Assembly: GCA_030077755.1 (NCBI GenBank)
Contig: JAQJZZ010000011.1
Span: 1 to 64,000, forward strand
Direction of reading: 5' to 3'
Source of the DNA: Filosporella fistucella
Lineage: Eukaryota; Ascomycota; Leotiomycetes; Helotiales
DNA length: 64,000 bases
This document shows, in pieces, positions 1 through 64,000 of this stretch. Position numbers and translations under genes: made by a program. The first letter of the stretch is position 1. The number at the start of each line of letters is the position of its first letter. Under the pieces are notes generated by a model. The model was not told the DNA's origin. It searched no databases and saw only the letters and a list, made by a program, of their open reading frames with translations.

Positions 1-98
1 CTAACCCTAACCCTAACCCTAACCCTAACCCTAACCCTAACCCTAACCCTAACCCTAACCCTAACCCTAACCCTAACCCTGACCCTAACCCTAACCCT
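1..98. repeat. Telomere, (CCCTAA)n
   Basis: About 16 units of CCCTAA, the C-rich strand of TTAGGG, start at base 1. One unit is variant (CCCTGA near base 80). The array stops cleanly in AT-rich sequence, so this is a real chromosome end with the telomere on the left. Short interstitial CCCTAA motifs recur near 343-355 and 476-488, and a GGGGTTAGG motif in the opposite orientation lies near 450. Confidence 0.97.
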
Positions 99-105
99 TA
101 TACTC

Positions 106-144
106 AAATAAAATACTTAAATAAAATACTTAAATAAAATACTT
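106..144. repeat. 13-bp AT-rich tandem repeat next to the telomere
   Basis: Three head-to-tail copies of AAATAAAATACTT directly follow the telomeric array. They are followed by about 200 bp of AT- and pyrimidine-rich low-complexity sequence. No coding signal is seen. Confidence 0.8.
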
Positions 145-422
145 AAATAATCTTAATTCTTAATTATTACCTAATAATTTATATTATTAACCTTAACTCT
201 CTTCTCTTTTCTTATTATTCTTTTTCTTAATTATCTTCTTCTTACTTAATTCAACTCTCTTACTCTAATATTATTTACTTACTATTTATTAATATTTACT
301 CTATCTTCTTAAATATTATTATAACCTTTCTCTATCTCCTTTATAACCCTAACCCTCCCCCACCTATATATAAATGCCCCCCTTGACCCGCATGCCCGTT
401 TCAACCCTACGGGGTCACAATT

Positions 423-435
423 GGCGCTTCGCGCC
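423..435. repeat. GC-rich hairpin beside interstitial telomere motifs
   Basis: GGCGC-TTC-GCGCC is a perfect 5-bp-stem hairpin in an otherwise AT-rich stretch. It lies between two interstitial CCCTAA motifs and next to GGGTTGGGTTTGGGGTTAGG. It sits just past the 3' end of the degenerate helicase gene, so it could mark an element end or a terminator-like structure. No function can be assigned. Confidence 0.45.
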
Positions 436-499
436 GATGGGTTGGGTTTGGGGTTAGGTCTTTAAAAATCTGTAATAACCCTAACCCTCTTAATGTCTA

Positions 500-3400
500 A
501 TAACCTGGCCTCTCCCTCCCCTACTGACTGTGGGTGCTCTGCCATTCCCCCTGGCCTCTAATCTTTATCGGTCTTAATATATCCTCTCTATACCTATTTG
601 TCCTCCTCCTTTATTCTGCTATATATCTCACATGCCATCCGCTATGTCTTTATCCAATTACTCTCCCAATTCTGACCAAACCCCTCTCCGACCTCCTTTA
701 ACCACTCCTAAACGTTAACCGCATAATCCCCTTAGAATCCCGTTGCCTCGATAATCACCTGCAAATGCTATTGCTGGTATAATATATATATCCCGGGCAA
801 TATCACCTCGGGGTACTTATATCACCTATCGTTTTCTAAACGCCGGTATATTTATTATGATAATCCACACTTCCAATAATGCTAAAACTCTCCCAAATCC
901 ATATTCGCTCTCCATGCTTCGTATGCTATAATCCCGCACCCGGACGTAATTGCCTATGGATAATCCTTATATGCGTGTGCCTTGCCTCTCGCCTGCTTGC
1001 GATGCATTAATCCATAATATATGCAATCGCCTTATAATTGATCCATAACCTTAATTATTTGGTCTTATGATGCTTACACTTCCCTTAACCTACCTTAGAT
1101 GATATTTGCTCCTTTGATTGCTATGCTATCTTTTATAATATGTATCCCGGGCTTCTTTACTAATTCTTCTCCTTTCGGGCCCCTTGCCTTATTACTCATC
1201 CTATACCGGTTATAAAATACACTATCCGTTTGGTTATAACTGCTCCCGTCTTAATCTCCGTCCATATATCGACTTAAAACCTAACATTAACACCCTTGCC
1301 CTTAGATAAATTCTATTATGGCATCCTTATTAATTTGCTTAATGGAATACTCGCTCATGATTTCGCTTTATCTTCGTCCGCTATTATTCTCAACCCGCGT
1401 AATAATAATCGACTCACTAACCTCTCTATTCCGCCCCCCACGTCCGGATTGCTAAATAAAACTAGTTAACCTATATGGTCACCTAATATAAATCACATAT
1501 ATGATTCCTTTAATATTAATTCCTATCCCTAATGCCCCGGTGGCAATAATCCATCCGCCGGCACCCTAAACCCACTATTATAATACCTCCCCTTTGGATT
1601 TTGCTCATGCTCGGTAAAACGGGCAATCTAATGCTTGACTAATTACTCCTCCTATCTCATAACTCCATACGTATATAACACCTTTCTTCCCTACGCCTAA
1701 ATGTGCTTATTAGATAAATTTGATAGCCACGTCTAACGGCACCTTATTCTTGCTATCTCTTACCTAATATTAAATGGTCTTCCGCGCTATACTCCGCCGG
1801 AATATCTAGGCATTATTAATGCATAACCGCTCGCGTAATATATCTTTTAAATTAATTATTAACGTTGCTATTAATCCGGTAAACGGGCAATTTAAATATC
1901 GTAATATCCATAAATCTCATAACCGCTCGCGGTATGATATGTTTATAAATGTAATATGGACTTTATTGAAAAATATATGGGCTAACTGCCCTTTTAATTT
2001 TAACCCCTTGGCGTAATGCAAAAACTCCCCTTAGACTGCCCGGTCTACGCTAATTATAATTAATTATTATAATTTGTGTCTGGATTTCTCATTAATCCAT
2101 TCCTCGTAATCTAAACCGGCTGCTTGCCCACGCGTAATAATGTCATTTACTAATGCGGCAAATGGCACTATAATAATGACCGTTTGCTACTGGGTTATTG
2201 CTACCACTAAAAAAAATAATGCTAACTTATTACTACTAGTGGGTAATACGATAATTAACGGTTATATTTTGGATGGATAATGGACTAATTATAATGCTAA
2301 CGCCTATCCTTTTAATCGTGGTTTGGCTTGGGAATTATGGTATATCCGCTATAATTTAATTAACGCTAGATTGGATCCTTTAATCCGCTCTCTCTTAATG
2401 GGCCGATTAATTAATTACTAGCTAGCTTCACGTCAATGACCGGTTCCTCCTATATTATAATTATTGCCAATGCTATTACGGCCTAACTTCCATAATCCAT
2501 GCTATGCTATTAATGCTTACTCATATGCCGTGATTAACTCGGGCCCTAATTAATGTAAAAATGCCCCGTTAATAGCATAATGCGCTTGCGTTACCTTATG
2601 TCCATGTCCGGATTGCCTATATTCTATATTAACTAAATATTTTATATATATTATTTCCCCCGCCCGGCTAGGGAAATCAAACCTACCGGACCATAATATA
2701 TTAAAATATATCCAACTCTAATTCCTTATTATTATCTCTTTTAATAAATTCTTTAACTCCATTTTCGGGCTCCTTATGCTCCTTTTCCCACGTCTTATTG
2801 GCCCGTATTAACTTCCGGGTAGCAATTCCAATTGCGGTATGCCTCTATCCGGATGCCTTTAAATATATTCCTAAATGCTTTCTGGTGACGCTTCCTAACG
2901 CCTGGCTTAACTCCTCCCCGGCCTATGGTCCTTATAAATCCCTAAATAAATATTCCGACTCACGATAATCTAATGCCCGGGCAAATGGTTAAACTCATAT
3001 TAAATACTAGGCTATGATTTGGCTAATATCATTTAATAAACACTATATAATATACTTTATATTCCCTCTTCTCTTCCGCGCCTTATTATATATGGTTAAA
3101 AAACATATCCGACCATTTATAATATATATATTGCGTGCCGAATATATATTATTGCTTACTTTAATGGATCCTAATTCGGGTCCACGTGCGGGCTGGCCTC
3201 CTAATTTAATAAATAACCGTATAATGGATGGAATGGGCGGATATACCGATAATATGCATATATACTATTAACTTCCGTAAAAATTGACGTTCCTTGGTTA
3301 AATATGATATAACTTGCGAATCCACCTACTTAACTTTCTTGGTGGCGTGGTTTGTCCTTAATAACCTCCATTAGCCCTCTCTTTTCCGTGCTCGCTTTAA

Positions 3401-5200
3401 TAAAAACTTATAATCCCCGCTTACCTGGTCCTAATTTTAAGCATGGTTAATAAAATTGAAATTCTACCGCCAAAATGCTTGGCTCTATGCTATACTATTA
3501 ATAATTTAACTTAAATCGATGGGGGGCACTAGGGATCCAAATATTAACACTTTTATTAATTCCTGCAATTCTTTAATTAATGCGTGACACATGCTTTAGA
3601 CCTTGGCTAATATAACTAGCTAGCCTAAATAATTAATCGTTTATTTATTATCTAATTAATGGATATTGGATAGTGACTAGTGCGTTTTATTAAATTTCTT
3701 TCCCATGGCCAATTGCGTTAAAATACTAGATGTAGGTGAAAATGAACCCTTATATAAATGTAATTATCGTAACTTATGGATTTAATCGGGCACGGAATCG
3801 ATATCGGCTTTGCTATCCAATTTTAATTCCGGCTATAGCTCACATGGGATAGCCACTTTTAATATAATTAATCGATTAATCTATAATATGCCTATTAAAA
3901 TGGGCGTATAAAAAAATGCGGATCATAATAACTAGCTTTGCTTATTAATACCTCGGATAGTTAAATAATATATTATGGGTAAATAATATAATCCAATTCG
4001 GCTAATATCCTGCATTATGGTTAATATATATAAATACATTAATGCACTAGTTAATGGTTAATCTTTTATATTATTATTTATTATTTCTTTATCTAATTTA
4101 CTCCGGATTCTTTAGATGCACTTCTACTATGCGTTGGTATATCTTACTCCGGTTTCTATAATCGTGGTCAAATTTTCTATTATATTTTAGAAATTATATT
4201 TAAATTATTAAAAATAATTTAACATACCTATTTTATTTATATGATTTTCTAATGGCGCTATATGCATTATATAATAAATGAAACATGTAAAAATTCCACT
4301 ATACTTATTAATACTTTTGGCATTTTATAGTAACTTAAATGGGCGCTGGTCCGCGGCTTCATTTTTGGGTAATACCTACTACTTTAATATGTCTTTATGG
4401 TCGGTTGCTTTTAATATATTTAAATAACGCTCTAAAATTCGATTCTATGCACGTAATAATCGCTTTAATTACGGTTTATTTAAGTTAGGCATATAGGTAT
4501 AATGGAATGTCTTAACTAAATTGTGCTTGGATTGGCTTAATACCTCATTTTACTTTATATACCATAATCACGAATCCATTTTAATAATGGGCACCTCTTT
4601 TAATATCCGTAATCGCCGCTCTTAGGCCTTACCCTTCCATTTTTTAATGTCCTAGATAATCTAATTATTAATATTATCCTAGTCGCTCTTATTATTATTA
4701 ATATTATTATTATTGCTATGGTCTAAATCATCGGTTTCTTTTCTAATATTACGTATTATGGCTTGGCGCCTCTGCCGCTCTTGCTTATATTGCTTGCTTT
4801 AATTGATAATCCAATATCGGGCTCGTCAATTATTAAACTATAATTATAACTTGATTATCTTAAATAATTTTTTATCGGAAACCCTTTTTTTATTATGGAT
4901 CTTATTCCTATGCTGTTATATAACGTCTCGGTTTTAGCTCATATATGGGCAATCCTAATATAAATGGCTATCTAAAATGGAAATAATGGGCTAGGGCGCT
5001 AATCCATTGCTAGGCAATCATATACTAGTATGATTATATTAAAACGGAAATGTTTAAATATATTTATTTAACTCTTTTTATAATTCGATTAGGGTTTTAT
5101 ACTTATTATCTAAATGTCGGGAAATGGCGGTAGGCGAAATTACATATTTATATTATAAATAAATTAATACGTTAAACTTAACGTTTAATGTAATAATATA
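500..5200 (-). pseudogene. RIP-degraded telomere-linked RecQ-type helicase
   Basis: Minus-strand translation gives a helicase whose core motifs can all be placed. Walker A is PTSSNK (2226-2243), with the normal Gly read as Asn. The DEAD/H box is FFNKVH (1953-1973), where D-E has become N-K. Motif V is ATGALGIGI (1518-1544) and motif VI is QSGRGGR (1431-1451). All share one frame with no indel between about 1380 and 2400. Further upstream (about 4830-5150) is a C2H2-bearing stretch like the OrsD domain that precedes such helicases. Nearly all interruptions are TAA or TAG where the context suggests CAA or CAG, and missense changes are mostly G to A, as RIP produces. The gene points at the telomere, as telomere-linked helicases (TLH) do. 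A frame change near 4 kb means the 5' part was spliced or shifted; exact ends are unknown. It cannot make a full protein. Confidence 0.85.
4078..4826 (-). repeat. Duplicated helicase segment, copy A
   Basis: This segment matches 5410-6142 base for base over most of its length in the same orientation. The differences are almost all C/T or G/A transitions. On the minus strand it encodes the part of the helicase protein between the OrsD-like region and the helicase core. It is interrupted by about a dozen TAA/TAG codons. Confidence 0.85.
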
Positions 5201-5409
5201 ATCTAATGCTTTAGGGATGGGTTAAGCCATGGCTCCTTAGCTATTTATGGTATTTTAAAATAATTTTAGGTAATATGTAGGCAGTAATAATGGGTTTAAA
5301 GTTACTTAGGGTTAACCCATTTACGCTATAATTAGGCATAGACCACACTTTAATTTCACTACTATAAAAAAACCCATTCATGGTGTGAATGATGATAACT
5401 AATGTTAGA

Positions 5410-6142
5410 TTATTCTTATTTAATTTATTCCGGATTCTTTAAATATACTTTTATTATGCATTAATATATTTTACCCCGGTTTTTATAATTATGGTTAAAT
5501 TTTATATTATATTTAGGAAATTATATTTAAATTATTAAAAATAATCTAATATACCTATTTTATTTATATAATTTTTAAATGGCGTTATATATATTATATA
5601 ATAAATGAAATATGCAAAAATCCCATTATATTTATTAATGCTTTTGGCATTTTGTAATAATTTAAATGAGCGCTAATCCGCGGCTTTATTTTTGAGGGAT
5701 ATTTATTACTTTAATACGTTTTTATAATTAATTGCTTTTAATATATTTAAATAACGCTCTAAAATTCGATTTTATACACGTAATAACCGCTTTAATTATA
5801 GCTCCTCTAAGTTAAGCATATAGGTATAATGGAATATTTAAATTAAATTATACTTAAATTAGCTTAATACCTTATTTTACTTAATATATTATAACCATGA
5901 ATTTATTTTAATAATAGGTACTTCTTTTAATATCCATAATCGCCGCTCTTAAGCCTCGCCCTTTTATTTTTTAATATCTTAAATAATTTAATTATTTATA
6001 TTATCCTAGTCGCTTTTATTATTCTTATTATTATTATTGCTATTATTTAAATTATTAGTTTCTTTTCCCATATTACATATTATAACCCAACGTATTTAAC
6101 GCTCTTACTCTTAGCCTTTGGCCTTATTAATAACCTAATATT
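5410..6142 (-). repeat. Duplicated helicase segment, copy B
   Basis: Second copy of 4078-4826, about 1.3 kb away and upstream of the helicase on its strand. It carries more TpA and fewer CpN than copy A, so it is the more heavily mutated of the two. It stops within a few bases of the first 28-bp GC-rich repeat at 6141. Confidence 0.85.
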
Positions 6143-6168
6143 AGCCGGCCGCCGCCCGCAACCTGGAC
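6141..6168 (+). repeat. 28-bp GC-rich direct repeat, left copy
   Basis: TTAGCCGGCCGCCGCCCGCA followed by ACCTGGAC. It is identical to 7488-7515, in the same orientation, and unlike the AT-rich DNA around it. It sits at the edge of duplicated segment B and at a sharp composition change, which suggests an element boundary. Confidence 0.8.
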
Positions 6169-7487
6169 CTCCTCTAGCTCAGGCCCATCACTCTCTTCGC
6201 CCCTTAAATCCATCCCAAGTAGCTAGTCTTCAAGGGCTTGTTCTTTATCTTTAATGGATCGGGTCTCCTCTTGCTCGCTCCCGGGTAATATATAAGCTAA
6301 TTTATTATTAGAGCTAATGTCCCTAGCGCTTTGCTAATAATTCGGGCCCGGATTAGTATCGGGTAACGAGTAAGCGTATGAATTATTAGAATTCGGTTCG
6401 GACTCTGCATATAAATGGATAATATCTTTACTCGAAACCGAGTTGCTATTTAATAGCCCATATATTTGCTCGGAATAATGAGATAATAGAGGGCTACGTG
6501 ATTATGAGTTATTACTTGGGAGTCGGGGGCTAGAGTAGCTTTTATTTGGCTCATTATTTTCGCGGATAAAGGGAGGGGTAAGCGACCTGGGAGGAAAGTA
6601 TATTTTTTTAGGCTCTAATAATAAAGCCGGATAAGGAATTGCAAGAGGGGGAATTAAGGTTTACTTAAGGTCTATTTGGTGGTTATTAAGACTCGGATTA
6701 TTATCTACTTATAATGGCCTAAATGGTAACCCTAACCTTAGTAGACTATAGCGTCCTATTACTCGAGGGACTTAACTTTATATATTAAGTAAGCTAAATG
6801 CCTAAAGATATTAAGGATATAGGGTATCGCAATTCACCTGGTATTAAGTATTAAATATTAGAGGTATGGATTTAGCGCCGCTTGGAAGAGCTATGATAAA
6901 TGAGGAAGATGCTATTATATTTTGGCTTGGTGGCTTAGGGAATATAGCAGGAATAAAGGAGCTTGGTGGAATAGGCTACTAGCCGCGGTTTACGATTCTT
7001 TATCGCTACCGGTAGGTTCGCTTAATAGCTCGGCGCTTTCTCTCTCGCGGCGATAGCTTTAGTGGCATGTTAACCGCTAGTAATATGGTAATAATTCGAG
7101 AGGGGCTTGGGGAAGAAATGTGGTATAAGTGGTATTTATTTAGGGGAGAAGTAACTAATATCGGGATAAGTAGTGGTCGTGGTGGTGAGATTATTTTAAG
7201 GTAAGTAGGATTAAATATCATGTGATATTATATATTATTAAATCGGGTAACGCTTTATGACTAAGCTTAATGTAGTATTGCATAATATCACGTGATAAGC
7301 CTAGGTCCTTATTGAAATGAAATTAGAGAAGTTATAATTAAGATAAAGATAAGGAATAAAGGGCATGCGATGCGCGATTAATTCCTAGCCTATTTGCATC
7401 CGATTAGCACCTAATTTGGCCCTAGATTAATTTATCTCTGCCACGGTCGCCATCGAGGATCGCGGGGGCGAGGCGTGGCCGCCTCGC
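6169..7487. mobile_element. Segment between two 28-bp repeats; degenerate, origin unclear
   Basis: These 1.3 kb are less AT-rich than the helicase region. The minus strand shows broken stretches of coding character (for example about 6190-6700 and a 71-codon frame at 7006-7221), all with stops and no recognisable domain. The segment ends in a GC-rich run (7441-7487) with the hairpin GAGGCG-TGGC-CGCCTC at about 7470-7485. It is bounded by identical 28-bp repeats. It could be an inserted transposable element or a further upstream part of the helicase locus. I cannot name a family. Confidence 0.35.
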
Positions 7488-7515
7488 TTAGCCGGCCGCC
7501 GCCCGCAACCTGGAC
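7488..7515 (+). repeat. 28-bp GC-rich direct repeat, right copy
   Basis: Exact copy of 6141-6168. It directly follows the GC-rich hairpin at 7470-7485 and precedes the 3' end of the CorA-like gene by about 70 bp. It marks the inner border of the repeat-rich subtelomere. Confidence 0.8.
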
Positions 7516-7581
7516 ATGCAAAGGTTAAATAGGGTAAATACAATAAGATTTAATTTGTCATGAATTATTAACTTAGGTAGA

Positions 7582-9252
7582 TTAAACGTGACCTTCCCCA
7601 GAATCATGCGAAACGTTTATTCCAATTGACTTAAGACTAAAACTAGCCGGCAAAAGACTAAAACTCTTTCTCGTCCCTCCGATAGGTGACCTCTCCCTTG
7701 AGCCGTGCCTCGAACTCAATGAACTAGGTAGAGAATTACGTCTTACATGATGCTTTATCGATGCCGAACTCGGAGATTTCTTGAGTACTCTCCCTCTCAC
7801 TTCGCTGACTGCGCCTGTCATACTTACAGGCGGGTAGCCCTTCTTTTCTGGGGTCTCCTGTAACGCCTCTCCCAAATTGCGCTGGGTGTTGAATCGACGG
7901 CGCAAACGAGGAGGTTTGGGTTGCTGAGGACGACGCTTCCAGTTATACCAGCCTGAAATGAGTTTCGGGAGAATGATTGCGGTGATGACGGTGAGGGTTA
8001 GCATGGGCAGAGCATACGCGGGATACCAAGTAGGTGAGATTGTGAATTTTGTCATGCCAAATATGGTCTAAATTTTCGATTAGCCCTTTCTATTATTGAA
8101 CAGGTCCTTGAAAGAGTCGGGGTACCCACAGCAACGAAAGAGAGCGGTAAGAATGTAAAAGCTAAGAGATTCAGTCTCCCAACTGACTCTCCTTGAGAAA
8201 TCTGCTCCAAAGCAATCATCATGGATAACAAATTCTGCAATTGCTCCTTGTTTCCATTCGCAAGAGCCCAATAATGCTCAAGAGCTTTCAAGAGCTCTTT
8301 CCCTCGTCTTAAGAATGCTTCGGCGTGTATGGTTCGAGGTGGGACGGTATTGTTATTGACTATCTCCATGACTGTGTCCAGCGAGTTCTTCTGCATGTTA
8401 AGCGTTTCTCTGAGCATAATATTTGTCGCCATAGATTTGTTAAGATTCTGCATCCGACCAAGGATGTTGCTTGTGCCAAGTTGGTCGTGAACTTCGTGAT
8501 CAAGATCTCCCAGCCGGTCTCGCACGCTGTCCCAAATACTATTCCAGTCCATAAAGACAGAGTATAGGTCATGATATATCCAATCATGAAACTTAAGTAA
8601 TCGCTTTAGGCGAGTCTCACTCCCATATAGTTTTTCGCAGTAATGGATAAACCTAGAGATATCATGGTGCTCCCATTCGCCAATGACCATCACTATGGGG
8701 ACTTCTCTTCGCCGGTTTCTTACGTGACCTCCTGTCCATACCGCCAAAGGTATTGACCGAATTTGCTTCGTTCCAAGGTGATAACCTGGCTGCTCGTCAT
8801 CTGTATTGATCTCATCAGGTTGGTCTGATATGCTAAGATAGTTCTCGACAAATGATAGCCCATGGCCATCTGCCCACACTGGAGCCAATGAATTCCCTAC
8901 GGCAAAAGCATTTGGAGAATGCAAATAACTGATGATGGACTTCGGAGAATTAGTGAACTCGCGAGCGAGGACATCTGCCAATCCATCAGAATTCTGGAGG
9001 AGGCTAAAAGCGTTAGGCTAAATGCACATTATTGGGAGAAGTTATGTGTCTGTTAGCTTACCACAATATGAGCCCCGCCTGTGAATTTAGAGCGCTAGGG
9101 TCAAGCCCCGTCCCTAATCCCAAGAGCCAGTTTTCAAGAGTTCTGTTTAAGTTTACTGTGTATCGGTCGCGGTGGTAATGCTTAAATCCAGTATCCGAAA
9201 TGTAAAGAGCGTCTATATTCAAGAGACAGTCTCCTGCAAACGGGCTTGACAT
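7582..9252 (-). CDS. CorA-like divalent-cation transporter-type membrane protein
   Basis: Model: exons 9252-9062, 9003-8130 and 8067-7582, 516 aa. Both introns (58 and 62 bp) have GT-AG ends and CTAAC/CTAAT-like branch sites and keep the frame. Splicing the second joins LPLSFVA to TIFGM, recreating the end of TM1 and a GM-type motif of CorA proteins; the unspliced frame loses it. TM1 is LNLLAFTFLPLSFVATIFGM and TM2 is around YALPMLTLTVITAIILPKL. They are followed by a basic, Ser-rich tail of about 100 residues. The long cytoplasmic N-terminal region has coiled-coil character. The CorA family carries Mg2+ and related ions, but many fungal members lack the full GMN motif and are of unknown function; here GMT replaces GMN. 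The start is unsure: the frame stays open upstream to about 9306 and an acceptor-like TTTTGCAG there suggests another 5' exon (about 9311-9530). It is the first apparently intact gene from the telomere. Confidence 0.72.
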
Positions 9253-9531
9253 TTTGAGCCAGCCACGCTGATGGTTGCTCCGTTTGTGAGAGTTAATCGC
9301 CTGCAAAATACTAGACGGGAACTTTCAAGGTACAATTATAGGTAACAGTTCGCAATTGTAATTGCATCCAGATCGTTGAATACGTGCATTTTACTTGGCT
9401 AGCAAGGCATATTTCAGGACAGTCATCTGGTGTCTTCAAGGAGCCATGAGATTGGGGTGTGGCTGTGGCTGTGCCGAAACGCCTCCAAGTCCGTCTTGAA
9501 AACAGCCTCACACCATGAGGCACCCAACCAC

Positions 9532-10230
9532 CATCAACCCATACCGTAACTGTTAAGCAACATGCCTCTCAGCCAGTTGGCTGAAATGATAGTGGCTTAC
9601 GAGCCCTTGCCCGAGAACAACTTCGCGAAAGTGCTTAGCTGCCACCAATCCCACATTGTCTCTGCTGGTAATGAGGCGAGAAACTTGTCCCTAGCTGCCA
9701 GGAACACATCGCCAGATAGGTCAAGCGACTGGCTGTGGCTGGGGTCTGGCATGAGGGATGAAGAAGGATAGGAGGCTGTCCTAGTTTGTGTTGTATTTGA
9801 GAGAAGAAATCTGCATTCCCCAACGACAAAGAGAGTTCTGCGAGTTTGTCAGCTTGACGGGCCTCTCTTATTCTAATGGCGTTGGCATCGACCGCTCATG
9901 GAGCAATGCGATGATGCCGCCCAAAAAAAGGGGGAATTGACTCGAATTTTACGCATCCCACCTATTGCATTCTCGTTTAGGCAACGAGAAGAGAAAGCCA
10001 TCACCATCACTATCAAATCACGACGCTGGCAAATCGGGATGTGCCTTGCTTATTTGGCGGTAGTGGTGGCTTTTAGTGCACCGCCACCACTCAGGCCTCA
10101 GCCGCCCACACAGCATGTGTGCTTGCTCTTCTGGAGGAAAATTGCCTAAAACTGGAAGTCCTAGGGTTTTCCCCTGGAAGTGTAGAATCGAGAGAGGTGA
10201 TTGGCCCAAATTTAGCCACACGCCCAAAGT
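9532..10230. other. Intergenic, no supported gene
   Basis: About 700 bp with several short overlapping frames on both strands (60-80 codons) but no family motif, splice-supported model or repeat. It separates the CorA-like gene from the PAN-domain pseudogene. Confidence 0.5.
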
Positions 10231-11358
10231 AGAGCTTTACCACTGGAAAATGTGGTAGCATATATATCCGTAGGAATAGCTTCGCCCACATCGTCTACTG
10301 CGACATCATATTCATCGACAATCGATGTTGTTGTCTCTAGCACCATAACTATAATTGAATTAGCGGTTGCTAAATCTTCTCTTCTAGAAATTAGCACACT
10401 GTCCGGCGATGGTGATTAGTCAAGTGCCGCCATCTCAGATGCAACTGCAATCGACGTACAGTCCATTTCTGCCGCCCCATCACGTATCCCAGCTACGAGC
10501 AGGCAATCCGACACATCATTCATTCTAACTAATAGTACCCTCGTGTAGCCTTCTTCGCCAAGCACGAGTGCTAAGGCCGTGATTAGCACATAAGGCCCGA
10601 CTCCCACCTAAACGACCTTATTTGAGTCCTTTTCTTCCGAATCAATAGAGCTTTCCACATCCGAGATCACCCTCAAAGTGCCAACTGCCGCTACCAGTAG
10701 TGACTGGGCCATCCTGACAGAAAGTCCAACTTCTATAACATCCTATTTATCATCGGAAGCATTGTCCTTAGTACGGCAACATCCTCTACAGCGCAAGTTC
10801 CTTTTCCCACCCTCAAAATTGGATCCAGGACTAACGCACTTTAGTACTCCAGGGCTATATGTTCCTCGGTGTGATTTTAACGTCGGTATGGATAGCAGCT
10901 CAACCTATAAACCAACTATTCTAGGAAGAGCTCCCGACAGGAGTGTATGCAGCAATTTATGCAGGGCCAACAGCGGATGCTTGTCTTACTACTATTCACA
11001 AGACGTGTATTGCTATAAGTCCAATGGCCATATCATAGATTGGGAGGAGTCGGTAGGAACCAGTATTCTAGCTTCGGATACCGAGTGCCCAGGCCCTGCA
11101 GCTCCAGCATCATATGTCCCTCGCTGCCGGCTAAGTTTAAATTTTGATACAACCACAGGTTTTCCACTCTCAACATATATGGGAGAGGGAGCAACTCAAA
11201 CGGCTTGCCGAAGTCTCTGCCTTTCTCACCCTCCTTGCAATACTTACCTCATTAGTGGCGGCACTCATTGCTTCAAAAGTCCGGAAGCTCGTGTTTGGCA
11301 ATATGCGATTCCAGGTGGAAACCTGGGTGTTGTATGGGATTTGGACTGTCCTCTGTAG
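10231..11358 (+). pseudogene. Ser/Thr-rich secreted protein with two PAN-like Cys domains, broken by four stops
   Basis: One frame runs from about 10216 to the stop at 11356-11358, interrupted by TAG at 10417 and 10546 and TAA at 10591 and 10609. The first part is a Ser/Thr/Ile/Val-rich stalk. The intact last 226 codons hold two homologous domains. Each opens with YVPRC and has further Cys in the pattern VCSNLC...CLSYYY...CYK...DTEC (first) and ACRSLC...CNTYL...CFK...DLDC (second). These are PAN/Apple-like, a fold used for carbohydrate or protein binding outside the cell. Each stop can come from CAG or CAA by one C-to-T change, the CpA context of RIP. No signal peptide or start codon remains visible upstream. 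An alternative is that small introns remove some stops, but I found no convincing GT-AG set. The intact C-terminal frame suggests recent loss. Confidence 0.65.
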
Positions 11359-11513
11359 CCCGCCTTAGTTGAAAGCCTGTTTATAATAATAGGGTGAACT
11401 CCCTTTATTTTCTTTAATAATATAATCTTATTTACTGACATAATATCATTAAAGTATTTGAAATGCTATATGAAACAGAAGAACAACCCTTTTATTTATT
11501 CATTTATTTAAAA

Positions 11514-12954
11514 TTATTCCCCTTCCCAAAGTACTACAAGATCTAAGAGGAATGCATCTGCGACGATAAAATTCCTCCTGGAAATCAATTTCAGCATTTC
11601 GATAAGTGCGCATTTCTCTGCTTCACCCCTTGAACGCGCACCAGCTACTCGCAAAGGAAAGAACAAGAAGATACCCGCAAGCGACGTCCTTTCCAATGCC
11701 ACCTTCGATTTCGCGACAATGCTACTCAAATGCATCTCCACGTCCCCCCTCGAGATCCTGGGTGCGATGATTGATTCAAAGTCCGGGAAGTATTCGAAAG
11801 TGCCCGAGAGGTAAATACATCCCGCATGGTAATATATCTCAGCCAGCAAACTCCATGCATCAAGGGTAGAGTCTGGTCGTGCAGCATGATACCACTCTTC
11901 GAAGCATCGCTGGATTTGCAAGCCATCATTTGCTGCATCCACTAGGTCATTCTCTGATGGCAATCCAATTGAATGTTCATCCACGAGTGACCTCACACTT
12001 CAAACTTAGCCAAGATCGCGAAAGGTGCATCATACTTACCGAGCATTCAAAGATGAACATGACAACAAAATGTCAAACATTCTCTCCCTGGGATGAGGCT
12101 CGATATCCAGAAATATATCCTGCACAAGAGACCTCCAGGCAGGTTCATCCAAAAAGCTTGGTATAGAATAGATCAATGCGCGACAAATTTCGAAAGGACG
12201 GAGAGTGAGGAAGAAGGCCCGTTGACGGCCCACACGGTGGGCATCTGGACCACGCAGCTGAAGTAGTTTAGAAGTTCCGTACATGATATGCTTCAACCAC
12301 CCTTCACCAGATACATCATACATAAGCTGCAGCGCGTTAGCAATGTTCGATCTCATAAATGAAAGCACCCACCTCGAATATGCCTAGCAAGAAAGTAGTC
12401 CAGAGTGCCGATTCATCTTGCACTACTTTCGCCTGCTCGATCGCAAGTTGAACCTCGGTGATTGATGATCTGTATAATCTCAGCGAAGCTAGCTTATCTT
12501 CCTGCCTCTGCGAAAAGGGTGAAGACTCCAATCTACTCCGATCCAATGCACCAATTGCACCCACAGCATTGTAGAGACTCCGTGATCCTTGGAATGATGG
12601 GACAATGCTTTCCATATATACACCACTGAAATCATTTTTCTTCAGGAAATCCGAGAAGAATTGCGAGACAAAGTTTTCCGAATTGGTTTGACCGACTTTG
12701 GTTGCTATAGATTGGGGGTTATTTCCTCGCCTGGGGGTGTTCAAAACGAACACAAAGCCTGATGAAGATTTCACTGGAGGCAAGCATTCAATGTTCTTTT
12801 TGATGCAGTATGCACATGGCAAACCGCCTCTGCACTGGGAAAAGTTAGCTTATGCGATGGCAATTGGGGTTCTCCGGCAAACCTTGATATGCCGAAGAAA
12901 GCAAGCTTGGCATCGGGTCTGAACACTCCTCTTGTCCAAAGGGCCCAGGACCAT
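11514..12954 (-). CDS. Zn2Cys6 fungal transcription factor
   Basis: Model: exons 12954-12883, 12834-12373, 12326-12040 and 11991-11514; 432 aa. The introns are 46-48 bp, all GT-AG with CTAAC- or CTAAG-like branch sites. The first intron splits the DNA-binding cluster. Only after its removal does it read C-QA-C-FLRHIK-C-RGGLP-C-AY-C-IKKNIE-C, the exact C-x2-C-x6-C-x5-C-x2-C-x6-C spacing. The rest matches the middle region of fungal-specific transcription factors (GIFELMYDVSGEGW, YGTSKLLQLRGP). Short length and few residues before the cluster (17) are typical of compact cluster regulators. It is divergent from the secreted hydrolase gene at 13426 across 471 bp, so that gene is a possible target; this is inference. 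Confidence 0.85.
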
Positions 12955-13425
12955 AACGGTATCAGTGTAGTTGGATATCCTATATATCCGAAAGAGGAAA
13001 CAATGGAACGCGATGGCGGGTAGCCTACATTTTATATTGCAGGAGATTCGTATGTGAAGGGAGCATCAGTCATCAAATAAATAGCGAGGTCGTACCGAGC
13101 TGATACTGCTTGGCTACCAAGCCTAATTTGGAAGCATTTGAGCGCACTCCACACATGATGAGTGGGGCTGAAGAAACCATATCTACAATACATCTCCAGC
13201 ATCATCAATATATAGGAAATTGGTAATGGAAAGAGATTCGGCGCAATCATTTCCCGTGAAGGATAGGCCGGCATCCCAGCGGAATATTTGGCCCCACCAT
13301 GAAATGAATACGAGAAAGATTGCTCAAGTCTCTGTCAAAGTAAGTCCACTGAGTGAGAACATATTCTGGTATATATACTCCCACGCGCATGTACTGTTGA
13401 GTCCATCTTCATACTACCTTCAAAC
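12955..13425. promoter_or_regulatory. Divergent promoter region between regulator and hydrolase
   Basis: 471 bp lie between two divergent start codons. A TATA-like TATATATA at 13371-13378 is about 50 bp before the hydrolase ATG, followed by CCACGCGC and pyrimidine-rich sequence. Short frames here (for example 13032-13274, minus) have no support. Confidence 0.4.
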
Positions 13426-14544
13426 ATGTCTTCATTCTTATTCCTCGCATTTCTCCTTGTTGCAACTTTCAATTGTGTTGAGAGCATTGCGTTTCCCTCT
13501 CCAACAGGACCTTACAACACATCCCTCAGCACCGGCAAAATCATTGACCATGGCCGTCAGGATCCATTCAGTCCAATCCCAATACACCGTCAGATCATGA
13601 TTTCTGTTTTCACTCCAATTCTCCCCAAGAATTGTCAGGCTAGTCTTTCCCCATACATGACACCAATCACTGCGGCATATGAAGACAGTCGCCTGACAGC
13701 ATTTGGTCTTCCGTCTGGTATCTTCGAATCCATTGATCTTTCGACCTGCGATCAATGTAGCAAGGCATCCAAGCTTCCAGTCCTTCTCTTCTCCCCCGCT
13801 GCAGGAACTACGCGACTTTTCTACAGTGCCATATGTCAACAAGTTGCAAGCTTTGGGTACATCGTCATCATGATCGATCACCCTTATGATGTTGATATTG
13901 TCACCTTCCCAGACAACTCTACGATACTTGGATTGGACTTGGATGATTCCCAGATTCCTTTGGCGGTAGACACGAGAGCGAAGGATATGTCATTCGTTCT
14001 CAACCAACTTTCCAATCGAACTGCCGCGAAGTCATTGTTCCCCGGAATGAAGTGTGGACCTGATATCAAAAAGGTTGGAGCTTTCGGACATTCTCTTGGA
14101 GGTGCTGCGGCTGCTGAAGCAATGCTTTTCGACAAACGATTTGCTGGTGGTGTGAATCTTGATGGATCTTTCTTCGGGGATGTGGTTGAAAAGGGGCTGT
14201 CACGTCCATTTATGATTTTCGCTCATAGTGGCAAAAACATCAGTACAGATCCAACATGGGAAACTGTATGGCCGAAATTGACAGGATGGAAAAGACAACT
14301 TGGTTTGAAAGAAAGTGCGCATTACACATTTTCCGATTTGGCTAATGTCGTAAGTTTGCTTGGTTTCGGGGATATGTTGCCTGCGGAAGTCGGTGAGATT
14401 CTGGGCACGATTGAGGGGCATAGAGCTTTTGAAATTGTGACAACTTATATTGTAAGATTCTTTGATATGGTGCTCAAGAACAAGAAGGGGTATTGGCTCG
14501 ACGGCCCGGACGCCACTTTCCCTGAGGTGGAATTTGATCAATAA
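13426..14544 (+). CDS. Secreted PAF-acetylhydrolase-like serine esterase
   Basis: Intronless, 372 aa. Residues 1-20 form a signal peptide (MSSFLFLAFLLVATFNCVES). It is an alpha/beta hydrolase of the platelet-activating-factor acetylhydrolase isoform II type. The order of elements fits: LLFSPAAGTTR before the oxyanion region (about 120-130), nucleophile elbow GHSLGG with Ser223, acid NLDG with Asp246, and SAHYTFSD with His299. Length is normal for secreted family members. Several N-glycosylation sequons (NTS, NST, NRT, NIS) fit an extracellular enzyme. These enzymes cleave short acyl groups from phospholipids or related esters; the natural substrate here is unknown. It starts 471 bp from the divergent Zn2Cys6 gene. 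Confidence 0.9.
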   Translation: MSSFLFLAFLLVATFNCVESIAFPSPTGPYNTSLSTGKIIDHGRQDPFSPIPIHRQIMISVFTPILPKNCQASLSPYMTPITAAYEDSRLTAFGLPSGIFESIDLSTCDQCSKASKLPVLLFSPAAGTTRLFYSAICQQVASFGYIVIMIDHPYDVDIVTFPDNSTILGLDLDDSQIPLAVDTRAKDMSFVLNQLSNRTAAKSLFPGMKCGPDIKKVGAFGHSLGGAAAAEAMLFDKRFAGGVNLDGSFFGDVVEKGLSRPFMIFAHSGKNISTDPTWETVWPKLTGWKRQLGLKESAHYTFSDLANVVSLLGFGDMLPAEVGEILGTIEGHRAFEIVTTYIVRFFDMVLKNKKGYWLDGPDATFPEVEFDQ

Positions 14545-14875
14545 GGTAGCAAATGATGTTTGGGGGAGAAAAGGCAAGCATCAAGAATACAATTAGGGGA
14601 AGTCGTGTTTATCCTAGCTATTTATTCTGTAATTTATAGTTTGTGTAGTGACAGAAAATGAAGATGCTCTGTGGCGATATTGTGGTTATGTCCCACTGCT
14701 TGGATCCATGTCAGGGGCTTGGTTTCAAAGATCGCCTCGTCCCACCCCCTGAGCATGATCGCCGTAGTGCAACGAGGGGCGGTTTCAGGCACACTGCAGC
14801 TGAAAACCTTCCACTATCGCTGCGCGCAAACTTTCTTTCATCCCAACAAGATTAATCGGAGTACTATACTACAAA
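14545..14875. other. Intergenic, 3' region of hydrolase and 5' region of calmodulin-like gene
   Basis: 331 bp between two tandem plus-strand genes. It holds AT-rich 3' sequence with AATTTATAG-like motifs around 14630. Nothing else is recognisable; overlapping short frames at 14658-14910 have no support. Confidence 0.4.
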
Positions 14876-15601
14876 ATGGTGAGTATATTGTATTATGGAG
14901 GACACTCTAATATTGTGTGCAGGCCAGATACCTTTCAGAAGAAGAGATTAAAATCTTGAAGCATGAATTTGATCAATATGTAAGTATTTCAGATCGAAGA
15001 TGACCATAGCTAATTGACTTAGGACGCTGATAAAGGAGGTGGGTAAAGCTGCAATGTAGAAATTCAGCACCTAAGCATTCTAGGGAACATTTCGGTTGAG
15101 GAATTCGGACGTGTCATGAAAGCTTCGGGGCAAAACCCGACCGAAGCAGAGCTAGCACAGATTATCAAAGAAGTTGACCTTGATGGAGATGGGACTATCA
15201 ACTTTGATGGTATTTCTAGTCTCTCGACCTCACAGGCAAGATTCTGACATGTATAGAATTTATCGCGATGATGACTGGAAGAACGAGAGCCCCACCAGAG
15301 CCGATCGCGACCGAGGAGAAGGAAATTGATGAAGAAGCAGATCTCAAAACAGCTTGGAAAGAATTCGATCCATCTATGAAGAGCTCCATCACGTCTTCTC
15401 AATTTCGTCAATTGATGGCCAATCTGGGAGAGAATGTTAATGATGGGGAGGTGGATGAAATCATCAATTCCGTGGATGGTGAAGACAAGATCTCTTGTAA
15501 GTTGTTCAATTTTAAGAGATACGATCTAATTTGAAGTAGACCATGAGTTCGTTGAGTTTGCGAAGCGGAGGCAAGTTGATGATATCGTGGATGGATATTA
15601 A
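14876..15601 (+). CDS. Calmodulin-like EF-hand protein with degenerate C-lobe
   Basis: Six exons: 14876-14878 (the ATG alone), 14923-14979, 15023-15038, 15084-15209, 15257-15496 and 15540-15601; 167 aa. An intron right after the start codon is typical of fungal calmodulin genes. The order [51 protein letters not shown] follows calmodulin closely. Loop 2 is canonical and loop 1 nearly so. Loop 3 ([12 protein letters not shown]) lacks the final Glu and most ligands. Loop 4 (DGEDKISYHE) is two residues short. The central linker is enlarged with [15 protein letters not shown]. It is therefore probably a divergent calmodulin-like protein that binds Ca2+ only in the N-lobe, not the housekeeping calmodulin. 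All five introns are GT-AG and frame-preserving. It is convergent with the giant gene. Confidence 0.82.
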
Positions 15602-15908
15602 GATGCTAGGGTGAATTGTATTTGTTTGCAATCAAAATATGATATGTTGTTTGGAACTCCGTGGAACAGGTCCGGTCGTGCCACATGGTGACTCGATTGG
15701 TTGTGAAGATTGAAAATCTATCGCGGGGTGAAATGGAATGTCGTTTAATTCCCACGATCTGCACGGGAGTAGTGCCATCTAGGTAGCGATACACATTTCA
15801 TATATGTAAATCCTTACAAGATATTAAATACTTGAATTATTATCTATAGTGTCTATATTAATGACGAATCCATTCTATGATCAATTTTGGTAAGGAAATC
15901 TATTCTAT
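15602..15908. other. Convergent intergenic region
   Basis: 307 bp between the 3' ends of the calmodulin-like gene and the giant minus-strand gene. AT-rich in its second half (about 15800-15900), consistent with 3' processing signals on both strands. No gene. Confidence 0.4.
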
Positions 15909-18900
15909 CTATACCCAAGCCATGTCTGCTGCAAAATCATCCCATAATCCACTCCACTGACTATATGCAGTTGCCAAAGGCTGGTCCGTGATGAATAGTC
16001 CTCCGAATCCCCAGTCATTGATGATATGGTTCACTTCCTGTGCTTGTGTGGCAGCAGTCCCATCAAACCCATACACCAAGAACAAGCTCTTCGGTCGCTG
16101 GGATATTGTTATCGTATCTACTTGGTAGGACACTGTGGAGAATTCACTGTATGAAGTTTCAATGCCCACAACATAGTCGAAAATAGAGTATGCTTGCAGC
16201 ACACTACTAGTTTTGGGATTGTAAACAATAGGACCGTCGAAGTTGAGGCCCGCAAATACGGCCATTGCGCTCATGTAATCATTATTGAGAACACCTGATT
16301 GCTCGGATTCCTCGAAAAATATTCCATCCATGTGAATGTCCGCACTTCCGTAATTGCTCCAGTCTTTGCATGTAGTTATATCTGCTTTCACCTCATCGAT
16401 AGTTCGATTGGTGTAGCTTGTCGGGACATAACATAGCAGGATGGCGTTGGAATAATTCTGGAGGGCCGCGATGGCGGATATGTATGAACTGCTCGGATAA
16501 CTTCCTGCGACCCCTGGACCATTTGATGGGTTCACAATGACCATATGATTCAAACTTGGATAGTTTTGTAAGGAGTTATGAAGATTTTCCCAGGACCCAT
16601 TAGATGGCTCGATATACAACGGGACAACAAGAGTTCCTGTTGGCACATGGGACGAGCTAGTGCTAGTGGAAAAGGCGGTATTGGAGAATGTCGAGGCGGT
16701 AGAGGCGATACTGGCTGAAAATGACTCGCTGGCCGGTGAAGTCGAAGGGAGAGAGGACTTTGTGTTGTATACACTAGCTTCCACGGTCGAGGTTTGGGTT
16801 GCTGTTACTGGCTCGCGCGAAGATGTTGGAATCGTAAGGTAAAAGCTTGAATCTACGGCCGGGGTCTGGCTTGCTACTACTGAGTCGAGAGATGATGCTG
16901 AAATTATACTGTAATGACTTGACTTGCTCGGAGTTTGGCTAGCGACCGCGAGATCCGTGGAAGGGGTTCCAGGAGTGGAGACGGTTGGACTATGTGAGAA
17001 TGAAGATGAAATTGTGAAGTCGTTCAGCTCTGTATTCAATGTCTGACTTGCACTTGAATAATCGACGAGGGGGGAGTTCACGGCTGTTATTTCAGGTATC
17101 AGCTGGACTGTGGATGAACTTGTGGGGAGTTGATCCGGGATTGTAGTGGCATATTCACTGGTTGCAGTGGTCTGTGTTTGGCTAGATATGGTGTCTGTTG
17201 GCAACGATCCATCACTCGAGGGGCTAAGGGCTGAGAGGGAGCTTGCGAACCCCATTGATGGCTGCGTTGCCGTGATTTCCTCTATTTTAGAGGTCAAAGT
17301 CTGGCTTATGGATTGTAATTGGCTGGGAGTCGATGTATCTTCTGTGGGAATGGGATCGGAGATCATCCTTGTGACAGTGGATAGAACCATTGTGGTATAA
17401 TCACGTGGCTGGGTCGTCGAAAGTTCTCTCGCATACAGAGAATTGGTTGAAGAGTACTCTTCAAGTATCGTAAAGGAAGCTGAAGACTCCAAAGTCGGAT
17501 CTGCCGCAGTAGATTGGCTTGGTGGTTTGCTTGTCAATGTTGCAAATCCTGACTCTTTCGAGCTTGCTTGACTTGTCGATTCGGGAACCGTAATTGAAGT
17601 AAAAAGGCTCTCGATTGTATCTTGGCTAATGGTGACGCTCAAAGTCTCCGTAGGAAACCCTGCCTCTTTTGAAGTTACTTGGCTTGTCGATTCGGGACCC
17701 GTAGTTGAACTAAGGAAGCTTTTGATTGTGCCTTGACTGGTGGTGGCACTCAAGGTCTCCGTGGTAAATTCTGACTCGTTTGGACTTGCTTGGCTTGTCG
17801 ATTCGGGAATAGGAGTTGGGGTGAGGAGGCTCTCGGCTGCATCTTGGCTATTGGTGGCAGTCAGAGTTCCGGTAGGGAATGAGAGATCAGTGGATGAATA
17901 ACTATTCGATTGGGTAACAGACGCGGTTTTTAGCTCAGTTTGAGATATTGTTTCGCTCGTCAGATCTGAACTTGTGATCGGTAACTTGATATCTTCTACA
18001 GATGAAGTAATCGTTGTATACATAGTATCCTGGGCCGCTGAGGTGGGGCTGCTGTCCAATCCTGCCTGTGTAACTGTTGCATCTAAGGAAGATTGGCCTG
18101 CAGTGGATAGATCTCGGTAAGTACTTGTTGAGGTAGGTAGCTCCAAGAGAATATTGGGCACTATTCTGGAAATCATTGAGGTAATGCTATCGGCGGCTGA
18201 GAAAGATTGTGATATCGTGAAAATTCCCTCGGTAGAGCTTGCAGTTTCAACTTCACCAGTAGAGAATTGGCTGCTCGGCATTTCATTCACCGATGTTGTG
18301 ATCCCTGATGCTGAAATTGTTGCTGACAATGTGAAAGTGTCCTTGGTCGCACTTGCAATGTCAATTTCACTAGAGGGGAATTTGGTGGTCGATATCCCAT
18401 TCATCAAAGTTACGGTCTCTGAGGATGAAATTGTGTATACAGTGACCTCATCGACAATTGAAGAAATGCTGACACTGCTGGTGCTTGATTCTGCAGCTTG
18501 TGACACGGATGTTGACAAAGGCCGTGCGGTATTATCTTGTGTCGATATGGATTGGGAAGAAAATGCTTCATTTGGAGGGTTCATGGAGCTGGATTGTGCG
18601 GAAGGATAATCAGTAGTAGTGGTAGAAGTCTTTGACACAGTTGTACTGTACTTTGTTTGCACAAGAGTATTGGTGCTACCCGACTCCTGAATTACTATAG
18701 ATGCATAGTCGACAATCTTTGTAGAAGCTGGGGCCAAGGACGATATCCCTTCGTCCGCCAGCGTAGTGGAGTCTGCATGAATCATACTGAGGGAAAACTC
18801 AGACTGGATCATGGCATGACTCTCGGTTGGTTGGGGCATACTGGACGTAAGCGTAGTCCATATACCTAGCGATGAAAACTCCGTCTCAATGCTTGGTGCG

Positions 18901-21900
18901 GCTGAAGGTAGTGCCAAAAGAGACGATACACTTGCTTGAATGGGGTCAAGGGATGTCCGAGAAATAGAGGTCGATTCAAAGGCTTGCGTAGTGGAGAGGA
19001 CAGCTGTGTCATATGCGGTCGTCAAGAAGTTGGTAGACGAAGTTGGTATCGGGCTCTCTGCTTCCAAGCTCTTGAGTGTCTCCGGGTATTTATTAAGGGA
19101 AGAGGTACCAAGAAAGACGGCGGAGGGTTCTGCCGATGACAGAGCTGTCTCTGGAGTCGAAGCGATGCTGATGCCCGTTTTTTGGCTAAAGCCGCTTGCA
19201 GTTGTAGAGGAATGCTCCAAGCTTTTATACATGAACGTGGAAGGCTCTGTAAATGATGATTCCGTATCCAGTGTTGGATTAGAGCTGTACAATGTGTCCT
19301 GAGTGTTGGTAGAGGATGCCATTTCATGGGAAAAATCAAAAGATGATGAATGAAGAGCGGTGGAAATCGTTGTCTGAGGTCCAATGTCCAGGGTGGGGGA
19401 AATCTGGTATAAAATGCTAGAAGACGGAGCAGCGAATGCAAGCTGGGGGAGGATCGTCTTTGTGGTAATCTCGGATGACGCATATTTATCGGATGAAGAA
19501 AGTGAAGATGTGACAGCACTATCAGATAGAACAAATGGAAGAGAAGAAGAAACGTCTGTAGTAACCGCCGTTTGGGAAGCCAAAGAGAGTGAACCCGTGG
19601 TAGATAAGACAAGGGAGGATTCTGTCGAATCTCTGATCTCTGGGAAGATCACGCTTGAAGACAGGACGGTTGAATCAAGTATACTCGTGGACAAATACTG
19701 AGTTGCTGACGGCTCTTTGTAGTTGGTCTCTAAGCTCGATGCGCTTTCGTCTTGAGTGGTCATAGAGAAGAGAGAGTTGGAATTCGAGGGAAGAAGAGAA
19801 GACGATTCAGGAAGGTCTAACGCGTTGGTACTAGAAGTGGATAGAGATTGCAACACTACGCTGGTTGTTATCGTCATGACGTACTCGGATATTATCGGAG
19901 TGGTGGAAAGTAACTCCATAATCGTGCTTGGTTGCTCGGTTTCAGTACTCAATTGGCCAGTCAAGCTCTTTGAAATTGAACTAAAGTATGCTTCTGTACT
20001 GCTCCAAGTATCTGCGGTAGTCGGGAAGGGATTTGAGGAAGATGAAGGACTTTCAAATTCTAAGACCGAAGTGGGAGAGAGAACGTACAGTTCCGAAGTA
20101 GAAATTGGAATATTCTCCTGAGAAAAATCGCTGATCCCACCAGTGCTTCTTGCAGCAGATAAGGACCTCAAGAGAGAGGAGCTGAGAGTTTGATCACTTT
20201 CCAAGCTAGCACTTGATCGGGCACTTCGATCGGGAACAGGGCTGCTGGTGATTGCAAGGCTGCTGAAGGCCCCTTCATTTTCCGATGAAACCAACACGCT
20301 CGATTGGGCAGGCAGCACCACTGATGTCACAATTGAGAAACTGGGCTCCGTGGATGTTGAAGGGAAAAGTATCTGTTGAACGCTTGATATTTTCCCAAGA
20401 TCTGCAGGTGAAATGGTCGACTTTGCGTCCTGTAGTTGAGCCAGAGATGATGAAAGCTCCTTGATTGAAGACAGGGTGGTGAAGGCTGCCTCTTCAGTGT
20501 GTTCTTTGGTGGAAGGAGACTGTGTTGAAAAGTCTGCATCTGAATTATATGAAGAATGTACTGGCGTCACAATTTCGTCTTGAAGCAACGAAGTTGTGGA
20601 CATTTGAGGTGGAATATAGAACACGGTAGTACTGATTTCGATGCTGGTCGTGACAGAAGGTGTATTGAGTGAGCCTTGCACTGTGGTAACAGCATCCAAC
20701 GATGGTAAAATTGACTGAGATACAGAAGCTCCTTCTATTGTCACTAAACTGGAAAGTGACAAGGCACTTTGCAAAAATATTTGAGGTTGAACAGAGGCAC
20801 GGAGAATCGAAGTTGGCTCTGCTGTAAAAGTAGATGACTCAGGCGTGGTAGGGTATTGTGAAGAAACTGTAAACATGTCTTGTGATAACTCTCTACTGGT
20901 CATGAACGAACTTGCGGCTCCAGCCTCCAACTGTGTACTTTCTCTGGCTACGGAAGAGGAACTGGAAGGTGTTAGAGGATAAAGGGCATCCATAGAGTCA
21001 GAAGCCGCCAGATTCGAGGATAGAGTTGGAACTACATGTTCACTTGACCCAAATTCAAAAGCAGACATGCTAGAAGGGTTTTCGGTGATTGGAGTCGTGG
21101 CGGACAAGGTGTCGGAAATTGAAGTCCTAAAAGCTTGTGTTGGAGCAGTTGGTTCTGTATCTATGATGCTTGATGTCTCTTGGACATCTTTCGAGATTAT
21201 GACACTAGTCGAGAACTCAGGAAATGATGCTGAAAAGCCCTCCATTGTCATTTGCTCGTCTTGAATAGTGCTCATTGACGTCACTGCTGGCGATTCCGAC
21301 AATGTGGTAGCGACTGAGCTTTCGGTAGTCAATGTTGAAAGGATGACTGATGGCAGGGGCGTGTCAAAACTCGAAGTTGTATCTATGATATTCATGGAAG
21401 TGGTTTGACTTAAATCCGGTTCCAGCGACGATCGAACAGTGCTGAAGCTTGCTTCGGGGCCAAAATCAGATGTTCTCGCTGCCTGTAAGGTTATTGTAGG
21501 ACTTGAAATATCCACAGTGAATGCAGCGAGACTTTCGGTCGCTCTTGTCAAATCCTTCGATTCCAAAGTTGTGTCTTGAGCATTATTAGCCATGGGAGAA
21601 GCAAAAGCTTGATAAGTGATTGTCGCGGTTTCTACGATGTATGACGACTGTGGAGTCTTCATGAAGCCACTGCTTGTTGTAACATCTGCCATGGTGGAGG
21701 GAATTGCCGCGATATCGTTCGCTTCTGTTGAGGAAACTATGGAACTGAACGCAGTGTCGAGTTTGGACTCTGGTAGAATTGTAGAAGTGGGAACAGCTTC
21801 ATTTTCTTGTATCGATGAAGCTGTAATCTGCAGGCTACTGCTTGGTGCAAATTCTTGCGGCTTCGAAGAAGTGGCAGCACTCGCGCTTTCCGGTGTCAAA

Positions 21901-24900
21901 TAAGCCGAAACCAAAGAGCCACTGACCGTCGTAAGTTCTGGAATACTTGAGGAGGCGGTGGTCATCTCTTGTGTGGAAAATGCGAGAGATTGGAAGCCGG
22001 TGGTTTGTGCAGATTCTAGTATATTTGAAGATGCGGTTACCGTGCCAGTTTCTTGGGTGGAAGAAACAGGAAGCTGAAAGCTGCTGCTTAGTGCGAGTTC
22101 CAGTATGTTCGAAGAGGTGGTTATAGTTTCAATCTCTTGTGTGGAAGAAGCAGGAAGATGAGAGCCGCTACTTGGTGTAGATTCTGGTACATTTGAAGAA
22201 GCCGCTAAAATTACAGCCCCTTGTGTGGGAGAAGGCAAGTATGCGGGTTCCTCCATTTTGGAGGAAGTGACGACAGGTGCGTTATCTTCTAGCGAGGATG
22301 TGAAAGCTTGGATTGAGCCCGAAATAATCAACTCTTCCGAGTTTGAAGCTTGACCCGGTAGGCCTGAAGAAGCGGCTACACTCATGATTTGCAAAGTTGT
22401 GCTCGTCAGGGGTTGACCGGACAGCTGCATGCTCACGGACTCGAGACGCAACGTGGAGCTCGAAAGATAGGCAGTAGTTGTAGCGGAAGCAGTCAAGCTA
22501 TGTGTACTAGTTGAAAAGGCGCTTTCTACCATACCGTAGGATGATGTAATTTCACCAATGCTCTTGAGGTCTGATTGCAAGGCCGAAGACATTCCACCAA
22601 GGCGCGACGAGGGCTCAGCTAAGCTTGTAGGACTTTCGCTGGTAGAATAATATACCTGCGCACTGAGAGCAATAGTCGATATGCCTGCAAATGAGTCCAG
22701 GCCAGTAGTTCCAGTTGGACGAATTTGCGACTTCACAATAGAGGGCAACGCAGTAGGTTCCGGGAAGCTCGAGCTCAACAAAGTATCTGCTGCACTCATT
22801 ATGGGCTCATTTGACAGACTCTCAGCGGTGGGCAGTCCTGTTGGATATGAGTTTGGGTTGATGAATGAATCCGTTACAAGGTCTTGGGAAGTTGGGAGAG
22901 AAGGATAGGCAGTAGCCGAAACCGTGAGTGAGCTGATATCTTGCTGTGACTGGAGTGGAAAGGATGTGAAATCGGCAGCACCACTAAAGCTCAAGAAAGA
23001 AGAGGCAAAATCCGCCCCTTCAATGGTTATACTTGTTGGCACTGAGGAGATTTCGGACGATATTGTTGCAAATTCGGGATATGAGGAGCTCTCTTCAGGG
23101 GTAGGAGCACTTGTCACTTGGGCTGTCGACTGTAACTCGCTACCGAAGGCAGAAGATGATTGTGCCATACCTTGAAGACTCGTAGCAAAATCCAATATTG
23201 ATGTTATCATCTCGATACTAGACACAATGATCGTCATTTTTGACGGTGATGCAAGATATGCACTAGAAGAAGGCTGGGCAAATTCACTTGTAACGGACTC
23301 GAGAATTTTGGAAAGTGAGATTGGTGACATGGATTCGTTCGCTTTCGTGGAAGATATCATAGCAGGTTCAATCAAAGTTGAAGAAGTATCTGCCTCATAT
23401 TCGGACAATGAGACGACCTCTGAATGGGTAGGAACAGGGTCGCTGCTTGATGATATCAGCGTCTGTATACCCAAAAAGGACGACGTGACCAAAGTGGTTT
23501 GTATTGCTTGGAATGTGGATACTGCTGTTGTACCAGCCATTGATTCATAAATCGTCGGCTGAGTTGGTTCATTATAAATTGACGGGAGTGTTGTACTTTC
23601 TGGGTAATCAGACAATGATGTTGTACCAGCCATTGACACGGAGATTCTCGGCTGAGTGGGTTCATTATAACTTGAAAGGACTGTTGAGATCTCTTGGTAA
23701 GCTGGCGCCGTTGTTGCAGCGGCAAGAAAGTTGGGGATAATGAGCGACGTCTGGCTATTTTGACTTTCCAAAGATGTTGGTATATCCTCATGCGAACTGC
23801 CCATAACTATTGTGGGAGAAGCGAGGACTGATTGGGCATCGAAAGAAGTAGACGCCGCCTCATTGGAAGATTCAGGCATGCTAGTAGCCTGCGCCTTCAA
23901 GGAGAGAGAGTTGGCAGAGTCTGCGAAATTCGAAGTTCCAGCTGCCGTTGGGTTTGAGGAGGCCATGGAATCTGTAGTTTGAGGAAAAGCAGTGCTCGAC
24001 ACATCCGTCGAAGCGGAGAATGCAGATGAGGCCATGATGAGTTCTGTTGAGGTTGGGGCACCTGCGACTTCATATATAGAAGAACTATAGAGTATATCTT
24101 CAGGTAAGGTAGTTGAACTGGAGGCAAAATATGCTTGATGGCTGTAATCAGAAGTTCCTGAAGCTGGAGGGTTTGATTCGATCGGCAGCAAAGTTGTCTC
24201 GGCTTGTAGTGTGAAAGCTGGCTGAATACTATAAATAGATGTCACTCCAGCATTGGACTCTATGGGTAGTGGGAGTGTCTGGGTCCCTACTGCAGAGCTT
24301 GGATATCCACTTTCCATAGCTGGTGTTGGAGCATTATTCTCTGTTGATACCGTGAAAGCATTCGAACCTATAGCAGAAGCATGGTATTCGCTACTCATGC
24401 TCGAGGAGGTTGGCAGGGGTTGACCGCCCATACTTGAATTTATGTTTGTGGTGGGTTGCATAGATTCCAGAACACTCTGAGGACCGCTGGCATCGGCAAT
24501 GGAGCTACCCTGGGTATATAGCGACAACACTGGAGTGGGGTATGCCTCTGTAGAAGATGGCTCCACTGTATGTTGAACACTAAATACCTCTCCAGCCATG
24601 GTAAGCAAAACCTCTGTAGACGACGGCCCCACGGTATATTGAGCACTAGATTTCTCTTCTGCTTTATTAGACAAAACCTCTATAGGAGATGAGCTCACAG
24701 TAAATTGAGAACTAGATGTTTCTTCTGCCATGATAGACAAAGTCTCTATAGGAGATGGCCGCGCGGTATATTGAGCGCTAGATGTCTCTTCCGCCCTGGA
24801 AGTAACATCTCGTGGCGTTGGCGTTGTGGGAGAAGAAATCTCGGTACGAAAGGACGAAGCTGCGGCACTCATTTGCCCATCTGTGGATGGATTGAAGAAT

Positions 24901-27900
24901 ATCTCCGGGGAAATTGAAGGTGACATTTCGATGGGGACCAGGCTTGTTACCTGAACTGTTGAAGGTGGTGTATTTTGATTCAAGGAAGTTGAAGTCGGTG
25001 CGAGGCTTTCACTTGTAAGTGTCAATGTCACGCCCATAACATTGATTGTCATTGGCGACCCAGATGAGAAGGATTGCATAGCTGTCATCAAGGATTCGAC
25101 AGGAGAGAGAACGAAGCTAGTAGCTTCAGGAGATATCCCGAAAGACAAAAGCGAAGTATCACTCTGGCTCTCTGCAGCCGAAGTTTGAACGCCGGTTCTT
25201 GTGAACAGCGTGACCGGAGAAAACAAGTCTGACATGTCCGAGGACTTAAAGTTGGCGGTTGAAGATTCAGCTGCAGTCTGCACTCCCAAGGACGAAAATT
25301 CAATATCCGCTGTAGATATTGGCTGTACCGCCGTTGCACTTTGGGCTTCAAGATCTTGTAGAGATGACGTGCTGTCAAAGGCAGTGGTGAAAATTGACCG
25401 TGAAGGAGATGTGGCCTCCAATTGCGATGAAAAGCTAGGAACAAACTCAAGCTTCGAGGAGGCTGCATATCCAACAGTATAATCTATCACCGTTTCTAGT
25501 GCCGTAGTGTTTGTATTATCAGAAGTAGAGACTATTGACACGAGAATTTTGGTAGATATAGTGAGGAAGGTAGTTGGCAGCGGGTAAATTGTATTCACGC
25601 TTGTTGGAATGATTGTTTCCAAGTCACTCTGGAAGGACGATTGTATCGACTCTGAAGGTAGTTCGACAAGGCTAGATGCGTCTGATGACTCTATAGCCGA
25701 GGGGAGGCTTGGGTTTGAGCGTGAGATCTGCAGTGAGGTATCCACATATGCCAGAGACGAAAATTTTGGCATCGCATCTTGGGCATCCGTGCTGCTAAAG
25801 ACAGTATGTGCTGCGGGATTGGAAGGCAAGTAATTCACGACCGGCTGGATGACTGAAGGGAGAACCTTGACTGAATTTGATAAGACTGCAGTAGCGAGGA
25901 TAATTGAATTTTCATCCAGCGAGTCACTGGATACAGGGCTCGACTGTGGTGTGACCATGGTAGGTTCAAGGGATGACAAAGTCATCTGAGATTGTGGTAT
26001 GGCGAGCGTAAAGCTGGTTTCATTGGCTGCACCGACCGTCCGTGTGGAAATTTCAGCGGTAGGTATGGCGAAGGATGTTACCTCCAAGGAGTTGAAAGCC
26101 GAAATAGTTAGAGGAACGGAGACTGAATCGAATGCCAGGGCTTGCATTGATAAAGAGGATTGAGCCAACATTTCGCCCGGCACTTGCGAGCTTGATGGGG
26201 CTTGAATGGAGGACGATGGAGGCTGTGATGGGAAGATTCTGCCAGAACTGCTAGGGATTGCGGTTATCAATGGAACTTCGGTTGAAGTTGGGAAGATTTG
26301 GGCAGAAGTCTCCACGGCGCTGCTTGGAAACAACGTGGTAATTTCCAGGGTTGCATCTGATCCATCTGTGGAAAGGGAGTGATCGAAAGCTGAAGATGAT
26401 GAGGGCGGACTGGAGATATCCAAGCGGGCCGCCGAGCTGCTCCCTGGAGCTAAATTTACTTCCAGGGTACTGGAGGGATCTGAGTTGGCTGCGGAGGTGC
26501 TTTGAAGGATGACACCCACATCTTGGGACGTGGAAACGAACTGGAGCGGGCTCGAGGTTGTAGGACTAGCATTGGACTCTTGCGAGCTGGATGGCGATAC
26601 TAAAGACGATAATGGGGCGGAAGTGAGAATGGTTGATTGGCCAAATTCAGAACTGGTAGCGGTCGCCAAGCTGATACCAGAGACAAGAGAATTAGAAGGT
26701 TGAAGATCTGAGAACGATTCTGTTGGCAAACTTGCAACGTTGGAAACTTCGCTTGAGTCTTGAAGGCTCGATGTAACAGAGGATGGGGTTACACGGATTG
26801 CGAGACTTTCAGATTCAACTATGCTACTAAGCAAGGATGTGGTCGGAATTGTTGTCGTACGTCCAGCAAGAGAGCTGGACAATGTAGGTAATGACCCTCC
26901 TTGAGAATGGTCTGACTGCAACAGGCCCAAGATGCTGTTAAATCCTTCGAAGCTAGACGGTAGAGGCGTAGACAAAACAGTGCTGGCAGCTGACGAGACG
27001 AAAGAAGTGACTTTGCTATCTTCAAGACCAGAATGTATAGTCATCGAGGATACCAGATTGTCCCCGCTGGTGGATGACGAATCGTCTGAGAATGGTGTCT
27101 TTGTACTATAAGATATAAATATAGGGACAGAAAATGATTCTCCTGACTGTTTTGTAGTGGTAGCAGCGAGGGCTCCAGAACTAGCGGCTGGGTGGGACGA
27201 AAGCTCGGTGGGTATCAATGTTTGAGTTGAACCAAGATTAATTGCGGAAGAGAGCTGTATGCTGGCAATCACAGACTCTGAAATTGAGGACGATGGCTGG
27301 CTGGAAACTTGCTCTAAAACCGAAGCTGGCAGCGAGGAAGGCAAAAAGAGAGTGGTAGTCTCTCTGCTAATAAATACGGATTTTGGGGTCAGGGAAGAAG
27401 TTTCGCTGGAAACGATCTTAGAATAAAACTCTACCGAAGAAGATAATTGTGTAGTTGCAAGAGTCAACTTCGTTGTATCGCTCCCTGAAACTGGCTGGAG
27501 CAAAGATGGAGTAACGCTTCCAGATATTTTCGAACTTTCAGATGAGGCCGCGAGGGTAGACAGAGGCATTGTGGTTTGAGATATTTGTGAATTGATAATA
27601 GGGAGAGAAGAGGGCACAGATATTATCTGTTCGCTGGATGTCTGAGTCGGAGTGGATTGTGAGGAGGTGGTTTGACCTTGTTTCGAGGATGTTGCCAAGC
27701 TGGTGGAACCCAGACTCGGGGACATAACGCTGGAGGATAAAAATGTGGATGACAATACCTGGTTTACACTTTGGGCAACCAAAATCGACATCTCGCTGGA
27801 AGCTATCAACCTCACCGAGGATGAAGACAAGGACACTTTCAAAGAAGTAAGTTCAGTGGGTGTTGATTTGACAGAAGATCCAATCTGGCTCTGTAATTGG

Positions 27901-30900
27901 GCAGTGGGACTGGTAACCTGAGTGGAAGTAACAGTCGAAATTTTCAGGCTGGAATCAGACGAGGACAAAACTGAAAGGCGAGTTTGACTAGAGCTCTGAA
28001 TTGTACTGAGACTGATGGTCGGTGATAACGTCGATGTTGCAGGTCGAGTAGAACTCCGAATTGTGACTGTTGAAAGAATAGAAAGTGAGACAGAGGACGC
28101 AATCGATATTTTTGTGCTCGCTCCGAGGGTAGAACCATCAGTAGATGTTTCCAGCTGAGTTGAAGGCCCAATTGTGCTAGGTATCGAAGATTCCACACCA
28201 GAGGATTTGAGCTGGCTCAATGACCCTTGCGTGGCAAATGTGGAAGTAGATTTTATTTGTGTTGAACCTTGAAGAAGTCCTGCAGAGGATGAAAGTACCA
28301 CCGAAGATGTGACTCCGAGTGTGCTCTGCAACGTGTTGGCCACTGGAATCGAAGAAGCAGACGATGATTGAAACCTACTCGAACTCGGAACAGTATTGAC
28401 TAAAGAAGATACCGTAACCGATGATTTCATCAGACTCGAGCCCTCGAAAGAGCTAGGAGTGGTGGATTTGGAAGTGGCCGATGAGAGTTTGATTGGGGTT
28501 GAACTCTGCAGGAGGTTGGTAGAGGAAGCCAGCGTCACTGAAGATTTGATATCGACAGAGCTTTTGAAAGTCCCAATTATCGAGGAGGCGACCGATGATC
28601 GAACCTGTGTTAAGGTCTGGACAGAGCTAATAGAAGAAGACTTGAGCTGGCTCACACTCTGGATAGAGCTTGGTGTAACGAATGTAGAGGTGGCCATAGA
28701 AGATTTGACTTGAGTAGAGCTCTGGATCGTGACGGTAGAGGAAGAGGTGCTCGAAAATTTTAGCTGACTGGGGGTTTGCGAACCTGGGGCCGTAAAGGTG
28801 ATGGATGATTCCAGAGACTTGACTTGAGAGCTCTGGAAAGTGTTGGTGGAAGCGATTGTGGGCGTGGGCAGTTTAATTTGACTCGAGCTCTGAACCAAGG
28901 ATGTGAATGAAGTGGCTGACGTTGATGATATCCCTTGACTGCTTTGAAATGAAGAAAGTGAGGAAGATAACTTCATACTGGATTTCTGAAGAGAAGATGG
29001 GGTTGCAAGGGTCGACGATGAGGACACTGATAAAGAGAACACTCCGGCTGCTGATACTATAAGGTCAGATGATATAGATGATACCTTGCTACTGGAGAGA
29101 GAAACTTGACTGCTGCCCTTAACTGAAGCTGTAGGTGAGGATTGGGGGATAGAGCTAAGGCTATTACTGATAAGGCTGCTCGTTGAGACTGTGGTCAGGC
29201 TGCTGGCCTTAGGGGATTGCAACGTCGTGGAAGAAACCGTCGATAGACCCTTGGATGTTAGTATTTGTGACTGTGTAGCCGTGCTACTTATTTTATTAGA
29301 GCTTAATGCAATAGCCGAACTGGATGCTGGACCAGTCGTTGCAACTCGGAAGGTGGAGAGAGCACTGCTCCCTTTTGAGGAAGTCGAGACGCTTGATTGC
29401 ACTTGCGATACGGAGCCAAATGTGCTACTTGACTTCGTGATTGTTGGCACCAAAGAAGACGAAGAAAGTCCTTGCTGTTTTGTTGATGTTTGGGACTGAG
29501 AGATGGAGACACTGCTCGGCTTTGTTGAGACCAATGTGGAAATCGATGAAGGTGCCATGGATGCTGATTGTTGGATGACCGAACTGGACCCGGAGTTTCG
29601 ACTCGAGAGACCTGCGAGAGACGAGCTAAGACCCGGCGCTTTCGAAGACGACTGAAAAGATGAGGCAGGAGTGGGTCTGGAACTGGATGTTGGGACGAAA
29701 GGAGTTACCGAGCTTAAGCTAGAACTCGATGACTGAGACTTTGAGCTAGAGGAACTTCCACTAAATAGATTTGAAGAAGCAGGCGTAGGTGACGAAATCT
29801 GAGATGTTGCGCTGAGTTTCGATGAGCTTAATATGGATTGGGTAGCTTTCGAAGTTGGATTAGTAGATGGTGACGATGGAGGAGGCGAAAATGGGGCACT
29901 GTTAGTCCTAAAGTTAGATGAAGAGGTGAGGGACACGGATTCTGAAGACGAGAGCTTAATAGACGGACTCGGGGAGAGTGTGGCCTTCGAAGATTGAACT
30001 ACGGATGGGGTCGCACTACTCATCTTGGAGATAGACGACGAGATCAGAGACCCAGCTTTTGAAGATAATATACCCTGTGAAGAGCTCAAACCAGTGCTGC
30101 TAGCCTTTAAAGCTTGGGAGAATGATGAAGCTACACTGCTAGCTTTGAGGCTGAAGGATGATGCTACAGAGATAGATTTCGACGACGATAAATCCCGAGC
30201 GGAGTCACTAATCTTTGTAGATGTCCCTGAGCTGATTGCTGATGAAGTTCCCAATTTGGTAGTGGTCTGTATTTGCGAACTGGATCCCCCCAGAGAAGAC
30301 TTCAAGGAGTCTTGGAGTGAGCTAGCGGATTTGCTACTCGGTAAATTCATACTCGAGGAACTTTTAAGCAGAACTACGGATTTACTGCTTAGTACGTTCG
30401 TACTCGAGGTGGGACTAAAAGTTGTGGATGTAAAAAGTTTCGATGAAGGAGTAACAGTGGCGCTGCTTTTCAGCGACGTCGCGGATTGGGTAGAGCTGAC
30501 GAAGGCCGTTGTGGTGGGCTTGATAGAAGGACTTGACGGACCCGCAAAGCTTGAAGAAGAGATCCGGCTACTAGTTTTGAGAGAGGCAGCAGAACTGCTA
30601 CTCAAAATCGAGGTGAAAATGCTGGTAGATTTAAATCCTGACTTGGATGAAGTCACTCCAATGATGCTGCTAGTGGAGGATGAAAGTCCAAAGCTGGTCT
30701 TCTTTGACGAGACAGAGATTGCATTGGACACCACAGAGGGTATGGAGACAATACTGCTGCTCTGTTTTGAAGATATTGGCTTCGAAGACAACTGACTACT
30801 ACTCATGATCGGCCGTGTTGTAGAGAGTGCCGATAATGATATCAGAGAGGATACTGAATTAGATGTGCTCTGTTTCAAAGAGGAAAGGATCCTGGAAGAT

Positions 30901-32567
30901 GACTGGGTGCTACTCAAAGCGGGAACCGATGAGCTCGCCGTCGATAGTAATCTTGTTGATGAAGAGGCAACCACTGTGCTTTGCTTGGACGAAGAAAATT
31001 GTAGATTCGAGGATAATTTTGTACCACTGGAAATGCTACTCTGCTTCAATGCTGCTGAAGAGCCTATGGGAAGTGATTTGGTGGCTGATATAGTGACCAA
31101 AGTGCCGGGTATCGAGGAAGATTGCAGCTTAGAAGATAGCTGAGTGCTGCTCGGATTCCGCGCTGATGAAGAAGACGTCGATAGCAATCTAGAAGATGAT
31201 GTGACCGCCACCGTGCTTTGTTTTGAGGAGGAAGCTACCTTCGCGGAAATTTGAGAGCTACTCTGACTGAAGAACGATGAAGACACTCCAGAAAGAGATT
31301 TCGTGGAGGAGATAGGTACAGATCTGCTTTGCGTAGACAAAGACTGAGAAAACAATTTATTGCTACTCGAGGAAAGAATCGGCTGTGAAGTCGAGAGCGA
31401 TTTTGTCGAGGAGGAAGGGCTCAGCGTGGTTTGCTTCGAGGAAGGTAAAATTGAGGTACTTGATTTGGCAAGGGAAGAAGAAATGCTCAATAATGATTTC
31501 GCAGAGGAACTCGCCAAAATCGTTCCCTGCTTTGAGGAAGATAACAAGCTGGAACTTTTCAAGGTGCTAAGGGATATGGTGGGTGAGACGGTGGGTGATT
31601 TAGTTGATGAAAATAGGCCATTGGAGCTCAATTTGAGTGCCGATGATGTGGCAAACTTCGCGGATGACTGAGGGGTGATGCCAGTGCTACTTTTCTTGAG
31701 AGAAGAAACTGTATTTGAGCTGAATACTAATGCCGACGAAGAGGCGCTCTTCGAAGGAGGTAACACGGATGTGCCGACAGTGCTGCTTTGTTTGAGGGAT
31801 GAAATAGTAATAGAGCTTAATTTTCCCGCAGTTGAAGAGGCTAACTTCGAAGAAGCCAGCAAAGATGTGGGGATGCTGCTGCTTTGCTTCGAGGTAGATA
31901 CGGATGTACCGACATTGCTACTTTGCTTCGAGGATGAAATAGTAATTGAGCTCAACTTTATTCCGGTTGCAGAAGCAGTCTTCGAGGAGCTCAGCAGAGC
32001 TGTAGGGACACTGCTGCTTTGCTTTGAGGTGGGTACGACGCCGGAGCTTGATTTTAGGGCAGATGAAGAGCTCTTTGAATAAATCGACGACAATGTGACA
32101 ACATTGGTGCTTTGCTTTGAGGAGGCGACCGATTTTGATGATAGCCGTGTACTTGGCGAGTTCACGGGTGTTGATATGAATATAGATGATTTCACCGAGG
32201 TGCCCAAGCTGATGCTGCTTAACTTTGGCGTCGAAGCCAAGGAATCAGTGGTGAGCTTGGATGATGACGAAAGGACAGTACTTCGTCCCAAGGACGACGA
32301 AACAAGCTTAGCCGATGATTGGGAAACTATAGGTTTTGATGTTGATGAAATAACAGTAAGTTTGACGGAGGATGGCGTGGGAATTTGTACAGAACTAAGT
32401 CCAGTGCTCCTAATTGATGATACAACAGAGGAGAATGTACCAGTACTAGAACGAACTGAAGTTCCATTGGTACTGCTGCTGCGGCGAGATGAGACCGAGG
32501 ATGAGGTGGTTGCCGACGCGACTACCTCTAGCAAGGTCGTAAAAATGAGCCAACTGTTGAGCTTCAT
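15909..32567 (-). CDS. Giant Ser/Thr-rich secreted protein with C-terminal spherulin-4 domain
   Basis: A single uninterrupted frame of 16,659 bp, 5,552 aa from the first ATG (32567). Residues 1-18 or so (MKLNSWLIFTTLLEVVASA) are a signal peptide. Then come about 5,280 residues almost without Cys and dominated by Ser and Thr, as in mucin-like O-glycosylated stalks. The N-terminal third uses short SSSKQSS/SSKLSS motifs. Later parts are more diverse, with local duplications: a 37-residue unit (PESTSQ...TETLS...TSQ.TI.S) at 17560-17850, SSTQE units at 21950-22220, SSAQYTV..SSTEVL units at 24535-24800, and ..EPTQPRI/TI..SMAGTT at 23530-23690. The last 243 residues (15912-16640) are a spherulin-4 domain: VVPLYIEPSNGSW, VNPSNGPG, CYVPTSY, DGIFFEE, GIETSYSEF. 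Its relatives include Sph3 (GH135), which cuts galactosaminogalactan. There is no GPI signal after it, so the enzyme-like head is the C-terminus. It is probably a cell-wall or matrix protein. Confidence 0.93.
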   Translation of the reverse strand: MKLNSWLIFTTLLEVVASATTSSSVSSRRSSSTNGTSVRSSTGTFSSVVSSIRSTGLSSVQIPTPSSVKLTVISSTSKPIVSQSSAKLVSSSLGRSTVLSSSSKLTTDSLASTPKLSSISLGTSVKSSIFISTPVNSPSTRLSSKSVASSKQSTNVVTLSSIYSKSSSSALKSSSGVVPTSKQSSSVPTALLSSSKTASATGIKLSSITISSSKQSSNVGTSVSTSKQSSSIPTSLLASSKLASSTAGKLSSITISSLKQSSTVGTSVLPPSKSASSSALVFSSNTVSSLKKSSTGITPQSSAKFATSSALKLSSNGLFSSTKSPTVSPTISLSTLKSSSLLSSSKQGTILASSSAKSLLSISSSLAKSSTSILPSSKQTTLSPSSSTKSLSTSQPILSSSSNKLFSQSLSTQSRSVPISSTKSLSGVSSSFFSQSSSQISAKVASSSKQSTVAVTSSSRLLSTSSSSARNPSSTQLSSKLQSSSIPGTLVTISATKSLPIGSSAALKQSSISSGTKLSSNLQFSSSKQSTVVASSSTRLLSTASSSVPALSSTQSSSRILSSLKQSTSNSVSSLISLSALSTTRPIMSSSQLSSKPISSKQSSSIVSIPSVVSNAISVSSKKTSFGLSSSTSSIIGVTSSKSGFKSTSIFTSILSSSSAASLKTSSRISSSSFAGPSSPSIKPTTTAFVSSTQSATSLKSSATVTPSSKLFTSTTFSPTSSTNVLSSKSVVLLKSSSSMNLPSSKSASSLQDSLKSSLGGSSSQIQTTTKLGTSSAISSGTSTKISDSARDLSSSKSISVASSFSLKASSVASSFSQALKASSTGLSSSQGILSSKAGSLISSSISKMSSATPSVVQSSKATLSPSPSIKLSSSESVSLTSSSNFRTNSAPFSPPPSSPSTNPTSKATQSILSSSKLSATSQISSPTPASSNLFSGSSSSSKSQSSSSSLSSVTPFVPTSSSRPTPASSFQSSSKAPGLSSSLAGLSSRNSGSSSVIQQSASMAPSSISTLVSTKPSSVSISQSQTSTKQQGLSSSSLVPTITKSSSTFGSVSQVQSSVSTSSKGSSALSTFRVATTGPASSSAIALSSNKISSTATQSQILTSKGLSTVSSTTLQSPKASSLTTVSTSSLISNSLSSIPQSSPTASVKGSSQVSLSSSKVSSISSDLIVSAAGVFSLSVSSSSTLATPSSLQKSSMKLSSSLSSFQSSQGISSTSATSFTSLVQSSSQIKLPTPTIASTNTFQSSQVKSLESSITFTAPGSQTPSQLKFSSTSSSTVTIQSSTQVKSSMATSTFVTPSSIQSVSQLKSSSISSVQTLTQVRSSVASSIIGTFKSSVDIKSSVTLASSTNLLQSSTPIKLSSATSKSTTPSSFEGSSLMKSSVTVSSLVNTVPSSSRFQSSSASSIPVANTLQSTLGVTSSVVLSSSAGLLQGSTQIKSTSTFATQGSLSQLKSSGVESSIPSTIGPSTQLETSTDGSTLGASTKISIASSVSLSILSTVTIRSSTRPATSTLSPTISLSTIQSSSQTRLSVLSSSDSSLKISTVTSTQVTSPTAQLQSQIGSSVKSTPTELTSLKVSLSSSSVRLIASSEMSILVAQSVNQVLSSTFLSSSVMSPSLGSTSLATSSKQGQTTSSQSTPTQTSSEQIISVPSSLPIINSQISQTTMPLSTLAASSESSKISGSVTPSLLQPVSGSDTTKLTLATTQLSSSVEFYSKIVSSETSSLTPKSVFISRETTTLFLPSSLPASVLEQVSSQPSSSISESVIASIQLSSAINLGSTQTLIPTELSSHPAASSGALAATTTKQSGESFSVPIFISYSTKTPFSDDSSSTSGDNLVSSMTIHSGLEDSKVTSFVSSAASTVLSTPLPSSFEGFNSILGLLQSDHSQGGSLPTLSSSLAGRTTTIPTTSLLSSIVESESLAIRVTPSSVTSSLQDSSEVSNVASLPTESFSDLQPSNSLVSGISLATATSSEFGQSTILTSAPLSSLVSPSSSQESNASPTTSSPLQFVSTSQDVGVILQSTSAANSDPSSTLEVNLAPGSSSAARLDISSPPSSSSAFDHSLSTDGSDATLEITTLFPSSAVETSAQIFPTSTEVPLITAIPSSSGRIFPSQPPSSSIQAPSSSQVPGEMLAQSSLSMQALAFDSVSVPLTISAFNSLEVTSFAIPTAEISTRTVGAANETSFTLAIPQSQMTLSSLEPTMVTPQSSPVSSDSLDENSIILATAVLSNSVKVLPSVIQPVVNYLPSNPAAHTVFSSTDAQDAMPKFSSLAYVDTSLQISRSNPSLPSAIESSDASSLVELPSESIQSSFQSDLETIIPTSVNTIYPLPTTFLTISTKILVSIVSTSDNTNTTALETVIDYTVGYAASSKLEFVPSFSSQLEATSPSRSIFTTAFDSTSSLQDLEAQSATAVQPISTADIEFSSLGVQTAAESSTANFKSSDMSDLFSPVTLFTRTGVQTSAAESQSDTSLLSFGISPEATSFVLSPVESLMTAMQSFSSGSPMTINVMGVTLTLTSESLAPTSTSLNQNTPPSTVQVTSLVPIEMSPSISPEIFFNPSTDGQMSAAASSFRTEISSPTTPTPRDVTSRAEETSSAQYTARPSPIETLSIMAEETSSSQFTVSSSPIEVLSNKAEEKSSAQYTVGPSSTEVLLTMAGEVFSVQHTVEPSSTEAYPTPVLSLYTQGSSIADASGPQSVLESMQPTTNINSSMGGQPLPTSSSMSSEYHASAIGSNAFTVSTENNAPTPAMESGYPSSAVGTQTLPLPIESNAGVTSIYSIQPAFTLQAETTLLPIESNPPASGTSDYSHQAYFASSSTTLPEDILYSSSIYEVAGAPTSTELIMASSAFSASTDVSSTAFPQTTDSMASSNPTAAGTSNFADSANSLSLKAQATSMPESSNEAASTSFDAQSVLASPTIVMGSSHEDIPTSLESQNSQTSLIIPNFLAAATTAPAYQEISTVLSSYNEPTQPRISVSMAGTTSLSDYPESTTLPSIYNEPTQPTIYESMAGTTAVSTFQAIQTTLVTSSFLGIQTLISSSSDPVPTHSEVVSLSEYEADTSSTLIEPAMISSTKANESMSPISLSKILESVTSEFAQPSSSAYLASPSKMTIIVSSIEMITSILDFATSLQGMAQSSSAFGSELQSTAQVTSAPTPEESSSYPEFATISSEISSVPTSITIEGADFASSFLSFSGAADFTSFPLQSQQDISSLTVSATAYPSLPTSQDLVTDSFINPNSYPTGLPTAESLSNEPIMSAADTLLSSSFPEPTALPSIVKSQIRPTGTTGLDSFAGISTIALSAQVYYSTSESPTSLAEPSSRLGGMSSALQSDLKSIGEITSSYGMVESAFSTSTHSLTASATTTAYLSSSTLRLESVSMQLSGQPLTSTTLQIMSVAASSGLPGQASNSEELIISGSIQAFTSSLEDNAPVVTSSKMEEPAYLPSPTQGAVILAASSNVPESTPSSGSHLPASSTQEIETITTSSNILELALSSSFQLPVSSTQETGTVTASSNILESAQTTGFQSLAFSTQEMTTASSSIPELTTVSGSLVSAYLTPESASAATSSKPQEFAPSSSLQITASSIQENEAVPTSTILPESKLDTAFSSIVSSTEANDIAAIPSTMADVTTSSGFMKTPQSSYIVETATITYQAFASPMANNAQDTTLESKDLTRATESLAAFTVDISSPTITLQAARTSDFGPEASFSTVRSSLEPDLSQTTSMNIIDTTSSFDTPLPSVILSTLTTESSVATTLSESPAVTSMSTIQDEQMTMEGFSASFPEFSTSVIISKDVQETSSIIDTEPTAPTQAFRTSISDTLSATTPITENPSSMSAFEFGSSEHVVPTLSSNLAASDSMDALYPLTPSSSSSVARESTQLEAGAASSFMTSRELSQDMFTVSSQYPTTPESSTFTAEPTSILRASVQPQIFLQSALSLSSLVTIEGASVSQSILPSLDAVTTVQGSLNTPSVTTSIEISTTVFYIPPQMSTTSLLQDEIVTPVHSSYNSDADFSTQSPSTKEHTEEAAFTTLSSIKELSSSLAQLQDAKSTISPADLGKISSVQQILFPSTSTEPSFSIVTSVVLPAQSSVLVSSENEGAFSSLAITSSPVPDRSARSSASLESDQTLSSSLLRSLSAARSTGGISDFSQENIPISTSELYVLSPTSVLEFESPSSSSNPFPTTADTWSSTEAYFSSISKSLTGQLSTETEQPSTIMELLSTTPIISEYVMTITTSVVLQSLSTSSTNALDLPESSSLLPSNSNSLFSMTTQDESASSLETNYKEPSATQYLSTSILDSTVLSSSVIFPEIRDSTESSLVLSTTGSLSLASQTAVTTDVSSSLPFVLSDSAVTSSLSSSDKYASSEITTKTILPQLAFAAPSSSILYQISPTLDIGPQTTISTALHSSSFDFSHEMASSTNTQDTLYSSNPTLDTESSFTEPSTFMYKSLEHSSTTASGFSQKTGISIASTPETALSSAEPSAVFLGTSSLNKYPETLKSLEAESPIPTSSTNFLTTAYDTAVLSTTQAFESTSISRTSLDPIQASVSSLLALPSAAPSIETEFSSLGIWTTLTSSMPQPTESHAMIQSEFSLSMIHADSTTLADEGISSLAPASTKIVDYASIVIQESGSTNTLVQTKYSTTVSKTSTTTTDYPSAQSSSMNPPNEAFSSQSISTQDNTARPLSTSVSQAAESSTSSVSISSIVDEVTVYTISSSETVTLMNGISTTKFPSSEIDIASATKDTFTLSATISASGITTSVNEMPSSQFSTGEVETASSTEGIFTISQSFSAADSITSMISRIVPNILLELPTSTSTYRDLSTAGQSSLDATVTQAGLDSSPTSAAQDTMYTTITSSVEDIKLPITSSDLTSETISQTELKTASVTQSNSYSSTDLSFPTGTLTATNSQDAAESLLTPTPIPESTSQASPNESEFTTETLSATTSQGTIKSFLSSTTGPESTSQVTSKEAGFPTETLSVTISQDTIESLFTSITVPESTSQASSKESGFATLTSKPPSQSTAADPTLESSASFTILEEYSSTNSLYARELSTTQPRDYTTMVLSTVTRMISDPIPTEDTSTPSQLQSISQTLTSKIEEITATQPSMGFASSLSALSPSSDGSLPTDTISSQTQTTATSEYATTIPDQLPTSSSTVQLIPEITAVNSPLVDYSSASQTLNTELNDFTISSSFSHSPTVSTPGTPSTDLAVASQTPSKSSHYSIISASSLDSVVASQTPAVDSSFYLTIPTSSREPVTATQTSTVEASVYNTKSSLPSTSPASESFSASIASTASTFSNTAFSTSTSSSHVPTGTLVVPLYIEPSNGSWENLHNSLQNYPSLNHMVIVNPSNGPGVAGSYPSSSYISAIAALQNYSNAILLCYVPTSYTNRTIDEVKADITTCKDWSNYGSADIHMDGIFFEESEQSGVLNNDYMSAMAVFAGLNFDGPIVYNPKTSSVLQAYSIFDYVVGIETSYSEFSTVSYQVDTITISQRPKSLFLVYGFDGTAATQAQEVNHIINDWGFGGLFITDQPLATAYSQWSGLWDDFAADMAWV
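15912..16640 (-). other. Spherulin-4 / Sph3-like domain of the giant protein
   Basis: About residues 5310-5552 of the giant protein. Landmarks in order are the strand PLYIEPSNGSW, NPSNGPG, SYISAIAALQNY, the CYVPTSYTNRTIDEV helix start, GIFFEE (acid pair at 16308-16313), YNP, GIETSYSEF and GGLFITD near the end. In GH135 the motif is usually F-F-D-E; here the Asp is Glu, while the second acid and the later Glu of GIET.S remain. Catalysis is possible but unproven. Confidence 0.8.
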
Positions 32568-34086
32568 ATTAACTATGTAGCAACACGTTGCTCGAGCCCG
32601 AAAAGAACAGGCCAAGTCCTGACAATTACATGGATATGAGTAGATATCGGGGGTTTGTGATAGATATACAAGCAAAGAAGGATGGCGGATTATTGTCTTG
32701 AACAGCGAAGCCTAATATGAAACAGTAACTCAGTAAGGAGAAGTCCAAAATACTTCGGGCAAGAAGAAATCAAAGACACGTTCAACTAACAAAAGAAATT
32801 TGCTGGCTGTTGTACGGTGTTGAAAAGAAAGCGGAATTACAGTGGCATTGAGCTCGCATCTCGTATGATTTCTATGATTGTTCGATTTATAGTATAGCAG
32901 GATCAAGTCATTCATTCGGACTAAACGAAGAGAACTTTGAGAGTTTCGGTCAACTGTAGTTACCATGGGAGAAGTAACCACTTTGCAATGAGCATTTAGT
33001 ACAAGGTCAACAAATGAATAGACGGATCGAGTCTCCTAACTTTTGATGAGAAGGAAAATTTCCTCGTGCAGCTCGTATATAGGATGCGACCCAACATACA
33101 ATCGCACTATTGAAGCCTCCTGCGGCTCAACTGGCTTGAGGGTAAAATGTCTTTTCAGAGCGCCACATTGTGAACTCATTTCCACCATGAGGGCTTATCA
33201 GCCTCCGCATGTTTCTGAATCCAGACCATAGGCTATGAATGGCGATGGCTACGAGCTTTTCTAGGCAGAGCTGAAACATCTATCTCGAACTGTCCGATGT
33301 GGTCCGAAAAGCAAGAAACGTGGGGCACCTCAGACAGAAATTGACATACGAATGCAGCAATACACGCCACTTGGCTTAACAAATAAGATGGACGGAGATC
33401 TCCATTGCGAGAGATACATAAAGGAGCGATCTGGCTGAGATTAATTTGAGAACAATAATCATGGCAGCTGCAGGTTGATATCTTGATTAATATGGGTGAG
33501 GACTAGAGTTAATTGAGAAGAGGTTTGGAAGTCTCATCACATGACTAACGCCAAGTCCCGGTGGGTAGGGATCAGGTCTCCCACGGCTGCAATGCGCATC
33601 ACAGTGGACAATTCTTTGATTTCCAGCATCAAGCAATATCGGTAAATTGGATCCATCCACCTGTCAGGCACATACGGATGTGTACCTCACTGTTATGCTC
33701 AATGGCCCACACTTGTCTACTGCATAGGTACGATTTCGCTCTGGCTCTAAAATATACTAGATTCCTTAGAATCTAAATCTGGGACATTTGCCCGCCTCGG
33801 ACAAACTAAGGTAATCCATAGCCTGTAGCCAGGTTTCGAAAACCTGACATTCTATATTAATCGCGAATATCTTCTCTTTCCTCACGTTCCAAGTTTTTAT
33901 CATTCCGTTCTGTATAATCTTACATCTCTTCTTTGCGCAGTCATCGCCCCAGATTGCGTGAAACTTATTGGATCCTGCATTTATTTAGCTTGGCTCAACT
34001 GGTTCTCTCATCTTCCCGACGTCATCGCTTTTATGGTAGCCAAATTTCAATCACAATAATGTCTTCCTTCTGTCAACGCAGTCACA
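32568..34086. other. Divergent intergenic region upstream of the giant gene
   Basis: 1.5 kb between the giant gene start (-) and the methyltransferase-like gene (+). Short frames at 32730-32981, 33043-33231, 33561-33776 and 33933-34133 show no motif. The length is compatible with a long promoter for the giant gene. No repeat or RNA gene is recognised. Confidence 0.4.
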
Positions 34087-35172
34087 ATGCCGGCCCCGGA
34101 CAAGATTTTCGAACAATGGCAAGGTGTAAATGACAACGATTTTTGCAGGATAATTGGTCAAACCTTCCAACTCCCAGACAACGACAAATATGTCTATCGC
34201 GCAGAGGCCTTCGGCGAGACACTCTCCAGCATTCGTTTATTGATTGATACAGCCAAGTACAAATACAAATACCAATCACATGGACAACGGATTGAGGTAT
34301 GAAGTCCTTATAGTTTCTGCAGCAGAGTGTATTCACTTATCAAGGTTCCTCCTGCAGACATCGCCGCGTACACCTCGATATTTTCTGCCTCCAACGATAC
34401 CGCCAAAGCCTTGAAATCATTCCTCGCCAATGCAAAGAGGGGATCCCCTCGAGAAATAGTTGCGAAATACCTTCTGTCACAGCGTATCGGTGACACCAAG
34501 ATACCTAGGTCAAAGAACCACGTCAATCCATACTATGATCTCTGGGTATTATCATGTCAATTGACATCCTTCATCGGACCACTGCCTGATGCCTCGTATG
34601 CCCATCCTGCGAATGCAAAGATGACTCACCCGATTCTTCCGGTCTTTTATCACCATTTTGGCTGTGTAGTGCCAAGCTACGATGCGCTGTACATAATTTC
34701 ACAGTTGGCAGGGACATGCGGCGGGGTGATAGACATGGGGAGTGGGAATGGATATTGGACGTATATGCTACGAAGTATGAAGATTGACACAATTGCCGTC
34801 GACAATCTGGCTAGCGAATACCGTACACTGTGGATCGAAGATACAATCAGGATGGATGGGGTGGAGTTTCTGAAGAAGAGGTCTGGGGGAAAGGGCAGAA
34901 TATTATTGATGGTATACATGATCACAGCTGGGAGCTTCACGAAGCGTCTATTGCAAGCATACCAAGGAGATATCGTTGTTGTGGTGGGAACACAAAACTC
35001 CAACAGATATACAGGCTTCTCTGACTGTTCAACGGAAGAGTATTTCAAAAGGGAGATGCTTGCCTGGGAATTGACAACAAAGATTGCTATGCCAAGCTTT
35101 GCTGGTAAAGACGAAGGGATGTTTGTCTGGCGTAAGAATAGTGGGCCGTCGATCCTTCCACAAGGAGCTTGA
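34087..35172 (+). CDS. SAM-dependent methyltransferase-like protein
   Basis: Exons 34087-34296 and 34345-35172, 345 aa. The 48-bp intron (GTATGA...ATCAAG) keeps the frame and removes the TGA at 34300; I chose this acceptor over CTGCAG sites because those shift the frame. A GVIDMGSGNGYWTYML motif (about residue 200) is a class I methyltransferase motif I, followed by an acidic turn at IDTIAVDN. After it come FLKKRSGGKGRILLMVYM (core strand 4 region) and DIVVVVGTQNSNRYTGF. The first 180 residues are helical and unlike any family I can name, including a KYKYKYQSHG stretch. No signal peptide, so it is probably cytosolic. The substrate is unknown. Confidence 0.72.
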
Positions 35173-36654
35173 GGTTCGGGGAACATTACGATGACTGTTC
35201 AATACTCGAATTTTTACGAGGTCGATATCGTCCTCCTTATTTTAAAGCGAGAGTGAACCCTCTGTTGCTAATAATGTCACTCTCTCCTTCGCTTTCAATA
35301 GATCCCTTGCTATGGTATGCGACATTTTATGGAGAATAACATATGGCATACTCTACATGCAAGGCATGTCTTTTTCTGGACGCTAGCATGATGTTCTGCT
35401 CGTACGAGGGCCGGGGATATTCAAACCCTTCTTTCTCGCCATATTCTCCCTTCTGGCATTCAAAATACCCCCACCTAGAGCCAATTGTTACCAATGAAAC
35501 GAGAAAAAAGACCAGGCAAGGCGGTCAAATCACCGCAACGTGTCTCTCGCCTCAAAAATGGAATGATGTGAAAACCACAGATGGCATTTCCCCATCAAGA
35601 AGGGCAGATAAAGGCAGACTGCGGCACAAGATGAACGCCGCGCAACCTCTCATCAATAGAATATTAGAGACGTAACTCTCACCAGCTAGCTCATCATCAT
35701 ACTCTCAAGTTGCAGCGGGAGAATGTGGAGTTCGAGAAAGAGATATCTTAGAATTAAAGACTTACACTATAAATTTTGCGCAGCGTCACGTATAAATCAT
35801 TACTACCTTTTGAGAGGCTACATTTATCACTTATTTGGGTGTAGAGAAAGGTTCTATTTCTTAGCCCTTCAAATCTCGACTTCTATTCCATCCGAACGCA
35901 ACCCACATCAAAGTTTAAATAAATGCATGTATTGAGTGACATTGAACTCTCGTCATCTGATACATACCTTTGACATCTGCACGCGCGTATCATCCACTCA
36001 GCATGACTTGGCGATGAGACTTGGCCACTGACGAGCCGGCAACTCTACTCGACTAGTAACGGAAGGCTGAGAAGAACAGAGAACGATAGGAGAACCGCCG
36101 ACGAATGTACAACTTCAATTGGGGCTGTGCAACACTGCAACCAAGTAGTAGACTTCTTGCCCTGGTAGAGGGGTGCTATATCTCCAATGCCGAGCGATTA
36201 CGACGACAACGACGACGAGGTGGCACAGAAAGGACAAAATATATTGACTTTTAAGCTTCCAAAGTTTACGTACAAGGTTCGAGTCAAAATATATTCTTAA
36301 GGGTCCGCATATGAAATTGTCCACCTTCTGTTATCACGACATATTGACACCTCAAAACGGCCAACATTGGGCGTCGTTGCACAATTCCCGGCATCTATTG
36401 TTCCCCGCCTCCTGCTCTACTCCGCAGGTACCTGTACATGCTCTCAGTTGGCGGTTGCTGCAGGCTGTAGCGAAACAAAGAACCCTGGGCTGAACTTCGG
36501 GCAGACGCGACCGTTCAATCTAATTGCAATCTCACGAGGCAACCAACGTTTCCACTGTGCCGCATACGACAACAACATTTTTGCGCATTCAAAAGGTTGC
36601 AATTTTACTCAATAATACAAAACTCTCTGTATCCCAATTCATCTCTCCGCAATC
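35173..36654. other. Intergenic, nothing recognised
   Basis: About 1.5 kb between two plus-strand genes. Only unsupported frames up to 110 codons (35343-35675) are present. CT-rich and CCACC-type tracts near 36560-36650 are the likely promoter of the VHS/GAT gene. Confidence 0.4.
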
Positions 36655-38232
36655 ATGAAGGCAATGAAGGGGATGAACATCAACCGGATGCTTGGGAGCA
36701 TCAAACGCAAGCGTAAGCAAACACCACGGTATCCAGCCTAAAAGCTAATACAACAGCAGCACAAGCTCCAGAAGTTGTACAGGATAGTGGTCTAGATACA
36801 CCAGAAGCAAATGCGACTCGGAATGTGGTATGTTGCAAAAGCAAAATGCGATGAAACAAGGCTGACGGAGCAGCGCCTCTTCTGCGAATCTGGTGGCCCA
36901 AATGGATCTGTATGCTCTGTACTCCATTCTCCACGGCATAACTAATAGAGTGAAGGGCGAAGAAGTATTATATCTGCCGACCATCGTCGAAGCCTGCGAA
37001 TCCTCTCCATCCGCTGCCAAAGAAGCTTCCTACATTATCCGGAAGTTCCTCTCCAAAGACAATTATGCGAAACCATATGTTCAATACAATGGCATCATGC
37101 TCATCAGGATTCTTGCCGACAACCCAGGAAAGACATTCACGAGGAATATGGATTCAAAGTTCGTCCAAGTAGTGAAGGAGTTATTACGAGTTGGACGTGA
37201 TCCCAGTGTCAAACAAATACTGATGGAAACTCTGGACACATTCCAAAACACCAAGGCAGATGACGAGGGACTGGCATTATTGATCGAGATGTGGAAGAAG
37301 GAACATGAGAGAATGGTAAAGATCCATGTAGGTAGCAAGGCTACGAAAAAAGAGCAAACTAACAAATTCAGGGACCCGCTGGGCCAAGGACCTTGAATGC
37401 ACCTCCTTTTGATTCCCACAGCCAAAATTACTTTTCCCGCAATCACCAAAGTCGCAGACTTCCACCTCCACACGAATTATCATCCAGAATTGAAGAGGCA
37501 AGAACATCAGCAAATCTTCTTTCTCAAGTCGTACAATCTACGCCTCCTTCTGAACTCATACACAATGAACTGGTGCGGGAATTTGCGGATCGTTGTCAGA
37601 GCGCTTCTAGGAGCATACAGGCATATATGATTGCGGAGAACCCTGCACCAGATAATGATACTATGGAAACATTGATTGAAACCAACGAACAACTGAGCAA
37701 AGCTCTCAATCAGCATCAACGTGGGATTTTGAATGCAAGGAAGGTATTAGGACTTGGAAATGGAACTCCACCTCCAAGACAAGAAACATTCGCTGCTCCG
37801 TCAGGGCCTCCACCAAATCGAACAGAATCAGGTTTTGCTGCACCACCAGGTCCTCCTCCTACACTATCGGCTCCACCTGCAAGGAAACCAATCAAGAGTC
37901 AACCACCTATTCCACCACCTGGAGACTATGCTCCCACCGGGTCCGATGACGAGAATCCATTTTCCGATCCAACAGAGAGGAAGAAGAAAGATATTCCGTT
38001 CCCAAAAGATCAACCTTCGAGTGCAACAGGGCAATTCAATGATCGATTAGGTATTGAACCATATCATCCGGGATTTCAGGCAACGCCGAGCTATACTGGA
38101 AGGCAAAATAGTTCTACAGGGCATGTAACCATGCACGCTGCTGTTCCAGAGACTCCGATTGAGGAAGAACCGAGGAGCGGATCAGGATATGGAGCAAAGA
38201 CTGGCACCAAGGCACCTGTTTATAGGTATTGA
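36655..38232 (+). CDS. VHS/GAT-domain trafficking adaptor (LSB5-like)
   Basis: Five exons: 36655-36712, 36757-36827, 36874-36909, 36956-37327 and 37372-38232; 465 aa. The 36-bp third exon (RLFCESGGPNGS) joins RNV to GEEVLYLP and gives the continuous family sequence EANATRNVRLFCESGG. An unspliced reading through intron 3 looks open but lacks the match. The N-terminus KGMNINRMLGSIKRK is conserved in fungal members. Residues about 55-180 form a VHS/ENTH-type helical repeat (YNGIMLIRILADNPG). A GAT domain follows (about 215-300, ending QHQRGILNARKVLGLG). The rest is a Pro-rich tail with PGPPP runs, an ENPFSDP motif and PVYRY at the end. Such proteins link ubiquitinated cargo, Arf/actin regulators and endosomal sorting; yeast LSB5 acts in endocytosis. 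Cytosolic or membrane-peripheral. Confidence 0.87.
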
Positions 38233-38678
38233 GGGGTTTCAAGCGGTTAGTGGTTATGATTTGATATGATTCATGATAAGTGTCGACCTTTTGGGCTAGA
38301 TTGTTTGGACAGCGGCATTTTGATACCAATGGAAGAGTTTATTCTACTCTATGATTCTCGATGACCTGCATGTTGAATTAATGGTGCTATCGTGCTCTCT
38401 CTGCTTGGGGTGATAGTTGAACTTGCCAAATGGACCTGACGTCGTTATTCCTCTTCCAAGATTTTAACAAACCATGCGTTCGATGGAAAGTTGTCAAGAA
38501 TTAGGCTTCAAATATCACGAGCTGATATTAATTGACCTTCCACCGACATACCGGCATAAGCATATAGGTTGTCTAGATTGAGATGCTATGAGATTCATGA
38601 TTCCACACTTATTATGTCACGATCTTCGCCGCTCAAAAGCCCAGCTTCTCCCATTTCCGACAACAGTCGCCACGATGA
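38233..38678. other. Convergent intergenic region
   Basis: 446 bp between the 3' ends of the VHS/GAT gene and the oxidase gene. No gene or repeat seen. Confidence 0.4.
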
Positions 38679-39842
38679 TCATCTCCCAACCAAGTTCTCG
38701 ACAAGTCTCACAACCTTCTCTGCCGATCCTGTGCTCCTCTGATACCCAGCCCCAGCATGTCCATAAGAGTGCACGATCCAAATACCGTCTACTTCCCCTT
38801 TCTCCACTTCCACTCTCGTGCCACCCTCCCTCCCAGGCCTGAGTCCCGCCTGCTCACTCAAAATCTCAAAATCTCCACCCGTGCCTCTCAACTCTTCGGC
38901 TAATTTCCACTTCTTGATCCTTTCTATGATTCTCTTACTCAATTCCTGGTCAACATCCGGATTCCAGTTTCCTGCTTCTTTGCAGCCACCTAGAATAGTG
39001 GTTCCAGAGCCAGGCCGAGGAATTACATAGGCAAGATCGGTGGAGGGTACAGATTGCGAGCGAGGAAAGGCGTCGTATGTGCGATCCATATTTGATTCGC
39101 CTTTGACAAGGATAGTTTGGCCGCGTATGGGGTATAACTTTGCTGCTTCTTCTTCGTCGACGAATTTCTTTGCACCTAAGCCGGTACAATTGATCACCCC
39201 TATTATGTCTTTTTCCTGGATCCCTTGACTTTGAGTGGCGATTGATTTGGCACTCTTGACAGCACCAGAAAGACCATTTGAGGTATCGAACGATGATTTG
39301 ATGAATGTGACATCCAGCCCTTTGAGTCTCCCAACCAGGAAATTAAGATGTTTCGGGACATCGATACAGGGAGATATGTATGAAATTCCCATTACTGCTT
39401 CACTAGGAGCATCTCTCTCATTCTTCAGATCCAAAACTTTGAAATTCCTTACTACATCTTTCCACCAGATTCCTCTCCCATCACCCCCCTCCGTCTCTCC
39501 GTTTTCTTCCCCAAAGTAACAACGGTTTTCTTTGAAAGCGATTCCCATTTCTTTCGCTAGCACAGGATCGGAATCTATTATTTCTGCCCATTTTTCAAAT
39601 GTTCTTGTGTCGAATGCTCGCATTTCTGTATCTGACGGTGAGGAGGTAGCTTGAGCTGACCAGTCACCACCTGCATATGGAGAAGTATAGGATATAGATG
39701 AGTCGCCAGGATAGTGGGCAGCTATTATTGTCAAGTTGAGATGAGAGGTGGAGGGTGTGGTTTTGAGTGTTAGAGCCGAAGTGAGGCCTGTGACTCCGGC
39801 TCCGAGTACGATAACATATTGTTTACCGGGTTCAGACGCCAT
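38679..39842 (-). CDS. D-amino-acid oxidase (FAD flavoenzyme)
   Basis: Intronless, 387 aa, normal length for the family. The FAD/ADP-binding motif VLGAGVTGLTSALTL lies at residues 12-26. SYTSPYAGGDWSAQA (about 50-64) is the segment around the flavin. GVINCTGLGAKKF (about 215-227), YPIRGQTILVKG (about 236-247), and TTILGGCKEAGNWNPDVD follow in the usual order. The C-terminal signature VHSYGHAGAGYQRSTGSA (about 360-377) fits the DAO pattern. It oxidises neutral D-amino acids to keto acids, ammonia and H2O2. Most fungal enzymes end in a PTS1 tripeptide such as SKL; this one ends in VGR, so peroxisomal import by PTS1 is not expected. It is convergent with the VHS/GAT gene. Confidence 0.93.
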   Translation of the reverse strand: MASEPGKQYVIVLGAGVTGLTSALTLKTTPSTSHLNLTIIAAHYPGDSSISYTSPYAGGDWSAQATSSPSDTEMRAFDTRTFEKWAEIIDSDPVLAKEMGIAFKENRCYFGEENGETEGGDGRGIWWKDVVRNFKVLDLKNERDAPSEAVMGISYISPCIDVPKHLNFLVGRLKGLDVTFIKSSFDTSNGLSGAVKSAKSIATQSQGIQEKDIIGVINCTGLGAKKFVDEEEAAKLYPIRGQTILVKGESNMDRTYDAFPRSQSVPSTDLAYVIPRPGSGTTILGGCKEAGNWNPDVDQELSKRIIERIKKWKLAEELRGTGGDFEILSEQAGLRPGREGGTRVEVEKGEVDGIWIVHSYGHAGAGYQRSTGSAEKVVRLVENLVGR

Positions 39843-40903
39843 ATTGATAATATCGGAGGGGCCTTTTCAGCGGGCAAAAGTGAAATAAAGCATAAAACGG
39901 CGGGTACTGAAGCTCAAAAAGTGGTGTTGTATTTGATACTATTTCTGGGGAAGAGTGGGGTATATGTCTTGCATATGTACGTACCAGGGGGGCCGGAAGC
40001 TAGTGTTCACGTGTGAAAACGTTGCAGATTGTAACCGATGAAGACTAAGAACGGTCGTATTATTCCTGGAATCGTATACCTCCGGTGGTAACCTTCCCAC
40101 TCGATAATATCTGCCCTGTGATCATAAGTATCTCATCAGACGCAAAGGCTATGCCGAATGGACCGTTGATTTAAGGCCTGATAATTGACTATTATAGGTC
40201 TATCCAGCCATACTCATAGGCATTCCACAAGAGATTAGTTGTATTTCAACATGATTGTGAACGCGTACTGAAGAAATTCTTCCTACTTCTATGAAACCGC
40301 ATCCAAGGAGAACATACGCTGATGTGTCGTGTACCATGCTCATTTGCCTCCTACAAGAACAAGAACAAATATCTTGAGCTGGTATCAACTTGGAGCATGT
40401 ACAGAGCATAGCCTAGAGACTTCTCCTGGTCCGTACACATTTCTGAGAACAGAAGTCGCCATGCGCGGAGATTTTATCGGTACCAGGGCTCAGAAATATC
40501 ACAGCAAGCAATGAACAGAGCAGGCCCAAAAGTCCATCCTAAAATGATTAAGCAAAAAAAAAGTAGTATAAAACATGCCTAGCAATGAAGAAAATAGGTG
40601 TTCCATAACGCAAAGTAATGAATGGCTAATAGACAGCAATTCTGCATATGGCACAATAAAGTCAGAGAATACAGATCAACAATCGTGCACCAATTCTGGT
40701 GCAATGTCTCTTGGTCATTTTCCTCATAATAGTTTAGCGCTTGCTAAACCATTAGGTTTTGAGATTCAATCCTGGAATATATTATTCATACACCAGTGAG
40801 GTAAACCTTACGTCTCAGTTTCAACCATGTCTATTCCCAGGCAACGCTCTAACACCCCTACAAATGGCTTCCTATCATACAGTCAACCTGCAACACCAGG
40901 ACC
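39843..40903. other. Intergenic, nothing recognised
   Basis: 1.06 kb between two minus-strand genes: promoter of the oxidase on the left and 3' region of GNA1 on the right. A poly(A) run of about ten bases at 40553-40563 is the only simple-sequence feature. Short frames (40200-40409, 40575-40799) lack support. Confidence 0.4.
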
Positions 40904-41625
40904 CTAGGATGTCTTACTCTTCATGTCCTTACTTGTACTGCCATCATAATAATGTGCCATCTCCAGTCCCGCTCTCTTGTATCCACATTTAACGTAGAAG
41001 CCCTCGTTTGCTTCACTGCAGTCAAGAATGCATTTATAGCATCCCACCTTCTCTGCTACAAAGTCCAGAGCTTGGATCAGCTTCAATCCCAATTTCTTTC
41101 CTTGTTGATCTTTCGCAACAGCGATGTCCTCGATATGTCCGACAAGTCCAAGGTGATGGATACTATCATTGTTAGCATAGCTTTGGCGCAAGTGGAAAAT
41201 ACTTACAACTTGCGCTCTACAATCAAAGCTCCAGTTCCCACAATTCTTCCTCCATCTTCAATCACTAGTAAATAGTATCCGCCCTTTCCTTGTGTATTCA
41301 TCCAGTCATATCGTCCATTCCATTCTTCCTCTGTGATATCTCCAACCGTGGTCAAAACTCGTAAACAATCGAGGAACCCAATGGCATAGTCTGATTTCCG
41401 CAGAGCTCTAATAGTGTATGTAGGTGGTAGGGAGGCAGCGATTTCAGGCGAGATTAACTCGTCGCCAAACAGGCCAGAGTCTTTGGCTTCTGCTGGTGCT
41501 GTCATGGTAATTGAGGGTGTTGTTAGATCGCTGGATGCATGTGCTGGTACAGGAACCCCATTTGTGACATTTGTCTCTTCTATCGAGAAGTTTGAGACTC
41601 CGTTAGTCAACGTAGTTTCTCCCAT
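40904..41625 (-). CDS. GNA1: Glucosamine-6-phosphate N-acetyltransferase
   Basis: Exons 41625-41207 and 41162-40904, 225 aa, with a 44-bp intron (GTAAGT, GCTAAC branch, ATAG). Splicing gives IVERKFIHHLGLVGHIEDIAV, the acetyl-CoA-binding core of GNA1. QGKKLGLKLIQAL is the pyrophosphate-binding loop (Q/R-x-x-G-x-G/A type) and ILDCSEANEGFYVKCGYKRAG is the substrate-side signature. The N-terminus is longer than in yeast (about 70 extra residues, Thr/Ser/Pro-rich) before LPPTYTIRALRKSDY. It acetylates glucosamine-6-phosphate in the cytosol, a step toward UDP-GlcNAc for chitin, N-glycans and GPI. Divergent from the class 3 lipase. Confidence 0.95.
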
Positions 41626-42441
41626 TGTGTTTGTGATCGTGGGAAGTGAACGTGAACAGGAAAGCAGCTGGGCATGTTGTCAGCGAAGTTCCCCGGCGAA
41701 ATGTTGGAGGATAACACACTGTTATAAACGGTATGAAGCCCAATTGACGGCTTGAGGCTGTGAAAATGTGTTTGGCAGACTCTCCTAGAGTATTTTGACG
41801 TGGTCAGCCCTTTTTTCTTGTGTTGGTATCGAGGACGAATTGTTTCTGCTCGTGTTCATTAAGTTTGGTTCCTGGTCTCAATGCTGATGCAGGGCTGAGC
41901 ATGCGGGTACAGCCGAGGACATGACTGCTATTTTTAGCAAGTGTCCCCCTATCTTCTCCCTCTACAGAAATCATGTTTTCATACCTATCCATACCATTCC
42001 ATTGATGCCTCAATATGACATCTATAGTCGCTTCTATATACCGGCGAAAGTCTGGGATTTTCATTGCTAGGAAATGATCGTCATGCATCTTTTACCCCTG
42101 AAACCTTACATGCACGCTGCCCGCAGTCCAGAAGCAGACCCCAGAAATTCAATCATTCTAAGAGGAGTATATTTCTATCAATGGGGTACAAAATGACCAT
42201 TTTCTTTTCCTTCAGAGTTGAAGGTATTTGCAATGTACAGTTCCATTCCTCGGTCACTATTTTGTCATCATTATTCTCCTTGTATACATTTCTTTTACAT
42301 CATCATATACCCCCCATTATCACATGCCTCGGATGAAACGCCGGGACACGTCAAGTTCTATCCAATCCAATGACCATCAAAGTCACATCTCAACATAACG
42401 CTACAAAACTTATCTCGCCACTTGAATGATGCCTCTAACAT
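41626..42441. promoter_or_regulatory. Divergent promoter region, GNA1 / lipase
   Basis: 816 bp separate the two divergent start codons. Frames inside it (41804-42088 minus, 42064-42336 plus) carry no motif. Pyrimidine-rich stretches precede the lipase start near 42280-42440. Confidence 0.4.
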
Positions 42442-45400
42442 ATGTTCCGTCGTCGACTTCACCCTCACAATATCGAATGGACCGAATATCGCAAACACAA
42501 TCTTATGGCAGATTCTACCTTAACATCAACAACAGATCCGGAACAGGATGAAGCTAAAGGGAAAGAAGTCGAGCATCCGGCCGGCTCCACGCTACTGCCT
42601 ACTCCCATCGCAAACGTTGTTAGCCTGGTGACCAGATCCAGCTCCTTATATCTTCAACTCGGGACATTCATTGGTGGTTTGGCTCTTAATGGCGCACGAG
42701 TTACTACTTTAACGGGGTTAGAGTTGAGCAGAGCTCTTATTGAGGGCATATTGAACCGAGCCGGGAAAGATGTAGCTGTGCGGAGTACTGGAGAGCTAGG
42801 AAGGACAGAAGCTGAAGGAGTTCTCGAAAGGAGTATAGGAACTTTGCATTCGACAATTACGAATATATCCTTCGCAGCATCGACCGGCTTTTATTTTTCC
42901 GCGGCGGCCCTCAGCTCTGCCGGCGATATCTCTCAACAATTGTTGGCGGCGTTGGACAGTATCCTTGGGAGCACAGATTCGAGTCGAGCCATCGCAAGCA
43001 TAATAACTCTGATCAGAAGGGAATTTCAAAATCCTGCTACAGGCCAGGAGGGGGAGAAAGTCGGAGTGGGGGATTTATTGCTTGGCATATGTGGATTAGC
43101 TTTGCTACAACGGTGGTGCAAGAAAATCACAAATGAGGAGTGCAGGGAAAGTCGATCCGAAGAAGTAGTCTGGGATGTTGTCATACTTGATGATGGTCGG
43201 AGAGCTGATGTTGTGGCACAATCCGCTGAGAAGGATTTGATCCGAGCAAACTCAATGTCCTTCGTCACAACAGATGGAGTCCAGGTAGTGCAAACCATAG
43301 AGAGGGAAGGCCGGAGCCAAGAAGATTCCGAGGACGACTTGCCAGAAATCAACCTTAAGCAAAGGATCATGAAAAATTTGCCAGCTGACGCTTCTATATC
43401 AATTACAACAGAAACAACTACTACAAAAACAATCACAGTAGAAATTACTGGGGCTCAGCCCACTAATTTTTCGCCCCCTCCTGGCGTAGAAATTGTTGAA
43501 GAGAATGCCCACCACACAGGAGTTGTTGATCTCGATGGGGAAGTCCTGACCAATGAGCAAAAGGTTGGGCTATTGATTCCTAGGTATCGAGTTGTATACC
43601 GAATCATTCGCAATAAGATGCGTGGTACCGATATTGAACCACAGGGGCTCATTGAGCATGAAGATGCTATTGAGCTGAGTGACGATGATTTGATGGACAC
43701 TCTCTCGAATGTGAAGCCGCTTGAATCTAGAAACTCCCAGCAAGTTACCGAAATAGACTCACCTCCAAGACCACCAACAAAAGATGGACGAAGATCTTCC
43801 ACGAGCAGAATTCCGGAGACATCCGAGCCTGGAGATGAAAAACACTTTGGATTGTCTTCCATCCCAGTCCGTAAAAGCACAGAGCATGTTGCAAACCAGA
43901 AGCGTTCAAGAAAACCCATGAGTGCTGCGTCCTCAATCAGTGGATCTGAGCTCCCTCCTACAAAGAAATCGACTATAAAATCGCTGCCAGCTAAAAAGTC
44001 GAAGCAAGAAAGACCTACCCAAAAACCGACGGAAAAGAAAGGGTCCTTCCGAAATGCTCTGAAGAAAGGCTCAACAACAAGCCTATCCAATTTATGGAAT
44101 AAAGATGCTGCTGAATCCTCCTCCAAAGCCACTGTTCGTCCTCCATGGGGTGTCCCAAATCCTACCCCCAAATCTCAGCTCCCAATCCCGCAGCGAAATT
44201 CGAGCATTATTCCCGCTCGCGATGCACCACGACCACCTCAACGTGGTAATCCAAACTATTTCTCATCAAAAGATCTCGGACAATCTGAGATACAGCGGAG
44301 TCCTTCAATAACAAGCTATTATTCAGTCCATGAGAGAAGGCGTGATTCGATGATATCGCAGACAGATACATACTCGTTACATTCGGCAGAGACACGACCT
44401 GGATCGCCCACTGCATTTCGGACGCAATTGAAGGCTCAAAGCAGCCTTCTTCGAGCACGATCTGAGAAAAATATTGTTAAACAACAACCACCTTCGCCGG
44501 CACTGCATCATCGAAGATCCAAAAGTCATGTGCCTAGCATTTATACTCTTCAAACAAATAATTCGGGCACATCATTGGTTCTCGCAAGTCAACCTCGCAG
44601 AAGTGCATTTCAAGACTCGAAAACCCTTGAATCTTTGATGCACACTGGCTTTGTTGATGGCTTGTTCCCACAGCACCACATTGTCAGGAATATTACAAGA
44701 TTTGTTCGCTTTGCATCTGCGTCCTATGGTGCAAGCTTTCTTAGGGTTATGGGAATTACAACATCAAGCTCTCAATCGAAGGAGATTGACACTGCTCATC
44801 ACCATGAACATCATTCGTTCTCAACGCATACTCAACTACCACCCTCTACAATACTTCTGTCATCCTTCGTCGATCCGCAAGGTGGCACAGACTCAACCGG
44901 GAATACCAACACTGGCGTACCAATGGTTCACTTTGTATCCTTGGATCACGACTCCAAAGCAGTGGTTCTAACTTGTCGTGGCACTCTTGGTTTCGAGGAT
45001 GTTCTAACAGATATGACTTGCGATTACGATGAGATTGCGTATCGAGGGAAATCATACAAAGTTCACAAAGGAATCCATGCATCAGCTCGCCGTCTTCTGG
45101 ATGGTGGAGGGGGTCGTGTCATGGCTACTATTACTGCAGCATTGGAAGAGTTTCCAGATTATGGCCTTGTCATGTGCGGGCATTCTCTCGGTGGTGGAGT
45201 GACAGCATTGCTGGCTGTTCTCATTTCCGAACCATCATTTGATCCAGCCTCTACGGCTTTCTTTACAGCAGCAGAATATTCTCCGCCTCAACTCCTCCTA
45301 GGCACTGCATCCGAGCAAGGTACCGCTCCTTCCAGAATCCATCTCCCATCTGGTCGTCGAATTCATGTGTATGCATATGGTCCACCAGCAACTATGTCGC

Positions 45401-45936
45401 CTTCTTTGCGCCTTGCAACTCGTGGTCTAATCACCTCAGTAATCAATGGCCAAGATCTCGTTCCATATCTTTCCCTCGGCGTCTTGCACGACCTGCAGGC
45501 TGTAGCTCTCGCTTTCAAAACAGACGACTCCGGTGCAAAAGGGGAAGTCCGAAAACGAGTTTGGGCAGGCATCACAGGTTCATTTGCAGATAAATGGTAT
45601 GCCAATCGCCCAGCTGGTGTTACTGAAGGAGAAGATGATCAATGGGCCTACTCTGCTCTAAAAGCATTGAGGGCAAGTATGTTATCGGCGAAATTGCTCC
45701 CACCTGGAGAAGTGTTTATGGTGGAGACTATGCCTGTGCTGCAGCGAGATACGTTCGTACGGGAGGAAAGTCGAGGGCTTGGGAGACCGGCCACGAGATG
45801 TGTGCTGAAGTATGTCAGGGATGTAGAGAAGAGGTTTGGAGAAGTGAGGTTTGGTGGAAGTATGTTGCTAGATCATAGTCCGGGGAGGTACGAGGTGAGT
45901 CTCGGGGCGTTGGGGAAGGGTGTTCTAGAGGTTTGA
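42442..45936 (+). CDS. Class 3 lipase, diacylglycerol-lipase-like
   Basis: Intronless, 1,164 aa. The N-terminal part (about 50-190) has amphipathic or hydrophobic helices (LYLQLGTFIGGLAL, GFYFSAAALSSAG) that may hold it on a membrane. Residues about 430-720 are disordered, basic and Ser/Pro-rich. The catalytic domain begins near residue 800: VVLTCRGTLGFEDVLTDM, then nucleophile elbow MCGHSLGGGV with Ser915, HVYAYGPPATMSP, and NGQDLVPYLS with Asp1005. The architecture, a small lipase_3 core in a long protein, fits fungal sn1-specific diacylglycerol lipase-like enzymes. These release fatty acid from DAG or TAG; the exact substrate is unknown. It is divergent from GNA1. Confidence 0.9.
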   Translation: MFRRRLHPHNIEWTEYRKHNLMADSTLTSTTDPEQDEAKGKEVEHPAGSTLLPTPIANVVSLVTRSSSLYLQLGTFIGGLALNGARVTTLTGLELSRALIEGILNRAGKDVAVRSTGELGRTEAEGVLERSIGTLHSTITNISFAASTGFYFSAAALSSAGDISQQLLAALDSILGSTDSSRAIASIITLIRREFQNPATGQEGEKVGVGDLLLGICGLALLQRWCKKITNEECRESRSEEVVWDVVILDDGRRADVVAQSAEKDLIRANSMSFVTTDGVQVVQTIEREGRSQEDSEDDLPEINLKQRIMKNLPADASISITTETTTTKTITVEITGAQPTNFSPPPGVEIVEENAHHTGVVDLDGEVLTNEQKVGLLIPRYRVVYRIIRNKMRGTDIEPQGLIEHEDAIELSDDDLMDTLSNVKPLESRNSQQVTEIDSPPRPPTKDGRRSSTSRIPETSEPGDEKHFGLSSIPVRKSTEHVANQKRSRKPMSAASSISGSELPPTKKSTIKSLPAKKSKQERPTQKPTEKKGSFRNALKKGSTTSLSNLWNKDAAESSSKATVRPPWGVPNPTPKSQLPIPQRNSSIIPARDAPRPPQRGNPNYFSSKDLGQSEIQRSPSITSYYSVHERRRDSMISQTDTYSLHSAETRPGSPTAFRTQLKAQSSLLRARSEKNIVKQQPPSPALHHRRSKSHVPSIYTLQTNNSGTSLVLASQPRRSAFQDSKTLESLMHTGFVDGLFPQHHIVRNITRFVRFASASYGASFLRVMGITTSSSQSKEIDTAHHHEHHSFSTHTQLPPSTILLSSFVDPQGGTDSTGNTNTGVPMVHFVSLDHDSKAVVLTCRGTLGFEDVLTDMTCDYDEIAYRGKSYKVHKGIHASARRLLDGGGGRVMATITAALEEFPDYGLVMCGHSLGGGVTALLAVLISEPSFDPASTAFFTAAEYSPPQLLLGTASEQGTAPSRIHLPSGRRIHVYAYGPPATMSPSLRLATRGLITSVINGQDLVPYLSLGVLHDLQAVALAFKTDDSGAKGEVRKRVWAGITGSFADKWYANRPAGVTEGEDDQWAYSALKALRASMLSAKLLPPGEVFMVETMPVLQRDTFVREESRGLGRPATRCVLKYVRDVEKRFGEVRFGGSMLLDHSPGRYEVSLGALGKGVLEV

Positions 45937-46544
45937 TAGAAGTAGGAACTTGTAGGCTCAATATTATGTGTTTACGTGTTTAAACGTTCCAAATCTCAAT
46001 CTTGCGTAAATATATCTACAAATGCTGATCTTCCCCATACGAATGGGACTTACGTCCAGATATCAAAATTTATCATTTCTAACCCTCCTTGTGACCTATG
46101 CTCTCCTGCGTAATAATGTTATTGTTCTACAATTCAACTTTATTGTTTACCCATGCCCAAATTGGGCCCTGGCCATTTCTCTTTTAGTGAGAAGTTTACA
46201 GTCTCAACTTACCAACTTGGATCAATTCAAAGTTTTACTTCAGAGACCAATTCTCGAGTTCGGCTTCGAATCGTACAAGATTCTCCCCTTACGCACTGAT
46301 CTTGGCCAGAGGTATATATAGGTAGTCTTCACATTCATTCCAAACCATGCAAGGATTTCTGGATCCGCAATTCACCATCGTGGGACCCGTCCCAGGATGT
46401 GGCAAAGCATGTCTATGACCGTGATTCCTGCTTGAAAACAACTGCCTATGGCTATATTATGTAGGTATTTAGACTCCCCCTAAAGTTATCAGAACTCATC
46501 TTGTCGTAACTACCAAGCCATCCCGACTTCATGATTTTTACTGT

Positions 46545-46660
46545 TATCGTAAACTCTTTCTTCTGTCAACTCCTCCTGTTATCAACTCTTCTTATCGTCA
46601 ACTCTATCTACTGTCGTCTCCATTAGCTGTGAATCTCGTCTGTTGTCAACACTCCCCGCG
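46545..46660 (+). repeat. Degenerate (TCAACTC..) repeat tract
   Basis: Several imperfect units of the form TGT(C/TA)TCAACTC(T/C)TCT follow each other, for example at about 46563, 46579 and 46597. The same core (GTCAACTTCC, GTCAACAATT) recurs at about 47340-47425. It may be the relic of a minisatellite. Confidence 0.5.
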
Positions 46661-47573
46661 ATCAATCTCCCGCCTCTCTTTTCCTCCCTTGTGCTTGTCG
46701 GGGCGTGGATACTCAACCAACTTCTCCATATCTGGTATTTACTCGCAAGAAATTATTACATCACATGAATAATACTAATCATATCAAACCAGGCTTGCCT
46801 GCAAAGCCAGCAGGCACAATTTCCCGACAAATTCATCATGAAGTTTCTCCATTGTTACAACCTCAGTATAGGAGAAAGAACTGTTCATATACCTCCACTA
46901 CTCGCCGCTGTTCCTTCCCAAACTCGTGTCCAATACCCAGAGCATGAAATTTGGAAATTACAAGAAAATTCAGTCACAGTTATGCTAATGAGATGAACTT
47001 CTTCACCTTCGATGCTACTACTCAAATTGAATGTCCAAAGACTGCAACTTCGCTTCAGATGTACACTTCCTCAGCTCATCTTCATTTTACCTTCCACTTT
47101 CTTCAGGCTTCCTACATAGATCCTACGTATATAAACAACTCTAGGACTAAATGGTCTCAACAACTAAGTAACCCAGAACAAACTTTCGCCTTATGGGGGT
47201 CGGCTGTTGACTTGCTTTCTCAGTCACGTTACAGGCTAGGCAAGATGTTCCTCTGTCGTCATGATAGATTAAATTACTCGAGGGGACTGGGCAAATTTGG
47301 CTACGCCGGGGTATTGAAGTGACTTACCAAAAACAGTTATTTTTGTTGTCAAACTATTATTGTCGTCAACAATTACTCCCGTCAACTTCCATTATCGTCA
47401 ACTTCAGCCATGGTCAACCTCCAAACTATCATCTCATATATTCACCGTCATCAATACCACCCACCTTCTCCGCCCATCCCTACGCCTCTTCAATCTACAC
47501 TCACTCCATGAGCTATTAAATAAACTCAAAATTCCAGTCCAAAGCCTAGCAAGACGCCCTATGAAATCAGCGA

Positions 47574-47598
47574 AAGCTGCGGGTGGCACCCACTGGCT
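47574..47598 (+). repeat. 25-bp direct repeat, first copy
   Basis: AAGCTGCGGGTGGCACCCAC plus TGGCT, exactly repeated at 47661-47685, 87 bp downstream. Each copy contains the palindromic GGGTGGCACCC, which could form a small hairpin. Confidence 0.8.
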
Positions 47599-47660
47599 GG
47601 TGCCAGGATGAGGAGATGTCTCTATATGACTAAGGAGCTCGGAGGCTGTCCCAACAGCCG

Positions 47661-47685
47661 AAGCTGCGGGTGGCACCCACTGGCT
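47661..47685 (+). repeat. 25-bp direct repeat, second copy
   Basis: Exact copy of 47574-47598. The flanks (CGA/CCG before, GGTGCC/ATGAGA after) differ, so the identity is limited to the 25 bp. Confidence 0.8.
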
Positions 47686-48183
47686 ATGAGACACTGGAGG
47701 AGCGTCAGAAGTGAGGCGGGGTTTATATACTTTACATTATTGTCCTCTGGGCGTTCCATTTAAGATGATACCAGGTTGTGGAAGTTGTGTAGGAGAAGTC
47801 GTGTAAATGAAGCAATAAACTCAATAACTTAATCTGTATGTTTTGCTTCTACCTGGCGGCCAAGTCTTCGAACTCAAGGTTGATGGTTATTACGAAAACA
47901 GCTGTATGGGTTAATATGTATGTCAAGTGGTGATTTTATTCTTTCGCTGAAATGCACTACCCTTAGCCATATAATGCTCATTTTCAATCTCATCTTCCAT
48001 GAAATTATACCGTTTCATCATTCATATTCATTGACACACTACCTCATCCTTATGCAATCTCAAATAAGTATATACACCATCCATCCCAGCTCCGAGCGCA
48101 CTTTCAATCTAGATCCTAAACTCCTTTTCCCCCAGACATTGGTTTGAACCTCTCTATCTCTTGGCACCTATTACTATAATCCC

Positions 48184-50350
48184 TTATCTACACCTCAACT
48201 TCCTCAGATACACAAAAGGATCAGCTGGACAATATTCTCTCTTCCTCTTCTTCTTCATCTCCTTGAGTTGCTTGACCTCTTTCTTAACCACAATTCCACT
48301 CTTCCCCTCACTCTCGCCTCCGCTTTCATTCTTGATTTCCACCACGGATATCGCACTGCCCTTCAAATCCCTCTCTTCATCTTCGATTTTCACATTCACA
48401 ACCCCGAACTCCAAATCCGCAGCCGGACTCTTCTTTCCCTCAAGACTCCGCCTCATCTGCTGCCACTTATCTAATTTCAGTAATGCAACCTTGTACTCCT
48501 CCGCCGCCACCTGATCACCTGTTTTCTTGATGTCTACCTCTCTTTCTTCCCTCAGTATCCTTCTCAGGATCTTACCTGTTGGGTTCCTAGGAATAGAGTC
48601 CACGAAGGAAACGCTATCCACATTTTTATACCTCGCCAGTCTGTCCGAAAGAAAGGATTTAATATCCATTTCAGAGACGCAGCCAGACACAGAGGCGGAC
48701 GGTGTGAGTTTGATATACGCCACTGGCGACTCGCCACATCCATCGGGAGAAGGTACACCTATAACACCTGCATCCAGAACATCTTCATGTTCTAGCAATA
48801 CTGCTTCAATTTCCGCAGGGGACACCTGCCACCCACGGACTTTGATCAGATCTTTTGTTCGATCAATAACGTACCAGTTGCCGTTTGCTTGGTATCCTAT
48901 ATCGCCTGTTCTTACCCATTGATCAAAGGTAAAAGCCTGGGAAGTGGAGAGAGCGTTTGAAAGATATCCCTTCATGGCGTGGGGTGTAAAGATTTGGATT
49001 TCGCCTGTGGTGTATGGTGTGAGGATAGGACTGTTAGAAGAATCCACTACTCTATATTCGAGAGCAACAAGTTAGTGTGATGCACTCCTTAAATTTACAT
49101 GATGAGGCTGATCTGAAGGGTGCGCACAGACGACGCGAAGCCAAAAGGGGAGAGATCACGACTAGATGGATGAGACGAGACGAAACATACCTTAATTTCG
49201 TTTCAGGGAGCGGCTGACCTACACTGCCACTTCCATCTTTCTCTTTCTTTGTCCAGGTTGTAGCCCATCCTACCTCCGTCATTCCATAAACCTGTATGAT
49301 TCTTGCTTTTCTGCTCAACTTTTCGTACAATTGTTTTTGCATTCCATCTGTCGCGCAAGAACCGCCTACAAATATCTTGCGAAGATATTTGAGCTTGAAG
49401 TCTGGCTGTTTGGAAAGAGACATGAGTATAGGAGGGACGACGACTGTTTGTGTGATTTTGAATTCTTCCAAGGCGTTCACGAATCCCCTTTCTTCAAAGC
49501 GGGGCATGATGTAAGTTGCAGATCCGGTTCGAAGAGGGAATGCATGTTGAACCGGCATTGTAAAGACATGAAAGGGAGGTATGGCGATTAAAGATGATAT
49601 CTGCAAATGTCAGTTTTTGGCGCTTTATCAAACATTGGCCACTCGCCCTTTGCCTCGCAGCTAATCTTTCTTGGAATTCACCTTGAGAAACAAGATAGCT
49701 GTGAGTGATAATAGCTGCTTTTGGAAGTCCAGAAGTTCCACTTGTGCTAACATATGCTGCAGGTGTATTTGCAGGGTCCATTACTGCTATCCAGTCTTTC
49801 TCTCCATGTTTTTGCAATTCCTGCCATGATTGATAATCTCCCGTGCTTTCGTCTTTGTAGTTCAGAACGAAAATCTTGAGTTCCGGGATTGAACATGCTT
49901 TTGCTGCCTCGATTGCTATCTGAAGTGTTTTTAATTCTGTAAGGAGAAACTTTGCGTTGGTTATTCGAAGATGATGAATTAGCTCCCGTGCTGTATAGCC
50001 GGGATTCGCTCCAGTGAAGCAAGCCCCTGATCCAATTATGGAGAGATAAAGTGATGTATAGTGGTACTTTTCATTACTATTAGTTTGAAATACACAATCT
50101 GGAAGCCTACACACATCGTTGAAGCTCAATACACAAACCGTATCTCCTTTTCCCAGACCATGGTGCTGAAAGCCGCTGATGAGTTTCCGGACTAGTGTTC
50201 GAGTGTCCTTTGCTGAAAGACTTCGAGATGAGTCGCTGCTATCAATATATAACTAAAAAATTTGAGTATGATCCTGCGTTTACACTTGTCACATACTGGT
50301 TTCTCCTGATCATATTTTGCTTGACTAAAAGTCCACGAAACAATATCCAT
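48184..50350 (-). CDS. 4-coumarate-CoA-ligase-like AMP-binding enzyme
   Basis: Five exons: 50350-50297, 50252-50115, 50066-49647, 49600-49191 and 49051-48184; 629 aa. Landmarks: KPLYIDSSDSSRSL, IIGSGACFTGANPGYT, the AMP-binding loop STSGTSGLPKAAIITHSYL, IPPFHVFTMPVQHA, YGMTEVGW, RTGDIGYQANG, DRTKDLIKVRGWQVSPAEIE, and catalytic Lys in PRNPTGKILRRILRE. This is the ANL order for acyl/aryl-CoA ligases. Intron 3 (49646-49601) appears to be GC-AG: AGG|GCGAGT...TTTGCAG joins LAARQR to ISSLIAIPP in frame, and no GT donor fits. Intron 4 is long (139 bp). The C-terminus runs about 80 residues past the usual end in a Lys/Glu-rich tail (KEMKKKRKREYCP). There is no SKL. The carboxylate substrate is unknown. 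Divergent from the membrane reductase 3.7 kb away. Confidence 0.88.
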
Positions 50351-53300
50351 GATCAGAGCTTTCGAATAATGTCGCGCACTTTGATTTATTGAATTTAGCT
50401 GTAAAAGGATAAATGAGGTTTGGAGTATCTTGAATTTGACAGGCATGAAGGAAGGGGCTCCAGCTGGTAAGTAATACCTACTGAGCTGGGGTTACACGTG
50501 GGAAATGCCTACTGCCTCCTACTGACTGCAGTAACGGCTACCGAGTCTGATCTTCAACAAGTCGAACAAAGAAACATGCTGCATAGCTAGGAATGCAGCA
50601 GCGCCCACCTCCTCTCCCATACGGAAGCACGTCCGTGAATTCCTCATGAGCACCTCGATAAGACATGCTGCATACCGGCATCTTTTGCAGGATAAATCAA
50701 TGAGCTCAACTTCCTAGTGGATTCTGTGTGATAGTATGCTTCGTCGATTAGCGTCCACACACCGCGTTTTGGGCTTCTATGTTTGGCTTGGTGAGCGAAG
50801 GGTTTTCTGAGGGGTCAGAGTTAGCTTCTTCTGAGCCGCTTTGAAGGGAAATATCTTCGCGTGGTGGTGTTATGCAGGATGCAACATGAGGATGGGTAAT
50901 CCATGACCAAGCTGATTCAGACGCGGCAGTACCACGGTGGATTGTGTTTCTCCAAGTCTTACCGAGTCGGTGTATTTTGTTGATTGCTCTTGTTTGCTGT
51001 TTATTGCGCCTATTTTACGTTTCCGATTGATTTCTTGGGATTTCTTCTGACGAGGCCCAGTATTTGGAATACAATTTAAATCAACAAATTGATTGAATCA
51101 GTAGAGACATGGCTAATGTATGTTCCAGTTCATATTCTGAGTGCAAGACACCTCAAGCTGCCGTCCCCGCGGTATGCAAGTTCTGAGGCTTGTGCCAGCG
51201 AATTGGCAGTTCTGAATCGTGAATGGTAATGGTGTCAGAGGTGTCAGTGGCGTGTCCTGTGTTCGGGTCGGCTCGTTAAGGTATTTCGGTCGCGGCGGGT
51301 GCGAGTACCTGCGAAGTCTGGTATGGTACTAAGGCACCTAGCTACTTGGGTTACTTGTTAGGGTTCCCACCCACTATATGCTTCATACAGGGCACTGCAG
51401 CACAGTGCAGGAGCCTAGTTACAGGGGCTTCAGAGTGGGGACTTCGGGGCGATTGGCGCCGATTTCACCACGACGGGAGCGAGATTTAGTGTTCTGGAAC
51501 GCTGACACGACAGCGGCAACAGGCCAGACCTGGGTATTGATGCTCGGATTTTAGTGCTTGATGTCAGCGCTATCAGTGGTCATCCGCCTGAGATGCGTTG
51601 CGTTGCGGATAACGGTACCCTGGTGGAGTTACTCGATTGCTGCAAGCACTATATTCTAGTGCTTAACCGCGATTGCAACACCAATCGCACACCGTTCCAG
51701 CACGCACCACCCAAGAAATGCCGTACCACCGAGGCACAGCACTCCAACACCACAGCAATACACCAGCAGAACACCAGCGTCATCTTGTATTACCCTGACT
51801 ATCTGATTGGAGCTGGCGGATGTTCCTTCGTACCCTGCCCTCTACTTCTCCATTACCAAGGTGAGATTCCTATCACCTGGATCCAAAAGTGAGAATTCCA
51901 TGAGCATTGGATCTGGAAGACATCACAGATGGAAAGCAGCATTCTGATCTCACCGATCGACTTTGAATCAGCACTTGGGAGCTCCATGTCTTCCTACAAA
52001 GGAGCTCCAATTATCCGGACGAGTCAGTCGGTTTGGAGATAGTCTTCCGCTGCAACGCATCGCGGACGTCGTCAAGAATAGCTCGTTCGAGATTGTATCG
52101 CTGGCAGTCTCAATCTCAGTCCACCAAGCCGCCCGTGTCTTGAATTTTGACCTCGTTTGCACAACCGGCTGCCACCGCCGCTGCCACCCTCCGCCACTAT
52201 TCTGTCGAATGCCAAAATTTGTTCGCCTTAGCTCTTTTTCTTCCTCTTCGTGGTATTCAAAGCCCCCATGCCAGAGCCAAGGTGGGGTGATGTGCGAACT
52301 GCAGAAGAAGCAAGTAAAGCCAGCATATTGAAACCATTTTCGAACGGATATCCGGTGTGATTTTGTGCATATGCAGTGCGCTAGAGAGGACACGGCTAGC
52401 AGATGATGACCCATCAAGGCTTTACCCGTCAAGACCCCAAGATTTTGATAACCTCGGAGGAAATAAACCTGAAGCTGTCCAGAAAATGTCTCAATGGAAA
52501 CTCACTCTGAATCAAACTTATACTTTCGCAGCTGACCACACCGCCACAAATAAGTTTTCCCCGCTTGTTGTTCCATGCTTACTCGAAGTACCTCAACACC
52601 TGATGCAGTACTGGGCGGTACTTGATATCGTATTTCGAGCTGCACCCCAAACCCCGAAAAAAAACTTAGAAACGACGTGCGACACTATCGATTGACCTCT
52701 GCAACTGCCCTGCATCCACGTCGTCGCGTCCTAGTGCCTGCACTCCAATGCAAGTCTATTCGCAAAAGAAGAATGCACCGCACGGGCTGGATGCAGCTAT
52801 CTTAGATACTGCGTCTCATTGCTTTCCTAGTATCATTCCATCGTCCTTCAAAGTCCTGAACCATGCAGGCGCGTATGTGTAAGCATGGTACAATCCACAC
52901 AATTGAATTGCCCATGACGCTTCCGGATTTTGTTGGGTGATGATTTGTTCCTTTTTGCGAGGAGAATGCAGCTTGACGGAGAAATCGTGGTGGAACAAAT
53001 CCCTCTATCTGTAGCGGCAGAATATATTGCAGCTCCAATTGGATAGAGACAAAGTCAATCCGGGATTAGTTTTTGGATTGATGCAGAGGTGCAGAGGAGT
53101 AGAGATGCATTTCTGCACCGGTATGGCTGGATGGCTGGCGGTGGACGGACTGTGATCCCGCAATCAATCTATCGACGTTATACAGACCCAAGCCAGGCTA
53201 GTTGTTGTAGGTAGCCAACGCAGGCTAGAGGAAATCTTTTACCTGACTGTGTCTTCCTGTTGGTTTCAAATAGGCTAACACATCGACAGATCAGATGGAA

Positions 53301-54037
53301 TAGGAAGTCGCCCTGGACTCCACCATTTATTTTCGTCTTTCCAGGCTCAGTCGACCGATATGCCCTCTCACCGATTGAGAACCATGTGCAGTCGTCAAGC
53401 GACGATGAATCATTCATGTATCTCATCCCATACTCTAAGGTAGCTAAGTAAGGTACCTTGGTACCTTGTGCTGCTTGACCACTTATCTGGGCACTGGATG
53501 TCAACATGCAGTCGTTGGTCTCGGCACAAGGTGGGATGGCGAGAGTGAAGTGAAGGTGAGTTCCGCATTTACTTATTCATATCACATCGAGGACCCCACC
53601 ATCAGGTCGACACTGCATATCACGCCGGATCAGTGGGTTGAGAATTTTCAGATGCCACTGCCAGTGAATTGGGTTCCTTATGTATGCCGACGACCAATGA
53701 CGAAGTTGCTCCTCTTGACTCTTCCTTTTGCCTTTCTTTCCTAAAATGAATACTCGAACACACATCTTTCGATTTGTTGCGTGTCGAGGCGTCATACTGT
53801 CAAACAGTCGGAGGTATCCAAGTATTCATGCACCTCACACTATCTTGGTGAGTCCTTTCCCAGAACTGCACCTGCCGTTTATAACTACACAGAGGTGATC
53901 TAATTGCTTATACCATTTCAGGCCACGCTTCTGCTCTAGATAACCTGCACCTGTACAATCTATCTCTCACTCTCCCATCACCCCTCATCACACAGTCGTT
54001 GGACATCTACCCTCAATATCACCACTCACCTCTCAAC
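50351..54037. other. 3.7-kb intergenic region between two divergent genes
   Basis: The largest gene-free stretch of the inner zone. Base composition is normal, so it is not RIP-degraded. Frames such as 51554-51892, 51963-52331 and 53260-53507 overlap on both strands and show no family motif or spliced continuation. A GGTACCTT(G) direct repeat lies at about 53450-53467. It could hold a long promoter, a noncoding RNA or a lost gene. Confidence 0.45.
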
Positions 54038-55599
54038 ATGTCCGACATATCTCGACCCAAACCTTCCTACACCAAGGACATCACCACCGTCAAAGCCTCT
54101 GCCGTCTCTCCACTACCAAGCTTCACTGATGTAGACCTGGAGAAAGGCTCGACCCCTCCTTTCCAACCCAAGCATGCACCCACCGGAAGCTGGGTGTCTG
54201 GCGACAGTGTCCTTGAAGAAAAGATCTCCCTCCCTGCGAAAAATCAAGGTCGCCTCCTTCGACATGCCAGACACACATTTCTCAATGTCTACCGTCGCTT
54301 ATTCTCAATTGTCTTCCTGCTGAATCTGATTGGAGTCTGGATCGTTTTTGCTCGTTATAAAGGAGCTTCTTCGCCTGTGTTCCTAGCCCACCTTGCAACA
54401 GCTGCATCCGCAAATATCATGGTGGCACTTCTGGTTCGCCAAGACTATGTAGTGAACACTCTATTCAAGTGAGTCACCAAAACGGGCACCATAGTATTAT
54501 TTCAATTCTAATCCTGTCCAGAATTGCTTGGTCAATCCCATTATCCGCCCCTCTTCGTATTCGACGCATGTTTGCCAAGGTCTACGAGAATGGTGGCGTT
54601 CACAGTGGAGCTGCAGTTTCTTCCGTTGTTTGGTTTGTGATATTTACTGCATATCTCACCAACGACTTCGTCAATTCTACAACTACAGACCCCGCGATCA
54701 TGGCCTTGACATGGATTCTACTCGTGCTTCTCCTCTCCATTTGCATCACTGCATATCCAAAATTCCGGTTCAAGAGCCACAACACATTTGAGAATATTCA
54801 TCGATGGGCTGGTTGGTTCTCCTTGGCTTTGTTCTGGGCTGAGTTGGTTCTTTTCTCTCGATTGCAGGTGGGATCGAATTCGAAAAAGTTGATGTTGGCA
54901 TTGATCAAGTTACCGGCGTTCTGGTTCCTCTTGATCTCTTCTCTGCACGCGATCTACCCATGGCTTCGATTCCACAAACTGTACGTCGTTCCAGAAAAGT
55001 TGTCCAACCATGCAATTCGTCTGCATTTTACCGAGAAAATTCCCCTATTCGTTGGTCTTCGAATCTCCGATGCACCTCTCAGAGAATGGCATTCTTTTGC
55101 ATGTATCCCAGCAAGAGATGGCAATGGCGGTTCGGTTCTCATCTCAAATGCTGGTGACTGGACAAAGAAGACCATCCAAAACCCCAAATCATACTACTGG
55201 GTGAAAGGAGTTCCAGTCACTGGAGTCCTATGCATGGCACGTGTTTTCCGAAAGATTATCTGTGTTACGACCGGCTCTGGTATCGGTCCATGCTTGGGTG
55301 TTGTCCAAGATATTCCTATCCGAGGTACGGCATGTCGTGTGATTTGGTCAACCCCAAATCCTCTGAGGACCTATGGAAGCGAAATAGTTGATGCAGTCCA
55401 CGATGTTGACCCAGAGGCCTTGATTATTGACACCAAGAAAGAAGGCAGGCCTGACCTTGTCTCTCTCGCATATGAGTTGTACAAGAAAGAGAATGCTGAG
55501 GCTGTCTTCATCATCAGCAATCCTACCTTGACTCGCAAGGTTGTATATGGACTTGAGTCACGAGGAGTTCCTGCATTTGGACCTGTTTGGGATTCGTAA
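54038..55599 (+). CDS. Six-helix membrane protein with FAD/NAD(P) reductase domain (TmpL C-terminus-like)
   Basis: Exons 54038-54468 and 54522-55599, 502 aa, with a 53-bp intron (GTGAGT, TCTAAT branch, TCCAG) joining NTLFK to IAWSIP. After a soluble N-terminus (about 85 residues) there are six membrane segments, around RLFSIVFLLNLIGVWIVF, ATAASANIMVALL, SSVVWFVIFTAYL, TWILLVLLLSICITA, WAGWFSLALFWAELVLF and LPAFWFLLISSLHAI. The C-terminal half is ferredoxin-reductase-like: ISDAPLREWHSFACIP in the FAD region and ICVTTGSGIGPCLGVV for NAD(P). The ending FIISNPTLTRKVVYGLESRG resembles the last strand of that fold. This layout matches the C-terminal half of TmpL-type proteins, often mislabelled as NRPS in databases. 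The heme ligands of ferric reductases are not evident. Confidence 0.75.
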
Positions 55600-56211
55600 C
55601 GACTTTGTGTTGGCGTTTTTGATGGACTTTGTAAATTGGGTGGGAAATATGGCGTTAGAGTGGCTTGTAAAGGTTGTGGGAATACTTGGTGCGGAACACT
55701 TGCCTCTAGCCCTATACCATATTTGCTTTTGCTATCATAGCTATCGTAGTCACTTTTAGCTTATAGATAATGCGAAATCGCTGCTCTCTTTGCAGATTGT
55801 ATTGATAATCTTGTCTACTACTTTCGCTCTTAGATTGAGCATCGCCATGTGGCCAAGTTGTTCCAGGTTCCAGGGCATTAAAGATTGTGAATCACATGAC
55901 TCGTCGTGTTTTTGGCGTGTAAGCATTCAGCTGAGTAAAATTTACTCCATGACTTTCACATTGCCGTGTAGAAATATGGTATTTCCCAGTCATTTGTCTT
56001 AGCAAGTCCTTAAGGTACATATGTGAAGCCAATATAATTTGGGCTCGGGGTCCAGTTGTCCCCAATCATGTGATGTCTTGCCTCACAACCCGATCTGCGC
56101 CGCCGCCTCTAGACCCGAAAGTGGGGACGCATCTTATCTTCAATACCTTCACTCATCAGAACTCCAACACTTCAATCCAACAACACCGCACTCCATGACC
56201 ATGGGATCAGT
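55600..56211. other. Intergenic, promoter region of the regulator gene
   Basis: 612 bp between two plus-strand genes. CAATCCAACAACACC and similar pyrimidine/CA tracts lie just before the start at 56212. No gene recognised. Confidence 0.4.
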
Positions 56212-58148
56212 ATGCCCAAGAAATGCACCCAGAGAACCTTCACAGGATGCTGGTCTTGTCGCCGCCGCAATGTTCGCTGTGACAATGCCGTCCCTTCCTG
56301 CTCTCAATGCCGGCAGATGCGTATCAAATGTGAAGGCTACCAGATTCGTCTCGTTTGGGTAGATTCTGATACTGGAACTTATGTGCATCGTCAGAGGAGA
56401 GGCTACCCGTGTGAATTGACCTGGGATGGATATGAGCTATGGAGTTTGGAGGAGGTGGGTCACCTGATTGAGACAGAGCATGGGGAGTGTAAGTGCAAAT
56501 TGCATAGGTTTCCGAGTCCGTTTGGGGTGTTCTCAAGGAAGAGAAGGGAAACGAGGGAGGCTGGAATGGATATGGGAACTATATCATACCCTTCTCAAGG
56601 ATCACATCACGAGGAAAATCAGTCTCGGCCCGAAGACGATATCTCGAGTGTTGGTCGGGGTGCGACGACAGAAGTTGAAAACACTTCTCCTATCGGCTCG
56701 GATGCACTGGTACCATATCGTCCCAATAATACCTGCAGTGTTCATCGCGGCCATGTCCCAAAGAACCCTATTGCGTCCTGCACATGTCACGATCCCGCAG
56801 CTTTCACAATGACAAGCATTGTACCTCTCTTCCAATCCATCACTCTCAGTGGAACATCGGACGAAAACCGACTATTCTATCACTATGTCGCTCATACATC
56901 GATGGAAATGATTCCTATTGACAGTTTTCGGAACCCCTGGAAATCCACATATCCCTCAATTGCTCTCAGCAGCAGTTCATCCAGCAGTGCTCGAGCATTG
57001 TACTACGCCATCCTCTCACAGTCTTCATACCATTTGGCCAATTTGAAGGGAGAAGCTGGTGGAAATGAAAGAGCAAATGCGATGACTTATTATGGGAAAT
57101 CCATACGCAAATTACGAGAGAGCTTGTGTACACCAACAGAAGAATATAGCAGTGTGCTGGCTGCATTACTCACTATCAATTTTGCGGAGCATGTCTTCCA
57201 AGGCAAATCTCAAGGAGGGTGGAGAAATCATTTTAAAGGTGCGATGGGATTTGTAAAGCAATATCTTGCTCGACAACCCTGGAAGCTATCAGATGACGCA
57301 TTGATCATCACCCAAAACTTTGCACTAGAAATTGTGCTCGCTCAGACAACAACAGACTGTTCTCAATCTTCAGCTGCAAATATCGCAGAGGTCTACAGTG
57401 TTCTACTAGATGTCATGGCAGCGCGGACTTTTGGCTTTACCATTGGCGGAACAGCTCTTCTCATCAAAACCATTTACGAAGCACGCCTTTTGGAAGAACA
57501 ATTAGCTACGAATGAGAGTGAAATCATCGACGGAAAGATTATGCTACAGGCAAATTACTTGATAGAACAGCTCCAAATATCCCTCAATGATGAGGTAGAA
57601 ACCTACGCCTCCGTCATCTCGCCTGACGACACGCACGCCAAACCCCACATACGCACCATGGCTAACCTCCACCTTCGCCTCTTCAACAGCGCAGTCATCA
57701 TTTATCTCTTCCGCATGGTTCTACGCTTTCCACCTTCGTACGTGACGAAACATGTAAACGAGGTTTTGAGCGATGCAGTGGCGTTTATGGATAAGCAGTA
57801 TGGGAGTGTTTCCATCTGGCCGGTCTTCATTGCTGCTGTGGAGGCGTATACGGAAGAAAGTAAAGTTTTGGCCAGAAGGTTCCTAGGTGCTTTTGCAAAG
57901 ACTGGGGTAGGCAATCGGGAGGACATCTTGGATGTTATTTTTGGTAAGTTACCTGCCCATCTCGATCGGAGTCGTGGAAGGCATTGGATAGTGTCGTGAA
58001 GACTCAGTTTGATGAAGCTAATACATGTACAGAGGTCTGGAAAGAGCGAGAGAAAGTCGCTTCTGAAAAAGACTGTGATCCAGGAAAGATATCTGTTGAT
58101 TGGAGAGCGGTGATGAAGAGGTTGGATACTAATATTTTACTTTTATGA
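56212..58148 (+). CDS. Zn2Cys6 transcription factor, Fungal_trans_2-like
   Basis: The main frame 56212-57999 gives 595 aa. The cluster lies near the N-terminus: GC-WS-C-RRRNVR-C-DNAVPS-C-SQ-C-RQMRIK-C (residues about 13-40), with TGCWSCR typical of the ArcA/Arg2-type class. The middle region starts at VPLFQSITLSGTSDENRLFYHY and includes HFKGAMGFVKQYL, as in Fungal_trans_2 proteins. The native C-terminus probably lies in a further exon: a donor G|GTAAGT at 57944 is followed by a frame (about 57975-58148) encoding VDWRAVMKRLDTNILLL, the usual closing motif of this class. I could not fix the acceptor: those I tried either shift the frame or need a weaker donor at 57934. It lies 0.6 kb downstream of the membrane reductase and may regulate it (inference). 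Confidence 0.85.
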
Positions 58149-58789
58149 GAGCAGAAACCTCATCGAACCTTGGACTTCCAAGGCACTCTTACGTCCGGCT
58201 CTCGATCAGGACTTCGACAATAAGACTCATATGAGGAAAATCCCCAGAATTCAGTAAAGCGCAAGAAAATGCCGTACTATCAGACAGGCACGAAACGTCC
58301 GAGCTAACGCAAGCCATTGCCGCATACTCTAGGTGCTTTTCGTCCTCTCCTCATGGACACAAATATCGAATTAACCCTTCATTACGCCAATATCATGGAG
58401 ACATACATTTTGCCAGCCCGACTCGCACACAGTTCATTGGCTGTGTATATTACTGAAGTCGCGCTGTTTTGTCGGTACTACCAGATTGACACGAGCATCC
58501 AGGGATTGGATGACTGGAAATGAAGGCAGAGATGGACGTGGTGAAATTACAGTGGGAAGGAAGAAGATGGTGTATTGACATGGAGTTGGCAACTATGCGC
58601 ATAAAGATGCGTTAGAGTGTGTGAATGAGGATAATCGGAGGAGAGCATGATGTTATAACACTCGAGTCATTGATTGACACGAGTTTTCCCATTCTAAGAT
58701 TTCCCATACCCAAAGCAAGTAAATTGAAGCTGGCAAGAAAAACACACATCCCATCAACTCAAAGTTCTCCCGCTCCCCTCCACATCCCG
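58149..58789. other. Convergent intergenic region
   Basis: 641 bp between the regulator and the small membrane protein gene. Frames at 58317-58523 and 58625-58894 show no motif. Nothing else seen. Confidence 0.4.
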
Positions 58790-59250
58790 CTACCCCCTAA
58801 TCTTTGCGCTCCTTTCCTCCTCCTCCTTCAACAACTCCACCACAGCCAAAGCACCTCCAAAAAATCCCACCGTCGCAAATCCATCCACCCATAGCAACCC
58901 CGTAAACATCCCCTTCCCACCTCCAACCAAAAACCACGCATCAAATCCCAAAAACGGCGCCATAGCCAAAGCAAAAGCGATAAATACTTTTGTATCGAGA
59001 GGTGACGCCGCGAGGAGTGTGCCAACTGTCATTGCTTGGGCGCCGAAACAGCGGGTTAGGAGGAGGGAGGTGGGTGTTTGGGATGCGAAGGCCGGGGCGA
59101 AAGAGAGGGAGAGGGTTAGGGAGGGCGAGAGGAGACAGCTAGTGGAGGGAGGGAAAGAGATTAGGGAGGCTGGATTGTAGATTGTGATTATGCAGAGGAG
59201 GGGATATTTTGAGAGTTTGAAGGAAGGAAGGGAGGAAGGGAGGAAGGGAC
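58790..59250 (-). CDS. Small integral membrane protein, 5' end unresolved
   Basis: A minus-strand frame open from about 59258 down to the stop at 58790 encodes roughly 150 residues with four hydrophobic segments: LLCIITIYNPASLISF, LSLSFAPAFA, VFIAFALAMAPFLGFDAWFLV and ATVGFFGGALAVVELL. It ends in an acidic-basic tail, KEEEERSAKIRG. The best internal ATG is at 59032, but homologous-looking sequence continues upstream without a Met, so a first exon is expected. A candidate ATG at about 59355 has a GTAATT donor, but the phase does not fit any acceptor I could find. I do not recognise the family. The GGAA-rich tract at 59218-59250 lies at its 5' edge. Confidence 0.45.
59218..59250 (+). repeat. 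GGAA/GGGA microsatellite
   Basis: Run of AAGG and GAGG tetranucleotides (GAAGGAAGGAAGGGAGGAAG...) about 30 bp long. On the minus strand it is a pyrimidine tract at the 5' edge of the small membrane protein frame. Confidence 0.7.
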
Positions 59251-60322
59251 TTTAAGATGAAATAATTACAATGCCCCCATACTCCCATAGAGTGTCGCCA
59301 TTAGGAGCTGGATCCTTCGCGCTGTTTGGACTCGTTTGGTTGTCATGATCATAATCTGAAGAGTGACAGGTATGAATCGTGTGATAAGGTACGAATTCTA
59401 AGGGAGATTTTGAGCAACTCAGAAATCAGTGGTGCGGTTGAGGTGGTGCAGAAATCGGACGTTGATGCAAGGCTTCGGACGGGAAATTGATTGGAGGGCG
59501 AGGAGTGAGAGTCAGGATCATGAGTTGGTATATTCGATGACCTGCAAGATTGCTAGTTTCAGTTTACTGTTGGAGTACTTGCAGAGGAAGAAAATGATAG
59601 GACGAGAAAGGAGTGTTGAAGGAGAGAAAGAAAATTCAAACGAAAACGAAATTATTTTGTCAGCTTTTCTTGTATTTTTTCGGTTCTCGTCACACACTCC
59701 ACCTCGTCCTTCCTTCTACGTTGCCTTCATATAATCTGCTCTATGCTTCCCACTCCCTCTCCTGTATATTGCCTAGTTCGTGAACTTCCTTCGCTTCAAA
59801 GTCTTAAACTCTGAGGACTAAGTCTACGCTTTCAATCTTTCGTACTGATAACTACAACATGAAACGTAAAAGTCTCCGCAAGACTCAGCTACGAGGTCTA
59901 CAACCATCTTGTAAACATTTCGTCTCTTGTCCTGCAATCGAATCGTCATGCCAAGCAGGAAAGGAAGAGAATTGGCCATAGCGGCTTATATGCATCGTAA
60001 GGGGAACCATGGGGTGGAAATGGTGTGCGGAGGAAGTGAAGATTCAGCAAGGACTTTAAAGGGATCAGTTCTATTATCTGCTTACGTTGACGAAGATGAA
60101 AATAGATGATTCTATGTTATGTCTGCTCTGGTGATGATGATTGATTGTCCAAACTTGAAGCCTGTTGAAGATGTGACAGTGAAAGTGCAGGTTGTGTATG
60201 GTCTGATAAATATAAGCTATTGCCCAGACTTGAGGTCTAACATTTGACGCAGTCACGTCAGCTAAGATTTCCCTTGCGCAATCTCGCTATGACGAGTATA
60301 TGCGTGGGTACTAATAACTACC
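59251..60322. other. Intergenic, nothing recognised
   Basis: About 1.07 kb. Frames at 59429-59734 and 59927-60109 have no motif. It holds the 3' region of the exonuclease gene and the promoter or first exon of the small membrane protein. Confidence 0.4.
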
Positions 60323-62556
60323 TCAATCCGACCAGGGATCATACCCAGTATCAGGATGAGGATACCCACAATCCACAGCAATATCAGCCCAGTTCTCAAC
60401 CTCGTCCTCATCCGCAGAGTGCGCGCTCTTCGCATTCCCATTTCCATTCCTATTTCTTCCTCTCCCAACTTTCCTCCTATTTTTCCCCTTCGTTTCTTTC
60501 CTCTCCTCCTCTACCCTCTGTTCTTCTAACCTCATCCCAGCAGCCCATTCCGCCAACTCAGCAGGAAACATCATGCATCTCAACACCACCTCTCTCGTCG
60601 CCAAAGCATCTTCCTTACAATTATGCACTCCTTCTCTATTCTCTCGAATCGAGATTCCGAGGAGCTCTTCGCAGAGGGTTTGTAATCCCCATTGTCTCTT
60701 GAATACAAACACGGCATTGCGAGCTAGAATATCTGAGTCTATTATCCGTGAGTGAGAGATGTGGAGGACATCGAGATCGTATTGGAGAGCATGGCCGATT
60801 AGGATAGTGGAGTCGTCGATGAGAGAGTAAAGTAATGTTCTAGCTTGGAGCCAGCTGGATAGTGCTTCTCCTCGAGAGATCGCGGTATCAACATCCTTCT
60901 TGGTGATACCGTGGATAGCTGTTCGCCACGAGGTCACACTATCAGATGGGCAAATAAATTTGTTGATTAGTGTTTCCCCTGTAAGAAAGTCTATCACGCA
61001 GATGGCGATTGCTTCACTTGTGGAGCCTACACTTACCATTTCGCAATCGAGGGTTACCGCTTGCCGTTTTGGGACGTGGGAATCTGCTCTAGGTGGAGCT
61101 GCAAAATCTTGATATTTAGCTACTTTTGCGTCCCGGAAGTCGTGTTCAAAAGAAACGGTGCAGCCAGTGCTCGGAAGGCCGCAACAGGGTGGTGGCTGGT
61201 TAGGAGACTGGATTTATCAGTAGGCTGGGGACTTTTGTACATAAGGATAATCATACCGATTTCTGACGGGGTTGGGGGTGGTACAGACACGATCTGTCTT
61301 GTACAAAATTTTGCATTCCTGCTTCTCTTAACCGTTGATCCCACACCGAATATACAAAAATATGACATACCTCCGCATCGTCTGCACCATAGTCGTTCAT
61401 AAATCTGTTCTTTTGTGTACAGTGTTGGATGATAGTTGTTGCTTCGGAGAACATCAACCCGATGACAATTCCATCTCAAAATTGCTAATACGCCAACTCT
61501 CTCGGGGATTGGAATTGTGGACCATCTGATGTCTTGAAAATTTTCCTCAAACTCCCGTTTGGAGATGATGGAGGACGTCCCCATACCCTGTTCAATTTGC
61601 TCCCCAATGAAGTGGGTTGGACCCGCCGTGTCCGGTGGCGGATGTGCTGGTGGGATGGATAACCGGGCTGATATTGAAGGCGTGGAATGTCGTTCCAATT
61701 GAGTGCCAGGTGATGGATTGATTCGATGAGCACGAGCGTACTGCAAATGTTCTGAGAGTCCTTTACGGTCTATGAACGTTTTATGGCATGGCTCACATCG
61801 AATAGACGAAGCTATGGCAGGGATGTTTTGATTTCCAGAATGAGTGGTTCTATGAGCACTCGCATATTTCAAATGCTCTGAGAGTCCTTGTTGATCTAGA
61901 AAAGATCTATTGCATGGATCGCAGCGAAGGGAGCGAGCTTGGGAAGGAACAGTTGCACTTGCCGCAGAAGTAGTTCTATGAGCTGCGGCACATCTCAAAT
62001 GCTCCGAAAGCCCCTGTTGATCTATGAAGAATCGATCACAGGGTTGGCAGTGAATAGAGCGACTTGTGCTAGAGATTTCTCTAGGTGCAGAAGGTGCAGC
62101 TTTATGAGCACTGGAATACCGAAGGTGCTCTGAAAGTGCACGATCATCTATGAAAGATTTCTCGCAGGGGGCGCAACGAAGCCGGTGAGGTGTAGAAGGA
62201 ATCCGTTGGATTGAAGAATGGGCAACTTGATGAGCACTGTGGTTTTGCAAATGTTCTGAGAGTGCCTTCTGATCTATGAACGACCTCTTACAAGGTTCGC
62301 AGCGAGCAGTGACACTGGTGGCAGCCACACCAACTCCCTCAGCTGGCGCCGTCGCGGCACTTTGTTGTAAAGATCCATGACTAGGTTTGGCTAAAAAATG
62401 TCTCTGTAGAGCATCTTGTGTACCAAACATTCTGAGGCAATTTGGACACTGATATGGATGGGCGGAGGCTGAAAGGTGCAGCATCAAATCTGCGCGACTT
62501 CGGAATCCCATCTGACAGGCGTCACAGTAATTGGCGCGCTGGCCAGAAGTATTCAT
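60323..62556 (-). CDS. C2H2 zinc-finger array fused to a DEDDh 3'-5' exonuclease
   Basis: Exons 62556-61371, 61324-61257 and 61195-60323; 708 aa. The two introns (46 and 61 bp) are frame-exact and join what look like two separate frames. Residues about 8-285 hold seven C-x2-C-x12-H-type fingers. The last five are close copies (C.PC...FIDQ..LSEHL....AH), so they arose by tandem duplication. A Cys-rich linker follows: WCRRCG, then RSCLYH, PPPCCGLPSTGC. The catalytic domain has all DEDDh motifs: Exo I LDCEMVSVG, Exo II LIGHALQYDLDVL, Exo III GVHNCKEDALATREV. It ends in a basic RNRNGNGN tail and an acidic PHPDTGYDPWSD terminus. The REX4/ISG20-type domain degrades RNA or DNA 3'-5', and the fingers probably give nucleic-acid binding. 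The GTAAGT just after LDCEM looks like a splice donor but codes V-S in frame and is not used in this model. Confidence 0.85.
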
Positions 62557-63464
62557 GATAACGATAGAGGCTTACGGGGTCTGGGATTTGAGATATGGTT
62601 TTATTTCGCTTCAAATGGGAGAAGTTGGCATGAGGTTAGTAGACAAAAGGAAAGCGAGATTTTGAAAAGTAGGCGCCTGCAGGCTGCCGTTACCTGAAGC
62701 GATGGACCTATCAAAGGCTAAGAACAAAAGCACTAGCCAACATTATGCACCAAAGACTATATAAAGGACGGTTTTTTAGTGACACGAAATTTACCTATAT
62801 AATTTCAAGTAACATCTAAATTGGAGATGAAAAGAGAAATCGTAATTTATAGCCGACTTTGACGTTGTATTTTGGGATGCTAAGATCACAGGATAGGATA
62901 TTTAAGCTCCCTACCCAAAACCGCGCTCCATAAGAGGTTAATCTCCCATATCGCAAGCAGGTTCAAAAAGGGCTTGTTCTCCTACAATGAATGCATGAAG
63001 AATCAGAATCTCAAGAAAATGATTGTTAACGAGAATCATACCACTGAGGCTCGGAGTATTGTCTAGTTAACACTAAAAGTATCAGTGCCAACAAAGCTAC
63101 AGAAAGTGTTTGCGCTGCTACAATTTTTTATTGCATCCCAGTAATATGCCAACCAAGCAGATGCTATCGAGCGGTATCTGCAAGTATTGCCAAGAAAAGT
63201 GGAAGCATATGGCAGCGAATGGAAATTAAATCATGGCTGCAGAAGTTCAGAGAGCCACTTGGCAAAGAGAATTCGTAGGTAGAAAAGGCCAGAAGAAAGA
63301 AGTAGGAAAGAAACAAGAAATCTACAAGTATGGTTAACATCTCCTGACAATACCGCCACAGGACTGTAATAGGATTATCTGTTTGTAGGTACAAATACAC
63401 ATTTCAATCATACAGCTCAGCGCCGCTCCCCTGAGCATCCTGTACCTTTCTACAGTCCATAAAA
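62557..63464. other. Intergenic, nothing recognised
   Basis: 908 bp between two minus-strand genes. The frame 63164-63400 has no support beyond a hydrophobic run. No repeat or RNA gene seen. Confidence 0.4.
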
Positions 63465-64000
63465 TCAGTATTCGTCGTCCGAATCCTCTTCCATTTTGCT
63501 ATCCGACGGGCGATCTCCATCATCACTACCATCTAGGATACAGAGATCCAATTCCGTGGACTTATTCTGGATGCCTCGATGATCATGGCATACCTCATGG
63601 TGCGATTCCTGTATTGATCAGTACATATGCTAGTATCGCGGTGGTAAACAATTACCAAATTATGAGAATAGCATGCCTGTGAGCAGAAGAAAGACACCAC
63701 ATCATGTGCAGCACAATCTTTGCATATACCGGATACAGGACCCGAGAACTTGGTTTCTTCTTGGGATTTCTTCAAACAGAGATCCTGCATACAGCAACTG
63801 TGGTTCTCTTCAATGTGATATCTCTGTGATAAATTAGTATCGCAACCTCCATTCGGGGCAAGAAGCTTACGAAATCTTCTTTGCCATGCTCCTCGCAACA
63901 ATAAACATGTCTGTACAAGTCTCCACTCCTCCTGCCTACCCATGCACAGATAGCACATTCATAATGAACTTCGGACTTGATATCCACTTCTTTCCTACAC
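63465..64000 (-). CDS. Cys/His-rich zinc-binding protein, 3' part only
   Basis: Exons 64000-63871, 63823-63656 and 63608-63465, with two 47-bp GT-AG introns, give the last 147 or so residues; the frame is open to the window edge, so the 5' part is missing. Three metal-binding-like stretches follow each other: YECAICAWVGRR....YRHVYCCEEH, then CCMQDLC, then GICKDCAAHDVVSFFCSQACYSH with CHDH. The last resembles a treble-clef or MYND-like finger. The C-terminus is very acidic (GSDDGDRPSDSKMEEDSDDEY). The family is unknown; a nuclear or protein-binding role is a guess. Confidence 0.65.

What the first reader, a model, noticed from the sequence alone, without database searches (positions are those of the whole stretch)
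15909..32567. A 16.7-kb single-exon gene: a 5,552-residue Ser/Thr stalk carrying a spherulin-4 head at its C-terminus
The frame is unbroken over 16,659 bp with a signal peptide at one end and an enzyme-like domain at the other. Known spherulin-4/Sph3 proteins are small. Here the domain is displayed on an extremely long mucin-like stalk with no GPI signal. If secreted and O-glycosylated it would reach far beyond the cell wall, a possible tethered matrix-cutting enzyme or adhesin. Subtelomeric position fits a fast-evolving surface gene.
Basis: partly seen in the sequence, partly recalled or inferred. Interest (0 to 1): 0.88.

Follow-up and report, generated by a model that had tools for sequence, protein, structure and literature searches.

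The report
Giant stalked Sph3-like fungal surface protein
A fungal gene near a chromosome end encodes one uninterrupted 5,552-residue protein, a huge serine-rich stalk that is positively charged in its first third and negatively charged after that, with a sugar-polymer-cutting fold at its tip that has lost a key catalytic aspartate, so it may grip the fungus's own sticky matrix instead of cutting it.

Summary

(1) The stalk is a charge diblock: residues 19-1735 carry net +104, residues 1736-5300 net -250. (2) The head has Glu where Sph3 has Asp166, whose Ala variant is reported inactive; it is the only Glu among 85 aligned sequences with a residue there. It also has Lys for the Gly of NPG. The genome carries two galactosaminogalactan (GAG)-type loci with Asp-bearing Sph3 genes.

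The head may therefore be a GAG-binding pseudo-enzyme on a matrix-forming stalk rather than a tethered cutter; this is inference. A Penicillium odoratum protein (435 aa, short stalk, Asp-Glu/Glu kept) shows that the plan itself is not new; the length, charge diblock and altered site are. Transcription, secretion and activity are untested.

The parts
15909..32567 (-). Open reading frame without interruption, 5,552 residues: signal-like N-terminus, charge-diblock Ser/Thr stalk, C-terminal Sph3-fold head
32511..32567 (-). Probable signal peptide, residues 1-19, A-S-A before the likely cut
   Evidence: read by eye from the sequence; no signal-peptide program was available
27363..32510 (-). Stalk block A, residues 20-1735: S 37%, T 11.5%, 124 K/R against 20 D/E, no His, net +104
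   Evidence: counted from residue 19; coordinates
16668..27362 (-). Stalk block B, residues 1736-5300: S 23%, T 14%, 84 K/R against 334 D/E, net -250
   Evidence: coordinates
15927..16631 (-). PF12138 (Spherulin4) head, Sph3-like barrel, residues 5313-5547
16311..16313 (-). Glu5419, at the place of Sph3 Asp166
   Evidence: role of Asp166 from passages of PMC10485009 and PMC8546845
16308..16310 (-). Glu5420, equivalent of Glu167, kept
16212..16214 (-). Lys5452, at the place of the Gly of the NPG motif (position 204 of Sph3)
   Evidence: Gly in 84 of the 85 other sequences with a residue there
16158..16160 (-). Glu5470, equivalent of Glu222, kept
16368..16433 (-). Cys5379 to Cys5400, the only two cysteines of the 5,552 residues, both in the head and both shared with P0002; possible disulphide
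1..98 (+). Telomeric CTAACC array at the end of contig C10

Best explanation
The gene makes one giant secreted glycoprotein. A signal-like peptide leads it into the secretory path; the stalk (about 5,280 residues, a third to a half Ser/Thr) would be densely O-glycosylated and extended, perhaps over a micrometre (inference from usual mucin spacing, recalled). The C-terminal Sph3-fold head, in which Asp166 is Glu and the Gly of a conserved NPG motif is Lys, most likely binds the fungus's own N-acetylgalactosamine-containing GAG without efficient cutting, as a lectin. The acidic block B could add an electrostatic grip on deacetylated, cationic GAG, and the basic block A on anionic wall or substrate polymers. 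The protein would then act as a matrix adhesin or cross-linker. Shown: open frame, predicted fold, charge blocks, substitutions, GAG-type loci in the genome. Inferred: transcription, secretion, glycosylation, binding, loss of activity, biological role.
Against: Glu is also an acid and could keep some activity; Glu167 and Glu222 are kept. No ligand or binding data. No RNA or protein evidence. The signal peptide has an internal Glu. Nothing shows what holds the protein at the cell: no GPI signal and no clear membrane segment seen. None of the 10 other ORFs of the window that were scanned (of 12 of at least 250 aa, one of the two left out being the gene itself) is a GAG gene. Most rows behind the Asp166 count belong to another subfamily, from which the head differs at many other places too. 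Splice-donor depletion may partly be a context effect: the wider motif GTRNGT is 4 against 9.2 (35 of 1000) and the control GTYWGT is low as well (7 against 13.6; 22 of 1000).
Confidence: 0.45

Rival explanations
1. The head is still an active GH135-type enzyme, displayed far from the cell on a stalk, trimming GAG of the fungus or similar polymers of neighbours.
For: Fold and two of the three catalytic acids kept; Glu can replace Asp as an acid in principle; the closest relatives P0002 (42% identity) and P0029 keep Asp-Glu and Glu, so the lineage was probably active once.
Against: Asp166 is the residue whose Ala variant is used as the inactive form (PMC8546845 passages); none of the other 84 sequences with a residue there carries Glu; the NPG Gly is also lost.
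Confidence: 0.25
2. The head is a degenerate passenger: the protein is mainly a secreted mucin-like coat or slime polymer, and the stalk does the work (hydration, shielding, charge-driven gel formation).
For: The stalk is about 95% of the protein; charge blocks are far beyond chance order; the head's catalytic site is altered.
Against: The head has a well-predicted Sph3 fold and keeps the two Cys of its nearest relative, which suggests it is still kept.
Confidence: 0.2
3. The locus is not expressed as one gene: it is split by introns or transcripts, or is a pseudogene or assembly artefact.
For: No RNA was available.
Against: No stop in 5,552 codons; no GTRWGT donor and no candidate intron by a simple rule; longest exact direct repeat 20 bp, no N; 11 of 12 repeat pairs offset by a multiple of three, dN/dS 0.43; the two stalk pieces tested (900 residues) match only themselves in the genome.
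Confidence: 0.07

Closest known systems
Sph3 (GH135, PF12138), PDB 5C5G/5D6T, Aspergillus clavatus
   Different: Asp166 is Glu and the NPG Gly is Lys; carried on a stalk of about 5,280 residues instead of behind a TM domain near the N-terminus (that of Sph3: PMC11356417 passage); no GAG gene among the neighbours scanned
Spherulation-specific family 4 protein of Penicillium odoratum (P0029, 435 aa)
   Same: Ser/Thr-rich stretch followed by a C-terminal spherulin-4 domain, 31% identical to the head over 221 residues
   Different: Stalk about 150 residues (46-195); Asp-Glu and Glu kept; no evident signal peptide in the record, by eye
P0002, JGI metagenome protein (276 aa)
   Same: Closest head relative found, 42% identity over 239 residues, same two cysteines
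   Different: No stalk; Asp and NPG kept
GPI-anchored fungal adhesins (Als, Epa type)
   Same: Secreted, Ser/Thr-rich low-complexity stalk (PMC8654403 passages); many C. glabrata adhesin genes subtelomeric (start of the abstract of PMC6023349 in the listing)
   Different: Those carry the binding domain at the N-terminus and a GPI signal at the C-terminus; here the head is C-terminal and no GPI signal is seen
Cfl1 of Cryptococcus neoformans
   Same: Secreted adhesin with an N-terminal signal peptide and a conserved C-terminal domain (PMC8654403 passage)
   Different: Different domain (SIGC, cysteine-rich); nothing seen of a long stalk in the passage

Membership tests
PF12138 / spherulin-4 fold family | Profile score above the curated cut-off | tested here: met
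   167.6 bits, cut-off 30.2
PF12138 / spherulin-4 fold family | Sph3 barrel fold | tested here: met
GH135 hydrolase (Sph3 type) | Putative catalytic Asp166, Glu167, Glu222 | tested here: not met
   Glu-Glu-Glu: Asp166 is Glu5419; residues named in PMC10485009 (passage)
GH135 hydrolase (Sph3 type) | NPG motif conserved in the alignment (my choice of feature; no paper seen calls it defining) | tested here: not met
   NPK in the head; Gly in 84 of 86 rows with a residue, head included
GH135 hydrolase (Sph3 type) | Hydrolysis of GAG | not testable with these tools
   needs a biochemical assay
GAG-cluster Sph3 | Lies in a GAG cluster | tested here: not met
   None of the 10 other window ORFs scanned (at least 250 aa) is a GAG gene; shorter exons were not scanned
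GAG-cluster Sph3 | TM domain near the N-terminus, then the hydrolase domain | tested here: not met
   About 5,290 residues lie between the signal-like N-terminus and the head
GPI-anchored Als/Epa-type adhesin | N-terminal binding domain | tested here: inconclusive
   No Pfam family at E <= 1 in the N-terminal 2,053 residues, which are Ser/Thr-rich; an undescribed domain is not excluded
GPI-anchored Als/Epa-type adhesin | C-terminal GPI signal | tested here: not met
   Last 25 residues mean hydropathy -0.15; no GPI predictor was run
GPI-anchored Als/Epa-type adhesin | Ser/Thr-rich low-complexity stalk | tested here: met
   33-50% Ser+Thr per 250-residue bin up to residue 5250
Secreted mucin-like glycoprotein | Dense O-glycosylation | not testable with these tools
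   composition only

The most novel reading that the evidence does not exclude
The protein is a bipolar matrix staple: a micrometre-scale polyampholyte whose basic N-terminal third sticks to anionic wall, DNA or plant polymers, whose acidic two thirds bind cationic deacetylated GAG along their length, and whose C-terminal catalytically silenced Sph3 head binds acetylated GAG as a lectin. A GAG-trimming enzyme would thus have been turned into a protein cross-linker of the same matrix.
Probability: 0.25. Interest if true: 0.78.

Novelty: new variant of a known kind. Interest (0 to 1): 0.58.

Why it matters
GAG helps filamentous fungi stick to surfaces and form biofilm, but protein partners that bind it are little known (my own impression, not a literature survey). 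A giant protein with a GAG-hydrolase fold at its tip, altered at a key catalytic residue, would be a candidate for a dedicated GAG-binding adhesin, and the charge-diblock stalk suggests a way in which a secreted protein without a GPI anchor could be kept in a charged matrix. It is also an extreme case of how far a Ser/Thr stalk can grow in one exon.

Tried and rejected
Splicing: a simple rule for fungal introns (GTRNGT, branch point, YAG) finds 0 candidates in the gene against a mean of 2.5 in 200 synonymous shuffles; donor motifs were compared with shuffles. Rejected as an explanation, with the caveat that control motifs are also somewhat depleted.

Long relatives: words from residues 5340-5588, with candidates limited by the tool's length rule (about 3,070-9,780 residues), gave 533 candidates, none with E <= 0.001. 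That database may hold few giant fungal proteins, so absence is weak evidence. Paralogues of the stalk: the 400 residues before the head and the first 500 residues found only themselves in the genome; the roughly 4,400 residues between were not searched.

Weak Pfam matches in the pieces (Staph_opine_DH, Imm42, Rtt106_N) were below their cut-offs and taken as chance. Organism: not named. A 5.8S search gave one weak, diverged match and a universal rDNA primer motif gave none. It is probably an ascomycete, because it carries GAG-type loci (inference). Prokaryote scan: an alignment query was not accepted; the single protein P0092 gave 100 pattern matches and no confirmed relative, so it says nothing on the head itself. 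RIP indices near the telomere were tabulated, not followed.

Literature: nine searches were answered. In the rows and abstract starts shown (capped lists; one search found no paper) I saw none on a spherulin-4 domain on a giant stalk. Not all nine were aimed at that question: 22 and 29 concerned Sph3 and its residues, 57 yeast adhesins. Only openly licensed papers are held. Papers: passages only of PMC12054363, PMC8546845, PMC10485009, PMC11356417 and PMC8654403; the primary Sph3 paper is not held.

PMC12054363 prints the Sph3 acids as Asp196/Glu222 (passage), whereas PMC10485009 and PMC8546845 give Asp166; I used Asp166, which fits the chain numbering (chain index plus 32).

Full report
WHAT IS THERE. 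On the minus strand one frame is open from an upstream stop at 32712-32714 to the stop at 15909; from the first ATG at 32567 it encodes 5,552 residues. The other five frames of the same stretch hold 131 to 399 stops.

IS IT ONE GENE? Without RNA this stays an inference, but the sequence argues for it. There is no N in the gene and the longest exact direct repeat is 20 bp, so assembly over repeats is not a concern. DNA self-comparison gives 12 forward repeat pairs of 70-79% identity; 11 of 12 are offset by a multiple of three. Over those 11, mismatches rise at third positions (0.204, 0.245, 0.320), and over the gapless ones dN/dS is 0.43. The pairs overlap, so they are not independent events. 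The donor motif GTRWGT is absent, with 6.3 +/- 2.3 expected from synonymous shuffles that preserve dinucleotides (0 of 1000 reach zero). The wider GTRNGT occurs 4 times against 9.2 (35 of 1000), and the control GTYWGT is also low (7 against 13.6; 22 of 1000), so part of the depletion may be a general effect.

THE STALK. Ser+Thr is 45-50% up to residue 1750 and 33-41% from there to 5250. The striking feature is charge. Residues 19-1735 hold 124 Lys/Arg, 20 Asp/Glu and no His (net +104); residues 1736-5300 hold 84 Lys/Arg and 334 Asp/Glu (net -250). The cumulative excursion is 151, against a maximum of 55 in 2000 shuffles. The turn is not sharp: net charge per 250 residues falls from about +22 at the start to +7 and +4 in residues 1251-1750 and is -14 in the next bin. 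The whole protein has two cysteines, both in the head, and 10 N-glycosylation sequons. The 400 residues before the head and the first 500 residues match nothing else in this genome.

THE GENOME AROUND IT. The genome has nine PF12138 matches, about eight genes, the window's being the only one in a frame longer than 696 residues. Those on C11 and C9 lie in GAG-type loci: on C11 an epimerase, Sph3, GH114 and Agd3; on C9 an epimerase, two Sph3 and Agd3, with a GH114 gene about 80 kb away. The synthase was not looked for. So the fungus probably makes and deacetylates GAG (inference). The window gene is elsewhere; among 10 other window ORFs scanned are a PAF-acetylhydrolase-like, a GAT-domain, an FAD oxidoreductase, a lipase and a Zn-cluster regulator gene.

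RELATIVES AND NOVELTY. The nearest head found is a JGI protein of 276 residues, 42% identical. Of 93 relatives, five have a 60-residue stretch of at least 40% Ser+Thr. In P0029 of Penicillium odoratum (Ser/Thr-rich at about 46-195) and in P0092 of a metagenome (about 31-105) it directly precedes the domain; in P0085 it sits at the N-terminus, and the other two were not examined further. So the plan 'Ser/Thr stalk, C-terminal spherulin-4 head' is not new; the roughly 35-fold longer stalk, the charge diblock and the altered site are. No giant relative was found, with the caveat that giant fungal proteins may be scarce in that database. The rows shown by nine literature searches held nothing like it.

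HOW IT MAY WORK. PMC8546845 (passage) states that catalytically inactive hydrolases of this kind can act as lectins that still bind their polymer. Deacetylation makes GAG polycationic (PMC11356417 passage). A head that binds acetylated GAG, with an acidic block that binds cationic GAG and a basic block that binds anionic surfaces, would make a matrix cross-linker. Each of these binding steps is inferred. Rivals are an active stalked hydrolase and a mucin-like coat with a passenger head. What would keep the protein at the hypha is open: no GPI signal and no clear membrane segment were seen.

VERDICT. A real and unusual gene; its anatomy is well supported, its function is not. I do not file it as an active GH135 enzyme, because a defining residue was tested and not met; I do file the head in the PF12138 fold family.

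Noticed in passing
L001, L002, L014, L015 (C9, 2.72-2.74 Mb) and L005, L012, L013 (C11, 165-185 kb): Two galactosaminogalactan-type loci in one genome; the C9 one has two Sph3 genes in tandem.
   Followed up: partly
L006, L007, L008: A second PF12138 subfamily with long C-terminal extensions, by eye like the relatives with fibronectin type III domains listed.
   Followed up: no
window 4001-6000: AT-rich stretch (GC 0.26) near the telomere, origin not examined.
   Followed up: no
L009, C9:2686920-2687044: Diverged 5.8S-like sequence (64 bits), the only 5.8S match scored in the assembly; possibly an rDNA fragment.
   Followed up: no
P0092 (JGI, 318 aa): Spherulin-4 protein with an N-terminal hydrophobic segment and a Thr/Ser-rich stretch before the domain, with Asp-Asp in place of Asp-Glu; source organism unknown.
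   Followed up: partly
P0087 (JGI, 304 aa): Spherulin-4 protein with Gly at the Glu167 place.
   Followed up: no
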